Positions 1-64,000 of a stretch of DNA of 64,000 nt are shown here, in pieces. The notes beneath the pieces are model-generated. The model saw nothing but the letters and a program-made list of their open reading frames with translations, had not been told where the DNA came from and made no database searches. The DNA lies in contig CAIZRK010000034.1 in NCBI GenBank assembly GCA_903935355.1, positions 62,001 to 126,000 of the forward strand. Direction: 5' to 3'. The stretch's first letter is position 1; the number at the start of each line of letters is the position of its first letter. This DNA is from an uncultured beta proteobacterium (GTDB lineage Bacteria; Pseudomonadota; Gammaproteobacteria; Burkholderiales; Burkholderiaceae). Position numbers and translations under genes: made by a program.

Positions 1-60
1 TACGGCATACTTCATTAACTTCATATTGTAGTGCTGACCATGATTTTTTAGGCCAATCCC

Positions 61-888
61 ATGTCACCCCAAACCCGCATCGTTTTTATAGTTTCTGACG
101 GCACCGGCATCACCGCCGAAAACTTCAGTCAATCCATTTTGGCGCAATTTGAAGCCACTTTTAAGCACATTCGCGTCCCTTTTGTAGATTGCACTGAAAA
201 GGCCCATGATGCGGTTAGTAATATCAATCAAGCTCAAGCAAAATATGGGGTCCAGCCTATCGTTTTCACCACTTTGGTCAATCCACAACTAAACGCAATC
301 GTCAGTAAAGCCAATGGCCTCATATTGGATATGTTCCAGACTTTCGTAGCTCCTCTTGAGCACGCTTTAGGCATCAAATCAACACATGCCATGAATCGCC
401 TCCACCACAACGCAGATACCGACGCTTACAGGAACCGGATTGAGGCCATCAATTACTCTTTAGCTCATGATGATGGCCAATCGAATAAGAATTTAGCAGA
501 AGCTGATGTCATTTTGGTGGGTATCTCTAGGGTAGGTAAAACACCAACTAGCCTCTACTTAGCGATGCAATATGGCATGAAGGCGGCGAACTACCCTCTT
601 ATTCCGGAAGATTTTGAGCGTGGTCAGCTGCCCAAAGATTTAGTGCCCTACCGCCACAAAATTTTTGGTCTAATGATTGATGCAGAACGTCTGTCAGAAA
701 TTCGGAATGAACGCCGTCCTGGAAGTAACTATGCCAAGCTAGAAAACTGTCGTTATGAGATTAATGAGGCCACTTCAATGATGAAAAGATCATCCATTCC
801 TTGGGTAGTGACCACCAGTAAATCGATTGAAGAGATTGCCACTACCGTCCTTCAATCAATCAAATCCGATAAAACGATATTGGGCTAA
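61..888 (+). CDS. ppsR: PEP synthase regulatory protein (kinase/pyrophosphorylase)
   Basis: Bifunctional regulator that phosphorylates and dephosphorylates phosphoenolpyruvate synthase, controlling flux between pyruvate and PEP in the cytoplasm. The 275-residue length and the DUF299-type fold are typical. The N-terminus carries the family motif VSDGTGITAE, and a P-loop-like GISRVGKTPTS lies near residue 154. The target gene ppsA is usually next to it and would lie to the left, outside the window. It converges on the RNA methyltransferase gene with an 11-bp gap. Family assignment is firm; activity is inferred from the family. Confidence 0.95.
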   Translation: MSPQTRIVFIVSDGTGITAENFSQSILAQFEATFKHIRVPFVDCTEKAHDAVSNINQAQAKYGVQPIVFTTLVNPQLNAIVSKANGLILDMFQTFVAPLEHALGIKSTHAMNRLHHNADTDAYRNRIEAINYSLAHDDGQSNKNLAEADVILVGISRVGKTPTSLYLAMQYGMKAANYPLIPEDFERGQLPKDLVPYRHKIFGLMIDAERLSEIRNERRPGSNYAKLENCRYEINEATSMMKRSSIPWVVTTSKSIEEIATTVLQSIKSDKTILG

Positions 889-899
889 TAGTCAAAGGG

Positions 900-1736
900 C
901 TAGCTGCGCCGAACACGCACTGTTTCAAATAAACAGATGGCCGCTGCGGTAGAAACATTCAAAGACTCAACTCTTGGGTCAATTGGAATTGCCACCCCTT
1001 TAGCCTGAGCCATCAGATCCTCAGCAACACCCTGACCTTCGCTGCCCATTATCCAAGCTACCGGATGCATTAACACCTGAGGCATATTAAAGAGATCGAG
1101 CTCACCATCGGTAGTTGCAGCCAGAAAAGGTGAAGTTACAGCACTAAGTACCCGCTGAGTGGACCAGCCTTCATAAAGATCGAGCAAACGATGTACGCCC
1201 ATGCCAGCACGTAAAACTTTGCTTGACCACAAATGGGCACAACCCGTTAATGCAACTACCTGAGTAAAACCTGCTGCTGCTGCAGTACGCAAAATAGAAC
1301 CAACATTACCAGCATCTTGTATACGATCCAAAATAATCACATCACCAGAAATCGTCGCAACCGACTTTTGTGGATTTAAAGCCATTTGAGGAAGATCCAG
1401 CAATCCCGCAATCTGCGGAGCATTGACTAAATCACTTAGCAAATCCCATAAACCTTTATCCAGTTGGTAAACGCGAGTCTCGGGACAAATCTCTACATGG
1501 TCATAAACGGCTTGCGCAATCTCCGGATTTTGCAAACCCAACTCTGAGGTAATCAAAGTCTTCAGTGCAGGACTGCCTACCCAGGTTTGCACCAGATGAA
1601 TACCCTCAAGCAAAGCCTGGCCACAAGCTATTCTAGCCTTCTGCCCTTTAGACCCGGTAGCCTGCAGTTGACGAATCTCTCTAAATAAAGAATTGTCTTT
1701 CGATCTGATAAATTCTATTTTTTCTTCTGGGTTCAT
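900..1736 (-). CDS. SpoU/TrmH-family RNA 2'-O-methyltransferase
   Basis: SAM-dependent ribose methyltransferase of the SPOUT superfamily, acting on rRNA or tRNA. All three SpoU motifs are visible in the C-terminal half: [20 protein letters not shown], then IMGSEGQGV, then [17 protein letters not shown] with the trefoil-knot Ser/Asn. The N-terminal ~110 residues resemble the substrate-binding domain of RlmB-like enzymes. Its start overlaps the rnhB stop by 4 bp, so it is probably the last gene of the lpx-bam operon. The substrate nucleotide cannot be read from sequence, so no symbol is given. Confidence 0.9.
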
Positions 1737-2338
1737 GTCTTAACCAATGAATTAGCAGCTTCTAAAACATTGCGTACTGGCGAGAAGCTGCGACGGTGTT
1801 CATCACAAGCACCAAATTCTTTTAAGGCTGCAAAATGCATTTCAGTTGGATAACCCATATGCTGTGCAAAACCATACTGCGGAAAACGTTTATGTAGCTC
1901 AATCATTTGGCGGTCCCGCGTAACTTTAGCCAAGATCGAGGCGGCCGAGATAGCAGGCTCCTTGGCATCACCTTTAACAATCGCCTCTGATGAAATGGGG
2001 AGTTCAGGACATCGATTGCCATCAATCAATGCCTTGTCTGGCCAGCTACCTAATCGCGTAGTAAGGTCTTCAATTGCTCGGCGCATCGCTAGCATAGTGG
2101 CCTGGAGGATATTGATTTGATCGATCTCTGCTGGGCTAGCCTCTCCAAGACCCCAGGCTTTTGACTTAAGCTGAATTTGTTCAAATAGAAACTCCCGACG
2201 GCTCGCTGATAGCTTTTTTGAGTCCTTTAATCCTTCAATGGGCTTATTAGGATCAAGTACCACAGCACCAGCAACTACCGATCCAGCCAAAGGACCTCGA
2301 CCAGCTTCATCAACACCGCAAATCCAGATCACGCTCAC
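1733..2338 (-). CDS. rnhB: Ribonuclease HII
   Basis: Endonuclease that cuts the RNA strand of RNA-DNA hybrids and removes misincorporated ribonucleotides. The catalytic [12 protein letters not shown] motif is at residues 8-19. A further acidic residue is in ALIDGN, and [19 protein letters not shown] is the conserved C-terminal block. The 201 residues are normal for the family. The start is GTG, overlapping the lpxB stop in a GTGA arrangement, which indicates translational coupling. Next to lpxB it follows the usual lpxA-lpxB-rnhB order of proteobacteria. Confidence 0.96.
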
Positions 2339-3591
2339 GTAGAAACTCGATTTTGTGAAGCGGTAATCGTTTGCGCAACTGCTTGAGCTACCAGCAAGCC
2401 GGTTGGCCGACGTAAGGTTTCATGCATTTCTGCAAAACGGGATTTAAGTTGGGCAACTTTACTAGGATTATTTAACCATTCTAATAAGGCATCAGCTAAT
2501 TTGCTTGGAGTAGCATTGTCTTGTAAGAGCTCAGGAACTACGAACTCGCCACATAAAATATTCGGTAAGCCAACGTAGGGAAGATAACCCTGTCTTTTCA
2601 TAATTTGCCCAGTAAGCCAAGGCACTTTATAAGAAATCACCATCGGCTTTTTCCACAATGCAGCTTGTAAAGTAGCTGTACCGCTCGCTATCAACACCAC
2701 ATCTGCTGCCTCAAGCACCATATCGGCCTGGCCATCAACTAAATGAATATTGAGATTGGGGTAGTATTCTTGGGTTTTTGCTAATAAAGCCTCGAGGGGC
2801 AGCCGTAAGCGAGGTGTTGCCACCGGAATCAGAAAGTGGAGTTGTTGGCCTTGAATGCGCTGAGCCAGAGCTGCCATTGCTTTGAAGAAGACTGGGGCAA
2901 TTAATTCAATTTCAGAAGCTCTACTGCCTGGAAGCACGGCAATAACAATGCCATCAAGTACATCACTTCTTAGATTCAATAGATTAACAAGTTTTACTCT
3001 TGCACCTTGCATATTTGGCTCTTGAGGAATATCGCTTGCTAAGGGGTGTCCCACATAAGTTGCAGCTACCCCAGCACGTTCATAGATCTCGGTTTCAAAT
3101 GGAAAAATACAGAGCATTCTTTCGACAGCCTGTTTAATCTTGTGAATGCGCCCTGCACGCCATGCCCAAATAGAGGGAGAAACTAAATGTAAAGTAGGAA
3201 TACCCGCTTCGCGTAGTGCCAACTCCACGCCAAGATTAAAGTCAGGTGCATCAACCCCCAAAAACACGTCGGGGCGATCATCACCTAGCAGGCTAGCAAG
3301 TAGCTCGCCTCGAAGTTTTAAGATTGCTGGTAATTGCTTGATGGCCTCAACGTAACCCCGCACGCTCAAGGTTTCCATGGGCCAGTCAGATCGCAAACCC
3401 TCAGCCTGCATCCGAGGGCCGCCAATGCCATAAATCTCTAGCCCAGACATATCAGGAATTTGATGAAGCGCACTTAAAACAGGTGCAGCCAAAAGATCGC
3501 CTGAGGGTTCGCCAGCTACACAGGCTAATTTTGGCAAAGCCACCGTAGAATTATCGAATAATGCCGCGTGTAGATGCGGCAATAAAGTCAT
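2335..3591 (-). CDS. lpxB: Lipid-A-disaccharide synthase
   Basis: GT19 glycosyltransferase that joins UDP-diacylglucosamine and lipid X in lipid A synthesis at the inner membrane. The family start [15 protein letters not shown] appears about 20 residues after the chosen start, and [11 protein letters not shown] and the PMVISYKV block are in the C-terminal half. The start is ambiguous: an ATG at 3633 extends it by 14 residues, and neither start has a clear Shine-Dalgarno. I chose 3591 because it gives the shorter overlap (41 instead of 83 bp) with lpxA. Either way lpxB begins inside the lpxA 3' end, in another frame. Confidence 0.93.
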
Positions 3592-4348
3592 GAAACTGTG
3601 AAAGTTTTTCTGCAGTGGCAGAGTCAGCAGCATTGGCTATTACCATTTTTCCAATCTCTACTTTAGCCTCTTCAAAACTCAAACCATCCTTGTATAAAAC
3701 TTTATAGGCTTGACGTAATGCAGAAATTGTTTCACTAGAAAATCCCCGGCGCTTCAGTCCTTCAACATTGATACCATGGGGAGTAGCTTTATCGCCCGCA
3801 GCAATCACAAATGGAGGAATATCTTGAACCAAAGCAGATGCCCCTCCAAGCATGGCATGTTGACCAATGCGCACAAATTGATGAATGCCTGTCATGCCTC
3901 CTAAGATAGCCCAGTCTTCAACTTGTACATGGCCTGCAATCTGTGCATTACTAGCAAAAATTGTATTGTTACCAATTTGGCAGTCATGGGCAATATGCAC
4001 ATAAGCCATGATCCAATTGTCATTACCAACTCGGGTAATACCACCATCCTGAATGGTGCCAGTATGAATGGTGGTGAATTCACGAATCGTATTGCGATCA
4101 CCAATCATTAATTGCGTTGGTTCCCCACGATATTTCATATCTTGGGGAGGACCGCCAATGGCCGTGAAATGCGCAAAGGTATTTTCTTGACCAATCGTGG
4201 TGTGACCCTCGATTACGGTATGCGAACCCACTTTAGTTCCAGCACCAATCTGCACGTTAGGGCCTATAACTGAAAAAGGACCGATCTGAACATCATCAGC
4301 GATTTGTGCTTTGCTATCAACGACAGCAGAAGAATGAATGCGTGTCAT
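3551..4348 (-). CDS. lpxA: UDP-N-acetylglucosamine acyltransferase
   Basis: First enzyme of lipid A synthesis: it transfers an acyl chain from acyl-ACP to UDP-GlcNAc. The N-terminal two thirds are left-handed beta-helix hexapeptide repeats ([20 protein letters not shown] onward). [12 protein letters not shown] carries the catalytic His region and [13 protein letters not shown] the C-terminal signature. At 265 residues it has the usual length. It overlaps fabZ by one base and lpxB by about 40 bp, so the lpx genes are tightly coupled. Confidence 0.97.
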
Positions 4349-4797
4349 TAAACCCCTTTCGTGCGAACTGCGCAGGTAATATCCGCCTCAGCTGCCAGCT
4401 CCCCATCCACAGTTGCCTTAACATGGAATTTATATATGCCCGCCTTTTCGCGCTGGTAAGTAGCCACCATTAGTAATTGATCCCCAGGCACTACTGGTTT
4501 TTTAAATCGTGCACCATCAATGCCAGCAAAATAATAGACGGCATTCTCTTCCTTTTTTTCAGTAAAGGTTAATAAGGCCGCAGTTTGGGCTAGAGCTTCA
4601 ATAATTAAAACGCCAGGCATGACCGGAAAATCTGGGAAATGCCCTTGAAAAAATGGCTCATTAATAGTGACATTTTTGATAGCGGTAATACTCTGTCTAG
4701 GAGTAAATTCCAAGACCCTATCAACCATTAAAAATGGATACCGGTGCGGTAATAAATTCATGATCTGATTGATATCGATTGCGGGTACTGTGCTCAT
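4348..4797 (-). CDS. fabZ: 3-hydroxyacyl-[ACP] dehydratase FabZ
   Basis: Hot-dog-fold dehydratase of type II fatty acid synthesis, acting on beta-hydroxyacyl-ACP, the same pool used by LpxA and Lpx[15 protein letters not shown] is near residue 15. The catalytic His and Glu are in [20 protein letters not shown]. Length 149 is standard. It lies between lpxD and lpxA, the classical position, with a 69-bp gap after lpxD. Confidence 0.97.
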
Positions 4798-4866
4798 ATG
4801 ATTACCTACTTAGAAAAATATAAATAAATGAAAGTTGTTTTGGTGTGGGTCTTGGAATTCAGCCTC

Positions 4867-5934
4867 TTACGACTCGGCATCTCTATCTTTATCCAATAAA
4901 CGCAAGCGTTGGCGTATTTTATCCAAGCCACGAAGAATAGCGGCATTTTTCTCCCATGCCCTATGGAGCATCGATGGGTAAACCCCGGTGTAATGCTGTC
5001 CTGGCTCAGTAATGGAGCGAATAATAGAAGTATTACCAGATACCGTGGTTCTATCAGCAATAGTGAGATGACCGGCAAAATTTGCAGCACCCCCAATGAT
5101 ACAAAAATGCCCAATCTGAGTACTACCTGAAATAGCTGCGCAACCCGCGATGACACAACAATCACCCACAATTACGTTATGCGCAATTTGCACCTGGTTA
5201 TCAATTTTCGTACCTGACCCTATCAGCGTATCACTCATTGCGCCACGATCAATCGTAGACGAGGCACCAACTTCAACATCATTACCAAGAGTGACGCCAC
5301 CGGTTTGCGGAATCTTGACCCACTCTGTGCTAGTAGCAGAAAAATCGGGGGCAAATCCAAAGCCGTCTGCCCCAATGACTACTCCACTATGAATGATGCA
5401 TCGTTCACCAATATTCACTTCGGAATAAATAGACACATTAGGATAAATTAAAGTATCGCTAGCAATAGTGGTATTTCTAGAGACTGTGGTATGGCCTAAA
5501 ATGACAACACGCTCTCCTAAACTTACATTGGGGCCAATTTGTACAAAAGGTCCAATATGGCATGAGCTAGGAACGGGGGATGTTGGGTCTATTGCCGCAC
5601 TCGGATGAATACCTGCAGCATAAATAGGGGCTGATACTTTTGCAAAATACTGGGCCATCCGTGCAAATGTCGCATAGGGATTATTGGCTACAAAGTAGGC
5701 CCGCTTTGCATATTGAGCTTTGGAGTTTGCCTGTAAATATTCGAAGTCTGCTTTACTAACAATTAATGCACCAGCGGCGCTATCACTAGCTTGTTGCCGG
5801 TATAGGGGGTTAGAAAGAAAGGAGATGTGATCGGCTTGCGCTTGCTCCAAAGGAGCAAAACCTCTTAAAGCAAGGGATGCCTCCCCCACCAAGCTTGCTT
5901 GAAATAGTTCGGCCAGCTCAATGGCGGTGGGCAT
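4867..5934 (-). CDS. lpxD: UDP-3-O-acyl-glucosamine N-acyltransferase
   Basis: Third step of lipid A synthesis, N-acylation of UDP-3-O-acylglucosamine. An N-terminal uridine-binding domain (to about residue 100) is followed by hexapeptide repeats. [12 protein letters not shown] contains the catalytic His, and a C-terminal helix ends in [10 protein letters not shown]. 355 residues, in the usual range. It sits between skp and fabZ; 5 bp separate its start from the skp stop. Confidence 0.97.
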
Positions 5935-5939
5935 CAGAC

Positions 5940-6467
5940 TTATTTAAGGTTATTTAATGCCTTGATGACATCATCAGTGACGTCAACCTTAGGATTAGCA
6001 TAAGCAGGGTCTTGAATAATGACATCCAATTTTCTTTGCTCAGCAACCTGCTTTAAGGCGATATTGGCTTTTTCAGCAACCTTACCGCGCTCTTCAAAGT
6101 TTCTTTGATTTAAGTCTTCGGTGTATTCACGTTGCTTGCGTTGAAGTTCGCGATCTTGATCGGCTAGCTCACGTTGACGACGTACACGCTCTGCTTCATT
6201 CATCACAGCAGCATCACGATCTAACTTTTCAGCAGCACTCTTAATTTTTTGAGCCGCATCCCGCAATTCATTTTGGCGCTTAGCAAACTCATTTTGTAAG
6301 CGTGTTTGGCTTTGCTTGGCCAAATTTGACTCATTAAATACTTTTTCCACGTTAACCGCCCCGATACGCGAACCTGAATCTTGCGCGAATGCTTGCGGGA
6401 TTGAAATAGCGGCCGAGAAGGCAATTAAGCCTAAAGAAATCCACTGAGAAGATTGACGAAGCTTCAT
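5940..6467 (-). CDS. skp: OmpH/Skp family periplasmic chaperone
   Basis: Periplasmic chaperone that holds unfolded outer-membrane proteins for the Bam complex. A signal peptide ends near AFAQ (about residue 28), followed by the family start [14 protein letters not shown]. Next comes a long charged coiled coil (about residues 55-130) forming the tentacle arms. It lies directly downstream of bamA, the classical order bamA-skp-lpxD. The family is clear; individual substrates are not predictable. Confidence 0.93.
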
Positions 6468-6484
6468 AACACTTTCCTTAACAA

Positions 6485-8833
6485 TTAAAACGCTGTACCG
6501 ACTTGGAACTGCAAACGTTGAATATTATCCGTTGGCAAAGACTTGATCGGGATACCATAGCTGAATTTTAGCGGACCCAGCGGTGATATCCATGATATGC
6601 CTAAGCCATAGGAATATCGCAATACCAAGTTGATATTTTCACCATAAACGTTACCACCGTCCACGAATCCAAACATTCGCAAGGTTTTATCTACCCCAGA
6701 ACCGGGCACGGGCACGGTATATTCGATATTCGTCACAATCTTGGACTGACCACCCGTAGGCTGATTTGTACCAGTATTGTTATTGAAATAAGTAGGTCCT
6801 AAGGATCCTGGTGAATAGCCACGCACCGAGCCAATACCACCTACATAGTAGTTTTTGGTAATTGGGAAGGGATTTTTACCATAAGCCTCGCTATACCCGA
6901 CCTCACCATTAAAGGACAAAATATTGCCTTTAGAGAAGGAGTGATATTTCTGATACTGGCCAAAAAGACGATAAAAGGTCATATTGCCCGCTGGCGTGCC
7001 TACTTCAGCCGATAGCTGCTCTAAGGACCCCGTAGATGGGATTAATGCACTGTCTCGGCCATCGCGAGACCAGCCGACAGTCACTGGAATGTTGTAGGTA
7101 GTTAAGGTACCTGGATATCCTGGCGCAGGAACACCATAGCTTTGCGCATAAGTTAAATAAGGAATTGGGGTGTTGTTAGTAGTATTAATACGATAGTACT
7201 CAAGACCCGTTCCAAAGAAAATACGGTCTACTTCGGTATAAGGAACGCCGAACTTGATATTCGTTCCCACAGATTGAATTTTATAATCAGTATCGCCAAC
7301 ATAATACAAAGGCTTGGATGTTCGGTAGAACAAATCGGTATAGCGACTAATACCCTCTTCTGTAAAGTATGGATCGTACTGCGAGAGGGTTAAGCTTTGA
7401 TTAATTTTACCGATTGAGCCGTTTAAGCCAATCGCCGTACCAGTCCCAAAAGCGTTGTCTTGATTAATACCCGCAGATAGAATTAATTTTTCAGTGGAAG
7501 AAAAACCAGCACCAAGGGTTACTGAACCTGTTGGCTTTTCAGTGACCTTCACATTCACATCCACCTGATCAGGTGATCCCGGCACATCTTGGGTAGAAAT
7601 ATCGGTATCAGTAAAATAACCTAAACGACCTAAACGTTTTTTAGATAAATCAATTTTGTCACTATCAAACCAGGCGCTTTCAAACTGCCGTATCTCACGG
7701 CGTATCACCATATCGCGCGTTTTAGCATTGCCGGTAACATTGACTTGTCGTACATACACTCGGCGACCAGGATCCACTACTAGCGTGAGATCTACTTCAC
7801 TGAGCTCACGACGAATATCGGGCTGAGGATTAATCGTAGCAAAAGCATAGCCATAAGAACCTAAAATCTCAGCAATTGCCTTGGTACTTTCAGTCAGTTT
7901 TGCCGATGAAAAGGTATCACCGGGCTTAAGTTTTACCAACTGTATTAACTCTGCCTCTTTACCCAATAACTCACCTGCAAGACGGACATCTTTTACAGTG
8001 AACTTATTACCTTCACGGATGCTAATGGTGAGGTAAATGCCTTTTTTATCTGGAGTAATCGATACTTGAGTAGACTCAATCACAAACTCTAGGTAACCCC
8101 GATTAAGGTAGTAGGAACGGATGTTCTCTAAATCAGCAGTTAATTTTTGCTTAGAATACAGGTTGTCTTTGCTATACCAAGATAACCACCCACCTGTCTT
8201 AAGTTGCATCTCACTTTTGAGAGTGCTTTCACTAAAGACGCTATTTCCAATGAAATTAATCTCTTGGATCTTCGCTACTGGGCCTTCATCAATATTGAAG
8301 TAGATTGCCACTTGATTACGCTCTACCGGCGTCACGGTTGCTACTACTTCCGCGGCATACATTCCTTTACCAACATATTGGCGCTTTAATTCTTGTTCGG
8401 CTTTATCAATGAGCGCTTTGTCATAAAAACGCGCTTCAGCCACCCCAACTGCCTTTAATGATTTACGTACAATTTCCTGGTCAAATTCCTTCATACCAGT
8501 AAATTCAATTCTTGAAATCGTTGGACGCTCCTCAACGATCACAATCAGGACATTTCCCTGCGCCTGAATTTGCACATCTCTGAAAAAACCTGTGCTGTAC
8601 AAAGCCTTAATGGCCTCTGCACCTTTCTCTTCAGTAAAAGTATCACCCACTTGAACGGGTAAATAACTAAAGACGGTACCAGGTTCAACCCGCTGTAATC
8701 CTTCTATGCGGATATCTTTAATGACAAAAGAATCGGCAGCTTGGGCATTTACGCAAAGGCAAGCTACCGCGACTAAGGCGACTTGTGCCACAAAGCGGGT
8801 TACAGCTCTAAAAGTGTTATTCAAAAAATTCAA
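6485..8833 (-). CDS. bamA: Outer membrane protein assembly factor BamA
   Basis: Central subunit of the Bam machine that inserts beta-barrel proteins into the outer membrane. A signal peptide (to about residue 32) precedes five POTRA repeats, the first starting FVIKDIRIEGLQRVEPGTVF. The C-terminal half is a 16-strand barrel containing the VRGY motif (SVRGYSPGSLGP), and the protein ends in a terminal Phe as expected for an outer membrane barrel. 782 residues is typical. It overlaps the rseP stop by 4 bp. Confidence 0.97.
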   Translation of the reverse strand: MNFLNNTFRAVTRFVAQVALVAVACLCVNAQAADSFVIKDIRIEGLQRVEPGTVFSYLPVQVGDTFTEEKGAEAIKALYSTGFFRDVQIQAQGNVLIVIVEERPTISRIEFTGMKEFDQEIVRKSLKAVGVAEARFYDKALIDKAEQELKRQYVGKGMYAAEVVATVTPVERNQVAIYFNIDEGPVAKIQEINFIGNSVFSESTLKSEMQLKTGGWLSWYSKDNLYSKQKLTADLENIRSYYLNRGYLEFVIESTQVSITPDKKGIYLTISIREGNKFTVKDVRLAGELLGKEAELIQLVKLKPGDTFSSAKLTESTKAIAEILGSYGYAFATINPQPDIRRELSEVDLTLVVDPGRRVYVRQVNVTGNAKTRDMVIRREIRQFESAWFDSDKIDLSKKRLGRLGYFTDTDISTQDVPGSPDQVDVNVKVTEKPTGSVTLGAGFSSTEKLILSAGINQDNAFGTGTAIGLNGSIGKINQSLTLSQYDPYFTEEGISRYTDLFYRTSKPLYYVGDTDYKIQSVGTNIKFGVPYTEVDRIFFGTGLEYYRINTTNNTPIPYLTYAQSYGVPAPGYPGTLTTYNIPVTVGWSRDGRDSALIPSTGSLEQLSAEVGTPAGNMTFYRLFGQYQKYHSFSKGNILSFNGEVGYSEAYGKNPFPITKNYYVGGIGSVRGYSPGSLGPTYFNNNTGTNQPTGGQSKIVTNIEYTVPVPGSGVDKTLRMFGFVDGGNVYGENINLVLRYSYGLGISWISPLGPLKFSYGIPIKSLPTDNIQRLQFQVGTAF

Positions 8834-9963
8834 GGCGAAAGGTAGCGTTGTAAATCGTTAAACAAGGCCAGCAAGGAGAGAGATATGAGTAAGAAAAAAC
8901 CTGCTTTTTGGAGCATTTCTTGCATCGAAATCGAAATCCGCTTACCAACAACCAACTCCCATGCATCATACAGTAGCTGACCCCCATCTAGCATCGGTAG
9001 AGGCACCAAATTTAACAGTCCAATGCTAATACTCATTAGTGCTAAAAATGCCAAAAACGGTTGCCAACCAACCTGCGCGGACTTGCCAGCCATATCGGCA
9101 ATGCTTAATGGGCCGCCTAGCTGTTTAAAAGAGGTGCTTCCGGTCAATAATCCGGCCATTAGCCTTAGGGAGACTTTAGTAATGAGATAAACCCGCCCAG
9201 TAGCAAAACCTAGGGCATCAATAGGGCCTAATTTGAGCTCAGTCCAACTCCCGATGGGGATCATTTGGGGCAAAATACCCAAGGTTTGAAAGGGGTCAGA
9301 ATCCGGACTAATCAAGGGTAATTCATTGTGTGGAAAGATTTTCACAAAACGACCCCCAGTCTCCCCCTGAAATTGAAGAGCAAAACCCTGATTTCCAGTA
9401 ATCGCATCAAGTAATTGCCAACGCAAAGCATTCCAACTAGGAACGACGTCAAATTCTTCCAGCAAGGGATCAAGAGTAGCCTGATCAGGTAAGGTTTTCC
9501 AGCCTACCACTTGATCACCAGCGGTAATTCCGAGGCGTGCAGCAATCGAATTTTCTGGAGGCGCCTGTAAACGTGCGGGCAATTGCGCTACCCCACTCAC
9601 ATAAATTACCGCAAATAAAAGAATAGCTAACACAAAGTTGGCTAAGGGCCCAGCAGCCACAATAAAAGATCGTTGCCAAAGCGGCTTTGCATCAAAAGCC
9701 TCCCTGCGATCTGATGGCGTAATCACCTGTTGCTGATCGCGACCATCTAGTAATTTGACGTAGCCACCCAAAGGAATAGATGCGAGAACCCATTCGGTGC
9801 CATTTTTAGCGTGGTGGGTAAAAAGTGGCCTTCCAAATCCCAAAGCGAATCGCAGCACCTTAACACCGCAGATCCGCGCCGCTAGAAAGTGCCCGAATTC
9901 ATGAAAGCTCACCAACACCCCTAGGGTGACTAAAAATGCAACAAGGGTAGTTATCGCTTGCAA
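8830..9963 (-). CDS. rseP: Site-2 zinc metalloprotease RseP, single-PDZ form
   Basis: Intramembrane protease that cleaves anti-sigma factors such as RseA and removes leftover signal peptides. The zinc site HEFGH is at about residues 21-25 in the first membrane segment, and the third ligand motif LVPLPMLDGG is near residue 315. The protein is short at 377 residues. Only about 120 residues separate the second membrane segment from the C-terminal membrane core, room for one PDZ-like domain instead of the two in E. coli RseP. It lies between dxr and bamA as usual. Confidence 0.93.
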   Translation of the reverse strand: MQAITTLVAFLVTLGVLVSFHEFGHFLAARICGVKVLRFALGFGRPLFTHHAKNGTEWVLASIPLGGYVKLLDGRDQQQVITPSDRREAFDAKPLWQRSFIVAAGPLANFVLAILLFAVIYVSGVAQLPARLQAPPENSIAARLGITAGDQVVGWKTLPDQATLDPLLEEFDVVPSWNALRWQLLDAITGNQGFALQFQGETGGRFVKIFPHNELPLISPDSDPFQTLGILPQMIPIGSWTELKLGPIDALGFATGRVYLITKVSLRLMAGLLTGSTSFKQLGGPLSIADMAGKSAQVGWQPFLAFLALMSISIGLLNLVPLPMLDGGQLLYDAWELVVGKRISISMQEMLQKAGFFLLISLSLLALFNDLQRYLSP

Positions 9964-9977
9964 ATTGACTCCACTAG

Positions 9978-11168
9978 TTAAATCTGTTTCTCACGAATAC
10001 AATTTTTAGCAATTATTCGTGCCTGCGCATCTAACTCCAAAATCAATTCAAGAGACGAAGCTGCTAAGACCTCAATCTGATTTAAGGTTTTCTCCACAAT
10101 CTGAGGTATTTGCAGATAAGGCAAGCCCTCATCTAAAAATGCGGCGACGGCGATCTCATTAGCTGCATTCAAAACAGTTGGAGCAGTCCCCCCTGCTTTA
10201 GCGGCAGCGAAGGCTAATGCTAAACAGGGAAATTGCGTTAAGTCGGGTTCAGAAAAATTTAAATTAGCCATCTGATTCAAACTCAGTGGAACTACCCCCG
10301 CATCAATTCTATCGGGCCATGCCAGCCCATAAGCAATTGGTGTGCGCATATCGGGTTGACCCATTTGCGCCAATACTGATCCGTCACGGTAACGTACCAT
10401 GGAATGCACCACACTTTGCGGATGAATCAAGACTTTAATTTTTTCGAGAGGCAAACCAAATAACCAATAAGCCTCTATAACTTCAAGCCCCTTATTCATC
10501 ATCGTCGCCGAATCAACTGAAATCTTTCTACCCATCACCCAATTAGGGTGTGCGCAGGCTTGCTCTGGTGTAATCCTGGATAAATCTGCTATTGGGGTAT
10601 TTCTAAATGGGCCACCTGAAGCGGTAAGCCACAATTCCTCCACACCATGATGAGCCTTTGGCAACTTAGAGAAGTGCTCTGGGAGACATTGAAAGATCGC
10701 ATTATGTTCACTATCAATCGGTAGTAACTCTCCTCCGCCAGAATGCATTGCTTGCATGAATAAGTCACCAGCCATGACTAGAGATTCTTTATTAGCAAGC
10801 AACACCCGCTTACCAGCATGCGCAGCGGTTAAGGTAGGCACTAAACCTGCAGCACCCACAATTGCTGCCATTACGGTATCGCAATCGGACTCTGTAATAG
10901 CAGTAATTAAGGCTTTAGGGCCAAATAAGACTCGAGTAGTGATATTTCTGGCGAGCAATAACTTACTTAAACGACTTGCGCCAGCCTCATCAGCAACTAC
11001 TGCTATTAAGGGTTTAAATTCTGTGCACTGATCAGCTAAGCGATCAATCTGCTTTGCAGCCGTAAGAGCAACCACCTTAAAGAGCTCAGGATGAGCCCGA
11101 ATAACCTCTAAGGTATTTACTCCAATGGAGCCGGTACTACCCAAAATAGCAATGCGTCTGACAGCCAT
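9978..11168 (-). CDS. dxr: 1-deoxy-D-xylulose 5-phosphate reductoisomerase
   Basis: MEP-pathway enzyme converting DXP to MEP with NADPH, supplying isoprenoid precursors for UppS downstream of cdsA. The Rossmann motif GSTGSIGVNTLEVI is near the N-terminus, ANKESLVMAG in the middle. The metal and substrate residues are in IDSEHNAIFQCL, ASGGPFR and KISVDSATMMNKGLEVIEA. 396 residues, full length. It abuts cdsA with a one-base overlap. Confidence 0.97.
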   Translation of the reverse strand: MAVRRIAILGSTGSIGVNTLEVIRAHPELFKVVALTAAKQIDRLADQCTEFKPLIAVVADEAGASRLSKLLLARNITTRVLFGPKALITAITESDCDTVMAAIVGAAGLVPTLTAAHAGKRVLLANKESLVMAGDLFMQAMHSGGGELLPIDSEHNAIFQCLPEHFSKLPKAHHGVEELWLTASGGPFRNTPIADLSRITPEQACAHPNWVMGRKISVDSATMMNKGLEVIEAYWLFGLPLEKIKVLIHPQSVVHSMVRYRDGSVLAQMGQPDMRTPIAYGLAWPDRIDAGVVPLSLNQMANLNFSEPDLTQFPCLALAFAAAKAGGTAPTVLNAANEIAVAAFLDEGLPYLQIPQIVEKTLNQIEVLAASSLELILELDAQARIIAKNCIREKQI

Positions 11169-11995
11169 TAAATTAACCCAGCAAGTACAGCAGCTATTGG
11201 CATAACCGGCAACAATGCATCCACCCGATCTAAGACTCCGCCGTGACCGGGCAATAAATGACTGCTGTCTTTTACACCTGCCAAACGTTTAAACTGGGAT
11301 TCGAATAAATCGCCAAAAATACTGAAGGCAGTCAAGACGGTTACCATTAAAAACATTGGAACCCAACCAAAACGAATTGCCCATGCTCCAAAGATGGAGT
11401 CTTCAAATGGCAAATACCAGATACACACAAAAGCGTACAAATAGCACAGTGCTAAACCACCTAATGCACCTTCAATTGATTTGCCTGGACTAATCTGTGC
11501 AGCCAGCTTATGCCTCCCTAGTGCCTTACCCACAAAATAAGCGCCAATGTCTGCCACCCAGACAAGCGCCATCGTAGTTAATAAAAAGACTAATCCCATA
11601 TCTCTCAAAATGACGAGTGCAAACCAGGTTGCAGGTAAGAGAATTAGCCCTAGAATGCTGTAAAAGGCTCTGAGCTTTACGAGAGAGAGATTCATCCCCT
11701 TAGCTAGCATAAATGGGGCAATAAAGAACCAAAAAAGGACTGCCATCATCAGCAAAGCAAATTGCCAGGTAGGCACTTGAATTGCCAATAAAAACACAAT
11801 GATCAATAAGCAAAATACCGCATAGAGCCAAGCCGCTAATTTCGCCTCAGGAGCGATTAATCTACTCCACTCCCAAGCAGCTGCAATTAAAGCAATTAAG
11901 AAGAAAGCTCCCAAATAATATGGGGGTAATAAAAATAAGATGGGCAAAAGCACCGCCAAAAGAATGGTAGCGGTAATAATTCGGGTTTTTAGCAT
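11168..11995 (-). CDS. cdsA: Phosphatidate cytidylyltransferase
   Basis: Integral membrane enzyme making CDP-diacylglycerol from phosphatidic acid and CTP, the branch point of phospholipid synthesis. Multiple hydrophobic segments cover the N-terminal 200 residues. The family signature SQFKRLAGVKDSS followed by LLPGHGGVLDRVDALLPV is near the C-terminus. 275 residues, normal. It lies between uppS and dxr, as in most betaproteobacteria. Confidence 0.97.
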   Translation of the reverse strand: MLKTRIITATILLAVLLPILFLLPPYYLGAFFLIALIAAAWEWSRLIAPEAKLAAWLYAVFCLLIIVFLLAIQVPTWQFALLMMAVLFWFFIAPFMLAKGMNLSLVKLRAFYSILGLILLPATWFALVILRDMGLVFLLTTMALVWVADIGAYFVGKALGRHKLAAQISPGKSIEGALGGLALCYLYAFVCIWYLPFEDSIFGAWAIRFGWVPMFLMVTVLTAFSIFGDLFESQFKRLAGVKDSSHLLPGHGGVLDRVDALLPVMPIAAVLAGLI

Positions 11996-12016
11996 GAGTG
12001 ACTTAAAAGGGAGTGA

Positions 12017-12790
12017 TCAAACTGCATCACTCATTGCCTGAGAGGCGATTTGAGCACTAGTTCGCCCAAAGCGCCGTTCACGCTGGCTAAACCAATCAAA
12101 TGCCTTATGCAATTGCGTCTCATCAAAATCGGGCCAAAGTACATCGGTAAAGTAAAGCTCGGTATAAGCTAATTGCCATAATAAAAAATTACTCACCCGC
12201 TGCTCTCCCCCCGTCCGAATAAAGAGATCTGGCTCTGGCGCATAGGACATGGATAAATAAGGTTGCAGCAATTCTTCGGAAACCTCTTCTGGCTTTAGAT
12301 CTGGATTAGCGAACATGCATTGGCGCATGGCTTGTAAGATATCCCAACGCCCACCATAGTTAGCAGCAATCGTAAAAGTAAGACTTTTACACCCTGCGGT
12401 CTTCTCCTGGGAGAATTGCACCATTTCCTGAATAGCTAGGTCAAAACGGCTCAAATCGCCAATTAAACGCAAGGCAATATCATTTTCAGCCAATCGAGAA
12501 ACTTCACTTTTTAAAGACTTTAAAAAGAGCTTCATCAAAAAGCCAACCTCTTCTGGGGGGCGACGCCAGTTCTCAGAGCTAAAAGCAAATACCGTTAAAT
12601 ATTCCACACCTAGGCGCCGACATTCTTGCACGATCTTTTTGACGGCCCCTAAACCTTCAGAATGTCCCGCTACTCGAGGCATAAATCGCTTACTAGCCCA
12701 ACGACCATTGCCATCCATGATGATGGCAACATGGCGTGGAATAGCATTAACTTCTGGAACCACTAAGGTTGAGCTAATGTGTTGTGTCAT
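12017..12790 (-). CDS. uppS: Undecaprenyl diphosphate synthase
   Basis: Cis-prenyltransferase that makes the C55 carrier for peptidoglycan and O-antigen. The substrate-binding motif IMDGNGRWA is at about residues 24-32, SSENWRRPPEE in the middle, and DLFIRTGGEQRVSNFLLWQ plus TELYFTDVLWPDF in the C-terminal third. 257 residues. It lies 21 bp upstream of cdsA and 31 bp downstream of frr. Confidence 0.97.
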   Translation of the reverse strand: MTQHISSTLVVPEVNAIPRHVAIIMDGNGRWASKRFMPRVAGHSEGLGAVKKIVQECRRLGVEYLTVFAFSSENWRRPPEEVGFLMKLFLKSLKSEVSRLAENDIALRLIGDLSRFDLAIQEMVQFSQEKTAGCKSLTFTIAANYGGRWDILQAMRQCMFANPDLKPEEVSEELLQPYLSMSYAPEPDLFIRTGGEQRVSNFLLWQLAYTELYFTDVLWPDFDETQLHKAFDWFSQRERRFGRTSAQIASQAMSDAV

Positions 12791-12821
12791 AACGAATGTT
12801 TAAAAGAATGCAATCAGACGA

Positions 12822-13382
12822 TTAAACCGTCATGATTTCTTTCTCTTTTTCAGAGACCAGCTTATCAATATCTACCACAGCGCGATCCGTCATCTTTTGA
12901 ATTTCATCTGTAGCACGACGCTCTTCATCCTCAGAGATTTCTTTATCTTTAGTAAGGCGCTTTAAATGTTCGTTAGCATCGCGACGTAAGTTGCGAACTG
13001 CAATCTTGGTTTCTTCACCTTCGTTTTTAACCACCTTAGTCAGATCTCGGCGACGCTCTTCAGTCAAGGCAGGCATGGGTACACGGATGACCGTACCCTG
13101 AGAGGCGGGATTCAAACCTAAATCAGAATCACGAATGGCCTTTTCAATTGCACCGACCATCGTTTTTTCAAAGGGCTGAACGTTGATTGTTCTAGCATCT
13201 GCCAAACCCAAACTAGCCACTTGACTTAAGGGAGTTGGATTGCCGTAGTAATCAACCTGTATATGCTCCAAGATTCCTGGATTAGCACGACCAGAGCGAA
13301 TCTTCGCTAAGTTAGTTTTTAAAGCCTCAAGAGACTTGTGCATCTTTTGATCGGTATTGGTTTTTATTTCTGCTGCAGACAT
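12822..13382 (-). CDS. frr: Ribosome recycling factor
   Basis: Works with EF-G to split post-termination ribosomes. The tRNA-mimic three-helix bundle is recognised by [20 protein letters not shown] at the N-terminus, the [15 protein letters not shown] segment of the hinge, and [17 protein letters not shown] at the C-terminus. 186 residues, standard. It lies 11 bp downstream of pyrH, the conserved tsf-pyrH-frr order. Confidence 0.98.
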
Positions 13383-13393
13383 CAGGCCTCCTA

Positions 13394-14104
13394 TTAAACG
13401 TGTACTAAAGTACCCTCAGGTTCTCCTTGAACCACGCGCATCAAAGCACCTGGTTTGAGGATCGAAAATACTTTGATGGGTAATTTACGGTCGCGGCACA
13501 AAGCAAAAGCAGTGGCATCCATGACCTGTAAATTCTGAATTAACGCCTCATCAAACGTGATGGTCTTGTATAAAGTAGCGCTGGGATCTTTATGGGGATC
13601 GGCACTGTAGATACCATCTACCTTGGTAGCCTTCAGCATAATTTCTACGCCCATCTCTGCGCCGCGTAAAGCTGCAGCAGTATCAGTAGTAAAAAATGGA
13701 TTGCCAGTACCGGCCGCAAAAATCACTACCTTACCTTCACTCAATGCCCGAATTGCCCGTGGACGAATATAAGGCTCCACCACTTGATCCATTCTTAAGG
13801 CGGATTGCACGCGAGCCTCAACCCCTTTTTGGCGCAAGGCGTCTTGCAATGCTAAGGAATTCATCATGGTTGCCAACATTCCCATGTAGTCTGCAGTTGC
13901 CCTATCCATACCTGCAGCACCACCTGCGACACCACGGAAAATATTACCGCCACCGATCACTATCGCTAGCTCTACACCGCTATTGACTACATCTGCAATT
14001 TCTTTCACCATCGCATCAATGGTGACTGGATTGATACCAAAGGCATCATCCCCCATCAGGGCCTCACCAGAGAGTTTTAAGAGAACACGTTTATAGGCTG
14101 GCAT
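13394..14104 (-). CDS. pyrH: Uridylate kinase
   Basis: Hexameric UMP kinase of the amino-acid-kinase fold, allosterically regulated by GTP and UTP in characterised homologues. [11 protein letters not shown] is at the N-terminus, IGGGNIFRG near residue 50, [16 protein letters not shown] near residue 130, and the [13 protein letters not shown] block follows. 236 residues. It is separated from tsf by 191 bp holding a terminator hairpin, so it probably starts a new transcription unit with frr, uppS and cdsA. Confidence 0.98.
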
Positions 14105-14210
14105 TGTTTTAATTTTCCGTCATTTGCTAAATAATTCACTTGCTTAGCTTATTGATCTTTAAGTGCTTTTAATTTCTTGGGGTAATTATAAAGGCTGGGG
14201 GCAGATCAAA

Positions 14211-14248
14211 CAAAAGGGCATAGAAACCGAGGTTTCTATGCCCTTTTG
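14211..14248 (-). terminator. Terminator hairpin after rpsB-tsf
   Basis: An 18-bp perfect inverted repeat (arms 14211-14228 and 14231-14248) with a 2-nt centre between tsf and pyrH. Read on the minus strand, the second arm ends in CCCTTTTG followed by TTTGA, a T-rich tail fitting an intrinsic terminator. It lies 48 bp past the tsf stop. The stem is also T/A-flanked on the other strand, but no plus-strand gene runs into it. Confidence 0.85.
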
Positions 14249-14295
14249 AGGATAGTGCCATGGCTAGAGTTACCCCTAGCCAATGAGCGGGTCAA

Positions 14296-15177
14296 TTAAG
14301 CGGTTGCTTTAGCGGCAGCTACCTGAGCGGCAACTTCAGCTGCAAAGTCATCTTGACGCTTCTCAATGCCCTCGCCTACAACAAACATAGTAAACCCCTT
14401 GATTGTTGTATTTACTGCTTTAAGCATTTGTTCAACTGTTTGCTTATCGTTTTTAACGAAAGTTTGATTTAATAAAGAAACCTCTTTAAGGTACTTCTGA
14501 ATCGAACCTTCAACCATCTTCTCCACGATTTCAGCAGGCTTGCCAGATTCAGCTGCCTTTTGAATAGCCACATTGCGCTCAACGGCTATCGCTTCGGCTG
14601 GAACTTCAGCCATCGATAAAGCGATTGGTTTCATCGCAGCGATATGCATCGCCACATCTTTAGCAGCAGTCTCATCACCCTCATACTCAACCATGACGCC
14701 AATACGGGTGCCGTGGAGGTAGGAAACCAATTTACTGCTACCTGTGAAACGCTTAAAACGACGAGGCATCACATTTTCACCAATACGACCGATTAATTCA
14801 GTGCGTACAGCATCTACCGTAGAACCATTTAGTGGCAATGCAAGCAAAGCGGCTACATCAACTGGATTGTTTTGAGCTACCAGCTTCACACCGTCATTTG
14901 TAAAAGCTAAAAAGTCATCGTTCTTAGAAACAAAATCTGTTTCGCAGTTCACTTCAAGCAAAGCACCAGTAGTACCATCGATAAATGACGTCACAACGCC
15001 TTCAGCAGTAATACGAGATGCCGCTTTACCAGCCTTACTACCGAGCTTTACACGCAAAATTTCTTCTGCGCGAGCCATATCACCATCAGCCTCAGTCAAT
15101 GCTTTTTTACACTCCATCATCGGAGCATCAGTTTTGGCGCGTAACTCGCCAACCATTGCAGCGGTAATAGCAGCCAT
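14296..15177 (-). CDS. tsf: Elongation factor Ts
   Basis: Guanine nucleotide exchange factor for EF-Tu. The N-terminal UBA-like domain shows [19 protein letters not shown] and [13 protein letters not shown]. The core motif [12 protein letters not shown], which contacts the EF-Tu nucleotide-binding site, is near residue 79. 293 residues. Its ATG overlaps the rpsB stop as TAATG, consistent with the universal rpsB-tsf pair. Confidence 0.98.
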
Positions 15178-15926
15178 TATTCAGCTTTCCCTTCTTCAAC
15201 AAACTCTTCTTCGCCTTCTTTAGCGGCCGCCAAAATTTCTTGTACAGAGTTTGATTTGCCTTCGAGAATGGCATCGGCAATCCCGCGAGCATAAAGAAGA
15301 ACTGCTTTACTAGAGTCATCATTTCCAGGGATGATGTAATCAACGCCTTCTGGTGAGTGATTGGTATCAACCACAGCGATCACTGGAATACCGAGCTTGT
15401 TAGCTTCAGTAATAGCAATCTTGTGATAGCCCACGTCCACTACAAAAATGGCATCAGGAACGCCATTTAAATCTTGAATACCGCCCAAAGCTTTTTGTAA
15501 TTTATCCAGATCACGGTCATTAGTCAAAGCTTCTTTTTTTGAAAGCTTTTCCCAGTCGCCAGCTTCCTTAGCAACGGCCATATCTTTTAAGCGCTTGAGG
15601 GAACCTTTAACGGTTTTGAAATTGGTGAGCGTACCACCCAACCAACGGCTATCGATGTAAGGCATGCCAGCACGAGCAGCTTCTTCAGCGATGATCTCGC
15701 GTGACTGGCGCTTGGTACCAACAAACAAAATCGTGCCACGATTAGCGGCAATTTGCTTGGAAAATTTCAGGGCATCCTGAAACATGGGCAATGTTTTTTC
15801 CAAGTTAATGATGTGAATTTTATTACGATGGCCGAAAATATAAGGAGCCATTCTTGGGGACCAGAAGCGCGTTTGGTGTCCAAAATGACAACCGGCTTCC
15901 AGCATCTGACGCATTGTTACTGACAT
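15177..15926 (-). CDS. rpsB: 30S ribosomal protein S2
   Basis: S2 of the small subunit. I start it at the ATG at 15926, which gives [20 protein letters not shown], the family N-terminus, preceded by a minus-strand AGGAGAAGTT Shine-Dalgarno. An in-frame ATG at 15998 would add 24 residues with no family match. Typical S2 blocks follow: [41 protein letters not shown] and IPGNDDSS. 249 residues is the normal length. Confidence 0.97.
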
Positions 15927-16035
15927 AACTTCTCCTAAGGGTTGTGGTCTAAGATTGAGTCCTAGCTGCGCTAAAAAACGCCACCCTGGAAGGCTCAACC
16001 CGCAATTTCAAGTTAAAAATTAACCTGAGACCAAA

Positions 16036-16041
16036 ATTATA
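16036..16041 (-). promoter_or_regulatory. Possible -10 box of rpsB-tsf
   Basis: A perfect TATAAT lies on the minus strand 110 bp upstream of the rpsB ATG, inside the 248-bp gap between the divergent rpsB and map genes. No good -35 hexamer is found 16-18 bp upstream, so the call rests on the -10 alone. The leader of over 90 nt that it would produce is long enough for S2 autoregulation as known in E. coli, but I did not identify a conserved fold. Confidence 0.35.
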
Positions 16042-16174
16042 GCTTAAATATCAATGCTCTAGCTAGTCCTTAACCACTGCAAACAGCAAACATAAGTCGT
16101 AAAAATTCGGTGATTGCCTCATTTTTAGGCATTAGGTAGCAACTAAAAAGGCTCAAGTCGTTGATAATCAAGGC

Positions 16175-17011
16175 ATGAATAGTGTATTTACTGCCGAAAA
16201 AGACATCTTAGGGATGCGTGAAGCTGGCCGCTTAGCTAGTGAGGTTCTCGATCATGTAGCTCCTCACGTTAAAGCAGGGGTCAGCACTGGCGAATTGGAT
16301 CGTATTTGCCATGACTACATGAGCGAGGTCCAAAAAACCATTCCTGCACCACTGAACTACCAGCCTCCTGGTTACCCACCCTTTCCAGCAGCTATCTGCA
16401 CTTCTGTGAATGATGTGATCTGTCATGGCATTCCTGGTGAAAAGATTCTCAAAACTGGAGACGTGGTTAATTTAGATATCACTGTCATTACCCCTAATGG
16501 CTACTACGGTGATACCAGTCGGATGTTTATGGTTGGCGACGTTTCCGTCATGGCAAGACGTCTTACCCAAATCACTTTTGAATGTTTATGGCTTGGAATT
16601 GCACAAGTAAAACCAGGCGCCTCTTTGGGCGACATCGGTCACGTCATTCAAACCCATGCTGAAAATGCCGGCTATTCAGTGGTTCGTGAATACTGTGGAC
16701 ACGGCATTGGCAAGGTATTTCATCAAGACCCCCAAATTCTTCACTATGGTCGCCCTGGTACTGGTAAAAAATTAGAGTCAGGCATGACCTTCACAATTGA
16801 GCCCATGATTAATGCTGGCAAACGCGATATTCGCACGATGCCTGATCAATGGACCGTTAAAACCAAAGATCGTAGCCTTTCTGCGCAATGGGAACACACC
16901 CTTCTAGTTACAGCAACAGGTGTTGAAGTGCTTACTTGGTCTGCAGGTAGTAATCCACCGCCAGAATGCGTCAAAGGCCTCACTTTCAGGCCCGCCTTGG
17001 CATGCGCCTGA
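16175..17011 (+). CDS. map: Type I methionine aminopeptidase
   Basis: Removes N-terminal Met from nascent proteins. The dimetal site residues appear in order: NLDITVITPNGYYGDTSRMF (two Asp), EYCGHGIGKVFHQDP (His), FTIEPMIN (Glu) and the late WEHTLLVT block (Glu). CHGIPG is also present. 278 residues, slightly longer than E. coli Map because of a C-terminal tail of about 20 residues ending in ALACA. Divergent from rpsB, the common arrangement. Its stop is 4 bp before glnD. Confidence 0.96.
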   Translation: MNSVFTAEKDILGMREAGRLASEVLDHVAPHVKAGVSTGELDRICHDYMSEVQKTIPAPLNYQPPGYPPFPAAICTSVNDVICHGIPGEKILKTGDVVNLDITVITPNGYYGDTSRMFMVGDVSVMARRLTQITFECLWLGIAQVKPGASLGDIGHVIQTHAENAGYSVVREYCGHGIGKVFHQDPQILHYGRPGTGKKLESGMTFTIEPMINAGKRDIRTMPDQWTVKTKDRSLSAQWEHTLLVTATGVEVLTWSAGSNPPPECVKGLTFRPALACA

Positions 17012-17015
17012 GGAA

Positions 17016-19619
17016 ATGACTAGCACTCACCCTAGTTCGATGTGCATTAAAGATATAGCAAGCCTGCTGGCTGCGCGCCAACTTGCTTATACGGAGTTTC
17101 TTGAAAACCAACAGGTTGGTAAGCTTACTAAGCAATTGAGCAAACTCAGTGATGAGTTATTAATCAGCTTATGGAATGCCTGTAATCTCAATACCGATGC
17201 AGCACTTATTGCGGTAGGGGGATTTGGCCGAGGAGCGCTGTTTCCCTATTCTGATATTGACATATTAATTTTATTGCCGGCAGATAAGCAATTCTTCGAA
17301 GAAGTGTTAGCTAGCAAGATTGAGAGTTTCGTGGCTCAATGTTGGGATACTGGCCTAGAAATAGGCTCATCTGTCAGAAACATCTCCCAATGTATTTCAG
17401 AGGCCGAACAAGACATTACGGTAAGAACTTCTTTACTAGACTCCCGCCTTGTTTGTGGCAAGAAAGCGCTCTTTAAAGAGTTTTCAGCGGCTTATGAAAA
17501 AACTCTTGACCCCAAATCTTTCTTTCAGGCAAAACTAGCAGAACAAATGCAAAGGCACTATAAGTATCAAGATACCCCTTACTCTTTGGAGCCTAATTGC
17601 AAAGAAAGTCCTGGTGGACTAAGAGACCTACAGATCATCTCCTGGGTTAGTAAGGCAGCACTTTTAGGTAATACATTTAAAGACCTAAATATAGCCGGTC
17701 TAGTCACTAACCGTGAATTATCTGAGCTCAATCGCAATCAGCGTTTACTTGAGACTATCCGCGCTAATTTACATTTGATCGCAGGGCGCAGACAAGATGT
17801 ATTGGCCTTTGATTTACAAACCGCTCTAGCAAAATCTATGGGGATTACAGAAGAGTCTTCACGCATTGCTAGTGAATCAATCATGCGGCGCTATTATTGG
17901 ACTGCTAAAGCGGTAACGCAATTAAATGATGTCCTTCTGCAAAATATTGAAGCACTTCTTTTCCCACAAGAGTCTAGAACTACCCACCCCATTCCTGGCC
18001 AAGGCAATGAATGCTTTATTGAGCGTCAAGGCGTACTAGACATCACAGATCCGCAGATTTATCAAAAGCATCCTGAACAAATTCTGAGAACATTTTTGGT
18101 ATTTGCACAAACTACGAACGTCAAAAGTTTATCTGCCACTATTTTCCGAGCACTGTATAACGCTAGGCAAAACATGGATAGCAAATGGCGTGCTAACCCT
18201 GTCAATCGTGCCCTTTTTATAGAAATTCTGAAACAGCCTGAGGGAGTTAGCCGCGCTTTTCAATTGATGAACCGCAGTAGCGTGCTTGGACGTTACTTAC
18301 CTGCCTTTAGAAGAATCGTAGGGCAAATGCAGCATGATCTGTTTCATGTTTATACGGTCGATCAACATATCTTGATGGTCTTACGTAATGTGCGCCGCTT
18401 TATGGTGATGGAACATACCCATGAATTTCCATTTTGCAGCAGACTGATTGCCCATTTTGAGAAACCATGGCTACTCGTCATCGCAGCACTCTTTCATGAT
18501 ATTGCCAAAGGACGTGGTGGCGATCATTCGGAGCTTGGTAAAGCAGACATGCGTAAGTTTGCAAAAGAGCATGGGCTAGACAAAGCTGAAACTGACTTAT
18601 TGGTATGGCTAGTAGCCGAACATCTTTATATGAGTCAAGTTGCCCAAAAACAAGACATTACCGACCCTGATGTGGTGAAAGCCTTTGCTAAAAAGGTTGG
18701 GGATGAGCGCCACCTCACTGCGCTCTACCTCTTAACCGTTGCTGACGTCCGAGGCACCAGCCCAAAAGTATGGAATGCCTGGAAAGGTAAATTGCTGGAA
18801 GATCTTTATCGGGTTACCCTCAGGGTTCTTGGGGGAGCTAAGCCTGATGCCTCATCTGAATTAGCTCAACATCAAGAAGAATCTCGTGCCAACTTACGCC
18901 TCTTTGGAATTGAGGATTCTGCCTATGAGACTCTCTGGAATACTTTAGATGTTGCCTTCTTTTTAAGGCAAGATGCAGATGACATTGCTTGGCTTACACG
19001 CCATTTGTTTAATAAAGTAGATTGCAAAATACCGATTGTTCGCGCTAGACTCTCACCAATTGGAGAGGGCTTACAAGTTGCAGTGTATGTGAAAGATCAG
19101 GCTGATTTATTCTCCAGAATTTGCGCTTACTTTGAGCGGCATGGCTTTTCCATTTGGGACGCCCGCATTCATACGACCCGTCATGGCTATGCTTTAGATA
19201 CTTTCCAAATCTCTGGTAGTAACCTTATAGATGAAAGTGGTAGTTACCGTGACCTGATTCAATTAGTGGAATATGAGTTAACCGCTGCCTTACAAAGTAA
19301 TAATAAGCTCCCCACTCCAAGTATGGGGCGCCTCTCTAGGCAATCCCGCACCTTCCCAATTCAACCTCGAGTGCACGTCATACCAGATGAGCGTGGCCGC
19401 TACTACGCCCTTTCCCTCTCAGCAAGCGATCGCACTGGACTTCTCTATGCCATCTCAAGAGTGTTAGCAAAGCATCAAGTCTCGCTTCATACAGCGCGCA
19501 TTAATACACTAGGTGAAAGAGTGGAAGACGTACTGCTCTTAGATGCTGCTAACTTAAGCAAAAATCCAAAACTACAAATCTTGTTAGAGACAGAGTTGCT
19601 TGAGGTACTCGGGGTTTAA
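17016..19619 (+). CDS. glnD: Bifunctional uridylyltransferase/uridylyl-removing enzyme GlnD
   Basis: Senses glutamine and modifies PII proteins to control nitrogen assimilation. The nucleotidyltransferase domain shows GGFGRGALFPYSDIDILIL. The HD hydrolase domain shows ALFHDIAKGRGGDHSELG, and two ACT domains occupy the C-terminal 190 residues. The start at 17016 has GAGGA five bases upstream, directly after the map stop. A longer frame beginning at 16920 runs inside map and adds 32 residues unlike the family. 867 residues. Confidence 0.96.
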   Translation: MTSTHPSSMCIKDIASLLAARQLAYTEFLENQQVGKLTKQLSKLSDELLISLWNACNLNTDAALIAVGGFGRGALFPYSDIDILILLPADKQFFEEVLASKIESFVAQCWDTGLEIGSSVRNISQCISEAEQDITVRTSLLDSRLVCGKKALFKEFSAAYEKTLDPKSFFQAKLAEQMQRHYKYQDTPYSLEPNCKESPGGLRDLQIISWVSKAALLGNTFKDLNIAGLVTNRELSELNRNQRLLETIRANLHLIAGRRQDVLAFDLQTALAKSMGITEESSRIASESIMRRYYWTAKAVTQLNDVLLQNIEALLFPQESRTTHPIPGQGNECFIERQGVLDITDPQIYQKHPEQILRTFLVFAQTTNVKSLSATIFRALYNARQNMDSKWRANPVNRALFIEILKQPEGVSRAFQLMNRSSVLGRYLPAFRRIVGQMQHDLFHVYTVDQHILMVLRNVRRFMVMEHTHEFPFCSRLIAHFEKPWLLVIAALFHDIAKGRGGDHSELGKADMRKFAKEHGLDKAETDLLVWLVAEHLYMSQVAQKQDITDPDVVKAFAKKVGDERHLTALYLLTVADVRGTSPKVWNAWKGKLLEDLYRVTLRVLGGAKPDASSELAQHQEESRANLRLFGIEDSAYETLWNTLDVAFFLRQDADDIAWLTRHLFNKVDCKIPIVRARLSPIGEGLQVAVYVKDQADLFSRICAYFERHGFSIWDARIHTTRHGYALDTFQISGSNLIDESGSYRDLIQLVEYELTAALQSNNKLPTPSMGRLSRQSRTFPIQPRVHVIPDERGRYYALSLSASDRTGLLYAISRVLAKHQVSLHTARINTLGERVEDVLLLDAANLSKNPKLQILLETELLEVLGV

Positions 19620-19751
19620 GGGAACTAAAATCAATCCATGATCTCTTTCCCTATCCAGAGAGATTAGTGACGCCCCAGATGGATATTTGGTTTAAGAGAT
19701 TCAAGGGCAAGAGTAAGGCCAGTAAAAAGATGATCTATTTGAAAAAACTGA

Positions 19752-21776
<2,025 letters not shown>

Positions 21777-22853
21777 TTAACTAAAGAGTCTGCTAGCAGT
21801 GGAAGACCCAGCAGGTACGCCACTCTTTTCAAGATTGGCGTACAAGACATCAAGATGCTCTCGAATACTAATGACTGCACCCTCCGTTAGGTTGACGCCA
21901 TTATCATCAACCAAGCGACCATTGGCAGCCTCTGCTAACTCAATTCCTTCGCCGAGCATACGCTCAAATGCTCGCTCTTCCTGCGCAACCAAAGGCACCT
22001 CTAAAAGAAGCGTTAGTTGCGTAACGTTTTGATTGGGATCGAAGTCTCCGCTAGTAAATAGCACCGTGTTATTACTTAAATACTCGTACCCCCTGCCATG
22101 ACGAGACAATTTAAATCCGCGTTGGCGCATCAATGCATCAAAGTTTGCCCATGTACAAGCTTCATCAAAAATCACATTAATACTCAATTGAATATCACTC
22201 TCAGCAGCCATAGCATCTAATTCTTTAGCACTTTCTAGCATGGTATTGACACTAGGCATATCAATTTGAGATCCTAAAGTTTCAGCAAGTGCTTGTGCGC
22301 GTGAACAAAAATCAGATAACTCCAGGACCCCTATCGGCCCAAGTCGGCTTGCTAATTGAATAGCTAGTTGAAGCTCTGAGTACGAAGCCTCAGCACGTAG
22401 CGCCTCCCAATCTCTGGTGACATCCACATCAGCAGTTAGGCCCTCACAGATCCAGGGGGAGCTAGTTTGCCCTGGTAGACTTGACCATGCTTCAATCTCA
22501 TCCATAATCTCAGAGCCACTAATAGCTTCGTCAAAGCGCAGGGTAATAACACAATCAATTCTGGGGTCGATGGCAAATATTTCTGATGGGAAATTGGCTT
22601 GAGCGATGTCAGTCAATGTGGGTTCTGTACGACCTTCGTTACTCGGGTCTGCAAATCCCGCTCCAAAAGATGGTTCCCGTGTAGCTAAACGATCATCCAA
22701 AGAATAATCTTCCCGTTCTTTAGCTTGACGACGAGCCCGCGCATATTTCAGATTTAATATCACTACGAGTAATAAAATCAGAAAACCAATAACCAGTAAA
22801 GCAAACTGCAACTCTGATAAACCTAAAGTAGTCAGGATTTGCTCTATATTCAC
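21777..22853 (-). CDS. zipA: Cell division protein ZipA-like (FtsZ-binding)
   Basis: Anchors FtsZ to the inner membrane. One N-terminal membrane segment (about residues 17-37, QFALLVIGFLILLLVVIL) is followed by an Arg-rich stretch, a linker, and a C-terminal FtsZ-binding-like domain (about residues 215-350). Overall similarity is low, as usual for betaproteobacterial ZipA, so part of the assignment rests on the conserved smc-zipA-ligA order. 358 residues; one base from the smc stop. Confidence 0.8.
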   Translation of the reverse strand: MNIEQILTTLGLSELQFALLVIGFLILLLVVILNLKYARARRQAKEREDYSLDDRLATREPSFGAGFADPSNEGRTEPTLTDIAQANFPSEIFAIDPRIDCVITLRFDEAISGSEIMDEIEAWSSLPGQTSSPWICEGLTADVDVTRDWEALRAEASYSELQLAIQLASRLGPIGVLELSDFCSRAQALAETLGSQIDMPSVNTMLESAKELDAMAAESDIQLSINVIFDEACTWANFDALMRQRGFKLSRHGRGYEYLSNNTVLFTSGDFDPNQNVTQLTLLLEVPLVAQEERAFERMLGEGIELAEAANGRLVDDNGVNLTEGAVISIREHLDVLYANLEKSGVPAGSSTASRLFS

Positions 22854-25800
22854 TTAAGCAGCCTCCACCATCGAGACAGCAGCTGAGATATCTACCGCAA
22901 CAATGCGAGAGACCCCCTGCTCTTGCATGGTGACACCAATTAACTGATGTGCAATTTCCATAGTGATCTTGTTATGTGAGATAAACACAAACTGAGTCTT
23001 GTCTGACATTTTGGCAACCATCTGCGAATAGCGCAAGGTATTTGCATCATCTAATGGGGCATCAACCTCATCTAGCAAGCAAAATGGCGCGGGATTGAGC
23101 AGGAATAAAGAAAATACCAAGGCAATCGCAGTTAAGGCCTTTTCACCACCAGAAAGGAGATAAATTGTGCTGTTCTTCTTGCCTGGAGGCTGAGCCATTA
23201 CCTGTACGCCGGCATCTAAAATCTCTTCACCTGTCATCACTAACTCTGCATGCCCGCCTCCAAATAACTCTGGGAAAAGTTTGCCAAAGTGTTTATTCAC
23301 CTCATCAAAGGTGCCCTGCAATAGATCGCGCGTTTCTGCATCAATCTTCGCAATCGCATCGGTCAAAGTTTGCATGGCTTCGTTTAAATCGGCTGATTGA
23401 GCATCCAAGAAGGACTTGCGTTCACGAGAGCTAGCTAATTCATCTAAAGCGGCCATGTTTACTGGACCCAAAGACGCAATCTCTGTATTCAAACGAGTAA
23501 CATCGCTTTGCAGAGCCCCTACTTTCAAGTCGGGGCTAAAGCTTGCTTCAAGCGCAGTGAGGTCAGCCTCTGCATCGGCTAATAGGGTAGCAAATTGTTC
23601 AAAATTCAAGCGAGCTGCTTGTTCCCGTAACTGCAAATCAACTACTTTGTCACGCATGGGCTGCAAGCCGCGCTCTATTTGCATCCGGACCTCATCAGCA
23701 GCACGCAATTGATGCAATAAAGCATCTTGCTCAGTACGCGCATTGGCTAGTAAGGCCTCTCGCTCACTTCTAGCAACTAGTAAACCTTGTAACATTTCTT
23801 GCGCTTCTTCATCACTTAAGGTCTCGAGCTCTTGCTCGGCTAAAGCCTGCTTATCCTGAATCTCCATAATCTGAGTACGTGCAGTACTTTGATCACGCTG
23901 TAAATCAGCAATGCGTTGTTGCAAGGATCGTGTAGCAAATGCGGCTTCTTGCGCAGACATCTCTGCAGCACGCAAAGACTCACGCAAACGATCTCGCTCC
24001 TGAGTAGCAAGCTCTAATTTTTCTTGTGCACTGCTTAAGTTTGCTTGATTACTTTGTTTTGAATCTTCAGATTGCAATAATTGGGAGGCAGATTGCTCTT
24101 GGGTAAAACTCAGTTGAGTCATTTGCTCGCGCAACTGACTCAACTCCCCCTGAATTTGTGCAGCCCGTTGACTGTATTGCTCCTGAGCTTGAGTCAACTG
24201 CATTCTCTCAACTTCAAAGCCATGCATTTCTTGAACTGCTTGTTCTGCAAAAATACGGGCTTGCTCGGCCGCTTGGTGCGCTGCCTGATAATTAGCCACA
24301 CTTTGATCTAATTCACCTTGCAACTCACTCTGAATTAAACGTTGAGCGCGTAACTGTTTCTCAAGGCCTTCCATTTCTTGAGCACGCGCCAACATCCCAG
24401 CCTGCTCAGAATCCGCTGCATATAATTGCACCCCAACACGACTCACCAAATGGCCTTGTTGAGTGACCAATGCCCCACCTGCAGGTAATTTTTCACGGCG
24501 ATTTAAAGCATCTTCTAAGCTATCGGCTATATAAATATTATCAAGCCATTCTTGTAAAACGAAGGATACGCTGGACGCTCCTGCACTTTGTACACGAGTT
24601 AATAAAGGCACAAAATCAGCTGGCACTGCAGTATGTGCAGGGGAGATTGCATCAGTCAGCAAAATAGCCAGACGGCTTGGAGGCGCATCTTTTGCCAGTG
24701 CCAACGTTTCTTGAGCGCTCTTGGCAGTAATTGCAGCAAGACGCTCGCGCAACACGGATTCCAAAGCTGCTTCCCAGCCAGTCTCTACCTTAAGCTCTTG
24801 CCAAAGGCGTTTACTCTCTTTTAAGCCCTTACTTTCGAGCCAAGGTCCAATCTTGCCCTGTGCTTGAACGTTAGCTTGCAAAGCAGTGAGCGCGGTTAAT
24901 TTAGCCTCGGTTTGAGCTAAGTCTTGATTCGCTACCAAAATTTGCTGTTGAGCATTATTACGAGTTTCATCAGCAGCAGGAACACGTTGCTGGGTTTGTG
25001 CTGCCTTTTGCCTTGCCTCATCAACCTTACGCTGGGCCATTGCATGACGATCAATCGACATTTGTAATGCATCTGGATCTGGCTTACGCAAATCTTCAAA
25101 CTCACTATTTAAGCGCGTTTCACGCCCTTTAGCCTCATCGAGCTGCGAAATAATCGATCTCACACGCTCACCCAAGCTGGCTAAACGCTGCTCAATAGTT
25201 GCCAAACTATCCCGCGCGTTATTTAACTCACGTGCATTTGTTTGATAAGTATCTTCATGGGCAGGCAACTGCTCTTGCAAGCTAGCTAAGCCGGCCAATA
25301 AAGATTGTTCTTTTGTAGAAGCTAAGCTCAACTCATGCTCTGCAGTGCGTTGCGCTTGGGCAGCATCGGTTTCTTGTATGGTCCAGCGCTGTAATTGTGC
25401 GTGCAAATCTTGGGTTTGTTGTTGCAAACGTTGCCGCGCTTCTTGCACATAACGAATTTGTGACTCCACTTGACTCACATCAGAATTAGTTTGATATAAG
25501 TCGCCTTGCGCTTGTGACACTTTGTCTTGTAATGCGTATTGCTGTGTACGCATGGTTTCTAATTGAGCCTCAGAATGGCGCATTTTTGCGGTTTGCTCTT
25601 CCAAGCCAACTTGAGTATCCCGAATCCCGTTAGCATGACGCTCTTGCTCTTTACCAGCTTCGGTCTGACGTACAAACCAGAGTAACTGCTGTTGAGACTT
25701 CATCTCAATCGAAAGTTCTGCATGTCGCTCTGCAACAGTGGCCTGCTTTTCTAAACGGGTGAGTTGCTGATCTAACTCGCGGACAATATCTTCCACCCGA

Positions 25801-26375
25801 ACTAAATTTTCTTTAGTATCCTCAAGGCGAGAGGCAGTTTCTTTACGGCGCTCTTTATATTTTGATACGCCAGCCGCCTCTTCCAAGAAGACACGCAGCT
25901 CTTCAGGCTTAGCTTCTAGTATGCGGTTGATGGTGCCCTGACCAATAATGGCATAGCCTCTAGGACCCATACCTGTGCCCAAGAAAATATCTGCAATATC
26001 CTTACGGCGTACCACTTGATTGTTCACGTAATAACTAGAATTGCCATCACGAGTTAAAACGCGTTTAACTGATAACTCAGTAAAAGCACTCCATTGACCT
26101 TGTGCGCGCCCATCTGAATTATCAAAAATGAGTTCCACACTAGCGCGACCCGATGGTTTGCGTAAACCAGAACCGTTAAAAATAACGTCTTGCATGGATT
26201 CACCGCGTAATTCACTGGCGCGAGATTCACCCAAAACCCAACGCACGGCGTCAATAATGTTCGACTTTCCGCAACCATTAGGACCCACAACACCAATCAA
26301 TTGACCCGGCAGATCAAAATGGGTAGGATCGACAAAAGACTTAAAGCCGGATAGTTTGATAGATTTCAGTTGCAC
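22854..26375 (-). CDS. smc: Chromosome segregation protein SMC
   Basis: Condensin ATPase that organises the chromosome. The Walker A motif GPNGCGKSNI is at about residues 31-40. Two long Gln/Glu/Ala-rich coiled coils flank a hinge around residues 510-650. The C-terminal head holds the signature LLSGGEKALTAIALVFSLFL and Walker B FCLLDEVDAPLDDAN. 1173 residues, normal. First gene of its operon; 174 bp separate it from the divergent dapD. Confidence 0.97.
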   Translation of the reverse strand: MQLKSIKLSGFKSFVDPTHFDLPGQLIGVVGPNGCGKSNIIDAVRWVLGESRASELRGESMQDVIFNGSGLRKPSGRASVELIFDNSDGRAQGQWSAFTELSVKRVLTRDGNSSYYVNNQVVRRKDIADIFLGTGMGPRGYAIIGQGTINRILEAKPEELRVFLEEAAGVSKYKERRKETASRLEDTKENLVRVEDIVRELDQQLTRLEKQATVAERHAELSIEMKSQQQLLWFVRQTEAGKEQERHANGIRDTQVGLEEQTAKMRHSEAQLETMRTQQYALQDKVSQAQGDLYQTNSDVSQVESQIRYVQEARQRLQQQTQDLHAQLQRWTIQETDAAQAQRTAEHELSLASTKEQSLLAGLASLQEQLPAHEDTYQTNARELNNARDSLATIEQRLASLGERVRSIISQLDEAKGRETRLNSEFEDLRKPDPDALQMSIDRHAMAQRKVDEARQKAAQTQQRVPAADETRNNAQQQILVANQDLAQTEAKLTALTALQANVQAQGKIGPWLESKGLKESKRLWQELKVETGWEAALESVLRERLAAITAKSAQETLALAKDAPPSRLAILLTDAISPAHTAVPADFVPLLTRVQSAGASSVSFVLQEWLDNIYIADSLEDALNRREKLPAGGALVTQQGHLVSRVGVQLYAADSEQAGMLARAQEMEGLEKQLRAQRLIQSELQGELDQSVANYQAAHQAAEQARIFAEQAVQEMHGFEVERMQLTQAQEQYSQRAAQIQGELSQLREQMTQLSFTQEQSASQLLQSEDSKQSNQANLSSAQEKLELATQERDRLRESLRAAEMSAQEAAFATRSLQQRIADLQRDQSTARTQIMEIQDKQALAEQELETLSDEEAQEMLQGLLVARSEREALLANARTEQDALLHQLRAADEVRMQIERGLQPMRDKVVDLQLREQAARLNFEQFATLLADAEADLTALEASFSPDLKVGALQSDVTRLNTEIASLGPVNMAALDELASSRERKSFLDAQSADLNEAMQTLTDAIAKIDAETRDLLQGTFDEVNKHFGKLFPELFGGGHAELVMTGEEILDAGVQVMAQPPGKKNSTIYLLSGGEKALTAIALVFSLFLLNPAPFCLLDEVDAPLDDANTLRYSQMVAKMSDKTQFVFISHNKITMEIAHQLIGVTMQEQGVSRIVAVDISAAVSMVEAA

Positions 26376-26549
26376 GGCGTACTTTGCAGGGAAAAAAGGG
26401 GTTCAAGTAAAGGGGTAGACATTAACGCTAAAGTGAGATGATGATAGCAAGCTTGGAGCGCTTAGCACGGGTTTTTGCCTCATCGATATAATGATTAATC
26501 TACTTCCAGGGTCAAAATCCCTTAACAATCCGATAGTTAACTAAAAAGC

Positions 26550-27377
26550 ATGAGCCAATCTACACAAAGCATCATCGAACAAGCATGGGAAAACCGTGCA
26601 AACCTCTCTCCGCAGGCTGTTTCCACTGAAATTAGCAATGCCGTAAATGTGGTCCTCGCAGGCCTTAATTCTGGGGATATACGCGTAGCTGAGCGCCGGA
26701 GTGTCGGCAAATGGGAAGTGAACCAATGGGTAAAAAAGGCAGTTTTACTCTCTTTCCGCCTAGAGGACAACAAGCCGATGGGTGCTGGTGGCTATACCCA
26801 GTTCTACGATAAGGTGCCTAGTAAATTCGAAAACTACACTGCAGAAGATTTTGCTAAAGGTGGCTTTCGGGTAGTTCCCCCTGCCATGGCTCGTCGTGGT
26901 TCCTTTATTGGTAAGAATGTCGTTTTAATGCCTTCCTACGTTAATATCGGCGCTTATGTAGACGAAGGCTCTATGGTAGATACTTGGGCGACAGTCGGTT
27001 CTTGCGCCCAAATAGGTAAAAACGTGCATTTATCTGGTGGCGTTGGTATTGGCGGTGTCTTAGAGCCCATTCAAGCTGGACCAGTCATTATTGAAGATAA
27101 CTGCTTTATCGGCGCTCGTTCAGAAGTAGTTGAAGGAGTGGTAATCGAAGAGAATGCCGTACTTTCAATGGGCGTCTATATCGGTCAAAGCACCAAGATT
27201 TATGATCGTGAAACTGGTGAAGTACATTACGGACGCGTTCCTGCAGGCTCAGTAGTGGTTCCGGGCTCCCTACCCTCTGCTTGTGGCAAGTACAGCTTAT
27301 ATGCCGCCATTATCGTAAAAAAGGTGGATGCGCAAACCCGAGCAAAGACGGCCATTAACCAACTTTTACGCGACTAA
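26550..27377 (+). CDS. dapD: Tetrahydrodipicolinate N-succinyltransferase
   Basis: Lysine/meso-diaminopimelate pathway, succinyl-CoA-dependent step. A left-handed beta-helix with hexapeptide repeats starts near residue 105 ([20 protein letters not shown]). [21 protein letters not shown] and the C-terminal cap [10 protein letters not shown] are characteristic. 275 residues. It starts a plus-strand run with dapE 14 bp downstream, so two steps of the same pathway are together. Confidence 0.97.
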
Positions 27378-27391
27378 GATAAATCCCCCAA

Positions 27392-28543
27392 ATGAGTGCC
27401 ACCCTTGAGCTAACAGAAGCTCTCATCGCCTGCCGATCGGTTACCCCAGCAGATGGCGGTTGTCAGGATCTGATTGCCCAAAGACTTCAAGCGATTGGCT
27501 TTCATACTGAGAGCGTGATCAGTGGTCCAGAGAATTTCCAAGTCACCAATTTATGGGCCATCAAAAAAGGGACTGCTGGTGATCTAGCTAAGGTGTTGAT
27601 GTTTGCGGGTCATACCGATGTAGTACCTACGGGCCCACTAGAAAAATGGGCTAGCGACCCCTTTACACCAACGATTCGTGATGGCTTTTTATATGGCCGC
27701 GGCGCGGCGGATATGAAAACCTCCTTAGCAGCATTTGTAGTTGCTACTGAAGAGTTTGTGGTGACCCACCCCCACCATACTGGCTCCATTGCTTTTCTGA
27801 TTACAAGCGATGAAGAGGGCCCGGCAAAGGATGGTACGGTCATCATGTGCGATCGCCTAAAAAAGCATGGTCAACATATAGACTACTGCGTCATTGGCGA
27901 GCCAACATCCGTAGATCAATTGGGTGACATGATTAAAAATGGTCGGCGTGGATCCTTATCTGGTAAGTTGGAGATTACTGGTATCCAAGCACATATTGCC
28001 TACCCGCATTTGGGGCTAAATCCGATTCATTTAGCTGGAAACGTGATTCAAAGGTTAGACCAAACAGAGTGGGATAAAGGTAATGAATACTTTATGCCAA
28101 CCAGTTTTCAGATGTCGAATATTCATGCGGGCACTGGGGCCAACAATGTTATTCCGGGTCATTTAGAAATCGATTTCAATTTTCGGTTCTCTACAGAAAG
28201 TACTCCAGATCAATTACGTGAACGCCTAGAGAAAATACTAAATGATGAGTCAATTGACTACAAAATCGATTGGCATTTAGGTGCTAGTCCTTTCATCACC
28301 GGTGATGGCAACTTAGCCAATGCGCTTCGCAAGGCCATTAAAGCAGAAACTAAGATCGATACCGAGCTATCGACTACTGGGGGCACTAGTGATGGCCGCT
28401 TTATCTCTAAAATTTGCACAGAGCTTGTAGAGTTTGGCCCATTAAATGCCACTAGTCACAAGATAAATGAATGTGTTCTGATTGATGATGTAGTGCCACT
28501 CAAGAATATTTATCGCAAGACTCTCGAGCAATTAGTGGCTTAA
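27392..28543 (+). CDS. dapE: Succinyl-diaminopimelate desuccinylase
   Basis: Zinc peptidase of family M20 that removes succinate from N-succinyl-LL-diaminopimelate. Metal ligands are visible in [21 protein letters not shown] and [12 protein letters not shown], and the C-terminal [12 protein letters not shown] block is typical. 383 residues. It follows dapD directly and precedes prmB by 20 bp. Confidence 0.97.
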
Positions 28544-28563
28544 TCAAACAAAACACAAGCCCC

Positions 28564-29466
28564 ATGGACCCCGATCCTCAAGCCCCACAAAATATTACCC
28601 TAGAGCAGTGCATTGAACAACTTGCACTTAAGCTAGAGATGGCAGATTTACACTATGGTCATGGTGCAATTGATGCTCAGAGTGAGGCCTTATGGATTGC
28701 AAGCAAACAACTGAATCTCAGTCCTACTGATGCATTAGATCATTTAGATCAGATCATGAATGCCGAGCAAATTAGCGGGGCCCTGGCGATTACACAAAGC
28801 CGGATCGATACCCGCAAACCATTGGCATATATCTTAGGCGAAGCATGGCTGATGGGCATCCCCTTCTATAGCAGCGAACAAAGCATCGTGCCACGCTCCC
28901 AGATAGCAGAGTTAATAGTTGATGGCTCACTTGAGCCCTGGTTACCGGCAGATGGAAATGCCCTAGATTTATGCACCGGTAACGGCTCTCTGGCCATTTT
29001 ATTGGCCATGTCTTGCCCTGATATTCATGTGAGTGCTTGCGATATTAGCTTGCCCGCCTTAGCTGTTGCAGCTCGCAATCTCGATCGTCATGGTCTGAGT
29101 TCACAAATCGAACTTTATACTGGCGACTTATGGGAGGCGCTACCAGAACCTTATGATGACAACCGCTTTGATCTCATCATTTGCAATCCACCTTACGTCA
29201 ACACCAATTCCATGAGCACACTTCCCGCTGAATATCATGCAGAACCTGCTTTGGCATTAGCAGGCGGTGATGATGGCATGGACCTTATTCGTAAAATTAT
29301 TGCAGGTGCCCACGACTACCTCTCTGAGCGTGGCGCCATACTGATTGAGATTGGCAATGAATATGAGTACTTTAAAAAAGCCTTCCCTCAAATACCTGTT
29401 ATCTGGATGGAAGTATCTGCTGGGGATGAGCAAGTACTGTTAATTCAGGCGGAAGACCTGCGCTAG
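28564..29466 (+). CDS. prmB: Ribosomal protein L3 N5-glutamine methyltransferase
   Basis: HemK-family SAM methyltransferase that modifies a Gln of protein L3. The SAM-binding motif LDLCTGNGSLAILLA is near residue 137, and the catalytic NPPYVNTNSMSTLPAEYHAE block near residue 213 has the PrmB-type extension that separates it from PrmC. 300 residues. It converges on radA with a 10-bp gap and no obvious terminator. Confidence 0.93.
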   Translation: MDPDPQAPQNITLEQCIEQLALKLEMADLHYGHGAIDAQSEALWIASKQLNLSPTDALDHLDQIMNAEQISGALAITQSRIDTRKPLAYILGEAWLMGIPFYSSEQSIVPRSQIAELIVDGSLEPWLPADGNALDLCTGNGSLAILLAMSCPDIHVSACDISLPALAVAARNLDRHGLSSQIELYTGDLWEALPEPYDDNRFDLIICNPPYVNTNSMSTLPAEYHAEPALALAGGDDGMDLIRKIIAGAHDYLSERGAILIEIGNEYEYFKKAFPQIPVIWMEVSAGDEQVLLIQAEDLR

Positions 29467-29476
29467 CTACGAAGTT

Positions 29477-30841
29477 TTAACTTAACTCAGCAGCGGCAGC
29501 AATTGCCTGATCAATACGCTCAACCGGAATGATTCTCAATCCAGCGATTTTAGTCTTTGGCATATTAGCCTTAGGAATGATAGCCACTGTAAAACCTAGC
29601 TTGGCAGCCTCTTTTAAACGCTCCTGACCCCGCGGGCACGGCCGAATTTCTCCTGCCAAGCCTACCTCCCCAAATACGATTAAGGTTTTCGGTAGTGCTT
29701 TATCCCGTATCGAGGATTGAATGGCGAGCAAGACCGCTAAATCAGCCGCTGGCTCTGAAATCTTCACGCCCCCCACTGCATTTAGGAAGACGTCTTGATC
29801 AAAACAAGCCACCCCAGCATGTCGATGCAAGACAGCTAAGAGCATGGCTAGGCGATGTTGCTCTAAGCCAACTGCCAACCTTCTAGGATTAGGTATATGC
29901 GCTGTATCCACTAGCGCCTGTATCTCCACTAGCAATGGCCGGCTACCCTCTTGCGTTACCAATACACAAGCACCAGGGACCATTTCTGCATGTTGAGACA
30001 AAAAGATGGCAGAAGGGTTAGCAACGCCACGCAGACCTTTTTCTGTCATGGCAAAGACACCTAATTCATTAACAGCGCCAAAGCGGTTTTTAATCGATCG
30101 CACTAAGCGAAAAGAGGAATGGGTATCACCTTCAAAATACAGCACAGTATCGACAATATGTTCGAGCACTCTAGGGCCAGCTAGATGTCCATCTTTTGTC
30201 ACGTGTCCAACCATTAGGACGCAGATGCCACTTGTTTTTGCAGCTCTAGTTAATTGTGCTGCACATTCTCTCACTTGCGCAACTGAGCCAGGGGCAGAAC
30301 TTAAGACTTCAGAATACAGTGTCTGGATTGAGTCCACTACCAATACTTGTGGCCTAACCGTATCCATAATGGATAACAATTTTTCTAACTGAATTTCTGC
30401 AAGGACTTCCAATTGGGGGGCATCCAAAGCAATCCGTTTGGCACGTAAGGCAATTTGCGAGGCAGATTCTTCACCACTGCTATAGAGCACACTCATTCCA
30501 GCAGAACTCATTTGTGCGCAGGCTTGTAATAACAAAGTGGATTTACCTATCCCCGGATCACCACCCAAAAGGACCACGCCACCTGGAACTAAACCTCCGC
30601 CCAATACACGATCAAACTCCTCTACACCCGTGCTAAAGCGTGGCAGATCTTCAGCAGTAATAGCAGACAATTTTTGCCTTGGTAATGCTTGAGCTAAGCC
30701 CTGAAACCGCGAATTAGAACTGACTTCAGGTAAGCCCTCTTCCATCGTATTCCATGCCTGACAAGATGGGCATTGTCCTTGCCATTTAGCCGCTGTGCCG
30801 CCACAGGCCTGACAGATATAAATAGATTTAATTTTTGCCAA
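29477..30841 (-). CDS. radA: DNA repair protein RadA
   Basis: RecA-like ATPase acting in recombination intermediates. A four-Cys zinc motif (CQACGGTAAKWQGQCPSC) is at the N-terminus, followed by Walker A GGDPGIGKST, the RadA signature KNRFGAVNELGVF and a C-terminal Lon-like domain. The start is uncertain. A TTG at 30841 gives the standard (M)AKIKSIYICQACG and begins 5 bp after the upstream stop. The ATG at 30895 adds 18 residues unlike the family and overlaps the upstream gene by 50 bp. Neither has a strong Shine-Dalgarno. Confidence 0.93.
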   Translation of the reverse strand: MAKIKSIYICQACGGTAAKWQGQCPSCQAWNTMEEGLPEVSSNSRFQGLAQALPRQKLSAITAEDLPRFSTGVEEFDRVLGGGLVPGGVVLLGGDPGIGKSTLLLQACAQMSSAGMSVLYSSGEESASQIALRAKRIALDAPQLEVLAEIQLEKLLSIMDTVRPQVLVVDSIQTLYSEVLSSAPGSVAQVRECAAQLTRAAKTSGICVLMVGHVTKDGHLAGPRVLEHIVDTVLYFEGDTHSSFRLVRSIKNRFGAVNELGVFAMTEKGLRGVANPSAIFLSQHAEMVPGACVLVTQEGSRPLLVEIQALVDTAHIPNPRRLAVGLEQHRLAMLLAVLHRHAGVACFDQDVFLNAVGGVKISEPAADLAVLLAIQSSIRDKALPKTLIVFGEVGLAGEIRPCPRGQERLKEAAKLGFTVAIIPKANMPKTKIAGLRIIPVERIDQAIAAAAELS

Positions 30842-30845
30842 TGTA

Positions 30846-31355
30846 TTAATCGAGCTGAGTGCCCGCTTTATTTTCTTCTGCACGCTTAGGTGCATCCTTA
30901 CGACGTTGCTCTAAATCTGCTGCGCGAACAGCGGCATCCTTTTGCTTCTCTTCATACTCTTTTTGATTGGCTGCACGCTCTGCTGCTTTCTCTGGAGCAG
31001 CACGCTCTGCAATTTTCTTGGCATCACGCTGATCCTTAAGACTCGCTCGCAGTTTTCTTTGCACTTCATGCAAGCGCACCTCTTGCTCACGAATCGGATC
31101 AATTACTTTTCGATATTCGGTGCGAGCATTGCTTAAACAGCGATTTACCCAGTAATTTTGGTAACACTCAGAAGAGGTTTTTTCCCAACGGTACTTTGCC
31201 CAATCACTTTGTAGTTCAAGTTCTTGCTCAATCTTGTCTAACTTTTCTAGTTCCGCCTCCTGTGCAGGGGTAGCTAGCACTAGGCCACTAAATGCACAAT
31301 TCCATATAAATACCCCAAGAGCAACAAGGGATCGGATACACGAGGTCCTTCTCAA
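30846..31355 (-). CDS. Hypothetical secreted coiled-coil protein
   Basis: Not assigned to a named family. 169 residues with an N-terminal signal peptide (hydrophobic core about residues 9-28, probable cleavage after VLA). Next comes a region with two cysteines in [16 protein letters not shown], then a long highly charged Lys/Glu/Arg/Ala segment (about residues 90-169) that should be helical or disordered. The two Cys could form a periplasmic disulfide. It overlaps the kup stop by 4 bp and is followed at once by radA, so it may be cotranscribed with both. Confidence 0.75.
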
Positions 31356-33292
31356 ATCTCTACCTTTGCACCAAGCTCTACCAAGCGATTGGCTGGAATC
31401 TTAAAAAAGTCAGATTGACGTCCTGCGTTTTGATACATCCAGCAGAACAATCGCTCACGCCATAATGCCATCCCAGGAATGGCCGACGGAACAATCGTGT
31501 CGCGAGATAAAAAGAATGAAGTGTTCATCAAATCGAACTTCATGCCAAATGACTTTTCAATGAGGTCCAAAATGGTGCCCATATCCGGAGTTTCTTTAAA
31601 GCCATAGATTGCACGAACCACGTGAATATTTCCTCCCAAATCCTTCATCATAATGCGTTCGGCATCGTTGACATATGGCACATCCCAAATACTGACCTTT
31701 AAGAAAAATACCCTTTCATGGAGTACGTGATTGTGTTTGAGGTTATGCAGAAATGACACTGGCAAATAATCAACGTGGGCAGTCAAGAAAATAGCGGTGC
31801 CTTCAACTCGATGTGGTGGGTGCTGGAGCAAAGAATCAATGAAACCACTAAGTTCAATGCCCTCTTCAGTTGCGCGTTTACGTAAAATCTGACGACCTCT
31901 AAACCACGTAATTAAACAGGTAAAGCATAGTAAGCCTAGTGCCAATGGATACCAACCACCATCTTTAATCTTAATCAAGTTAGCTGTCCAAAAAGCCAAG
32001 TCCACCACAAAGAAGGCCAAAGTAATCACCGATACTAAGATGATATTCATCTTCCACTCACGGAACATCACTACCGCTAATAAGACCGTGGTGATCAGCA
32101 TGGTTGATGTTACGGAAATTCCATAAGCGGCAGCTAAGTTAACAGACTCTCTAAACTCAATAATGGTAACAACCACCATAAATAACAACGCCCAATTAAC
32201 CATTGGTATATAAATCTGGCCCTGCTCAGAATCCGATGTGTGTAAAATATTCATACGCGGCATAAAGCCTAGCAAAATTGCTTGGCTCACCAAAGAATAT
32301 GCACCAGAAATTACAGCTTGTGAAGCAATTACAGTAGCTGCAGTAGCCAAACCAACCGTTGGCCATAAAGCCCAATCTGGGACCATCAAATAAAACGGGT
32401 TCTTAATTGCCTCTGGATTTGAGAGAAGTAAAGCGCCTTGTCCTAAATAGTTAATTAATAAACTTGGAAGGACGATTAACAACCAAGCGTAACGAATTGG
32501 CGTGCGGCCAAAGTGACCCATATCTAGATACAAGGCTTCTACTCCAGTAACCACCAATACTACTGCGCCCATCACTATATAAGCTGTCGTTGGGTGTTGA
32601 ATAATAAAGTTGATTGCATACAAAGGGCTAAAGGCTGCAATGATTTGCGGTGCATCACCTATATTGATGATGCCAAGCACCGCAAGAGTCAGAAACCAAG
32701 CTAAGGTAATCGGGCCAAATAATTTACCCACTGCTGCAGTACCGTATTTTTGGATTAAGAATAAGGCCACTAAAATGACTAGAGAAACTGGAATGACGAA
32801 TCTACGTAAACCTGGGGCAGCAATCTCGATACCTTCAACAGCAGATAAAACAGAAATCGCTGGCGTAATGACTGATTCACCTAAGAGCATGCAAGCACCC
32901 AACATGCCGATAATCATAAAAAAGAAATGACTTTTTGATTTACTATCAAAAGATCGTAATGCTAAGGCCATCAGAGAGAGCACCCCGCCTTCACCCTTAT
33001 TATCTGCACGCATCACAAACAACACATACTTCACTGTCACCACCAAAATGAGTGCCCAGATCATCATTGAGATAACACCAAACAATGCTTCAGTAGAAAA
33101 GGCAATGCCATGTTGAGAATCAAAACATTCTTTTAGCGCATACAGCGGGCTTGTTCCGATATCTCCAAAAACCACCCCAATTGCTGCAAGCATCATCACC
33201 CCAAGGCCCTTCTTATGCTCGCCCTCTGGTCCATGGACTTCCACGGGATTTAAGAGAGTTGAGCTAGAAAATTCTGGGTTGCTAATGGACAT
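31352..33292 (-). CDS. kup: Low-affinity potassium transporter Kup
   Basis: Proton-coupled K+ uptake protein of the KUP/HAK family in the inner membrane. The N-terminal block [19 protein letters not shown] is diagnostic. About 12 hydrophobic segments are followed by a C-terminal cytoplasmic domain of about 170 residues with [11 protein letters not shown]. 646 residues, a little above the E. coli length, with an N-terminal extension of about 20 residues. Confidence 0.96.
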
Positions 33293-33406
33293 CTTGTAAC
33301 CTTAAGGTGTTGTTGCGTGGCAATATATTACTCCTTATATAGCTTGCCTTAGCGCTCCTTTTTACCGCTCAAAACCCCCTATAAAAGCCTCAATTCAAAG
33401 GATTTC

Positions 33407-33436
33407 TCGACAGCAAGGGTGAAAAAATGGTAGAAT
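33407..33436 (+). promoter_or_regulatory. Promoter of the initiator tRNA gene
   Basis: A sigma70-like pair: TCGACA at 33407-33412 (5 of 6 matches to TTGACA) and TAGAAT at 33431-33436, with 18 bp between. The -10 ends 12 bp before the mature tRNA, leaving a very short leader as usual for tRNA promoters. Confidence 0.6.
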
Positions 33437-33448
33437 CTATAATTCAGA

Positions 33449-33525
<77 letters not shown>

Positions 33526-33538
33526 AGATTTACGTACT

Positions 33539-33565
33539 AAGCCCTTAATTATTAAGGGCTTTTTG
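33539..33565 (+). terminator. Terminator after tRNA-fMet
   Basis: Inverted repeat with arms AAGCCCTTAAT and ATTAAGGGCTT, followed by TTTGCTTTT on the plus strand, 14 bp after the tRNA CCA end. The facing minus-strand lipoprotein gene ends at 33584, so the hairpin may serve both. Confidence 0.8.
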
Positions 33566-33583
33566 CTTTTCTAATAGCGGCCT

Positions 33584-33955
33584 TTAGTTCAAAACCTTAT
33601 ACCCACGTCCAGACAAGCAACGCTTCACGACAGCCTCTTGGGCTTGATTACCAGAAAAAGCGCCGCCTGCACCGCCTATGACTGCACCTGCTCCTGCAGC
33701 CTGAACAATGCCTGTTTTATTTCCGCCGGTGACTAGGCCCAATAGACCGCCTACAACAGCGCCAGCACCTGCGCCTTTAGCTGCTGTCTCACCCATGCCA
33801 GACTGCTGCTGTGCAATAGTTTGGCAATCCTTAAGATCAGTCTCATAGGCGCTTTGATTAACGCCTTTCATATCCACGATAGGGCGCACATCCGCCCCTG
33901 CGCAACCTAGCAAGCTCATCAATGCAAGCAAACCTAGTGCAAATAGCTTATTCAT
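33584..33955 (-). CDS. Glycine-zipper outer membrane lipoprotein
   Basis: 123 residues with a lipoprotein signal (LMSLLGC, lipobox Cys at about residue 18). The C-terminal half has two glycine-zipper stretches (AAKGAGAGAVVGGLLG and AAGAGAVIGGAGGAFSG) that resemble the SlyB/17-kDa-antigen class, probably lying in the membrane. Two further Cys (KDCQ and KRCL) could pair. Function unknown; such proteins are usually envelope-integrity components. Confidence 0.8.
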   Translation of the reverse strand: MNKLFALGLLALMSLLGCAGADVRPIVDMKGVNQSAYETDLKDCQTIAQQQSGMGETAAKGAGAGAVVGGLLGLVTGGNKTGIVQAAGAGAVIGGAGGAFSGNQAQEAVVKRCLSGRGYKVLN

Positions 33956-34204
33956 AAAGCCTCCTTTAAATTCATTGCCTTCACTATAAACAATTTCCTC
34001 CCTTAATTAGAATTTCGATGCCAAATTCTTGACTGTTTGGCTCTTATAAATTGATCCAAAGCGCAACTAACTTAGCTCCTTAAAACAGAGAAGAATAGTA
34101 CAGACAAGCATAACCGTCCTAAGGTTTAATTTGGTGCGCGGATTTACCCCAAAATTGATATCCGCACTTCATCAGCTTTTCATGCGTCTTCAGCCACCCA
34201 AGGA

Positions 34205-34645
34205 CTAATCAGGAATGGCACGCTTAATGAATTGAACATTACTGTTGGGTTTGATAATGATATCTTCCAAGCTATGTTTATCTAGAACAGCAAACATCCC
34301 TGCTAAGGCCGAACTCAGGATAGTTTGCAACACACACTCAGACTGAATTCGACAACCAGAATGATCGTTTAAGCACTCAGCTAATGCAAAATCACTCTCG
34401 GTATCTCTGATTACATTACCCAAAATGATGGTTTTGGGCTTTCGCGCCAAACGCATGCCCCCGCCCTTGCCTCTAATTGTCTGAATATAGCCAAGTGTTC
34501 CAAGCTGATTAACTACTTTCATGAGGTGGTTTTCTGAAATTCCATAAAACTGGGCGATTTCGGCAATAGTTGTTAGGCGCTCATTTTGACTGCCTAAATA
34601 CATTAGGACACGCAGGCTGTAATCCGAAAAGACACTTAATCTCAT
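34205..34645 (-). CDS. nsrR: Rrf2-family NO-sensing repressor, NsrR type
   Basis: 146 residues, the size and sequence pattern of NsrR: MRLSVFSDYSLRVLMYLG at the N-terminus, the winged helix IAEIAQFYGISENHLMKVVN, and a wing with RGKGGGMRLA. Three cysteines (CLNDHSGCRIQSEC, spacing 6 and 5) can hold an iron-sulfur cluster that NO destroys, as known for NsrR. It lies next to, and divergent from, the putative NO reductase operon, which has a matching operator upstream (35106-35128). A hairpin with GCGGAT/ATCCGC arms at 34138-34165 downstream may terminate it. Confidence 0.88.
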   Translation of the reverse strand: MRLSVFSDYSLRVLMYLGSQNERLTTIAEIAQFYGISENHLMKVVNQLGTLGYIQTIRGKGGGMRLARKPKTIILGNVIRDTESDFALAECLNDHSGCRIQSECVLQTILSSALAGMFAVLDKHSLEDIIIKPNSNVQFIKRAIPD

Positions 34646-34676
34646 GATGTTAAATCCCTATTTAGCTAAATACTGA

Positions 34677-34774
34677 CACTAGTATCCAAACATTTCGAAA
34701 AGTTCTTGTTGAGTCGGCAATACCCCTGATAGTGATTCATCAGGGTTCTGTCCGAGCAGGACCGAAATGGGGGT
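34677..34774 (-). repeat. 98-bp inverted repeat, left copy (IR-L)
   Basis: Matches the reverse complement of 46143-46240 at 96 of 98 positions; the two mismatches are at 34682 and 34752. Identity stops abruptly at both ends. Inside is a hairpin with arms CCCTGAT (34724-34730) and ATCAGGG (34739-34745) and an 8-nt loop, plus outer ACCCC/GGGGT complementarity. The copy begins 32 bp upstream of nsrR. Read towards that gene, it has the same orientation as the right copy read towards the dnr-like gene. Confidence 0.95.
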
Positions 34775-35105
34775 GACTTCAAACATATTGAGATCCAGAA
34801 TTCTGAGAATTTCGCAAAGAGAATGTCTTTAAACTCTTTTTACAACTGTACTTTGGTTACGTTTCGCCCTAATTACCATATCTTATTAAGATTTATCTGA
34901 AAAGCGTTGGGACACTGGTGAAATACTGGGCATTACTAACTCTGTTGCACTTGGGGCTTGAAACCGCCCTGACTAAAAAATAGAATCTACTCCTCTCTAT
35001 CGAGTTGATTCCCCCAATAACTTAAGAATATTGCCAGAAGCCCTATAAAACCATGCATTTAGTAACCCCTCTTCTCTAAAGAGGTATATAGTTTACTTGT
35101 TATAT

Positions 35106-35128
35106 AAGATGTGCTAAAAATACATCTA
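35106..35128 (+). promoter_or_regulatory. NsrR-like operator
   Basis: AAGATGTGCTAAAAATACATCT followed by A is close to the known NsrR consensus, two AAGATGYATTT half-sites in inverted orientation around one base. The outer arms AGATGT and ACATCT are exactly complementary. It ends 27 bp before the ATG of the first operon gene and overlaps a TATATAAG stretch that could be the -10, which would suit repression. The binding regulator is inferred to be the adjacent NsrR. Confidence 0.7.
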
Positions 35129-35154
35129 TTAAATATTTTATGGAGAACTGACAA

Positions 35155-35310
35155 ATGAGCGATCTAAATACTGAAAATGAGCCCATCCCATTCATGCAGC
35201 AACTGCTAGATAACCCGTTTATTTTGCTGTTTCTTGGTGTCATGATCCCCATGGTGGTCTACACGCTTTGGGGTGTGATTGATATCTTGACAGTCCCTCT
35301 CGCTAAGTAG
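35155..35310 (+). CDS. Small single-span membrane subunit (CbaD/subunit IIa-like)
   Basis: 51-residue protein with GGAGA nine bases upstream of the ATG. Residues about 21-42 (NPFILLFLGVMIPMVVYTLW and on) form one membrane helix. B-family (ba3-type) oxidases have a small single-helix subunit IIa encoded next to subunits II and I, and this gene lies directly before them. The sequence is too short to prove homology, so the role is an inference from position, size and topology. Confidence 0.65.
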   Translation: MSDLNTENEPIPFMQQLLDNPFILLFLGVMIPMVVYTLWGVIDILTVPLAK

Positions 35311-35361
35311 TAATTCAGCACCTCAATAACCCACCACCCATCTGAACTAAAGGATGTCAAA

Positions 35362-35901
35362 ATGAGCGCCATATTACCCCCCTCGGAACGACTTTGGTGG
35401 AAGCATCCGTTAGATCGAGTAGAGGGCACCTGGATTGTGATAGCCCTCATCTGGTGCCTGATTATGTTTGCAATGATGATTGGATGGCATATCTACGGCA
35501 AGCAAAATCTTTCTACCGAAACATATAAGACTAGTCCTGAACTTTTCCTTAAAAAAGCACAGGGAGTCGTAGATAAGTACACAGTACGCACCGAAACTTC
35601 TGAAAATATTCCTGTAGTCGCTCCTCCTCCTGGTAGTGATGTGTACTTAGTTGCAAGGCTCTGGAATTTTTGGCCAATCATTGAGTTTGAAAAGGGGAAG
35701 ACCTATCGTCTTCACTTGACATCGCTTGATTTCAACCATGGATTCTCATTACAGCCAGCCAATATCAACATTCAGATCGTACCTGGGTATGAGCATGTGG
35801 TCACAGTGACTCCGAATCAATCAGGTACTTATTCGGTAGTTTGTAATGAATATTGCGGCATCAACCATCACGCGATGGTTGGTCGTATCTACGTCAAATA
35901 G
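35362..35901 (+). CDS. CuA-containing subunit II of a B-family heme-copper enzyme
   Basis: 179 residues: one N-terminal membrane helix (about 25-47) and a periplasmic cupredoxin domain. The binuclear CuA site is complete: His126 in FNHGF, then Cys161, Cys165, His169 and Met172 in CNEYCGINHHAM. The short length with a single helix matches ba3-type subunit II rather than the two-helix A-family form. It receives electrons from a periplasmic donor, such as the cytochrome c encoded near nirS, and passes them to subunit I 12 bp downstream. AAGGA precedes the ATG. Confidence 0.93.
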   Translation: MSAILPPSERLWWKHPLDRVEGTWIVIALIWCLIMFAMMIGWHIYGKQNLSTETYKTSPELFLKKAQGVVDKYTVRTETSENIPVVAPPPGSDVYLVARLWNFWPIIEFEKGKTYRLHLTSLDFNHGFSLQPANINIQIVPGYEHVVTVTPNQSGTYSVVCNEYCGINHHAMVGRIYVK

Positions 35902-35913
35902 AGGGTCAACAAG

Positions 35914-37614
35914 ATGTCGAACACTACAACTTATAGAACTTGTCCGCGCTCAGGCCTTCAATTTGAGGCAAATGCCGAAAAACTAATGCTCATTAATGCT
36001 GTAGTAGCGGTAGTTTTTTTACTACTCGGTGGAATTTTAGCAATCGGCGTCGTACTTACTCGTTGGCCTGCAGTTCATTGGCTAGAAGCCGATACTTTTT
36101 ACCAAGTGTTAACTGCACATGGTATCGATATGCTGATCTTTTGGATTATTTTTTTTGAAGTAGCTGTACTTTATTTTTGCTCATCAACGCTACTAAGGTG
36201 TCGACTTGCTGCACCAAAAATGGCGTGGCTGGCATTTGGATTAATGTTTGTTGGGGCCATCATGAATAATGTAGCCGTCTATCAAGGAGCATCTAGCGTC
36301 ATGATGACGTCTTATGTACCTATGATGGCCGCCCCTTCCTTTTATCTTGGTTTGATACTATTTGCGGTTGGCGCATTGATTGCTTGTTTTGTTTTCCTCG
36401 GAACCTTAGTAGTAGCCAAGCGAGATAAAACCTATCAGGGCTCTGTACCCTTAGTAACCTTTGGTGCCATTGTGGCCTGCATCATTGCAGTGTTCACCAT
36501 TACTTCTGGCGCAATCATTCTCATCCCAACATTTTTCATGTCAATTGGTCTGATTGATAGCGTAGACCCGCTTGTCTATCGAACCATTTGGTGGGCTTTT
36601 GGTCACTCCTCTCAGCAAATTAACGTGGCTGCACATATCGCTATTTGGTATGCCATTGCTGCCATTGTTTTTAATGCCAAGCCAATGTCAGAAAGAGTTA
36701 GCAGGGGCGCCTTTCTTCTTTACATTCTATTTTTACAACTTGCAAGTGCACACCATTTATTAGCCGACCCCGGTGTTAGCACTGCCTGGAAAGTTGTGAA
36801 CACAAGTTACTTTATGTATTTTGCAGTATTGGCGTCTATGATTCATGGCCTTACCATTCCAGGGGCTATTGAAGTTGCTCAGCGTCAAAAAGGTTATACC
36901 AATGGATTATTTGAATGGTTACGGAAAGCCCCTTGGGGTAACCCAGTCTTTGCAGGCATGTTTATTTCATTAATTGGCTTTGGCTTTTTAGGTGGAATAT
37001 CAGGCGTGATGATGGGAACAGAGCAGCTCAATATGATTATTCACAACACTATTTATGTTCCTGGTCACTTTCACGCTACTGTTGTCATAGGAACTACCCT
37101 CTCGTTTATGGCGCTGACATATTTCTTAATTCCAGTCCTGTTTAAACGTGAAATGATCTCGCCAAAGCTTGCTCAATTGCAACCCTATTTATTTGGTCTC
37201 TCAATGTATTTCTTTTGCTTGGTCATGATGGGTGCTGGTACGCTTGGAGTCTCACGTCGTCATTGGGATATGGCATTTAATGGTGCTCCATTAGCCTATG
37301 AATGGCCTGGTGCTGCTTATTTAATGATGGGCTTAGTAGGAATTGCTGGTGTAGCCGCTATTTCTGGAGGTGCTATATATATCTATGTAACAGTAGGCTC
37401 ATTACTGTGGGGTAAGCGTCTTTCGACGGGGAATGTGAGCTCTGCTCCCACTCCAATTCCTCCTACACCAACTCCAGATGTCGTACAAACCTATGGGTCA
37501 GCAGGGTTTGCTGCTCCCGGTACATTCACATTGGCAATCGTATTTTTAGTTGCATTTATTTTGTATTACTTCATTAACTGGAAGTATTTATCCCAGGTAT
37601 GGGGGCTTAGCTAG
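35914..37614 (+). CDS. B-family heme-copper subunit I lacking the active-site Tyr; putative NO reductase (sNOR-like)
   Basis: 566 residues, about 13 membrane helices. It aligns by eye with Thermus ba3 subunit I through VDPLVYRTIWWAFGH, HHLLADPGVSTAWK, FEWLRKAPWGNPVF and IYVPGHFHATV. Ligands present: His69 (low-spin heme), His231 and His280-His281 (CuB), His385 (active heme) and His387 (low-spin heme). Oxygen reductases have Tyr four residues after the first CuB His (GHPxVY). Here the segment is GHSSQQ, so that position is Gln235. Loss of this cross-linked Tyr is a mark of NO reductases. With NsrR, an NsrR box and nirS nearby I infer NO reduction, probably like the B-family-derived sNOR/CuANOR class. 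Confidence 0.85.
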   Translation: MSNTTTYRTCPRSGLQFEANAEKLMLINAVVAVVFLLLGGILAIGVVLTRWPAVHWLEADTFYQVLTAHGIDMLIFWIIFFEVAVLYFCSSTLLRCRLAAPKMAWLAFGLMFVGAIMNNVAVYQGASSVMMTSYVPMMAAPSFYLGLILFAVGALIACFVFLGTLVVAKRDKTYQGSVPLVTFGAIVACIIAVFTITSGAIILIPTFFMSIGLIDSVDPLVYRTIWWAFGHSSQQINVAAHIAIWYAIAAIVFNAKPMSERVSRGAFLLYILFLQLASAHHLLADPGVSTAWKVVNTSYFMYFAVLASMIHGLTIPGAIEVAQRQKGYTNGLFEWLRKAPWGNPVFAGMFISLIGFGFLGGISGVMMGTEQLNMIIHNTIYVPGHFHATVVIGTTLSFMALTYFLIPVLFKREMISPKLAQLQPYLFGLSMYFFCLVMMGAGTLGVSRRHWDMAFNGAPLAYEWPGAAYLMMGLVGIAGVAAISGGAIYIYVTVGSLLWGKRLSTGNVSSAPTPIPPTPTPDVVQTYGSAGFAAPGTFTLAIVFLVAFILYYFINWKYLSQVWGLS

Positions 37615-37624
37615 GGCTAAGATC

Positions 37625-38521
37625 ATGAGATCTACATTCACTCACGTCAATGTATCGCTCACACATCAAGTGCGAAATGTACTTGGAGTTTTTAAACTGC
37701 GAATTGGTGCGATGATTATGATCACCGCCCTAGTAGGGTTGTTAGTCACACCCGGGGATCCTCTTACAGTGATTCAATGGCTGGTTATTGCAATAGCTGT
37801 TTTTCTATCCTCTGCGAGTGCTGGTGCTTTTAATCAGTATTATGAATATGAGAATGACCGCTTGATGGCTCGCACCCAAAATCGGGCCTTTGTTTCTGGA
37901 GCACTTTCTCGTTCCCCCCTTTGGCTTTGGGTTATTGCCTCATTATTAGCCGGCTCAGTATTCACAACCTGGGCTGTGATAAATGCTATCTCCGCACTCT
38001 TTGTATTTCTGGGAGCATTCTTTTATGCGGTGGTTTATACCGTATGGTTAAAACGTCGCACTTGGGTCAATATCATTATTGGTGGACTGGCAGGCAGTTT
38101 TGCCGTATTGGCTGGTGCTGCTGCCGTTGATCCTCATCTCGGACCACTACCGCTTTTATTGGCATTAGTTTTGTTCTTATGGACTCCGCCGCATTTTTGG
38201 AGTTTAGCTATTGCAAACCAAGCAGATTATGCTGCCGCAGGCGTACCTATGTTACCAGTCGTAGTTGGTCCTAAGCGAGCATCCCAAGTCGTACTCATTA
38301 GCACAATTGCACTTGTCTTATCTTCACTTCTGCCAATTTGGTTTGGCGCTGGACTGATATATCTGATCGGCGCTAGCATGGGCGGAGGCTACTTTATTTA
38401 TAAAGCTTGGCGCCTTGCTAATTCACCCTCTCGAGCAACTGCGCTTGGATCTTTTTTTGCCTCTTTAATCCAATTAAGCTTGCTTCTCGCTGGGGCAAGC
38501 CTAGATAGTATTCTGCGTTAG
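37625..38521 (+). CDS. cyoE: Protoheme IX farnesyltransferase (heme O synthase)
   Basis: UbiA-superfamily membrane enzyme that adds the farnesyl tail to heme b. The prenyl-diphosphate motif reads NQYYEYENDRLMARTQNR, with Glu at the first acidic position, a variant that occurs in some CtaB proteins. YTVWLKRRTWVN and LWTPPHFWSLAI are also conserved. I start at the ATG 37625, just past the subunit I stop, with AGGG upstream. A longer frame from 37550 runs inside subunit I. 298 residues. Its place suggests that subunit I carries heme O or A. Confidence 0.92.
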   Translation: MRSTFTHVNVSLTHQVRNVLGVFKLRIGAMIMITALVGLLVTPGDPLTVIQWLVIAIAVFLSSASAGAFNQYYEYENDRLMARTQNRAFVSGALSRSPLWLWVIASLLAGSVFTTWAVINAISALFVFLGAFFYAVVYTVWLKRRTWVNIIIGGLAGSFAVLAGAAAVDPHLGPLPLLLALVLFLWTPPHFWSLAIANQADYAAAGVPMLPVVVGPKRASQVVLISTIALVLSSLLPIWFGAGLIYLIGASMGGGYFIYKAWRLANSPSRATALGSFFASLIQLSLLLAGASLDSILR

Positions 38522-38529
38522 TCATCTAG

Positions 38530-39492
38530 ATGGAGAGGTTACAGTTATCGCAGTTCACGCCCTCCTCGCAATTTCACATTAAAAAAGATGATGACCTCCT
38601 CATAAGGCAGCGTTATTTACAAAGTATTTTAATATTTATTACAGCTCTACTTTTCTTAATCAATCCAGCATTATCTGTTACAAGCACTGTTGCACAGAAA
38701 GTATCAGCCAACGGGAATAGTTTTAATGAAGATAGCGCTCTTCGTCTTAGTCAAGCTGCTATTGGCACCATTCCTTCTGACTATACTTTTTTAGATCGTC
38801 AAGAGCGACCCGTTCGTCTTGCTAACTATCGAGGAAAACCACTACTTGTTAGTTTTATCTATACCGGCTGTTTTCAGATATGCCCCGCCACGACCAAATC
38901 CTTAAATGATGCTATCGAAAATTTAAAAAGAACCATTGGAACAGATCAATTTAATGTAATTAGCATTGGTTTTAACCAGCCATTTGATTCGCCACAAGCA
39001 TTGCGTATTTTTGCTTCAAAAAATGATATCAATGCTCCTAATTGGGAGTTTCTGAGCCCCCATGAATCTATTGTTGAATCGTTGACTCGCGATTTTGGCT
39101 TTAGTTATGCCAGCAACCAATCGGGCATTGATCATGTGCTAGAAATTACAGTGCTAGATGGACAGGGTCGCATTTACTCACAAATCTACGGTGGTAAGCT
39201 TGATCCAGAGATAATCAGCGCGCCGATATTACAGCTGCTACGAGGTGCTCCACTACCACAAGCCTTGAGCCTATCCGATGTAATTAATCGTGTGCGCCTT
39301 ATCTGCACTGTCTATGATCCGGTTACAGGAAGGTATCGCTACGACTATAGCCTAATTCTAGAGATTGCCGGAGGCTGTACATTCTTGATAGCGATGCTCT
39401 GGCTCTATATTGACGAACGGTTAAAACGTCGCCGCTCACGTAAACAAACGCTTAAAAATAACGTCTCCGTATGTGTCAGGTCACCCAAGTGA
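38530..39492 (+). CDS. SCO1/SenC-family copper chaperone
   Basis: Thioredoxin-fold protein that delivers copper to CuA sites. An N-terminal membrane anchor (about residues 29-50) is followed by the periplasmic domain with Cys114 and Cys118 (GCFQICP) and His202 (GIDHVL), the three copper ligands. A second hydrophobic segment near residues 279-297 and a basic tail make it longer (320 residues) than usual SCO proteins. It lies in the operon of a CuA enzyme, so its target is probably the 35362-35901 product. Confidence 0.9.
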   Translation: MERLQLSQFTPSSQFHIKKDDDLLIRQRYLQSILIFITALLFLINPALSVTSTVAQKVSANGNSFNEDSALRLSQAAIGTIPSDYTFLDRQERPVRLANYRGKPLLVSFIYTGCFQICPATTKSLNDAIENLKRTIGTDQFNVISIGFNQPFDSPQALRIFASKNDINAPNWEFLSPHESIVESLTRDFGFSYASNQSGIDHVLEITVLDGQGRIYSQIYGGKLDPEIISAPILQLLRGAPLPQALSLSDVINRVRLICTVYDPVTGRYRYDYSLILEIAGGCTFLIAMLWLYIDERLKRRRSRKQTLKNNVSVCVRSPK

Positions 39493-41051
39493 TAAAAGTA
39501 CCATTACAGCTTAATTCAAACAATCTTGGTAAACTGATTTTTCAGTGGCTAGATCATATTTTTAATTTAGTATTTGGAGCAAAATTAAATCCACTCTGCC
39601 ACTTAGGCGCTCTGGGATTTCTACTTTTCTGGATCATTGTCATAAGCGGTATTTACTTATACACAATGTTAGACACCTCTGTAGCTGGCGCATATCAGTC
39701 AATCAACGATTTATCACTGAAGCAAAGGTATTTAGGGGGCTTACTCCGCAGCCTCCATCATTACGCGGCAGATAGTTTTATTGTCGTAATGGTCATCCAC
39801 CTCATTCGAGAATGGGTTTTTGGGCATTATCAAGGATTTCGCCGCTTCTCCTGGCTAACTGGAGTTCCATTAATACTATTTTCCTTTGCCTGCGGCATCG
39901 GTGGCTTCTGGATTAGCTGGGATCAACTAGGGCAATTTTCTGCGCAAGCGACTGCTGAATGGCTCGATGCCATTCCCCTATTTGCCTCACCACTTACTAG
40001 AAATTTTTTAAGTATAAATACCGTTAGTGATCGCCTTTTTTCATTATTTGTATTTATTCACCTTGGGCTTCCCTTGTTGTTGTTGTTTGGGTTGTGGTTT
40101 CATATCCAAAGAATCAGTTTTGCCAATATTTTTCCACCACGCACCTTATCTGCGAGCATTTTGGCAACACTCTTCGCGCTTGCTCTACTTAGCCCAGCAC
40201 AAAGTCACCCTCCTGCAGATCTTGCATTTATACCAACAACCTTAACGATTGATTGGATTTTATTATTTTCCCACCCCCTGATGTATGTCACATCACCAGT
40301 ATTTTTATGGGGTTTACTCGTTAGCATTTTAGCCATCTTGCTCTTACTACCGTTTTTACCTAGAAGAAATGTGCCCCCCATTGCTAAAGTTGATCCTAGT
40401 AACTGCAATGGCTGTCGGCGTTGTTTTAATGATTGCCCCTACGCCGCCATCACAATGCTTTCTCATCCACATCATCGCATTGCTAAACAAATGGCTATGG
40501 TTGATCCTGATTTATGTGCGAGTTGTGGAATCTGTGTAGGGGCATGCCCATCATCTACACCATTTCGTAGTGTTGCTGAACTAGTCACCGGCATCGATCT
40601 ACCTCATTCTCCCATCACCCATTTGCGGGCGCAACTTCAAAAATCTTTAGCTCATACAGAAAAAGCGCCAAGAATAGTTGTTTTTGGTTGCGATCATGGT
40701 GTTCGTGTCGATACTCTTCGCGACCCAGATATCTGCGCATTTAGCCTTACTTGTATTGGCATGCTACCACCATCCTTTATTGAATACGCATTGCGAGATG
40801 GCGCATCAGCTGTTTTGATAAGTGGCTGCCAATCAACTGCTTGTGAATTTAGACTTGGGCAGCGATGGACAGAAAACCGAATCTTAGGAACCCGGGAACC
40901 TGCTTTTCGAAATTCAGCATTTCATGTTAATAAGATACAGGTATCTTGGGCTAATGTAGGAGAAGAAGAAACCCTTAGGGCTGCAATAGAAGAACTTAAA
41001 AAAAATATTGGATTCTTTGAAAAATTTATTCCACCTTCAGAAATAACCTAA
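39471..41051 (+). CDS. Cytochrome b / 2x[4Fe-4S] ferredoxin / MvhD-like fusion
   Basis: 526 residues in three parts. Residues about 20-240 are a cytochrome b (b6-type) N-terminal domain with four helices and bis-His pairs in RSLHHYAADSFIVVMVIH and FIHLGLPLLLLFGLWFH. Next come two [4Fe-4S] motifs, Cys312/315/318/322 and Cys349/352/355/359. From about 400 onward is an MvhD-like domain (hydrogenase delta / iron-sulfur subunit) with Cys407, 422, 428, 453 and 458 and the LPPSFIEYALRDGA block. It overlaps the SCO gene by 22 bp; a GTG at 39489 is another start. Presumably a membrane electron-transfer protein; donor and acceptor unknown. Confidence 0.88.
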   Translation: MCQVTQVIKVPLQLNSNNLGKLIFQWLDHIFNLVFGAKLNPLCHLGALGFLLFWIIVISGIYLYTMLDTSVAGAYQSINDLSLKQRYLGGLLRSLHHYAADSFIVVMVIHLIREWVFGHYQGFRRFSWLTGVPLILFSFACGIGGFWISWDQLGQFSAQATAEWLDAIPLFASPLTRNFLSINTVSDRLFSLFVFIHLGLPLLLLFGLWFHIQRISFANIFPPRTLSASILATLFALALLSPAQSHPPADLAFIPTTLTIDWILLFSHPLMYVTSPVFLWGLLVSILAILLLLPFLPRRNVPPIAKVDPSNCNGCRRCFNDCPYAAITMLSHPHHRIAKQMAMVDPDLCASCGICVGACPSSTPFRSVAELVTGIDLPHSPITHLRAQLQKSLAHTEKAPRIVVFGCDHGVRVDTLRDPDICAFSLTCIGMLPPSFIEYALRDGASAVLISGCQSTACEFRLGQRWTENRILGTREPAFRNSAFHVNKIQVSWANVGEEETLRAAIEELKKNIGFFEKFIPPSEIT

Positions 41052-41052
41052 A

Positions 41053-41571
41053 GTGTATAAGCTAAAGACATTTCAATTGATACGACTATTTGGACAATTT
41101 TTGCTCTATGGTGTATTTGCTATCTTTATTGGGGTATTTTCTCAATGGCCAACCTATCAAGTATTAACTCCTAATCAGGCCATTATTAAGTTAAGCTTTA
41201 GCCATCATGGAAAACCGATTTCTGATTGTGAAAAATCAACTGATTCACAATTGGCAAAGCTTCCGCCAAATATGCGCGCACCAATTCGCTGTCCACGCGA
41301 ACGCTCTCCAGTAAATATTGAGTTATCAGTTGATGGGACTATTACTTATCAACATGCTGCTCTGCCAGCTGGACTCTCTAGGGATGGTGCCTCAGCTGTC
41401 TATCACCGGATGGTAGTTAATGCGGGGCCACATCGCATTTTAGCCCGCCTTAACGACGATATCCGCAAGCCAGATTTATACCAATCTCGTGATGAAGTCA
41501 TCACTCTAGATCCTGGACAAATCCTAGTCATTGACTTTGATTCAACAAAAGGCGGAGTAACTTTTCAATGA
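41053..41571 (+). CDS. Hypothetical membrane-anchored periplasmic protein
   Basis: 172 residues from a GTG start directly after the fusion gene's stop. One N-terminal membrane segment (about residues 11-30) precedes a soluble domain probably outside the cytoplasm, rich in beta strands. It has two cysteines (SDCEKS and IRCPRE) and a histidine-bearing SFSHHGKPISDC stretch. I do not recognise the family. Its stop overlaps the next gene's start by 4 bp, so it is coexpressed with the heme-copper-like protein and may help assemble it or bind a metal. Confidence 0.75.
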   Translation: MYKLKTFQLIRLFGQFLLYGVFAIFIGVFSQWPTYQVLTPNQAIIKLSFSHHGKPISDCEKSTDSQLAKLPPNMRAPIRCPRERSPVNIELSVDGTITYQHAALPAGLSRDGASAVYHRMVVNAGPHRILARLNDDIRKPDLYQSRDEVITLDPGQILVIDFDSTKGGVTFQ

Positions 41572-43010
41572 CCCACAAATTAGATACCTGTTTTGGCCAT
41601 CAACCAATACTTACTGGCGTATCTAACCTTAAAGATGTGTATTTTTCTATACCAATTCCTGTAGATGCTCGACGTCTTTTAGCGCGTGGCTGGCTTTGGC
41701 TTGGCTTACTCGCACTGATTTCTTCCGGAGTATTTTCATTACTATTAGTAGCCTCCCGAACTCCGGGTATTAACCAAATTCTTCCAGGTAGCGATTTTTT
41801 TAAAACAGCTCTCGTTCTTCATGTTGATTTATCAGTTTTGGTGTGGTTTGTGGCTTTTGCTGGTTTATTGTGGAGTATCAATGGCAATCGCATTGGCATC
41901 CTATGGGGCTGGACTGCGTTGGTCTTATCTGGTATTGGTACCGGCGTCATGTCGATCTCCGCTTTTGTTGCACAAGGTGATCCCATCATGGCAAATTACA
42001 TACCCGTTATTAATAACAAGTTATTTATTTCTGGACTACTCGTTTTCGCTCTAGGTTCAGCAGTGTTGGTCATGCGTGGATTGCTTAGCGCTCCCAAAGT
42101 GGGTTTACTCAAAGATGGGGCTAGCGCCCTCCGTTTTGGTACCAATGCAAGTACGATTGCTTCTGCAATTGCACTGCTTGCCTTTGGGTGGTCTTTCGCC
42201 ACACTTTCACAAAACATCAGCGGTAAAGCGTATTATGAAATCTTGTTTTGGGGTGGTGGCCATACTCTTCAATTTACTTGGACACTACTGATGTTGGTAT
42301 CTTGGTTGTGGCTTGGTAGTGCTTGTGGTGCTCGCACACTACTCTCACCTCGACTAACGACGCTAATGTTTGCCTTGGCATTAGCTAGTGTATTTGTTAC
42401 TCCTTATGCCTATCTTGCATATGATGTGACTACAGTCGAGCATCGTAATCTACATACTTGGGCGATGCGCTTAGGGGGTGGTCTCGCAATAGGTCCAATT
42501 GCGCTATCTTTATGTTTTGGTTTATGGCACGCCTCCATCACTAATGACACCACTAAACCATTAAGATCGGCACTCATTGCCTCTATGTGCTTATTTGCTG
42601 CGGGCGGCTTTATCGGTGCCCTTATTAGTGGCAATAACGTCAAAATTCCAGCACACTATCATGGCTGTATTGTGGGAGTGACGCTCGCATTCATGGGCTT
42701 GGTCTACCATCTTCTACCCCAACTGGGATACGGTGCTGTACGCGGTAAATTGGCCAACACTCAACCTTACATCTACGGCATTGGCCAATTTATACACATC
42801 ATTGGATTGGTATGGTCTGGAGGTTATGGGGTTCAGCGTAAAGTAGCCGGGGCCGATCAAGTACTCCGCAGCACTGGCGAAATTGCGGGCATGGGCTTAA
42901 TGGGGATTGGTGGGCTTGGGGCGATTATTGGTGGATTGTTGTTTATAGTGATTGTCATTTCATCGGTCCGAAATCCCGCCCCTCATCCTATCAAAGATTT
43001 GCCTTTTTGA
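41568..43010 (+). CDS. Divergent heme-copper subunit I-like membrane protein
   Basis: 480 residues, about 12 membrane helices. Heme-copper hallmarks: His85 in LHVDLSVLVWF (low-spin heme), His232 in WGGGHTLQF, and His363/His365 in IPAHYHGCIVG. The adjacent His-His pair for CuB is missing; in that region only EHRNLH (His292, His296) is seen. Four residues after His232 is Phe, not Tyr, and no Glu as in classical NorB is there. So it keeps heme ligands but has an altered or absent CuB site. It could be a divergent NO reductase or a non-catalytic heme carrier. No own CuA or cytochrome c subunit accompanies it. Confidence 0.8.
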   Translation: MTHKLDTCFGHQPILTGVSNLKDVYFSIPIPVDARRLLARGWLWLGLLALISSGVFSLLLVASRTPGINQILPGSDFFKTALVLHVDLSVLVWFVAFAGLLWSINGNRIGILWGWTALVLSGIGTGVMSISAFVAQGDPIMANYIPVINNKLFISGLLVFALGSAVLVMRGLLSAPKVGLLKDGASALRFGTNASTIASAIALLAFGWSFATLSQNISGKAYYEILFWGGGHTLQFTWTLLMLVSWLWLGSACGARTLLSPRLTTLMFALALASVFVTPYAYLAYDVTTVEHRNLHTWAMRLGGGLAIGPIALSLCFGLWHASITNDTTKPLRSALIASMCLFAAGGFIGALISGNNVKIPAHYHGCIVGVTLAFMGLVYHLLPQLGYGAVRGKLANTQPYIYGIGQFIHIIGLVWSGGYGVQRKVAGADQVLRSTGEIAGMGLMGIGGLGAIIGGLLFIVIVISSVRNPAPHPIKDLPF

Positions 43011-44914
43011 TGATTACCCGCTTTCAGACTCTATTACAGTGGATCTTTATGCACACAGAAGCACTATTTAACCGTGCCTTTGGTGATCAATTTAATCCCT
43101 TGTACCATCTTGGCGCCATCACTTTTTTTCTGTTTTGGGTTGTTTCTACATCTGGCATATACCTTTACGCTTTTTTTGAAACAGGCGTTGCAGATGCTTA
43201 TGCTTCAGTAGAGTCAATTACCCATCTACAGTGGTTTTTTGGTGGCATCTTGCGCAGCATTCATCGCTATGCCTCTGATGCAATGGTATTGACGATGTTA
43301 TTACACATGGTGCGCTATTTTGCATTTGATCGCTTTCGTGGTTTTCGTTGGTTTTCATGGATTACAGGTGTGGCGCTCATTTGGCTTATCTATATTTCAG
43401 GTATTAACGGTTTCATGTTGCCATGGGATAAGCTCGCTCAGTTTGTGATTGTCACATCCTTTGAATGGCTCGATTCATTACCAAGCTTTGGGGGTACCTT
43501 AAACCGCAATTTTATCTACCCCAGTAGTGTTACTGATCGTTTTTTTTCACTATTAGCCTTCATGCATATTGGAATTTCATTAGTAGTGTTATTAGTGATG
43601 CTTATTCATATACAGCGAGTTCCAAAGGCCAAAACAACCCCGCCCAAAGCGATTGTCATTAGTCTGCTAGTCAGTTTATTAAGTCTATCGCTCATTAAAC
43701 CAATTCTTAGTCAAATAGGACCAGCAAACTTAAGTGTTGCAGTAAGCCAAATCAATCTTGATTGGTTTTATCTAGCAATCTTTCCCCTCTTATACGAAGA
43801 ATCACTTTTACTCATGTGGGGTTTGGTTATATTCATCACCATTACAATCGCAGCACTTCCCTGGACGTCTTTTCGCCTAAATCGACAAGCTAGAGGCGTC
43901 TTCCAAATGATAGCAAAAGGTAGTACAGTGCCTATCACCATTCGGACTAGTGAAACCTTGCTAGACGCTGGCCTGCGTCAAGGTATGGATCTACTTTATG
44001 AGTGCCGTAATGGTGGATGTGGAATTTGTATTTGCACAATCACGCATGGGGAGGTCAATCATGGCTTATATCAACGTAGCGTACTAACTGAAGCGATGAG
44101 ATCGCAGGGTAAAGCATTGATGTGTTGTGCTACTCCACTTTCGAATCTCGCAATTGAAGTAAATAATAATCCTCTTATAGCCCACCAATCGATGAAAACT
44201 TATACTGGGCAAGTAAAGTCTATAGAGCGAATCAGCCCCAATCTTATTATCTTAATAATTACTTTGCCAGATGAGGAAAGAATTGATTTTATTGCCGGTC
44301 AATATATCAATATTATTTTAGAAGATGGTCGACGGCGCGCATTTTCCTTTGCAAATTCTCCGCATAATAATAGTGTCATTGAGCTACATATTCGCCGTAT
44401 ACCAAATGGGTTTTTTACCAACGTAGTATTTACAGAACTTAAAGTGGGTGATTACCTTCAATTTGAAGGCCCTTTGGGTAAATTTAAATTAAATGACAGT
44501 AAGTTGCCTATAATTTTTATTGCTGCCTCAACTGGTTTTGGCCCCATTAAGAGCATTATTGAAGATGCTTTTTACCGTGGCATTACAAGACCAATGTGGC
44601 TTTATTGGGGTGTTCGTAAACTAGAAGATTTGTATATGCTCGATCTACTAGAAGACTGGGAACGAGAAAATCCTCATTTTCATGCGGTGCCTGTAATATC
44701 CGAAGCAATTTCAGAAAACGTCTGGTTAGGGCGTCAAGGCTTAGTTCATGAAGTGGTATTGCAAGATTTTCCTAATCTGATTGGACATGAAATGTACGTG
44801 TGCGGTTCTTTGCAAATGGTTGATTGCGTAGTACCAGCTTTTATTGCCCAAGGATTAGAGGAGGATGCTTGCTTTTCAGATGTATTTCTACCATCCAAAT
44901 CAATGAGTGTCTAG
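43010..44914 (+). CDS. Cytochrome b / [2Fe-2S] ferredoxin / FAD-NAD(P) reductase fusion
   Basis: 634 residues. An N-terminal cytochrome b domain (to about 235) has bis-His pairs in LRSIHRYASDAMVLTMLLH and FMHIGISLVVLLVMLIH. A plant-type ferredoxin domain follows with Cys332, 337, 340 (CRNGGCGIC) and a last Cys near 372. From about 395 to the end is a ferredoxin-NADP reductase fold: RRAFSFANSP (FAD), IAASTGFGPIKSI (pyridine nucleotide) and MYVCGS. I use the ATG at 43010, overlapping the preceding stop by one base. It should move electrons between NAD(P)H and the membrane; direction is not evident. Confidence 0.88.
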   Translation: MITRFQTLLQWIFMHTEALFNRAFGDQFNPLYHLGAITFFLFWVVSTSGIYLYAFFETGVADAYASVESITHLQWFFGGILRSIHRYASDAMVLTMLLHMVRYFAFDRFRGFRWFSWITGVALIWLIYISGINGFMLPWDKLAQFVIVTSFEWLDSLPSFGGTLNRNFIYPSSVTDRFFSLLAFMHIGISLVVLLVMLIHIQRVPKAKTTPPKAIVISLLVSLLSLSLIKPILSQIGPANLSVAVSQINLDWFYLAIFPLLYEESLLLMWGLVIFITITIAALPWTSFRLNRQARGVFQMIAKGSTVPITIRTSETLLDAGLRQGMDLLYECRNGGCGICICTITHGEVNHGLYQRSVLTEAMRSQGKALMCCATPLSNLAIEVNNNPLIAHQSMKTYTGQVKSIERISPNLIILIITLPDEERIDFIAGQYINIILEDGRRRAFSFANSPHNNSVIELHIRRIPNGFFTNVVFTELKVGDYLQFEGPLGKFKLNDSKLPIIFIAASTGFGPIKSIIEDAFYRGITRPMWLYWGVRKLEDLYMLDLLEDWERENPHFHAVPVISEAISENVWLGRQGLVHEVVLQDFPNLIGHEMYVCGSLQMVDCVVPAFIAQGLEEDACFSDVFLPSKSMSV

Positions 44915-45881
44915 ATTGTTAAAACATCTTGAATTTTATAGTAAGCCTCCAATATTACTACGGAGAACTGCCTTAATTTGCGCCGTACTTGTTTTGATTA
45001 TTATTGGTATTAGTGCTTTTATTCGCCTATCTGGAAACGGATTAGGATGCTCACCTTGGCCAGTTTGCTACGGGGAAATTTTGCAAGGAACACCGCAATC
45101 TATTCATAATGCTATTCAACTGCAAGCAAGCCCACCAATTTTGACTGCTCGCATTGCCCACCGCATTTTAGCAGTTGTACTTTTGCCCATCATTTTGATT
45201 TTGATAATACTTGGTTATACCCTCCGCCCAAAGTCCACTGATGCTCGTTGGTTGTCGGCGATTGCGTTGATACTGGTTATATTTCTAGCGTTTCTAGGAC
45301 GCTGGACTTCTGGCAGGCACATTCCGATTGTTACCTTAGGCAATTTGATCGCAGGATTCTTGCTATTTGGGCTGTGCTGGAGATTATTTATATCCAAGCT
45401 CAATCAATCAAGTATAAAACCCCTCTCCAAGAGTATCCGACTCTGGCAAATATTAACGATTTCCCTGCTCTTAGCCCTTATTGTTTTTGGTGGCTTGGTA
45501 AGTAGTAGTTATGCTGGATTAAGCTGTCCTAATCTGGCAGACTGCTTTTTGCCGACTTCCCTTGAATTGCAATCATTAAATCCCTTGCAGATTCCCACCC
45601 TCAATAAAAGTCTTACTGATATCCCGATTCATCCTCACGGGATTACGGCTAATACTATTCACTTATGGCTTTCATTGGTAACTGCTGTATTTCTTGTTAT
45701 TTTATCAGTCAATCTTTTTCGCAACAAACGTCCCATCGCCAGCTTGTTTCTTCTAATTTTTCTAAGTTCAGAAATTATGTTGGGTCTTTTATTAGGACAT
45801 AATAATCTGCCTCTATCGCTGGTTATTACTCACAACCTTTTGGCGGCTACTCTACTAGCAACCCTGGTTGGCATTGATTAG
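44907..45881 (+). CDS. ctaA: Heme A synthase-like protein (CtaA/COX15 family)
   Basis: 324 residues, eight membrane segments in two four-helix halves. Both family Cys pairs are present (LGCSPWPVC near 49 and LSCPNLADC near 209), and His in IAHRILA, IHLWLSL and VITHNLLAA. The fourth expected heme-ligand His in the first half is replaced: the segment reads IPIVTLGNLIAG. It starts with GTG and overlaps the preceding stop by 8 bp. With cyoE it suggests that the operon makes its own heme A or a related cofactor for subunit I. Confidence 0.85.
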   Translation: MSRLLKHLEFYSKPPILLRRTALICAVLVLIIIGISAFIRLSGNGLGCSPWPVCYGEILQGTPQSIHNAIQLQASPPILTARIAHRILAVVLLPIILILIILGYTLRPKSTDARWLSAIALILVIFLAFLGRWTSGRHIPIVTLGNLIAGFLLFGLCWRLFISKLNQSSIKPLSKSIRLWQILTISLLLALIVFGGLVSSSYAGLSCPNLADCFLPTSLELQSLNPLQIPTLNKSLTDIPIHPHGITANTIHLWLSLVTAVFLVILSVNLFRNKRPIASLFLLIFLSSEIMLGLLLGHNNLPLSLVITHNLLAATLLATLVGID

Positions 45882-45929
45882 CAAAGCATACTTGTTTAAG
45901 GCCAACTTACACGCAATTAAATCAATAGC

Positions 45930-46133
45930 ATGCTTCCAAATCAAAAATTTGCATTAGGTTTTAGGCCTTTTTATATATATTTTCCACATTTTTGAGCTTC
46001 TTTACTATTGCCGAGTGACTACTTGGGCTTTAAGGCATTGGAATACGGCGTACTAACTTCGAGTATCATCTGGGTGTTGTTGTTTGCACGGCTGATCTTT
46101 GCCTCTCAGATATCCCAAAACACCCTGTATTGA
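45930..46133 (+). pseudogene. Remnant of nnrS (NO-tolerance membrane protein)
   Basis: One reading frame of 67 codons interrupted by an in-frame TGA at 45993. Before the stop it reads MLPNQKFALGFRPFY, matching the NnrS N-terminal signature FALGFRPFF. After the stop, a hydrophobic stretch with SSIIWVLLFARLIF ends at TGA 46131, reminiscent of an NnrS membrane helix. NnrS is about 400 residues with 12 helices, so most of the gene is gone. NnrS genes commonly accompany NO-related loci, which fits the neighbours. The N-terminal match is short, hence moderate confidence. Confidence 0.55.
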
Positions 46134-46142
46134 TTGTGTAAT

Positions 46143-46240
46143 ACCCCCATTTCGGTCCTGCTCGTACAGAACCCTGATGAATCACTATCAGGGGTATTGC
46201 CGACTCAACAAGAACTTTTCGAAATGTTTGGATAGTAGTG
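46143..46240 (+). repeat. 98-bp inverted repeat, right copy (IR-R)
   Basis: Reverse complement of 34677-34774 with two mismatches. It ends 103 bp before the dnr-like ATG. The right copy can form a slightly larger fold because AATACCCC just left of it (46139-46147) can pair with GGGGTATT (46191-46198) around the inner ATCAGGG hairpin. No transposase or target duplication accompanies it. Confidence 0.95.
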
Positions 46241-46343
46241 GTCTCGATAGATAAATAGTTGTGAAGTAATCTTTTAAGATGCTAGAGTTCTATACTTGCA
46301 CAGTCTAATAACTACAAATTAGGGCATCTGCATAATAATTAAA

Positions 46344-47030
46344 ATGGAATCTGCTCAGCTAAAAATACAAAAATTTCTATTGCAAATGCCCCTCTTTAGT
46401 GGCATGTCACATGAGGAGCTTGAACATGTCGCTCAAAATACCACAGAGCTTTATTTGCGGCGTGGTGAAACTCTCTTTAGACAAAATGAGTCATGCGTAG
46501 GATTTCATCTTGTTCTATTTGGACAAATCAAACTGGGATTTTCTACTCCTCAAGGGATAGAAAAAGTTGTAGCAATTATTAATCCTGGACAAAGCTTTGG
46601 TGAGGCGTTGATGTTTCTGAAAAGACCTTATATTGTCTTCTCTCAAGCTCTTACTGATTCACTGGTACTACATATATCTCAATCAGCCATTTTACAAAAG
46701 ATCAATAGTGACCCAGAATTTACCTGCAAAATGTTAGCGAGTATGAGTCAACGTTTACATAGCTTAATTACAGATATTGAAGAATATTCATTGCAAACTG
46801 GGGCACAAAGAGTAATTGGATATTTGATGCGTAATATTGAAGACTCAGATCAAACTAATACTGATGTGATACTTGATTGCAGTAAATTAGTAATTGCCTC
46901 GCGGCTTAATCTCACACCAGAGCACTTCTCTAAAATATTGCATGACCTTAAATCACGCGGTCTTATTGATATCCATGGTAAACAGATCACTATCTTTAAT
47001 AAACAAGCATTACTAAATCATAAAGGATAG
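46344..47030 (+). CDS. Crp/Fnr-family regulator, Dnr/NnrR-like
   Basis: 228 residues: cyclic-nucleotide-binding-like domain (about 10-130), dimer helix, and helix-turn-helix (VIASRLNLTPEHFSKILHDL, about 185-204). The N-terminal Cys cluster of FNR is absent, so it is not an oxygen-sensing Fe-S FNR. Dnr/NnrR proteins of this type activate nir and nor genes in response to NO, probably through heme. It converges on nirN with a 4-bp gap and shares an upstream repeat with nsrR. The specific Dnr assignment is contextual. Confidence 0.82.
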   Translation: MESAQLKIQKFLLQMPLFSGMSHEELEHVAQNTTELYLRRGETLFRQNESCVGFHLVLFGQIKLGFSTPQGIEKVVAIINPGQSFGEALMFLKRPYIVFSQALTDSLVLHISQSAILQKINSDPEFTCKMLASMSQRLHSLITDIEEYSLQTGAQRVIGYLMRNIEDSDQTNTDVILDCSKLVIASRLNLTPEHFSKILHDLKSRGLIDIHGKQITIFNKQALLNHKG

Positions 47031-47034
47031 TTTT

Positions 47035-48615
47035 TTAGTGACTTGTTCCCTCTGAACGAGTAATTTTATTAAAAATATTGTATTTACCTGAGGGCTTATT
47101 CATCGGAATTCGCTTTATCTCTTCAAGTGATTTAGAATCATAGACGACTAAGGCACCGTCCTTATCCCAGATGCTAACAAGAGCATATTTTCCATCGCGG
47201 GTAAATTCAGTATGAGCGGCAATCTTACCAAGGCTCGGTCTTAATTGAGCTACAACTTCTAACTTATTTTTATCAATAATCTGAATGATATCGTTATGCT
47301 TTGGGTCATTAAATACATCAACCCAAGCGTAAGTTGTTTTTTCATGGCTACGCATAAAAAAACCAGGGCCTAAGGTCTCAATTTCTTTTATGACTTGCCA
47401 TGTTTTCATGTCAATTACAGTAACAACACCATTTTTCAAATTTGGAGTTGCCATGACTGCCCTACCATCAAGTTTCCATGAAATCCCTGAGCCTAAATGT
47501 GGTAGCCCAGGCAAGTTAATATCAGCAATCTTTCGTCCAATATTTAAATTAATCACCTGACCCAGACCTTGGCGAGAAGAACCAATCACGTGATCATAGG
47601 ATGGATCAAAGAAAAAATCATCAAGATAATCATCTAGCTTAATTCGGCGCTTTGTAAAAATTTCTTTTGATGGAATTACCTCCCCCATACGGTAGTCATG
47701 AACTAAGCCAGTGTTTTTTTGAGGGCCACTTTGAGCATAGCCAATTTCCCAAAGTTCAGGCATATCTTTTAAGGCGACAATAAAACTACTGCGCGGTGCA
47801 GCATCATAAACTGCAGATGCTCGCGATGATTTTCCAAGACCGTCTTGTATATCAATAATCTTAATGGGGGATAAATCTTTAGCGTCAAGCGCTACCAGAG
47901 TATGTGGAAAATAATTTGCAACTAATACGTAGCGACCATCTCCAGAAATAGCCAAATTGCGAGTATTAATACCCGCCCTAATCTCTGCTGTGTAACATAA
48001 ATTCCAGATATCGTATTTTGCTATCCAGCCATCACGTGAAGCAAAGTACACATAACGACCATCTGGTGAAAATTTTGGCCCTCCATGTAGAGCATAGCGT
48101 GTCTCAAGCCTGGCAATTGATTCAAAACGATCACCGTCTAATATAGTCGCGTGATGATCTCCTAATTCAACAACCACAAAAAGATTCAAAGGATCAGCCA
48201 AAAAAACAGGTTTATCAGATTTACCGCAAGCATTATTTAGTTTTATCCTAGATGAAAGAATTTGTGGCAAGCCCCAGGAAGGTGTTTCAGCCAATGGCGA
48301 ATAAATGAGTTCACCAACTGCAGCAATTTCCTTTGAAGTTAATATTGTAGAAAATCCAGGCATTTGCGTAGCCATTCGACCATCAGAGATGACGGTAATG
48401 GCCTGTGGCCTCTTTAACCTCTCTAGGTTTCCTGGCAGTAAAGCAGGCCCAGTTCCACCTAAACGATCTGCCCCATGACAAGATGCACAATGCATTTGAT
48501 AGTTCTGATTAGCGTCATCTACTTTCTGGGCGCTAGCAAAGGTCATAAATCCAAAAATAAATATGCTAATTACAAAAATTCTAAATACACCAAGTGGGCG
48601 TAATAAGGCATTCAT
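47035..48615 (-). CDS. nirN: NirN, cytochrome c / d1-type propeller (dihydro-heme d1 dehydrogenase)
   Basis: Periplasmic protein that performs the last step of heme d1 synthesis, oxidising dihydro-heme d1, and helps hand it to NirS. A signal peptide (to about 29) precedes a cytochrome c domain with CASCH at 43-47. An eight-bladed d1-binding propeller similar to NirS fills the rest, with KPSGKYNIFNKI near the end, parallel to the NirS C-terminus. 526 residues. It overlaps nirJ by 4 bp and is the last gene of the nir operon. Confidence 0.92.
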   Translation of the reverse strand: MNALLRPLGVFRIFVISIFIFGFMTFASAQKVDDANQNYQMHCASCHGADRLGGTGPALLPGNLERLKRPQAITVISDGRMATQMPGFSTILTSKEIAAVGELIYSPLAETPSWGLPQILSSRIKLNNACGKSDKPVFLADPLNLFVVVELGDHHATILDGDRFESIARLETRYALHGGPKFSPDGRYVYFASRDGWIAKYDIWNLCYTAEIRAGINTRNLAISGDGRYVLVANYFPHTLVALDAKDLSPIKIIDIQDGLGKSSRASAVYDAAPRSSFIVALKDMPELWEIGYAQSGPQKNTGLVHDYRMGEVIPSKEIFTKRRIKLDDYLDDFFFDPSYDHVIGSSRQGLGQVINLNIGRKIADINLPGLPHLGSGISWKLDGRAVMATPNLKNGVVTVIDMKTWQVIKEIETLGPGFFMRSHEKTTYAWVDVFNDPKHNDIIQIIDKNKLEVVAQLRPSLGKIAAHTEFTRDGKYALVSIWDKDGALVVYDSKSLEEIKRIPMNKPSGKYNIFNKITRSEGTSH

Positions 48616-49823
48616 ACGCTTGCCTTAACCCCCTCAATTCGAAAATACGGCATGATCTTGACTCGCTCCCTGGCCTTATCTAAATCAACTCCAATTTCTG
48701 CATCAGATAAATAGCAGGCAGGATCTTCCTGCCAAGGATCACCAGTAAGCTGTAATGCACGAACACGGGTATTACCACCACAGATATCAAAATACATGCA
48801 CTCTGAACAACGTCCTTTAACTAAACGCGGTGTCGATTTCAAACCAGCCATTAAGTCATCTGATATATCACTCCAAATTTCTGAAAATGGCCGATTGCGA
48901 ACGTTTCCTAAATTATGATGCCACCAAAAAGTATCTGGATGTACATTGCCTAAGTTATCGATATTACCGATATTGACGCCTGAAGAATTCCCGCCCCATT
49001 GACTTAACTTAGCTCTTAAACGAGCCTCTTGCTCAGGAAATTTTTGCTGCACCCAGTGCAGTAAATAAACTCCATCCGCATCGTTGTTGCCAGTCACGAA
49101 TTCTTTTTGTACACCTTCTTCTATATGCTTCCAGCAGGTATTGAAAAGTAAATCCATAGCATTTCTAGTGGTTTCAAGAAATGCATCATGTCCACGATTC
49201 TTATTGCCTCTTCCTGCGTAATTAAGATGGGATAAGTAAAACTTATCAATTGATTCATCGTCAACTAACTTTAGCATGGCAGGTAAATCAAAAGCATTAT
49301 CTTGCGTTAAAGTAAACCGAATTCCGACCTTAATGTTGGCATCACGGCATAGGCGTACTGCATGCAAAGAAGCATCGTAGGCACCGACTTTACGCCGGAA
49401 TACATCATGCGTATCTCGCATACCATCTAGACTGATGCCAACATAATCAAACCCAACTTGTGCAATTGTCTTTATATTAGATTCATTTATTAAGGTACCA
49501 TTTGTAGAGAGACCTACATAAAATCCCATGGCTTTAGCGCGTTGCGCTAAATCATAAATATCAGGGCGCAAAAGTGGCTCTCCACCTGACAAAATCAATA
49601 CTGGAACACCAAAATTCTGTAAATCATCCATGACGGCGTAAGCCTCTTGAGTACTTAACTCCCCACCGAAATCTTTATCTGCAGAAATTGAATAACAATG
49701 TTTACATGTTAAATTGCAACGTCGAATGAGATTCCAAATTACCACTGGGCCTTTGGGGTTTATCTTTTTTTCCAAAGGGCTCGGGCTAGCAATTTCTCGC
49801 ATATATTGTGTTATTCGAAACAT
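48612..49823 (-). CDS. nirJ: Heme d1 biosynthesis radical SAM protein NirJ
   Basis: Radical SAM enzyme that removes the propionate side chains of the didecarboxysiroheme ring to give the keto groups of heme d1. The catalytic [4Fe-4S] motif is Cys36-x3-Cys40-x2-Cys43 (CNLTCKHC), followed by LSGGEPLLRPD. A SPASM-like C-terminal Cys set (CSECMYFDICGG ... DPACYL) carries the second cluster. 403 residues, typical. It lies between nirH and nirN. Confidence 0.96.
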   Translation of the reverse strand: MFRITQYMREIASPSPLEKKINPKGPVVIWNLIRRCNLTCKHCYSISADKDFGGELSTQEAYAVMDDLQNFGVPVLILSGGEPLLRPDIYDLAQRAKAMGFYVGLSTNGTLINESNIKTIAQVGFDYVGISLDGMRDTHDVFRRKVGAYDASLHAVRLCRDANIKVGIRFTLTQDNAFDLPAMLKLVDDESIDKFYLSHLNYAGRGNKNRGHDAFLETTRNAMDLLFNTCWKHIEEGVQKEFVTGNNDADGVYLLHWVQQKFPEQEARLRAKLSQWGGNSSGVNIGNIDNLGNVHPDTFWWHHNLGNVRNRPFSEIWSDISDDLMAGLKSTPRLVKGRCSECMYFDICGGNTRVRALQLTGDPWQEDPACYLSDAEIGVDLDKARERVKIMPYFRIEGVKASV

Positions 49824-49833
49824 AATAATTCCT

Positions 49834-50361
49834 TCAAATTATCTTTTTTTCATTTGAGATACGTATACCTGTTTTTTTTAATATACGAGTGCTGTAAATC
49901 ACTTCATATTTTCTTGCTCGGTCGCCTATTAGATACGCGACTTCTTCAATAGTGGCATTTACCTCATCTCTAGATTTCCCATGCACCATGGCAAAGAGGT
50001 TGTACGGCCACTTTGGCAAGAGTCGTGGGCGAGAATAGCAATGACTAACAAACGCTAATCCCCCCATTACTCCACCAATCTCGTCAACTAACTCATCAGG
50101 AATATCCCATACCGACATCCCGTTAGCCTGGTAACCTAAAGCATAGTGATTGGGCACTACAGCAATACGCCGAATAAGGCCTAGGCTTTTCATTTTTTCA
50201 ATTCGAGCCATAACTTCCTCAGAGCTAATTCTTAATTGCTTACCTATAGCTGCATAGGGTCTAGCAACTAGAGGTAAACCTGCCTGAGTAAGAATAATGA
50301 TTTCTCGATCAATTGGATCAATTAAATTCGGTATAATTTTCTTACTAAAGTGCATATCCAT
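49834..50361 (-). CDS. nirH: Siroheme decarboxylase subunit NirH
   Basis: Lrp/AsnC-like protein that with NirD, NirL and NirG converts siroheme to 12,18-didecarboxysiroheme. An N-terminal winged helix (DPIDREIIILTQAGLPLVAR) precedes the catalytic half with HCYSRPRLLPKWPYNLFAMV and its conserved His residues. This motif groups it with NirL/NirH rather than NirD/NirG. 175 residues; the pattern supports NirH by gene order more than by sequence. Confidence 0.88.
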   Translation of the reverse strand: MDMHFSKKIIPNLIDPIDREIIILTQAGLPLVARPYAAIGKQLRISSEEVMARIEKMKSLGLIRRIAVVPNHYALGYQANGMSVWDIPDELVDEIGGVMGGLAFVSHCYSRPRLLPKWPYNLFAMVHGKSRDEVNATIEEVAYLIGDRARKYEVIYSTRILKKTGIRISNEKKII

Positions 50362-50374
50362 AGCTCATCCTCCT

Positions 50375-50818
50375 TTAGGCCACCAACTTTAGTTCGATAA
50401 AGTATTCTCGAGATTTAGGAAAATTTAACACTTGGCAGCCTGTTATTTTTTCGATTTCATTAATAACTTTTTTAATATCACTAGGATTTTCAGTAGCGAT
50501 CACGAACCACATATTGAGTTTGTGTTCCCGCATATAGTTATGCGCCACCTCTGGAAAATCATTGACCTGCATTGCCACTCGGTCATAAATATTGTGAGGT
50601 GCATGTAAAGCGGCAAGTGTAAAGGCGCCTCCAATCCTTTCAATTTGATATAAGGGGCCGACTCTAGTTAAGATTCTTTTTCTTAATAAATGAGTCAATC
50701 GACTTATTAATTCTTTTTCAGTAATGCCAAGCTGCATTGCAACTGCAAGATAGGGTCGCTCACAGACAGGTATGCCATCTTGTAATGTATTAATGATTTT
50801 GCGATCTAGATCATCCAT
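50375..50818 (-). CDS. nirG: Siroheme decarboxylase subunit NirG
   Basis: Lrp/AsnC-like partner in siroheme decarboxylation. Winged helix MDDLDRKIINTLQDGIPVCE, then HNYMREHKLNMWFVIATE, the NirD/NirG form of the catalytic loop. I start at the ATG 50818 because GGAAAAGAG lies at Shine-Dalgarno distance. An ATG at 50839 adds 7 residues with no ribosome site. The start overlaps the 3' end of the nirDL gene by 8 bp. 147 residues. Confidence 0.88.
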   Translation of the reverse strand: MDDLDRKIINTLQDGIPVCERPYLAVAMQLGITEKELISRLTHLLRKRILTRVGPLYQIERIGGAFTLAALHAPHNIYDRVAMQVNDFPEVAHNYMREHKLNMWFVIATENPSDIKKVINEIEKITGCQVLNFPKSREYFIELKLVA

Positions 50819-51845
50819 TGGAGACACTCTTTTCCGCAATATATTTAGCGCCGCATTGCTTGTAACGCTTTTTACTAAATAAAATTTCTCTACGAAAATC
50901 TAGTAACCCACATGTCTTGGACAAAGACTCGATTTGATCTTCAACTTCATGTCGACTCTTGCCATGAATCATGCAAAAAAGGTTATAAGGCCAATCTGGT
51001 AATCGCCTTGGCCTGCGATAACATAAGGAAGTCAAACCAGATAAAGCTATTCGTTTACCGATGTAGCTGACCTCTGAATCGGGGACATCCCAAACCACCA
51101 TGGCATTAGCATTAAAACCTAATTCATGATGCCGTACTATCACTGCGAATCGCTTAATGACGCCTGAGTCGATCCATTTCTCAATCGTCTCCAATGTATT
51201 TGAGACTGGCAAAATATGATTTTCAAAAGGGTTAGAAACTATCCTCAAACCTCCTTGCATCCAATACATCAGCTTTTTATCTACTTCACTTAGATTTATC
51301 GTTGTTAAAGTTTCGTCATAGATAATTTTTTGCCCTAATCCAACATGTCCTCTATTTTTTAACGAAAATCCTAAGTCAATATGAAATTGCTCGACTAGCG
51401 GTAAGACCAGGAATAGTCCACAAGCTACTTTATTTTCTAATTCTTTTAGCGACTTATTTATATACTCAAAAGATTCTCCAGCAATCACAAACCAGAGATT
51501 AAAATAGTGCTCGCGTTCATAATTGTGATTAACCGCATCTAAATTACTGACTAAATCTGCGACCTCATTAAGACGAGACTGGTTAACCGAGATGGCTACT
51601 AATGCACTTGCTCCAATTGCATGAGGTCTTAATACTGCACCTACTCGACTAATAAATCCTCGAGAATGTAGTGAATCTAGAGAATCAATAACTTCTCTTT
51701 CATTGACTTTTAATTTTTCTGCCATTAATAAAAATGGTTTTGGTGCCAATGGAATCTTCTTTTGAAAACCATCAAGTAGTTCGAATTCAAAATCGGTCAA
51801 CGGCGCTGCATTGATCGAGCTCTGAAGAAGTTGATAGCTTGCCAT
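50811..51845 (-). CDS. nirD: Fused siroheme decarboxylase NirDL
   Basis: 344 residues made of two Lrp/AsnC-like units in one chain. The first (about 16-165) has NYEREHYFNLWFVIAGE of the NirD/NirG type; the second (about 185-340) has CYRRPRRLPDWPYNLFCMI of the NirL/NirH type. The fusion is known from some denitrifiers where nirD and nirL are one gene. With NirG and NirH all four decarboxylase units are present. It lies 2 bp after nirF. Confidence 0.92.
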   Translation of the reverse strand: MASYQLLQSSINAAPLTDFEFELLDGFQKKIPLAPKPFLLMAEKLKVNEREVIDSLDSLHSRGFISRVGAVLRPHAIGASALVAISVNQSRLNEVADLVSNLDAVNHNYEREHYFNLWFVIAGESFEYINKSLKELENKVACGLFLVLPLVEQFHIDLGFSLKNRGHVGLGQKIIYDETLTTINLSEVDKKLMYWMQGGLRIVSNPFENHILPVSNTLETIEKWIDSGVIKRFAVIVRHHELGFNANAMVVWDVPDSEVSYIGKRIALSGLTSLCYRRPRRLPDWPYNLFCMIHGKSRHEVEDQIESLSKTCGLLDFRREILFSKKRYKQCGAKYIAEKSVSNG

Positions 51846-51847
51846 AC

Positions 51848-53038
51848 TTAAAAACCAATTCGTGCTGCGCGATTAGTAAAAAAGATTCCGCTAGGAGATT
51901 GTGCTGGGAGCACCTTCTGCTCTTTCAAGGTATTGGTGTCATAAATAACTATGCGGTTATCGTCTCGAGCAGATACCCAAACTGCTTCACCCCGAGGGGT
52001 AAATTCCATATGCAAAACAGCTTTGCCTGGCTCTAATTGCTTCATCACTTTACGGCTTTGAACATCAATCACATCAATCTTATTATTATTTGGAAAAGCA
52101 AAATTTACCCATACTTGACGACCATCAGGCCGAGCAATGACAAACACCGGTTGTCCTGATACTGAAATACGTCCTGCTTCTTTCCAAGTGTCCATATCCA
52201 ATATCAACACTTCATGGTGGCCGATCGATGGTATGTAGGCATACCGTCCTGCCACTGCCCAACCACGTAAGTGAGGCATCTTGTAAACGGGTAATTTTTC
52301 TTGCCCTTGGCCATATCCATCCAAAACCCGATGAACGCCATTTTTAGGATGCCATAGATCTAATAAGGCCATTCCATCTTCCCCAAATAGACCGGCTAAG
52401 TAATACCGCCCATTAGGAGTTATGAAACCATCGTATGGTTTTTTTCCAATATTGAGAAACTTCTCGATAGTAGGGGATTTTGGATCTGTGAAGTTTCCTA
52501 CCCAAATTTCATTTGCATCAAATAAGCTCCACACAAAATGATTACCAGGGGCATCTACTAATCCCACTACTTTGGATCTGGAGCCATCTAGGCCATAGGT
52601 AGCTGGAATATCCGATACTAATTCCAAAGATTCAGTTGAAAATACTTTAACGCCACCTGGTGAATAGTTTTGTGCGGCAATCAATTTGCCATTTTGAGAA
52701 ATAGCCCCGCCGATACTATTACCCGCTTGCATCACGCGCTTAACTACCGAAGCACTTAATAAATCAACTTTAGATATGCCACCATCTCGACCGAAGATAT
52801 AGGCATAGCGAGCATCCCTTGAATACACCACTGAAGCATGTGATAAATCACCTAAGCCATTAACATTAGCAATGGTACTTAACGCACTAGTATCGATAAT
52901 TTGAATACTGCCACTAGCGCGCTCAATCACTACACCCAAATCACCTGTACCCCGAAGATTAGATTGAGCGCAGCCTTGTAATAAAAAAGCTGACATTAGA
53001 AAAATAAAGAAGGCTTTAGTTTTCATTTGGAAAACCAT
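51848..53038 (-). CDS. nirF: Heme d1 biosynthesis protein NirF
   Basis: Periplasmic d1-binding beta-propeller needed for late heme d1 synthesis, homologous to the d1 domain of NirS and NirN but without cytochrome c. An N-terminal lipoprotein signal ends in LLQGC (Cys23), so it is membrane-attached like characterised NirF. RYAYIFGRDGGISKVDLL and MPHLRGWAVAGRYAYIPSIG are recognisable blade motifs. The start may also be Met5 (53026). It overlaps nirC by 23 bp. 396 residues. Confidence 0.93.
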   Translation of the reverse strand: MVFQMKTKAFFIFLMSAFLLQGCAQSNLRGTGDLGVVIERASGSIQIIDTSALSTIANVNGLGDLSHASVVYSRDARYAYIFGRDGGISKVDLLSASVVKRVMQAGNSIGGAISQNGKLIAAQNYSPGGVKVFSTESLELVSDIPATYGLDGSRSKVVGLVDAPGNHFVWSLFDANEIWVGNFTDPKSPTIEKFLNIGKKPYDGFITPNGRYYLAGLFGEDGMALLDLWHPKNGVHRVLDGYGQGQEKLPVYKMPHLRGWAVAGRYAYIPSIGHHEVLILDMDTWKEAGRISVSGQPVFVIARPDGRQVWVNFAFPNNNKIDVIDVQSRKVMKQLEPGKAVLHMEFTPRGEAVWVSARDDNRIVIYDTNTLKEQKVLPAQSPSGIFFTNRAARIGF

Positions 53039-53429
53039 TTTTTAAATTTAAGGCAATCCATGCCGCCTCATCCTCCGTCATAAACTGTTGCCATGGCGGC
53101 ATAGCCAACTCTGGTCGTCCAAATAAAATTACAGCTTTTAGAGATTCAAAAGAAATAGCTCCCAGAGAATTTGGCAATAGGGCTGGACCTAACCCCCCTT
53201 TTAGGGTCATGCCATGACAAGATCCACAATCTTGCCTGACGATTTTAATTAATTCGGTTTGCCTTGATGCTGCTATAAATCGGCCGCTCGGCGGCTCCAA
53301 ATCAGTAGCGTAAGCAACCCTTGAAATACCATCAATAAATATCACAATCATCCATAAAATTGCCCTCCGTTTACTGCCTAGAGAAACTCTTTGCGGTTTA
53401 GACAAAATCTTATACATAACCATGATCAC
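53016..53429 (-). CDS. nirC: Cytochrome c55x, NirC
   Basis: 137 residues with an N-terminal signal or anchor (hydrophobic about 24-41) and one c-type heme site CGSCHG near residue 68. Small monoheme cytochromes at this place in nir clusters (NirC) act as electron acceptors or carriers for heme d1 maturation and NirS. The axial Met is probably in ELAMPPWQQFM. It lies 54 bp downstream of nirM across a strong hairpin. Confidence 0.88.
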   Translation of the reverse strand: MIMVMYKILSKPQRVSLGSKRRAILWMIVIFIDGISRVAYATDLEPPSGRFIAASRQTELIKIVRQDCGSCHGMTLKGGLGPALLPNSLGAISFESLKAVILFGRPELAMPPWQQFMTEDEAAWIALNLKNGFPNEN

Positions 53430-53443
53430 TGCCTAACACCACA

Positions 53444-53476
53444 ATGATCGCTCTCCATAAAGAGAAGAGCGATCAT
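53444..53476 (-). other. Intercistronic hairpin between nirM and nirC
   Basis: Perfect 11-bp inverted repeat (53444-53454 with 53466-53476, arms ATGATCGCTCT / AGAGCGATCAT) with an 11-nt loop, filling the 54-bp gap. No T run follows on the minus strand, so it is more likely an RNA-stabilising or partially attenuating hairpin than a full terminator. It could keep nirS-nirM mRNA more abundant than that of the biosynthesis genes. Confidence 0.65.
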
Positions 53477-53483
53477 GCAGCAT

Positions 53484-53822
53484 TTAGCTGAGGCCTAAAG
53501 TCCAATCCACCATGGTTTTAATATCAGCTTCACTGACTTTAGGGCTTTGAGGTGGCATCGGAATTTTTCCCCAAACACCAGTGCCACCAGCCTTAACCTT
53601 AGCAATTAAGGTTGCCTGTGCGACCGAATCCCCTTTGTACTTTTTACTAATCTCTTGAAATGATGGGCCAACCAATTTTTTATCCATTGCATGGCAAGCG
53701 ATACAGCCGTTTTTTTGCGCTAGTACCTCACCCTCTGCCGCTCCCATTGCACTTCCCGCTCCCAAGATTAACCCAATAAAACAAACGCTACTTAATGAAT
53801 TTGAAATGTAGTTATTTTTCAT
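53484..53822 (-). CDS. nirM: Periplasmic cytochrome c551-like electron donor
   Basis: Class I monoheme cytochrome of the c8 type: signal peptide ending near GSAMGAA, heme site CIACH, LVGPSFQEISKKY and the axial Met region IPMPPQSPKVSE. Mature length about 82 residues, like Pseudomonas c551. The ATG at 53822 is preferred over 53861, which would start inside nirS. It immediately follows nirS, so it is the likely donor to NirS and possibly to the CuA subunit. Confidence 0.9.
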   Translation of the reverse strand: MKNNYISNSLSSVCFIGLILGAGSAMGAAEGEVLAQKNGCIACHAMDKKLVGPSFQEISKKYKGDSVAQATLIAKVKAGGTGVWGKIPMPPQSPKVSEADIKTMVDWTLGLS

Positions 53823-53829
53823 AAATTTC

Positions 53830-55572
<1,743 letters not shown>

Positions 55573-55714
55573 TCAAGTTAATATTTTGTTCTTACTATTC
55601 GCTATGGCAATACCAGATCACAAAAATTCATAAAAGGCTAAAGCCGAATACCCCCTATTCTTGCCAAAGAATCCCTTAACCCACACGTAGATTGCACTTA
55701 AAAAATTATTCATT

Positions 55715-55732
55715 CCTTAATCTAAATTAAGG
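55715..55732. promoter_or_regulatory. Candidate FNR/DNR-like palindrome in the nirS-nirE region
   Basis: CCTTAAT-CTAA-ATTAAGG: perfect 7-bp arms with a 4-bp spacer. The layout equals the FNR/DNR box (TTGAT-N4-ATCAA), but G and C at the key positions are replaced by A and T. It lies 155 bp upstream of the nirS ATG and 93 bp upstream of the nirE ATG. The regulator is not certain. Confidence 0.4.
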
Positions 55733-55768
55733 TTTTTTCTTTATTTCCATCTAAATTGGAAGTACTAA

Positions 55769-55786
55769 ATAGGGTAATTGCCCTAT
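55769..55786. promoter_or_regulatory. Second palindrome near the nirE start
   Basis: ATAGGG-TAATTG-CCCTAT, 6-bp arms and 6-bp spacer, ending 38 bp before the nirE ATG. It may be an operator or a short leader hairpin. It matches no consensus that I know. Confidence 0.3.
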
Positions 55787-55824
55787 AGAGACTGAATACG
55801 GCATCAGGATTAAGGAATTTAACT

Positions 55825-56637
55825 ATGCAAACAAATGTAATGGAGGCAAATATAGGGGTCGTCTACCTAGTAGGCGCTGGCCCTGGTGATCCTGAACTGC
55901 TTACACTCAAAGCCTCAAAGTTGCTGGCAATTGCCGAAGTGGTGGTTTATGACAATCTCGTGAGCGCGGGCATTTTGGCGCTTATTAATCCAGACGCTGA
56001 AAAAATATATGCTGGCAAAGAAAAAAATCGTCACTCTATGGAACAAGTTGATATTAGCCAGCTGCTCGTGATATTAGCTAAACAAGGTAAAAAAGTTGTG
56101 CGCTTAAAGGGGGGTGACCCTTTTATTTTTGGGCGTGGTGGTGAAGAATTGGAAACCCTTATCCAATATGATGTCGCATATGAAGTAGTCCCTGGTATTA
56201 CCGCTGCAAATGGAATTGCTTGCTATGCAGGAATACCGCTGACACATCGTGACTATGCTCACTCCTGTCTTTTCGTCACAGGGCATCTCAAAGATGGCGA
56301 TATAGATCTTGATTGGGGATCCTTGGTAAGAAAAGATCAAACTGTAGTAATTTATATGGGATTGGGAGCGCTGGCATTAATTTCAGAAAAATTAATCGCT
56401 CATGGAATGAGCGAAATGATGCCCTCTGCCATCATTGAAAATGGAGCAACCTCAGAACAAAGAGTTGCCATTGGAACACTAACTACACTTCCAAGTATTG
56501 CTAAATCGCGTAATTTTAAATCACCTACTTTAATTATCATTGGAGAAGTGGTGACATTACACACCCGTCTTAATTGGCTTAAAAGTATGCCTGCTTTAGA
56601 AATACTTCCTAGTATCCCACTGCAACAAGTAGCCTAA
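55825..56637 (+). CDS. nirE: Uroporphyrinogen-III C-methyltransferase NirE
   Basis: SAM-dependent enzyme producing precorrin-2, the first committed step to siroheme and heme d1. VYLVGAGPGDPELLTLKA near residue 13, VRLKGGDPFIFGRGGEE near 94 and VVPGITAANGIACYAGIPLTHRDYA are the SUMT signatures. 270 residues with no CysG dehydrogenase part. Divergent from nirS, so a heme d1-dedicated paralogue (NirE) is likelier than CobA. Confidence 0.92.
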   Translation: MQTNVMEANIGVVYLVGAGPGDPELLTLKASKLLAIAEVVVYDNLVSAGILALINPDAEKIYAGKEKNRHSMEQVDISQLLVILAKQGKKVVRLKGGDPFIFGRGGEELETLIQYDVAYEVVPGITAANGIACYAGIPLTHRDYAHSCLFVTGHLKDGDIDLDWGSLVRKDQTVVIYMGLGALALISEKLIAHGMSEMMPSAIIENGATSEQRVAIGTLTTLPSIAKSRNFKSPTLIIIGEVVTLHTRLNWLKSMPALEILPSIPLQQVA

Positions 56638-56679
56638 TTGAGAGGCTCTAAATCATAGGATTTCTCTGGCATTTTACTT

Positions 56680-56796
56680 ATGTACCAAATAAAGTTATTG
56701 AACATAATTAGGCGGTATATCCATGAATTTTTTTGGTTAGGAACTACAGTAGTAATGGGCTTAACATTAATGACAGTTACCACTAAGTCAGACTAA
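56680..56796 (+). CDS. Possible 38-residue membrane peptide
   Basis: ATG-TAA frame of 38 codons between nirE and the DUF2214-like gene: a basic start, then a hydrophobic stretch (FFWLGTTVVMGLTLMTV). No Shine-Dalgarno is visible. It stops 7 bp before the next ATG. It may be a short membrane peptide or chance; listed because it fills the 165-bp gap. Confidence 0.3.
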   Translation: MYQIKLLNIIRRYIHEFFWLGTTVVMGLTLMTVTTKSD

Positions 56797-56802
56797 GGTG
56801 CT

Positions 56803-57249
56803 ATGGGCTATTTAAGTCCTGCTTTAGCCATTACACACCACCTCTTGGTCTTTGGGCTGATCTCTATTTTATTTGGTGAGTACACCATACTCAAGTTTTC
56901 TGTTGACCAAAGTAAAGTAGTTTTCCTAAGAAAAATGAACTACTGGTATACCGGAGTTTTATTACTAGTCCTTTTAGTTGGTTTTGCTAGAGTTTTTTAT
57001 GGAGATAAGCCCTCTATATATTACTTGCATAATGACTTTTTCTGGATCAAGATTGCCGCCCTCGTTACCCTCTTAATTTATGCTTTTTTCATGTCAAAAA
57101 AATTACATCAATGGCAAGACTTAATTACCGAGCAATCAGAATGCCTCACTTCAGATCTTATCGATAAGGCCTATCGAATGGTCTTTATACAGATGCACTT
57201 GTTTCCAATACCAGTCGTAGCAGCAGTATTTATGGCAAGAGGAATTTAA
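56803..57249 (+). CDS. DUF2214-like integral membrane protein
   Basis: 148 residues, four membrane helices. ITHHLLVFGLISILFGEYTI near the start, RKMNYWYTGVLLLVLLVGFARVFY in the middle and FIQMHLFPIPVVAAVFMARG at the end match the DUF2214 pattern of several conserved His, Asp/Glu and Arg within helices. Function unknown; the conserved His pair could bind heme. It follows nirE on the same strand but has no known part in heme d1 synthesis. Confidence 0.75.
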   Translation: MGYLSPALAITHHLLVFGLISILFGEYTILKFSVDQSKVVFLRKMNYWYTGVLLLVLLVGFARVFYGDKPSIYYLHNDFFWIKIAALVTLLIYAFFMSKKLHQWQDLITEQSECLTSDLIDKAYRMVFIQMHLFPIPVVAAVFMARGI

Positions 57250-57348
57250 GAGGTAGATCAATATCGCGAACCATGCTCATTTTTTTAGCATTCCTTAACA
57301 CTATTCAGCCAACTTTCAAAACAAAATATTTGTTCGCTATAGGACTCC

Positions 57349-59832
57349 TTAATCCTCCAATCGATGCCATATGCGCCTCATCAGATCTCTCTGAAAAGCA
57401 GGTTCCTTAACATCTCTTGCGGATGTAAATTTCCACGTTTGCATTCCTGTTGCTGGCGTTTGATAAAACGGAATCCCCAGACTTTCGTAACGTGCTGTGA
57501 CGCTTGAATGGGGATGCCCATAACGATTACCATATCCATTTTGTGCAAAAGCTTGATCAGGTGCTAACTTTTTTAGGAACTCCATTGAAGAAGAGGTTTT
57601 ACTCCCATGGTGAGGGGCCATCAAGATGAGTTCTTTATCTTGTATTGCCAGTAAGTTTTTCTGATTTAATCGAGCAATGATATCGGCCTCCCCCCGTTTC
57701 TCCACATCACCCGTTAGCCAAAGTGAGGAGGTCTTATTTCTGATCTCCAATACGCAACTCATCTCATTTGGTTTACCAGACTGAGTGTCCGTGAAAAGAG
57801 TGTCTTTATGTGGATGCCATATATAAAACTCCACATCATCCCAAACCCAATATTGCCCATAACGACAGGGAATGCTAGGTACTTTTTGAGTGCTTAAATT
57901 GGCGAGTAAGGGATTATGGTCTGGCAAAGATCCCATCATAAAATCAAAGCGGATCTCCTGCAGCAAAGTAGCTGCGCCACCAACGTGATCAGTATCGCTA
58001 TGACTAATTACCATACGATCAATCTGATTGATGCCTCTTCCCCTAAGAAAAGGTAAGATAATTCTTTTACCAGCATCATCCTTTTTTCCTTGTATTGGCC
58101 CAGTGTCATAGAGTAATTTCTTATTAGCGGTTTCGATTAGCACCGCTGTGCCCTGTCCAATATCAAGCACTGTGGCTGTAAAGTGGCCCATACTAATACG
58201 GTGGGTTATGGGTTTGATAAATAAGATGCCTGATAGAGTCAAGCCAATAATTCTAGATTTCCAAGACTCGCTAATAGATCCAGGACGAATAACAATCACT
58301 ACCCCAATGGTGGCTATGGCTAGGACCCACCAATCTGGTTGATGAGACAGAGCAAATGACCATGACCAGCTTGCCATCCAAGATAAAACCATTGCTAGAT
58401 ATTCCATTGAGATATGCGCAATTAACAGCAACCATGCGCCCATGAACTCCGGAAGCAGCGCACCCCCAATTGCTAATGGAGTAACAACATAACTGACCAA
58501 GGGAATGGCAAGGGCATTGGCTAGGGGAGAAACGATCGATACTTGATAAAACCAATAAAGCGTTAGTGGCAAAAGTGCCATGGTGACTACTGCCTGTACA
58601 CGACAGGCTTCTAGTAGGGCTTGCTTGACCATCTCAGACCAATGCATTTCTAATTCTTTACCAGTGGGTATTCCTAAAAGACCTCCAGAATCCTTCATGG
58701 CATACAAGATGGCAGCGACTGCGCCAAACGATAACCAGAAACCTGGGGTATAGGGTGCCATTGGATCAAACAGCAGAACAAATACTAAGGCCCAGCACCA
58801 AATATCAAATGAGCGAGGATTTCTGCCAGACCATAAGGCAAATGCAACAACCCCCACCATATACATGGTTCTTTGTGCGGGGATTTGAAAACCGGCTAAG
58901 CATGCATAGATAAATGCAGTTAAAAATCCGATAGCAGCAGCTACTTTGCTTACTGGAATCAACAGAGGAAGCCTATTACGACTCCATAAAAATGCCGCTA
59001 TGCCTGCGCCAAGGCCTGCCAACATAGTGACGTGTAAACCCGAAATCGAAATTAAATGCCCAATTCCGGTGATATTGAACACCCGCCAATCGTCTTGATC
59101 AATTGCATTTTGATCGCCCATGACTAAAGCAGAAATGACACCGCCATAACGTGCATCAATCGGCAGTAAGCGTTGGATCTTGTTACGCAACTTCCAGCGC
59201 TGATATTCCATTTCTAAAGCGAGCTCAGTAAATCCAATATCCTTCTCTATCAATAACTCGCCTGACCTGACCGAACCACTAGCGCCAAAATTTTGATGAA
59301 ATGCCCAACGCTCAAAATCAAAGGTATACGGGTTTAATGAACCATAAGGTCGCTTTAATTTGACCCTTAGTTTCCAGCGTTGTCCTGGAACCACATTAGG
59401 TATGTCTTGGGGATTGCGCCAGGCCGGTTGCCAACTTAAATAGATTTGACGAGGAAAGCCATTTAATTTCTCCCCTTTCCAAGCAACAGAATCGACTTCA
59501 AAAGAGAACTTTACTCCAGATGCACTACTTTGAGGTAATGCATTAATTCTTCCCTCTAATACGAAATCCTTTCCATCGTACTCACTAGAGAGGATATTTT
59601 GTAAGCGTCCTTTGGCGTACTGAGCATTCCAAGCAAAACCCAATGCAAAGAAAAGAATTGCTAGACAAACTTTTGCTACATAAAGTCTACCCCTCAATTG
59701 ATAGGTCAGTAAATAAGCTAGACCGCTAATGAAGCTTGTCAAAATACAGAGTGATACCCAAGATTTTGGCAGTGTGGGTAAAAATAGTAGAAGAGATCCC
59801 CCGGCGATGAACGCCGCAATTGCCAAGCGCAA
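57349..59832 (-). CDS. comEC: DNA uptake channel protein ComEC/Rec2
   Basis: Inner-membrane channel for single-stranded DNA in natural transformation. A DUF4131 region (to about 200) is followed by the Competence domain with GHLISISGLHVTMLAGLGAG, and a C-terminal metallo-beta-lactamase domain (about 540-827) has HSDTDHVGGA and APHHGSKTSS. 827 residues, full length. It overlaps nothing and is 4 bp from tatD; it converges on the DUF2214 gene, marking the return to ordinary chromosome. Confidence 0.94.
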   Translation of the reverse strand: MRLAIAAFIAGGSLLLFLPTLPKSWVSLCILTSFISGLAYLLTYQLRGRLYVAKVCLAILFFALGFAWNAQYAKGRLQNILSSEYDGKDFVLEGRINALPQSSASGVKFSFEVDSVAWKGEKLNGFPRQIYLSWQPAWRNPQDIPNVVPGQRWKLRVKLKRPYGSLNPYTFDFERWAFHQNFGASGSVRSGELLIEKDIGFTELALEMEYQRWKLRNKIQRLLPIDARYGGVISALVMGDQNAIDQDDWRVFNITGIGHLISISGLHVTMLAGLGAGIAAFLWSRNRLPLLIPVSKVAAAIGFLTAFIYACLAGFQIPAQRTMYMVGVVAFALWSGRNPRSFDIWCWALVFVLLFDPMAPYTPGFWLSFGAVAAILYAMKDSGGLLGIPTGKELEMHWSEMVKQALLEACRVQAVVTMALLPLTLYWFYQVSIVSPLANALAIPLVSYVVTPLAIGGALLPEFMGAWLLLIAHISMEYLAMVLSWMASWSWSFALSHQPDWWVLAIATIGVVIVIRPGSISESWKSRIIGLTLSGILFIKPITHRISMGHFTATVLDIGQGTAVLIETANKKLLYDTGPIQGKKDDAGKRIILPFLRGRGINQIDRMVISHSDTDHVGGAATLLQEIRFDFMMGSLPDHNPLLANLSTQKVPSIPCRYGQYWVWDDVEFYIWHPHKDTLFTDTQSGKPNEMSCVLEIRNKTSSLWLTGDVEKRGEADIIARLNQKNLLAIQDKELILMAPHHGSKTSSSMEFLKKLAPDQAFAQNGYGNRYGHPHSSVTARYESLGIPFYQTPATGMQTWKFTSARDVKEPAFQRDLMRRIWHRLED

Positions 59833-59836
59833 GCTG

Positions 59837-60706
59837 TTAAGAAGCTAAAGGTATGTGAATGAGCTTGGACGTTAATGCCGACCAGCGAGGTAAAGCTTGC
59901 ATGGCATTTTGCCAGACCGCCTCTGAAAATACTTCATTACTAATACCCCGTATCATGGCAAGCTCTCTAGCAATACGAGGCAGAAAAGTAGGTTTATTAC
60001 AAAGAGCGCCATCTTCCTTCTCTTCTTTTAACCAAGCCGGAGGAATATCTGGTGCATCGGTTTCAGTAACAATACTGTCTAGTGGTAATTCTTTGATAAG
60101 CCGCCGGATTTGCAGGGCACGATCATAAGTCGCAGCACCTCCAAATCCCAACTTAAAACCAAGCCCAATAAATTGTTCAGCTTGCTGAAAACTGCCATTA
60201 AATGCATGCGCAATGCCGCTGGGGACATTACGACAGCGCAAGGCTTTCAGAATGGCATCTTGAGAACGTCTTGCATGCAAAATAACTGGTAACTGAAATT
60301 GCTCGGCCAAATCTAACTGCGCATGAAAAAACTGTTCTTGCCTTTGTGGATCTAGACCTTCCACAAAATAGTCTAAGCCAATCTCACCGATACCGACAAA
60401 ACGTGGATCACTAAGGGCTTGCTCAATCTGCTTTTTAAGAATAGCAATGTCTTCCTCTTTGGCATGATTAATATACAAAGGATGAATACCCAAGGTATAA
60501 ACCAAGCCAGGTATTTGCGAGCCATATTGAACCGCAAGATTTCTGGCATGATCCCAATCGCGGGTTTGGACTGTTGGCAACAGAAGTGCTTTAACACCCT
60601 CACTATTTGCCTTAGTCACTATCTGCGATAAAGTGTTTTTAAACTCTGGCGCATCTAAGTGGCAATGGGTATCTACCCAGATAAGGTCTTTACTAGCTTC
60701 GCTCAT
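59837..60706 (-). CDS. tatD: TatD-family metal-dependent DNase
   Basis: TIM-barrel hydrolase with [11 protein letters not shown] at the N-terminus, [10 protein letters not shown] near residue 120, [12 protein letters not shown], and [11 protein letters not shown] near 210 providing the metal ligands. 289 residues. Its start overlaps the lolD stop by 4 bp. Exact paralogue (TatD or YcfH) cannot be decided; in this position after the lol genes YcfH-like is as likely. Confidence 0.92.
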
Positions 60707-61410
60707 TGCGCGAAAGTCTTTAATACTCCGCGCTCTAAATGCAAAATGCGATCACAGCGTTGGGCGCGTTCCGGGTCGTGGGTCACAATCACAAAGGCAG
60801 TGCCTTGCTCTCGCGCAATTTCTAACATTAAATCAAATACACCATCAGCTGTTTCGGTATCTAAATTACCAGTAGGTTCATCTGCCAAAACGCAGACTGG
60901 ATTACCGACTAAGGCACGGGCAACTGCAACCCGCTGTCGCTCCCCTCCAGAGAGTTCACCAGGGGTATGGAGCTCACGATTCGCTAAACCTACTGAACGC
61001 AACATTTTGCTAGCCCGATCCATAGATTCATCATTACCCAAACCACGAATGCGTAATAGCAAGGCGACATTTTCAACGGCACTAAATTCATCTAAGAGAT
61101 GATGAAACTGATAAATAAATCCCAAACTGTGATTGCGCAATCGATCTAATTTTGCCACTGGCAAGTGATTGAGATTTTCACTAGCCAAAATGACGGTACC
61201 TGCACTAGGTGTGTCTAAACCACCTAACAAATGCAATAAAGTACTTTTGCCAGATCCTGAAGAACCTACAATTGCGACTTTCTCCGAAGGTGCAACCTCA
61301 AGGTCGATCCCTTTTAAAACTTCAACCGCTGTGGGGCCTTTGCCATAGGTCTTTGCAAGCCCTTTAGCACTAAGCACTGGATTATTTGGGTCTGTCATGA
61401 GCTTATTCAT
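60703..61410 (-). CDS. lolD: Lipoprotein-releasing ABC transporter ATPase LolD
   Basis: ATPase of the LolCDE complex that extracts lipoproteins from the inner membrane for LolA. Walker [11 protein letters not shown]-loop [16 protein letters not shown] with the LolD-typical HHLL, signature [15 protein letters not shown], Walker [13 protein letters not shown]. 235 residues; Met5 is another possible start. It overlaps lolC by 8 bp. Confidence 0.96.
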
Positions 61411-62665
61411 AACGCAAAGCCTCCGCAGGTTGCACCTGAGCAGCGCGACGACTCGGATATAGGGTAGCTAGCACTGAAAGCCCGAAAGCCATCAGACCGA
61501 CAGTAATGACGTCAGATAGACGCACATCTGATGGTAGCTCGCTAATGAAATACACGTCCCGCGGCAAGAATCGCACCCGAAAAATCGCTTCGATCGTCGG
61601 CACAATCACATCAATGTTGAGGGCAATCAATAAGCCTAGGCCAACGCCCGCTATAGATCCTAGTAAACCAATCGCTAGGCCTTGTACTAAAAAAATTCGC
61701 TGAATTAATCCTGGGCTAGCACCCATGGTTCTCAATATAGCAATATCAGCCTGTTTCTCATTGACTGTCATCACTAAAGTCGAGACTAGATTAAAAGCGG
61801 CGACCGCAATAATTAAAGTCAAAATGATAAACATCATTTTTCTTTCAGTTTGCACAGCAGCAAACCAATTGCGGTTAGATCGTGACCAGTCTGTTACCCA
61901 TAGCGCTTGGGGAACTACTTGGGCTAATTCTGTTGCGATTTCGGGTGCACGTTGCATATCGTCTATTTTGATGCGTAGACCTGAAGGGTCTTGCAGGCGT
62001 AATAAAGCAGCCGCATCTTTCCAATGCATGATTGCTAGAGAGCTGTCGTATTCATAATGACCACTATCGACTACGCCAACTACTTGCAAGGTACGCATGC
62101 GGGGCATAGCCCCCGCTGGAGTGAGGTCACTCTCAGGAACGATCAGATTGATGCGATCCCCCACTCTCGCACCCACCATATTAGCCAACTGAGCACCGAG
62201 GGCTACTCCAAAGCCACCTGGTTTAAGGTCATCGATACTACCCGCCACAAATTGCCTGGGTAAATCTGAAACGCTACCTTCTTGACTAGGTAAAACCCCT
62301 CGAATGGACACTCCGCGCATCACACTCTCACGACTTAGCAAACCTTGCGAGCTCACCATCGGAGCTACCCCTATCACGTGAGGTTGAGAAGCCACTTTTA
62401 GAGCCAAAGGCTCCCAATTGGCCAAACCGTCAGGAGCAGAGATCTCGACATGGGAGAGCACAGAAAGCATGCGATCGCGCACTTCCTTCTGAAAGCCATT
62501 CATGACAGAGAGCACCACAATGAGGGCGGCAACGCCTAGGGCAATGCCTGCGGTAGATATTCCAGAAATAAAGGAGAGGAAGCCATCGCGCTTACCCACC
62601 GTCTTGCGACGCTTGGATCGGGTGTAGCGCAGGCCAATTTCTAGCTCAATAGGAAGTCTCAACAT
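61403..62665 (-). CDS. lolC: Lipoprotein-releasing permease LolC/E
   Basis: Membrane subunit of LolCDE: one N-terminal helix (about 35-58), a large periplasmic domain, and three C-terminal helices (FtsX-like). [14 protein letters not shown] at the start, and [20 protein letters not shown] is the FtsX/LolC coupling region. 420 residues. I use the ATG at 62665; a GTG two codons upstream is possible. Only one permease gene is here, so the complex may use a single LolF-type permease unless a second copy lies elsewhere. Confidence 0.94.
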
Positions 62666-62711
62666 AGTCACAGTTTAGTGAATTGCTCGGGCAAACTGAT
62701 GGAATGTCTAA

Positions 62712-63698
62712 ATGCCCCCTAAAATTAGGGGAATGACTGCCAATTTAACCCCCCAGAAAAGCACACTGCAACGCTTTACCCTAATGCTCTCAGGAGAGGA
62801 TGCATTTGATCGCGACTCTGATCAGGCGGGTAAAGCAAGTCCTCCTATAGGCTTACCTCATGAGCGCTTTCTTTTAGGAGAAAAGTTGCCAATTGCCCCT
62901 ATATTACTTTTGGGCCAAACCGAGCAAGTAGTAAACCCCGCCGAGAACATTGCCTGTTTACAACCAGTGCATCTTCACGCTACACGTGACCATTTAATTT
63001 TGATGGCCCAAAATCAGATTGATTTGACACCAGAAGAATCAGCTAAGCTACTTCAAGCTGCACTTCCTTATCTAGAGGAAGATTTTCAATGCCCAGTTTT
63101 GTTTCAAGCACACCATGATTGGTTTATTTCAGCTGGCCCATTTGCAAGCCTAGCAACCCACTCGATTGACCAAGCCCATGGTCGCAATATTGATTGGTGG
63201 ATGCCGCGCGATTCTGATGAATCCGGTTTAGCCAAACGTTGGCGCAAACTCCAAAATGAAATTCAGATGCTTTGGCATATCAACCCAGTCAATGAAGCGC
63301 GGGAGCAACGTGGTCTGCCGAGTATTAACTCCTTATGGATTAGCGGCATTGGCAAGCTTGAAGATGTTCGCGTACCAGAACTGATAAGGCAGAGCGGGCA
63401 TGTTTATGGAGAACACCCCCTTTTAAAGGGTTTGGCTAAATTTTTGGATATTCCATACTGCACTTCAGCAGACTCTGCCCAATTGGCCAATGGCTTTGCT
63501 TGGGTGAATGATCCTGCCAAGCTATGGAGCTTACTTTCTATGGCGCTAGTCAAAAAACAATTGCACGAAGTAGAAATAATAGACTTCCCCAACGGCAAGC
63601 TTCGCAAGCGTATTTTGACGGTAAAAGATCTCAACAAACAATCATGGGCCTTTTGGAAAAACCCAGAACCTGTAACCTGGAAATACATTACTCAGTGA
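62712..63698 (+). CDS. Phosphoglycerate mutase-like protein (RpfE-type) of unknown function
   Basis: 328 residues of a conserved betaproteobacterial family, often annotated as phosphoglycerate mutase or RpfE-like regulator and found beside recJ. Recognisable blocks: LLGQTEQVVNPAENIACLQP, RKLQNEIQMLWHINPVNEAR and GLPSINSLWISGIGKL. No clear catalytic motif of true phosphoglycerate mutases can be pointed to, so I give no enzyme function. Met8 (62733) is another possible start. Confidence 0.75.
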   Translation: MPPKIRGMTANLTPQKSTLQRFTLMLSGEDAFDRDSDQAGKASPPIGLPHERFLLGEKLPIAPILLLGQTEQVVNPAENIACLQPVHLHATRDHLILMAQNQIDLTPEESAKLLQAALPYLEEDFQCPVLFQAHHDWFISAGPFASLATHSIDQAHGRNIDWWMPRDSDESGLAKRWRKLQNEIQMLWHINPVNEAREQRGLPSINSLWISGIGKLEDVRVPELIRQSGHVYGEHPLLKGLAKFLDIPYCTSADSAQLANGFAWVNDPAKLWSLLSMALVKKQLHEVEIIDFPNGKLRKRILTVKDLNKQSWAFWKNPEPVTWKYITQ

Positions 63699-63736
63699 AT
63701 CTCAGTAATCAACCTCAATATCTAGACCCTATTTAG

Positions 63737-64000
63737 ATGAGTTTATTTTCTCGGCGCCCCTTCTTAGATCGAACTGCTAGTTGGCTAGAGCAAAGCGGCT
63801 TACATCCCTTGCTTGCTAGATTATTTGCAGCTCGCGGAATTGTCTCGCCCGAAGAGTTATCACTTGATCTTAAGCAACTACTTTCTCCAACAGGTCTTAA
63901 AAACTGCCTTTCTACAGCGACTTTACTAGCTGACATTTTGGAACGCCAAGAGCCGATGTTAGTAGTGGCAGACTACGATTGTGATGGCGCAACCGCTTGT
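63737..64000 (+). CDS. recJ: Single-stranded-DNA exonuclease RecJ, 5' part
   Basis: Cut by the window end; 88 codons are present. Starts MSLFSRRPFLDRTASWLEQS and reaches the DHH-family motif ADYDCDGATA, the first metal-binding motif of RecJ. Together with the upstream gene it follows a common betaproteobacterial order. The remaining DHH and DHHA1 domains lie to the right. Confidence 0.92.
   Translation, partial: MSLFSRRPFLDRTASWLEQSGLHPLLARLFAARGIVSPEELSLDLKQLLSPTGLKNCLSTATLLADILERQEPMLVVADYDCDGATAC

What the first reader, a model, noticed from the sequence alone, without database searches (positions are those of the whole stretch)
35155..45881. A self-contained operon: CuA-NOR-like enzyme plus two cytochrome b electron-input fusions, cofactor synthesis and metal insertion
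Ten genes on one strand, many overlapping, combine a three-subunit B-family enzyme, heme O and heme A synthases, a SCO chaperone, a second heme-copper-like protein, an unknown anchored protein and two membrane cytochrome b fusions. I know of no described NO reductase system with this set. The likeliest role is linking NAD(P)H- or ferredoxin-level electrons to NO reduction, or bypassing the bc1 complex. This is the best candidate for a previously undescribed system here.
Basis: inference. Interest (0 to 1): 0.85.

Follow-up and report, generated by a model that had tools for sequence, protein, structure and literature searches.

The report
Nitric oxide reductase with dedicated electron feeders
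A small-genome bacterium carries a ten-gene operon for a rarely studied nitric oxide reductase (eNOR) together with membrane proteins that look built to feed it electrons from inside the cell, and the same set recurs in many other bacteria, which gives testable candidates for how this maker of the greenhouse gas nitrous oxide gets its electrons.

Summary
In detail: ten same-strand genes (35155-45881), closely packed, between an Rrf2-family regulator and a Crp/Fnr-family regulator plus a nirS cluster. Subunit I has Gln where oxidases have the cross-linked Tyr, so it is eNOR, not CuA-NOR (bNOR); it is the only NO reductase candidate found in this genome. The set is not peculiar to it. Of 80 fetched relatives of the second heme-copper-like protein, 70 show eNOR on the same contig and all 80 at least one cytochrome b fusion. 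In 369 class genomes, eNOR and the cytochrome b-4Fe4S-FlpD fusion occur in 34 each, together in 33; in the phylum sample 27 of 28 further eNOR genomes carry it. The fusions are di-heme cytochromes b with a retained quinol-site-like DW motif and exchangeable cytoplasmic heads: 4Fe4S-FlpD, ferredoxin-FNR, once a diflavin reductase. The second heme-copper-like protein keeps heme histidines but no conserved CuB His-His pair. The 172-aa protein is an unassigned, membrane-anchored beta-sandwich. Most likely, cytosolic NAD(P)H/ferredoxin electrons cross the membrane through the cytochromes b to CuA of eNOR; electron path and NO activity are inferred. The enzyme is known; the partner set was in no paper I could search, but the key eNOR paper was not available.

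The parts
35155..35310 (+). eNOR subunit IIa-like, 51 aa
   Evidence: conserved short frame in front of subunit II in the window and four other loci; label IIa by analogy with ba3 oxidases (recalled)
35362..35901 (+). eNOR subunit II with CuA site
   Evidence: COX2 domain; C161, C165, H169, M172 in 123 of 123 copies
35914..37614 (+). eNOR catalytic subunit I
   Evidence: COX1; best PDB matches are ba3 oxidases; Q235 and H69, H231, H280, H281, H385, H387 in 125 of 125 copies
37625..38521 (+). heme O synthase (ctaB/cyoE)
   Evidence: TIGR01473 above cut-off; ATG at 37625
38530..39492 (+). SCO-type copper chaperone
   Evidence: SCO1-SenC 7e-13; C114, C118, H202 in 138-139 of 143 rows
39471..41051 (+). 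cytochrome b-2x[4Fe-4S]-FlpD fusion
   Evidence: Pfam domains; heme His, DW motif and 12 Cys conserved in 115 rows apart from one or two gaps at the His
41053..41571 (+). P172, one membrane helix plus beta-sandwich, no family assigned
   Evidence: no Pfam/NCBIfam hit; model pLDDT 94.8; C59 and C80 invariant in 71 rows
41568..43010 (+). HCO2, heme-copper-oxidase-like protein without a conserved CuB His-His pair
   Evidence: COX1 2.6e-12; heme-copper fold; ligands
43010..44914 (+). cytochrome b-[2Fe-2S] ferredoxin-FNR fusion
   Evidence: Pfam domains, closest NCBIfam model of the head BenC 1e-55; conserved sites; ATG at 43010
44907..45881 (+). heme A synthase (ctaA)
   Evidence: COX15-CtaA 6.5e-34; no NCBIfam hit
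34205..34645 (-). Rrf2-family regulator, NsrR/RirA-like
   Evidence: Rrf2 above cut-off; NsrR and RirA models match equally and both below cut-off
34677..34774 (+). copy 1 of a 98-bp inverted repeat
   Evidence: 98% identical to the second copy; only two copies in the held genome
46143..46240 (-). copy 2 of the 98-bp inverted repeat
46344..47030 (+). Crp/Fnr-family regulator (Dnr-like by position)
   Evidence: cNMP_binding and HTH_Crp_2; every NCBIfam match below cut-off
47035..55560 (-). heme d1 nitrite reductase cluster: nirN/nirS-like, nirJ, three AhbA/AhbB-type genes (nirD/L/G/H), nirF-like, nirS
   Evidence: NirJ above cut-off, AhbA/B; Cytochrom_D1 in 47035-48615, 51848-53038 and 53830-55560

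Best explanation
The cluster is an eNOR-type nitric oxide reductase operon: catalytic core (IIa, II with CuA, I), its maturation genes (heme O synthase, SCO, heme A synthase) and dedicated membrane electron-input modules. Each input module is a six-helix di-heme cytochrome b whose C-terminal end lies in the cytoplasm and carries an exchangeable redox head: two 4Fe-4S sites plus an FlpD [2Fe-2S] domain (the commonest one in the Pseudomonadota sampled), a ferredoxin-FNR head (NAD(P)H), or a diflavin reductase. Electrons from ferredoxin- or NAD(P)H-level donors in the cytosol enter the head, cross the membrane through the two b hemes and reach the periplasm-facing CuA of eNOR, directly or helped by the anchored P172 and the CuB-less HCO2, so that NO made by NirS is reduced to N2O without obligate use of quinol, bc1 and a soluble cytochrome c. 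Shown by sequence: the parts, their cofactor ligands, recurrent synteny and co-occurrence. Inferred: NO as substrate, direction of electron flow, contact with CuA, and the roles of P172 and HCO2.
For: Gln at the active-site Tyr position and all heme/CuB His in 125 of 125 copies, tree. Only NOR candidate among four COX1-family frames of a 94%-complete genome that has nirS. eNOR and FlpD fusion together in 33 of 369 class genomes with one of each alone; 27 of 28 further phylum eNOR genomes, including ones where the fusion is not next to eNOR. Heme His, DW motif and cluster Cys conserved. Heads exchange on one scaffold: FlpD, FNR, diflavin; FNR and diflavin heads are ordinary NAD(P)H inputs. No cytochrome c or Rieske gene in the operon.
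Against: No experiment. eNOR loci of Thermus and Thermomicrobium plasmids show no fusion nearby, so eNOR can exist without it (their chromosomes not searched). G693 and G854 have eNOR without a detected FlpD fusion, though G693's eNOR sits at a contig end. The DW motif could mean quinol is the donor or acceptor. The genome has cytochrome c1, so a bc1 route exists. The FlpD head has no known donor in this organism. Co-occurrence tests do not correct for kinship.
Confidence: 0.5

Rival explanations
1. The cytochromes b work at the quinone pool: they oxidise quinol at a Qo-like site and pass electrons to CuA as a bc1 substitute, while the cytoplasmic head adds electrons or takes the low-potential electron (bifurcation).
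For: D-W conserved in 115 of 115 FlpD fusions and D in 75 of 75, W in 74 of 75 FNR fusions at the place of the cytochrome b PEWY motif (the motif and its role are recalled); alignment with yeast cytochrome b runs through residues 25-307.
Against: No Rieske or c1 gene in the operon; FNR and diflavin heads are typical electron inputs; helices G and H of bc1 cytochrome b are absent.
Confidence: 0.22
2. The fusions serve maturation, not respiration: they bring cytosolic electrons to heme A synthesis (CtaA) or to disulfide/copper reduction through P172 and SCO.
For: Genes for heme O/A synthesis and SCO lie in the operon; P172 has two invariant Cys; ferredoxin/FNR pairs serve Cox15 in mitochondria (recalled).
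Against: Several loci keep the fusions without ctaA nearby (57 of 80 have it, many contigs cut); the FlpD fusion follows eNOR even where unlinked; the genome also holds an aa3-type oxidase, and the 36 other same-genus genomes lack the fusion.
Confidence: 0.1
3. The system removes NO, or reduces O2 at low oxygen, as a stress device rather than carrying denitrification.
For: Rrf2-family regulator next to it; a hemerythrin-family gene follows the core on the Defluviimonas plasmid; low-potential input without clear energy gain suits detoxification (inference).
Against: Linked to a complete-looking nirS/heme d1 cluster here and to nir genes in 19 of 80 and 21 of 57 fetched loci; the oxidase Tyr is absent.
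Confidence: 0.13
4. The fusions, P172 and HCO2 are mere neighbours without a functional tie to eNOR.
For: No experiment ties them.
Against: 33 of 35 class genomes with either eNOR or FlpD fusion have both, also where unlinked; 70 of 80 HCO2 contigs show eNOR, most of the other ten cut by contig ends.
Confidence: 0.05

Closest known systems
eNOR family of nitric oxide reductases derived from B-family oxidases (PMC8756737, PMC10734462, PMC4653789, PMC11388526: passages seen)
   Same: Subunit I with Gln at the Tyr position, cupredoxin subunit II upstream, B-family relatives.
   Different: The operon adds cytochrome b fusions, P172, HCO2 and cofactor genes, which none of the passages I saw mentions.
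CuA-NOR / bNOR of Bacillus
   Same: CuA-bearing subunit II and B-family type subunit I.
   Different: Active-site residue Asn there (PMC8756737 Table A4), Gln here in 125 of 125.
Cytochrome bc1/b6f
   Same: Four heme His, PEWY-like DW motif, closest PDB chains are cytochrome b6.
   Different: Helices G and H replaced by soluble redox heads; no Rieske or c1 in the operon.
HdrA2/MvhD (FlpD) electron-transfer module
   Same: The FlpD head matches NF040770 HdrA2 positions 571-768 at 2e-23.
   Different: No HdrA flavin part in the protein; the module is fused to a membrane cytochrome b.
ba3-type oxygen reductases
   Same: Fold, CuA, small subunit, heme and CuB His.
   Different: No Tyr at the cross-link position.

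Membership tests
eNOR | B-family-like heme-copper subunit I | tested here: met
   best PDB matches ba3 oxidases, E 4e-57
eNOR | Gln in place of the active-site Tyr | tested here: met
   Q235, 125 of 125 copies; aligned with Tyr of 7deg and of five oxidases
eNOR | heme and CuB His ligands | tested here: met
   six His in 125 of 125
eNOR | cupredoxin subunit II with CuA upstream | tested here: met
   COX2, CuA ligands 123 of 123
eNOR | NO reductase activity | not testable with these tools
   no biochemistry
CuA-NOR/bNOR and sNOR | Asn at the active-site position | tested here: not met
   Gln; Asn given for both in PMC8756737 Table A4. N237 lies two residues on and is also conserved
ba3-type oxygen reductase | cross-linked Tyr | tested here: not met
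   Gln
bc1/b6f-type cytochrome b (for the fusions) | four heme b His | tested here: met
   present in every row with a letter there: 113-114 of 115 and 74 of 75
bc1/b6f-type cytochrome b (for the fusions) | PEWY-type Qo motif | tested here: inconclusive
   DW conserved at that place; quinol binding not tested
bc1/b6f-type cytochrome b (for the fusions) | Rieske and cytochrome c1/f partners encoded with it | tested here: not met
   no such gene in the operon; cytochrome c1 lies elsewhere in the genome
catalytic heme-copper oxidase/NOR subunit I (for HCO2) | fold and heme ligands | tested here: met
   Z 31.0, rmsd 3.3, 415 aligned; H85, H363, H365 in 98 of 98
catalytic heme-copper oxidase/NOR subunit I (for HCO2) | three CuB His including the helix VII pair | tested here: not met
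   H232 in 98 of 98, but 91 of 98 have no HH at 255-305; profile alignment is loose there and would pair E291-H292 with HH

The most novel reading that the evidence does not exclude
The cytochrome b modules run as quinol-driven electron bifurcation powered by NO: at the retained Qo-like site one quinol electron goes to CuA and NO (E0' of NO/N2O about +1.17 V, PMC10390337 passage), the other crosses bL and bH to the FlpD/4Fe-4S or FNR head and makes reduced ferredoxin or NAD(P)H. Denitrification would then directly produce low-potential reductant.
Probability: 0.1. Interest if true: 0.93.

Novelty: new variant of a known kind. Interest (0 to 1): 0.7.

Why it matters
How eNOR receives its electrons was not stated in any passage I could read. 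A near one-to-one partner (cytochrome b-4Fe4S-FlpD) with exchangeable reductase heads, plus two further conserved proteins of unknown role, gives direct candidates that can be deleted and purified. If cytosolic NAD(P)H or ferredoxin feeds NO reduction without bc1 and cytochrome c, models of denitrifier energetics and N2O release need a further branch. It also marks eNOR-only denitrifiers, such as this genome, whose NO reductase general family tools call a cytochrome oxidase.

Tried and rejected
bNOR/CuA-NOR, sNOR and ba3 oxidase identities were rejected by the active-site residue. 'Only in this genome' was rejected, although none of the 36 other same-genus genomes searched has a match to the FlpD fusion at E<=1e-30. 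Chance neighbourhood was rejected by co-occurrence. P172: no Pfam hit in the window protein and only scattered hits at E 0.005 or more among 70 members, no PDB sequence hit to E 10, no PHROG, no Foldseek hit under 0.001; VIA-align best Z 8.7, rmsd 2.8, 93 aligned, to a domain of HGSNAT among unrelated beta-sandwich rows, so no function follows. HCO2: no PDB sequence hit to E 1, placed by fold. A scan for FNR boxes gave 70 hits against 53 expected (3 of 100 shuffles reached 70) and none in the leader 34646-35154. The promoter/terminator scan found fewer promoter-like sites than shuffles (16 against 31) and somewhat more terminator-like ones (16 against 11); one promoter-like site lies in the leader at 34958-34986, which proves nothing. 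Rfam: only the tRNA in 30000-60000. A lead from a NO-growing enrichment without bc1 was dropped because that organism uses cNOR (PMC10390337, passages). Literature: ten searches found no paper on these fusions as eNOR partners; FlpD plus nitric oxide reductase plus cytochrome b gave one paper, where FlpD is a table entry for a single accession. The main eNOR paper (Murali et al., PNAS 2024, recalled) was not found; the DOI I tried was from memory and may be wrong, so absence in print is not established.

Rows left out before counts: class genomes with split or truncated eNOR or not fetched as loci (G688, G754, G789) and G896 count in the tallies but not in the locus table; copies below my length limits were left out of the residue counts. 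L086 is a contig with HCO2, P172 and both fusions but no eNOR in the 6 kb upstream that I hold.
Full report
WHAT IS THERE. Ten + strand genes at 35155-45881 lie between a divergent Rrf2-family gene, which matches NsrR and RirA models equally and below both cut-offs, and a Crp/Fnr-family gene; a heme d1 nitrite reductase cluster with nirS follows on the other strand. Gaps run from 51 bases down to an overlap of 22 (two starts corrected). Families: a 51-aa frame (IIa), CuA subunit II, COX1 subunit I, heme O synthase, SCO, cytochrome b-4Fe4S-FlpD, a 172-aa protein without a family (P172), a second, distant COX1 protein (HCO2), cytochrome b-2Fe2S-FAD-NAD reductase, heme A synthase.

WHAT THE ENZYME IS. 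A profile search of solved structures puts subunit I with B-family ba3 oxidases. In that alignment Q235 takes the place of the oxidase Tyr; Q235 and six metal/heme His are present in 125 of 125 copies. PMC8756737 (passages) gives Gln as the mark of eNOR, Asn for sNOR and CuA-NOR, Asp for gNOR. In a tree the window protein groups with Gln-bearing proteins, including those of Thermus and Thermomicrobium plasmids, apart from five Tyr-bearing B-type enzymes (several long branches meet, so inner placements are unsure). The held genome (1.8 Mb, 44 contigs, 94% complete) has four COX1-family frames: an aa3-type oxidase next to its subunit II, a CcoN-type one, this eNOR and HCO2 (the two oxidase types named by reading the sequences). 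So eNOR is the only NOR candidate found beside nirS. Cytochrome c1 is present.

HOW WIDESPREAD. None of 36 other same-genus genomes matches the FlpD fusion at E<=1e-30, but 3 of 24 genomes from the rest of the order do: G046 has both fusions, G047 the FlpD and G058 the FNR fusion. A scan of the species-genome collection with HCO2 found 394 relatives, of which the best 80 were fetched. In these 80, many cut by contig ends, the neighbours found were P172 79, FlpD fusion 75, SCO 73, FNR fusion 72, eNOR subunit I 70, heme O synthase 66, subunit II 64, IIa 62, ctaA 57. Among the 53 with at least 9 kb upstream and 3 kb downstream: eNOR 52, FlpD 50, FNR 50, P172 53. All 80 have at least one of the two fusions; the five without FlpD (L051, L061, L067, L075, L083) have the FNR fusion. 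Record names include Rhodoferax, Curvibacter, Ramlibacter, Acidovorax, Comamonas, Simplicispira, Castellaniella, Herbaspirillum and gammaproteobacterial MAGs.

CO-OCCURRENCE. In an even draw of 369 genomes of the class, eNOR (E<=1e-100) is in 34 and the FlpD fusion (E<=1e-80) in 34. 33 have both; G693 has only eNOR (which ends at a contig end), G645 only the fusion (77% complete, its contig breaks in SCO), 334 neither (Fisher p 8e-45, kinship not corrected). In 398 genomes of the phylum, 30 have eNOR; apart from G000 and G356, 27 of 28 have the fusion: 13 near eNOR, 10 further away or on other contigs, 4; G854 has none. In the order, P172 is in 34 of 399 and cytochrome b fusions of this kind in 34 of 379, 33 genomes shared; G346 has only the latter, G422 only the former and may not be in the smaller draw. 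Of 57 eNOR loci fetched from class and phylum, many short, 35 hold the FlpD fusion and the same 35 hold P172; 15 hold HCO2, none the FNR fusion at the locus. The core is thus eNOR, FlpD fusion and P172; HCO2, FNR fusion and ctaA are optional and seen mostly in Burkholderiales and near kin. A Defluviimonas plasmid (Alphaproteobacteria) has the seven-gene core without HCO2 and FNR fusion, then a hemerythrin-family gene. Counter-cases: eNOR loci of two Thermus plasmids and one Thermomicrobium plasmid show no fusion nearby.

THE ELECTRON-INPUT MODULES. The membrane part of the FlpD fusion resembles cytochrome b6 (E 2.5e-18) and aligns with yeast cytochrome b from residue 25 to 307. Six hydrophobic segments precede its head, so the head should face the cytoplasm (inference from cytochrome b topology). 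Conserved in the FlpD fusions: four heme His in every row with a letter there (113-114 of 115), D261-W262 in 115 of 115, eight 4Fe-4S Cys and four FlpD Cys in 115 of 115; in the FNR fusions four His (74 of 75, one gap), D252 75 of 75, W253 74 of 75, four [2Fe-2S] Cys 75 of 75. The head is exchangeable on one cytochrome b scaffold: 4Fe4S-FlpD, whose best long match is the end of HdrA2; ferredoxin-FNR, best match BenC; and in G586 flavodoxin-FAD-NAD, a diflavin reductase. Of 30 best loci in the order draw, 26 show the FNR head, 3 the FlpD head, and one is cut (one locus per genome, so this is no census of heads). FNR and diflavin heads are ordinary NAD(P)H inputs, which is why I favour electron input over output.

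P172 AND HCO2. P172 folds with high confidence (pLDDT 94.8) as one membrane helix and a beta-sandwich; two Cys are invariant in 71 rows, H51 and H127 nearly so. No relative was found by sequence, and none clearly by fold. HCO2 (pLDDT 89.4) has the heme-copper fold (Z 31.0, rmsd 3.3, 415 aligned). It keeps H85, H363, H365 (heme ligands) and H232, H410 in 98 of 98, but 91 of 98 have no HH pair at 255-305 and the seven exceptions are not at one place; the profile alignment is loose there and would pair E291-H292 with the HH pair. I read it as a heme-bearing, probably CuB-less relative; a changed metal site is not excluded.

MECHANISM. Favoured: cytosolic NAD(P)H or ferredoxin-level donor, head, bH, bL, CuA, heme, NO site, with P172 and HCO2 as docking or relay parts. 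Shown: parts, ligands, synteny. Inferred: every transfer step, NO activity, direction. The DW motif keeps quinol use, including bifurcation, open. Maturation service and detoxification are lesser rivals.

AGAINST PRIOR KNOWLEDGE. The reductase meets every eNOR feature that I tested; activity was not testable. The label CuA-NOR/bNOR fails on the active-site residue. I found no paper that names the fusions, P172 or HCO2 as eNOR partners, but the main eNOR paper was not available, so the novelty of the partner set is provisional.

Noticed in passing
window 34677-34774 and 46143-46240: A 98-bp, 98%-identical inverted repeat flanks the operon; these are the only two copies found in the held genome. 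Each copy lies just upstream of a regulator gene in the same orientation relative to it, so it may be a duplicated control region of the two regulators, or a relic of mobility.
   Followed up: partly
L188 2941-5481 (G586): Third head type: cytochrome b fused to flavodoxin, FAD and NAD domains (846 aa), next to an eNOR operon.
   Followed up: partly
L296 9983-11668 (NZ_LR027520.1, Thermus thermophilus NAR1 plasmid): A Gln-bearing eNOR-type subunit I lies a few kb from an annotated nitrite reductase, whereas PMC7694296 (passages seen) reports no NO reductase genes there. In my alignment the helix X His that ligates the low-spin heme reads Lys in both Thermus copies.
   Followed up: partly
L289 6639-8484 (G513): A cytochrome b-FNR fusion stands alone, about 1.9 Mb from the eNOR operon of the same genome.
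   Followed up: no
L237 (G976) and L303/L307 (G915): Two FlpD fusions in tandem.
   Followed up: no
L061, L067 (Castellaniella), L083 (Thermomonas MAG), L051 (Ramlibacter MAG): Operons without a detected FlpD fusion that keep the FNR fusion, P172 and HCO2.
   Followed up: no
L054 and L076: Two P172 genes in one operon, one after each cytochrome b fusion, which suggests that P172 pairs with the cytochrome b.
   Followed up: no
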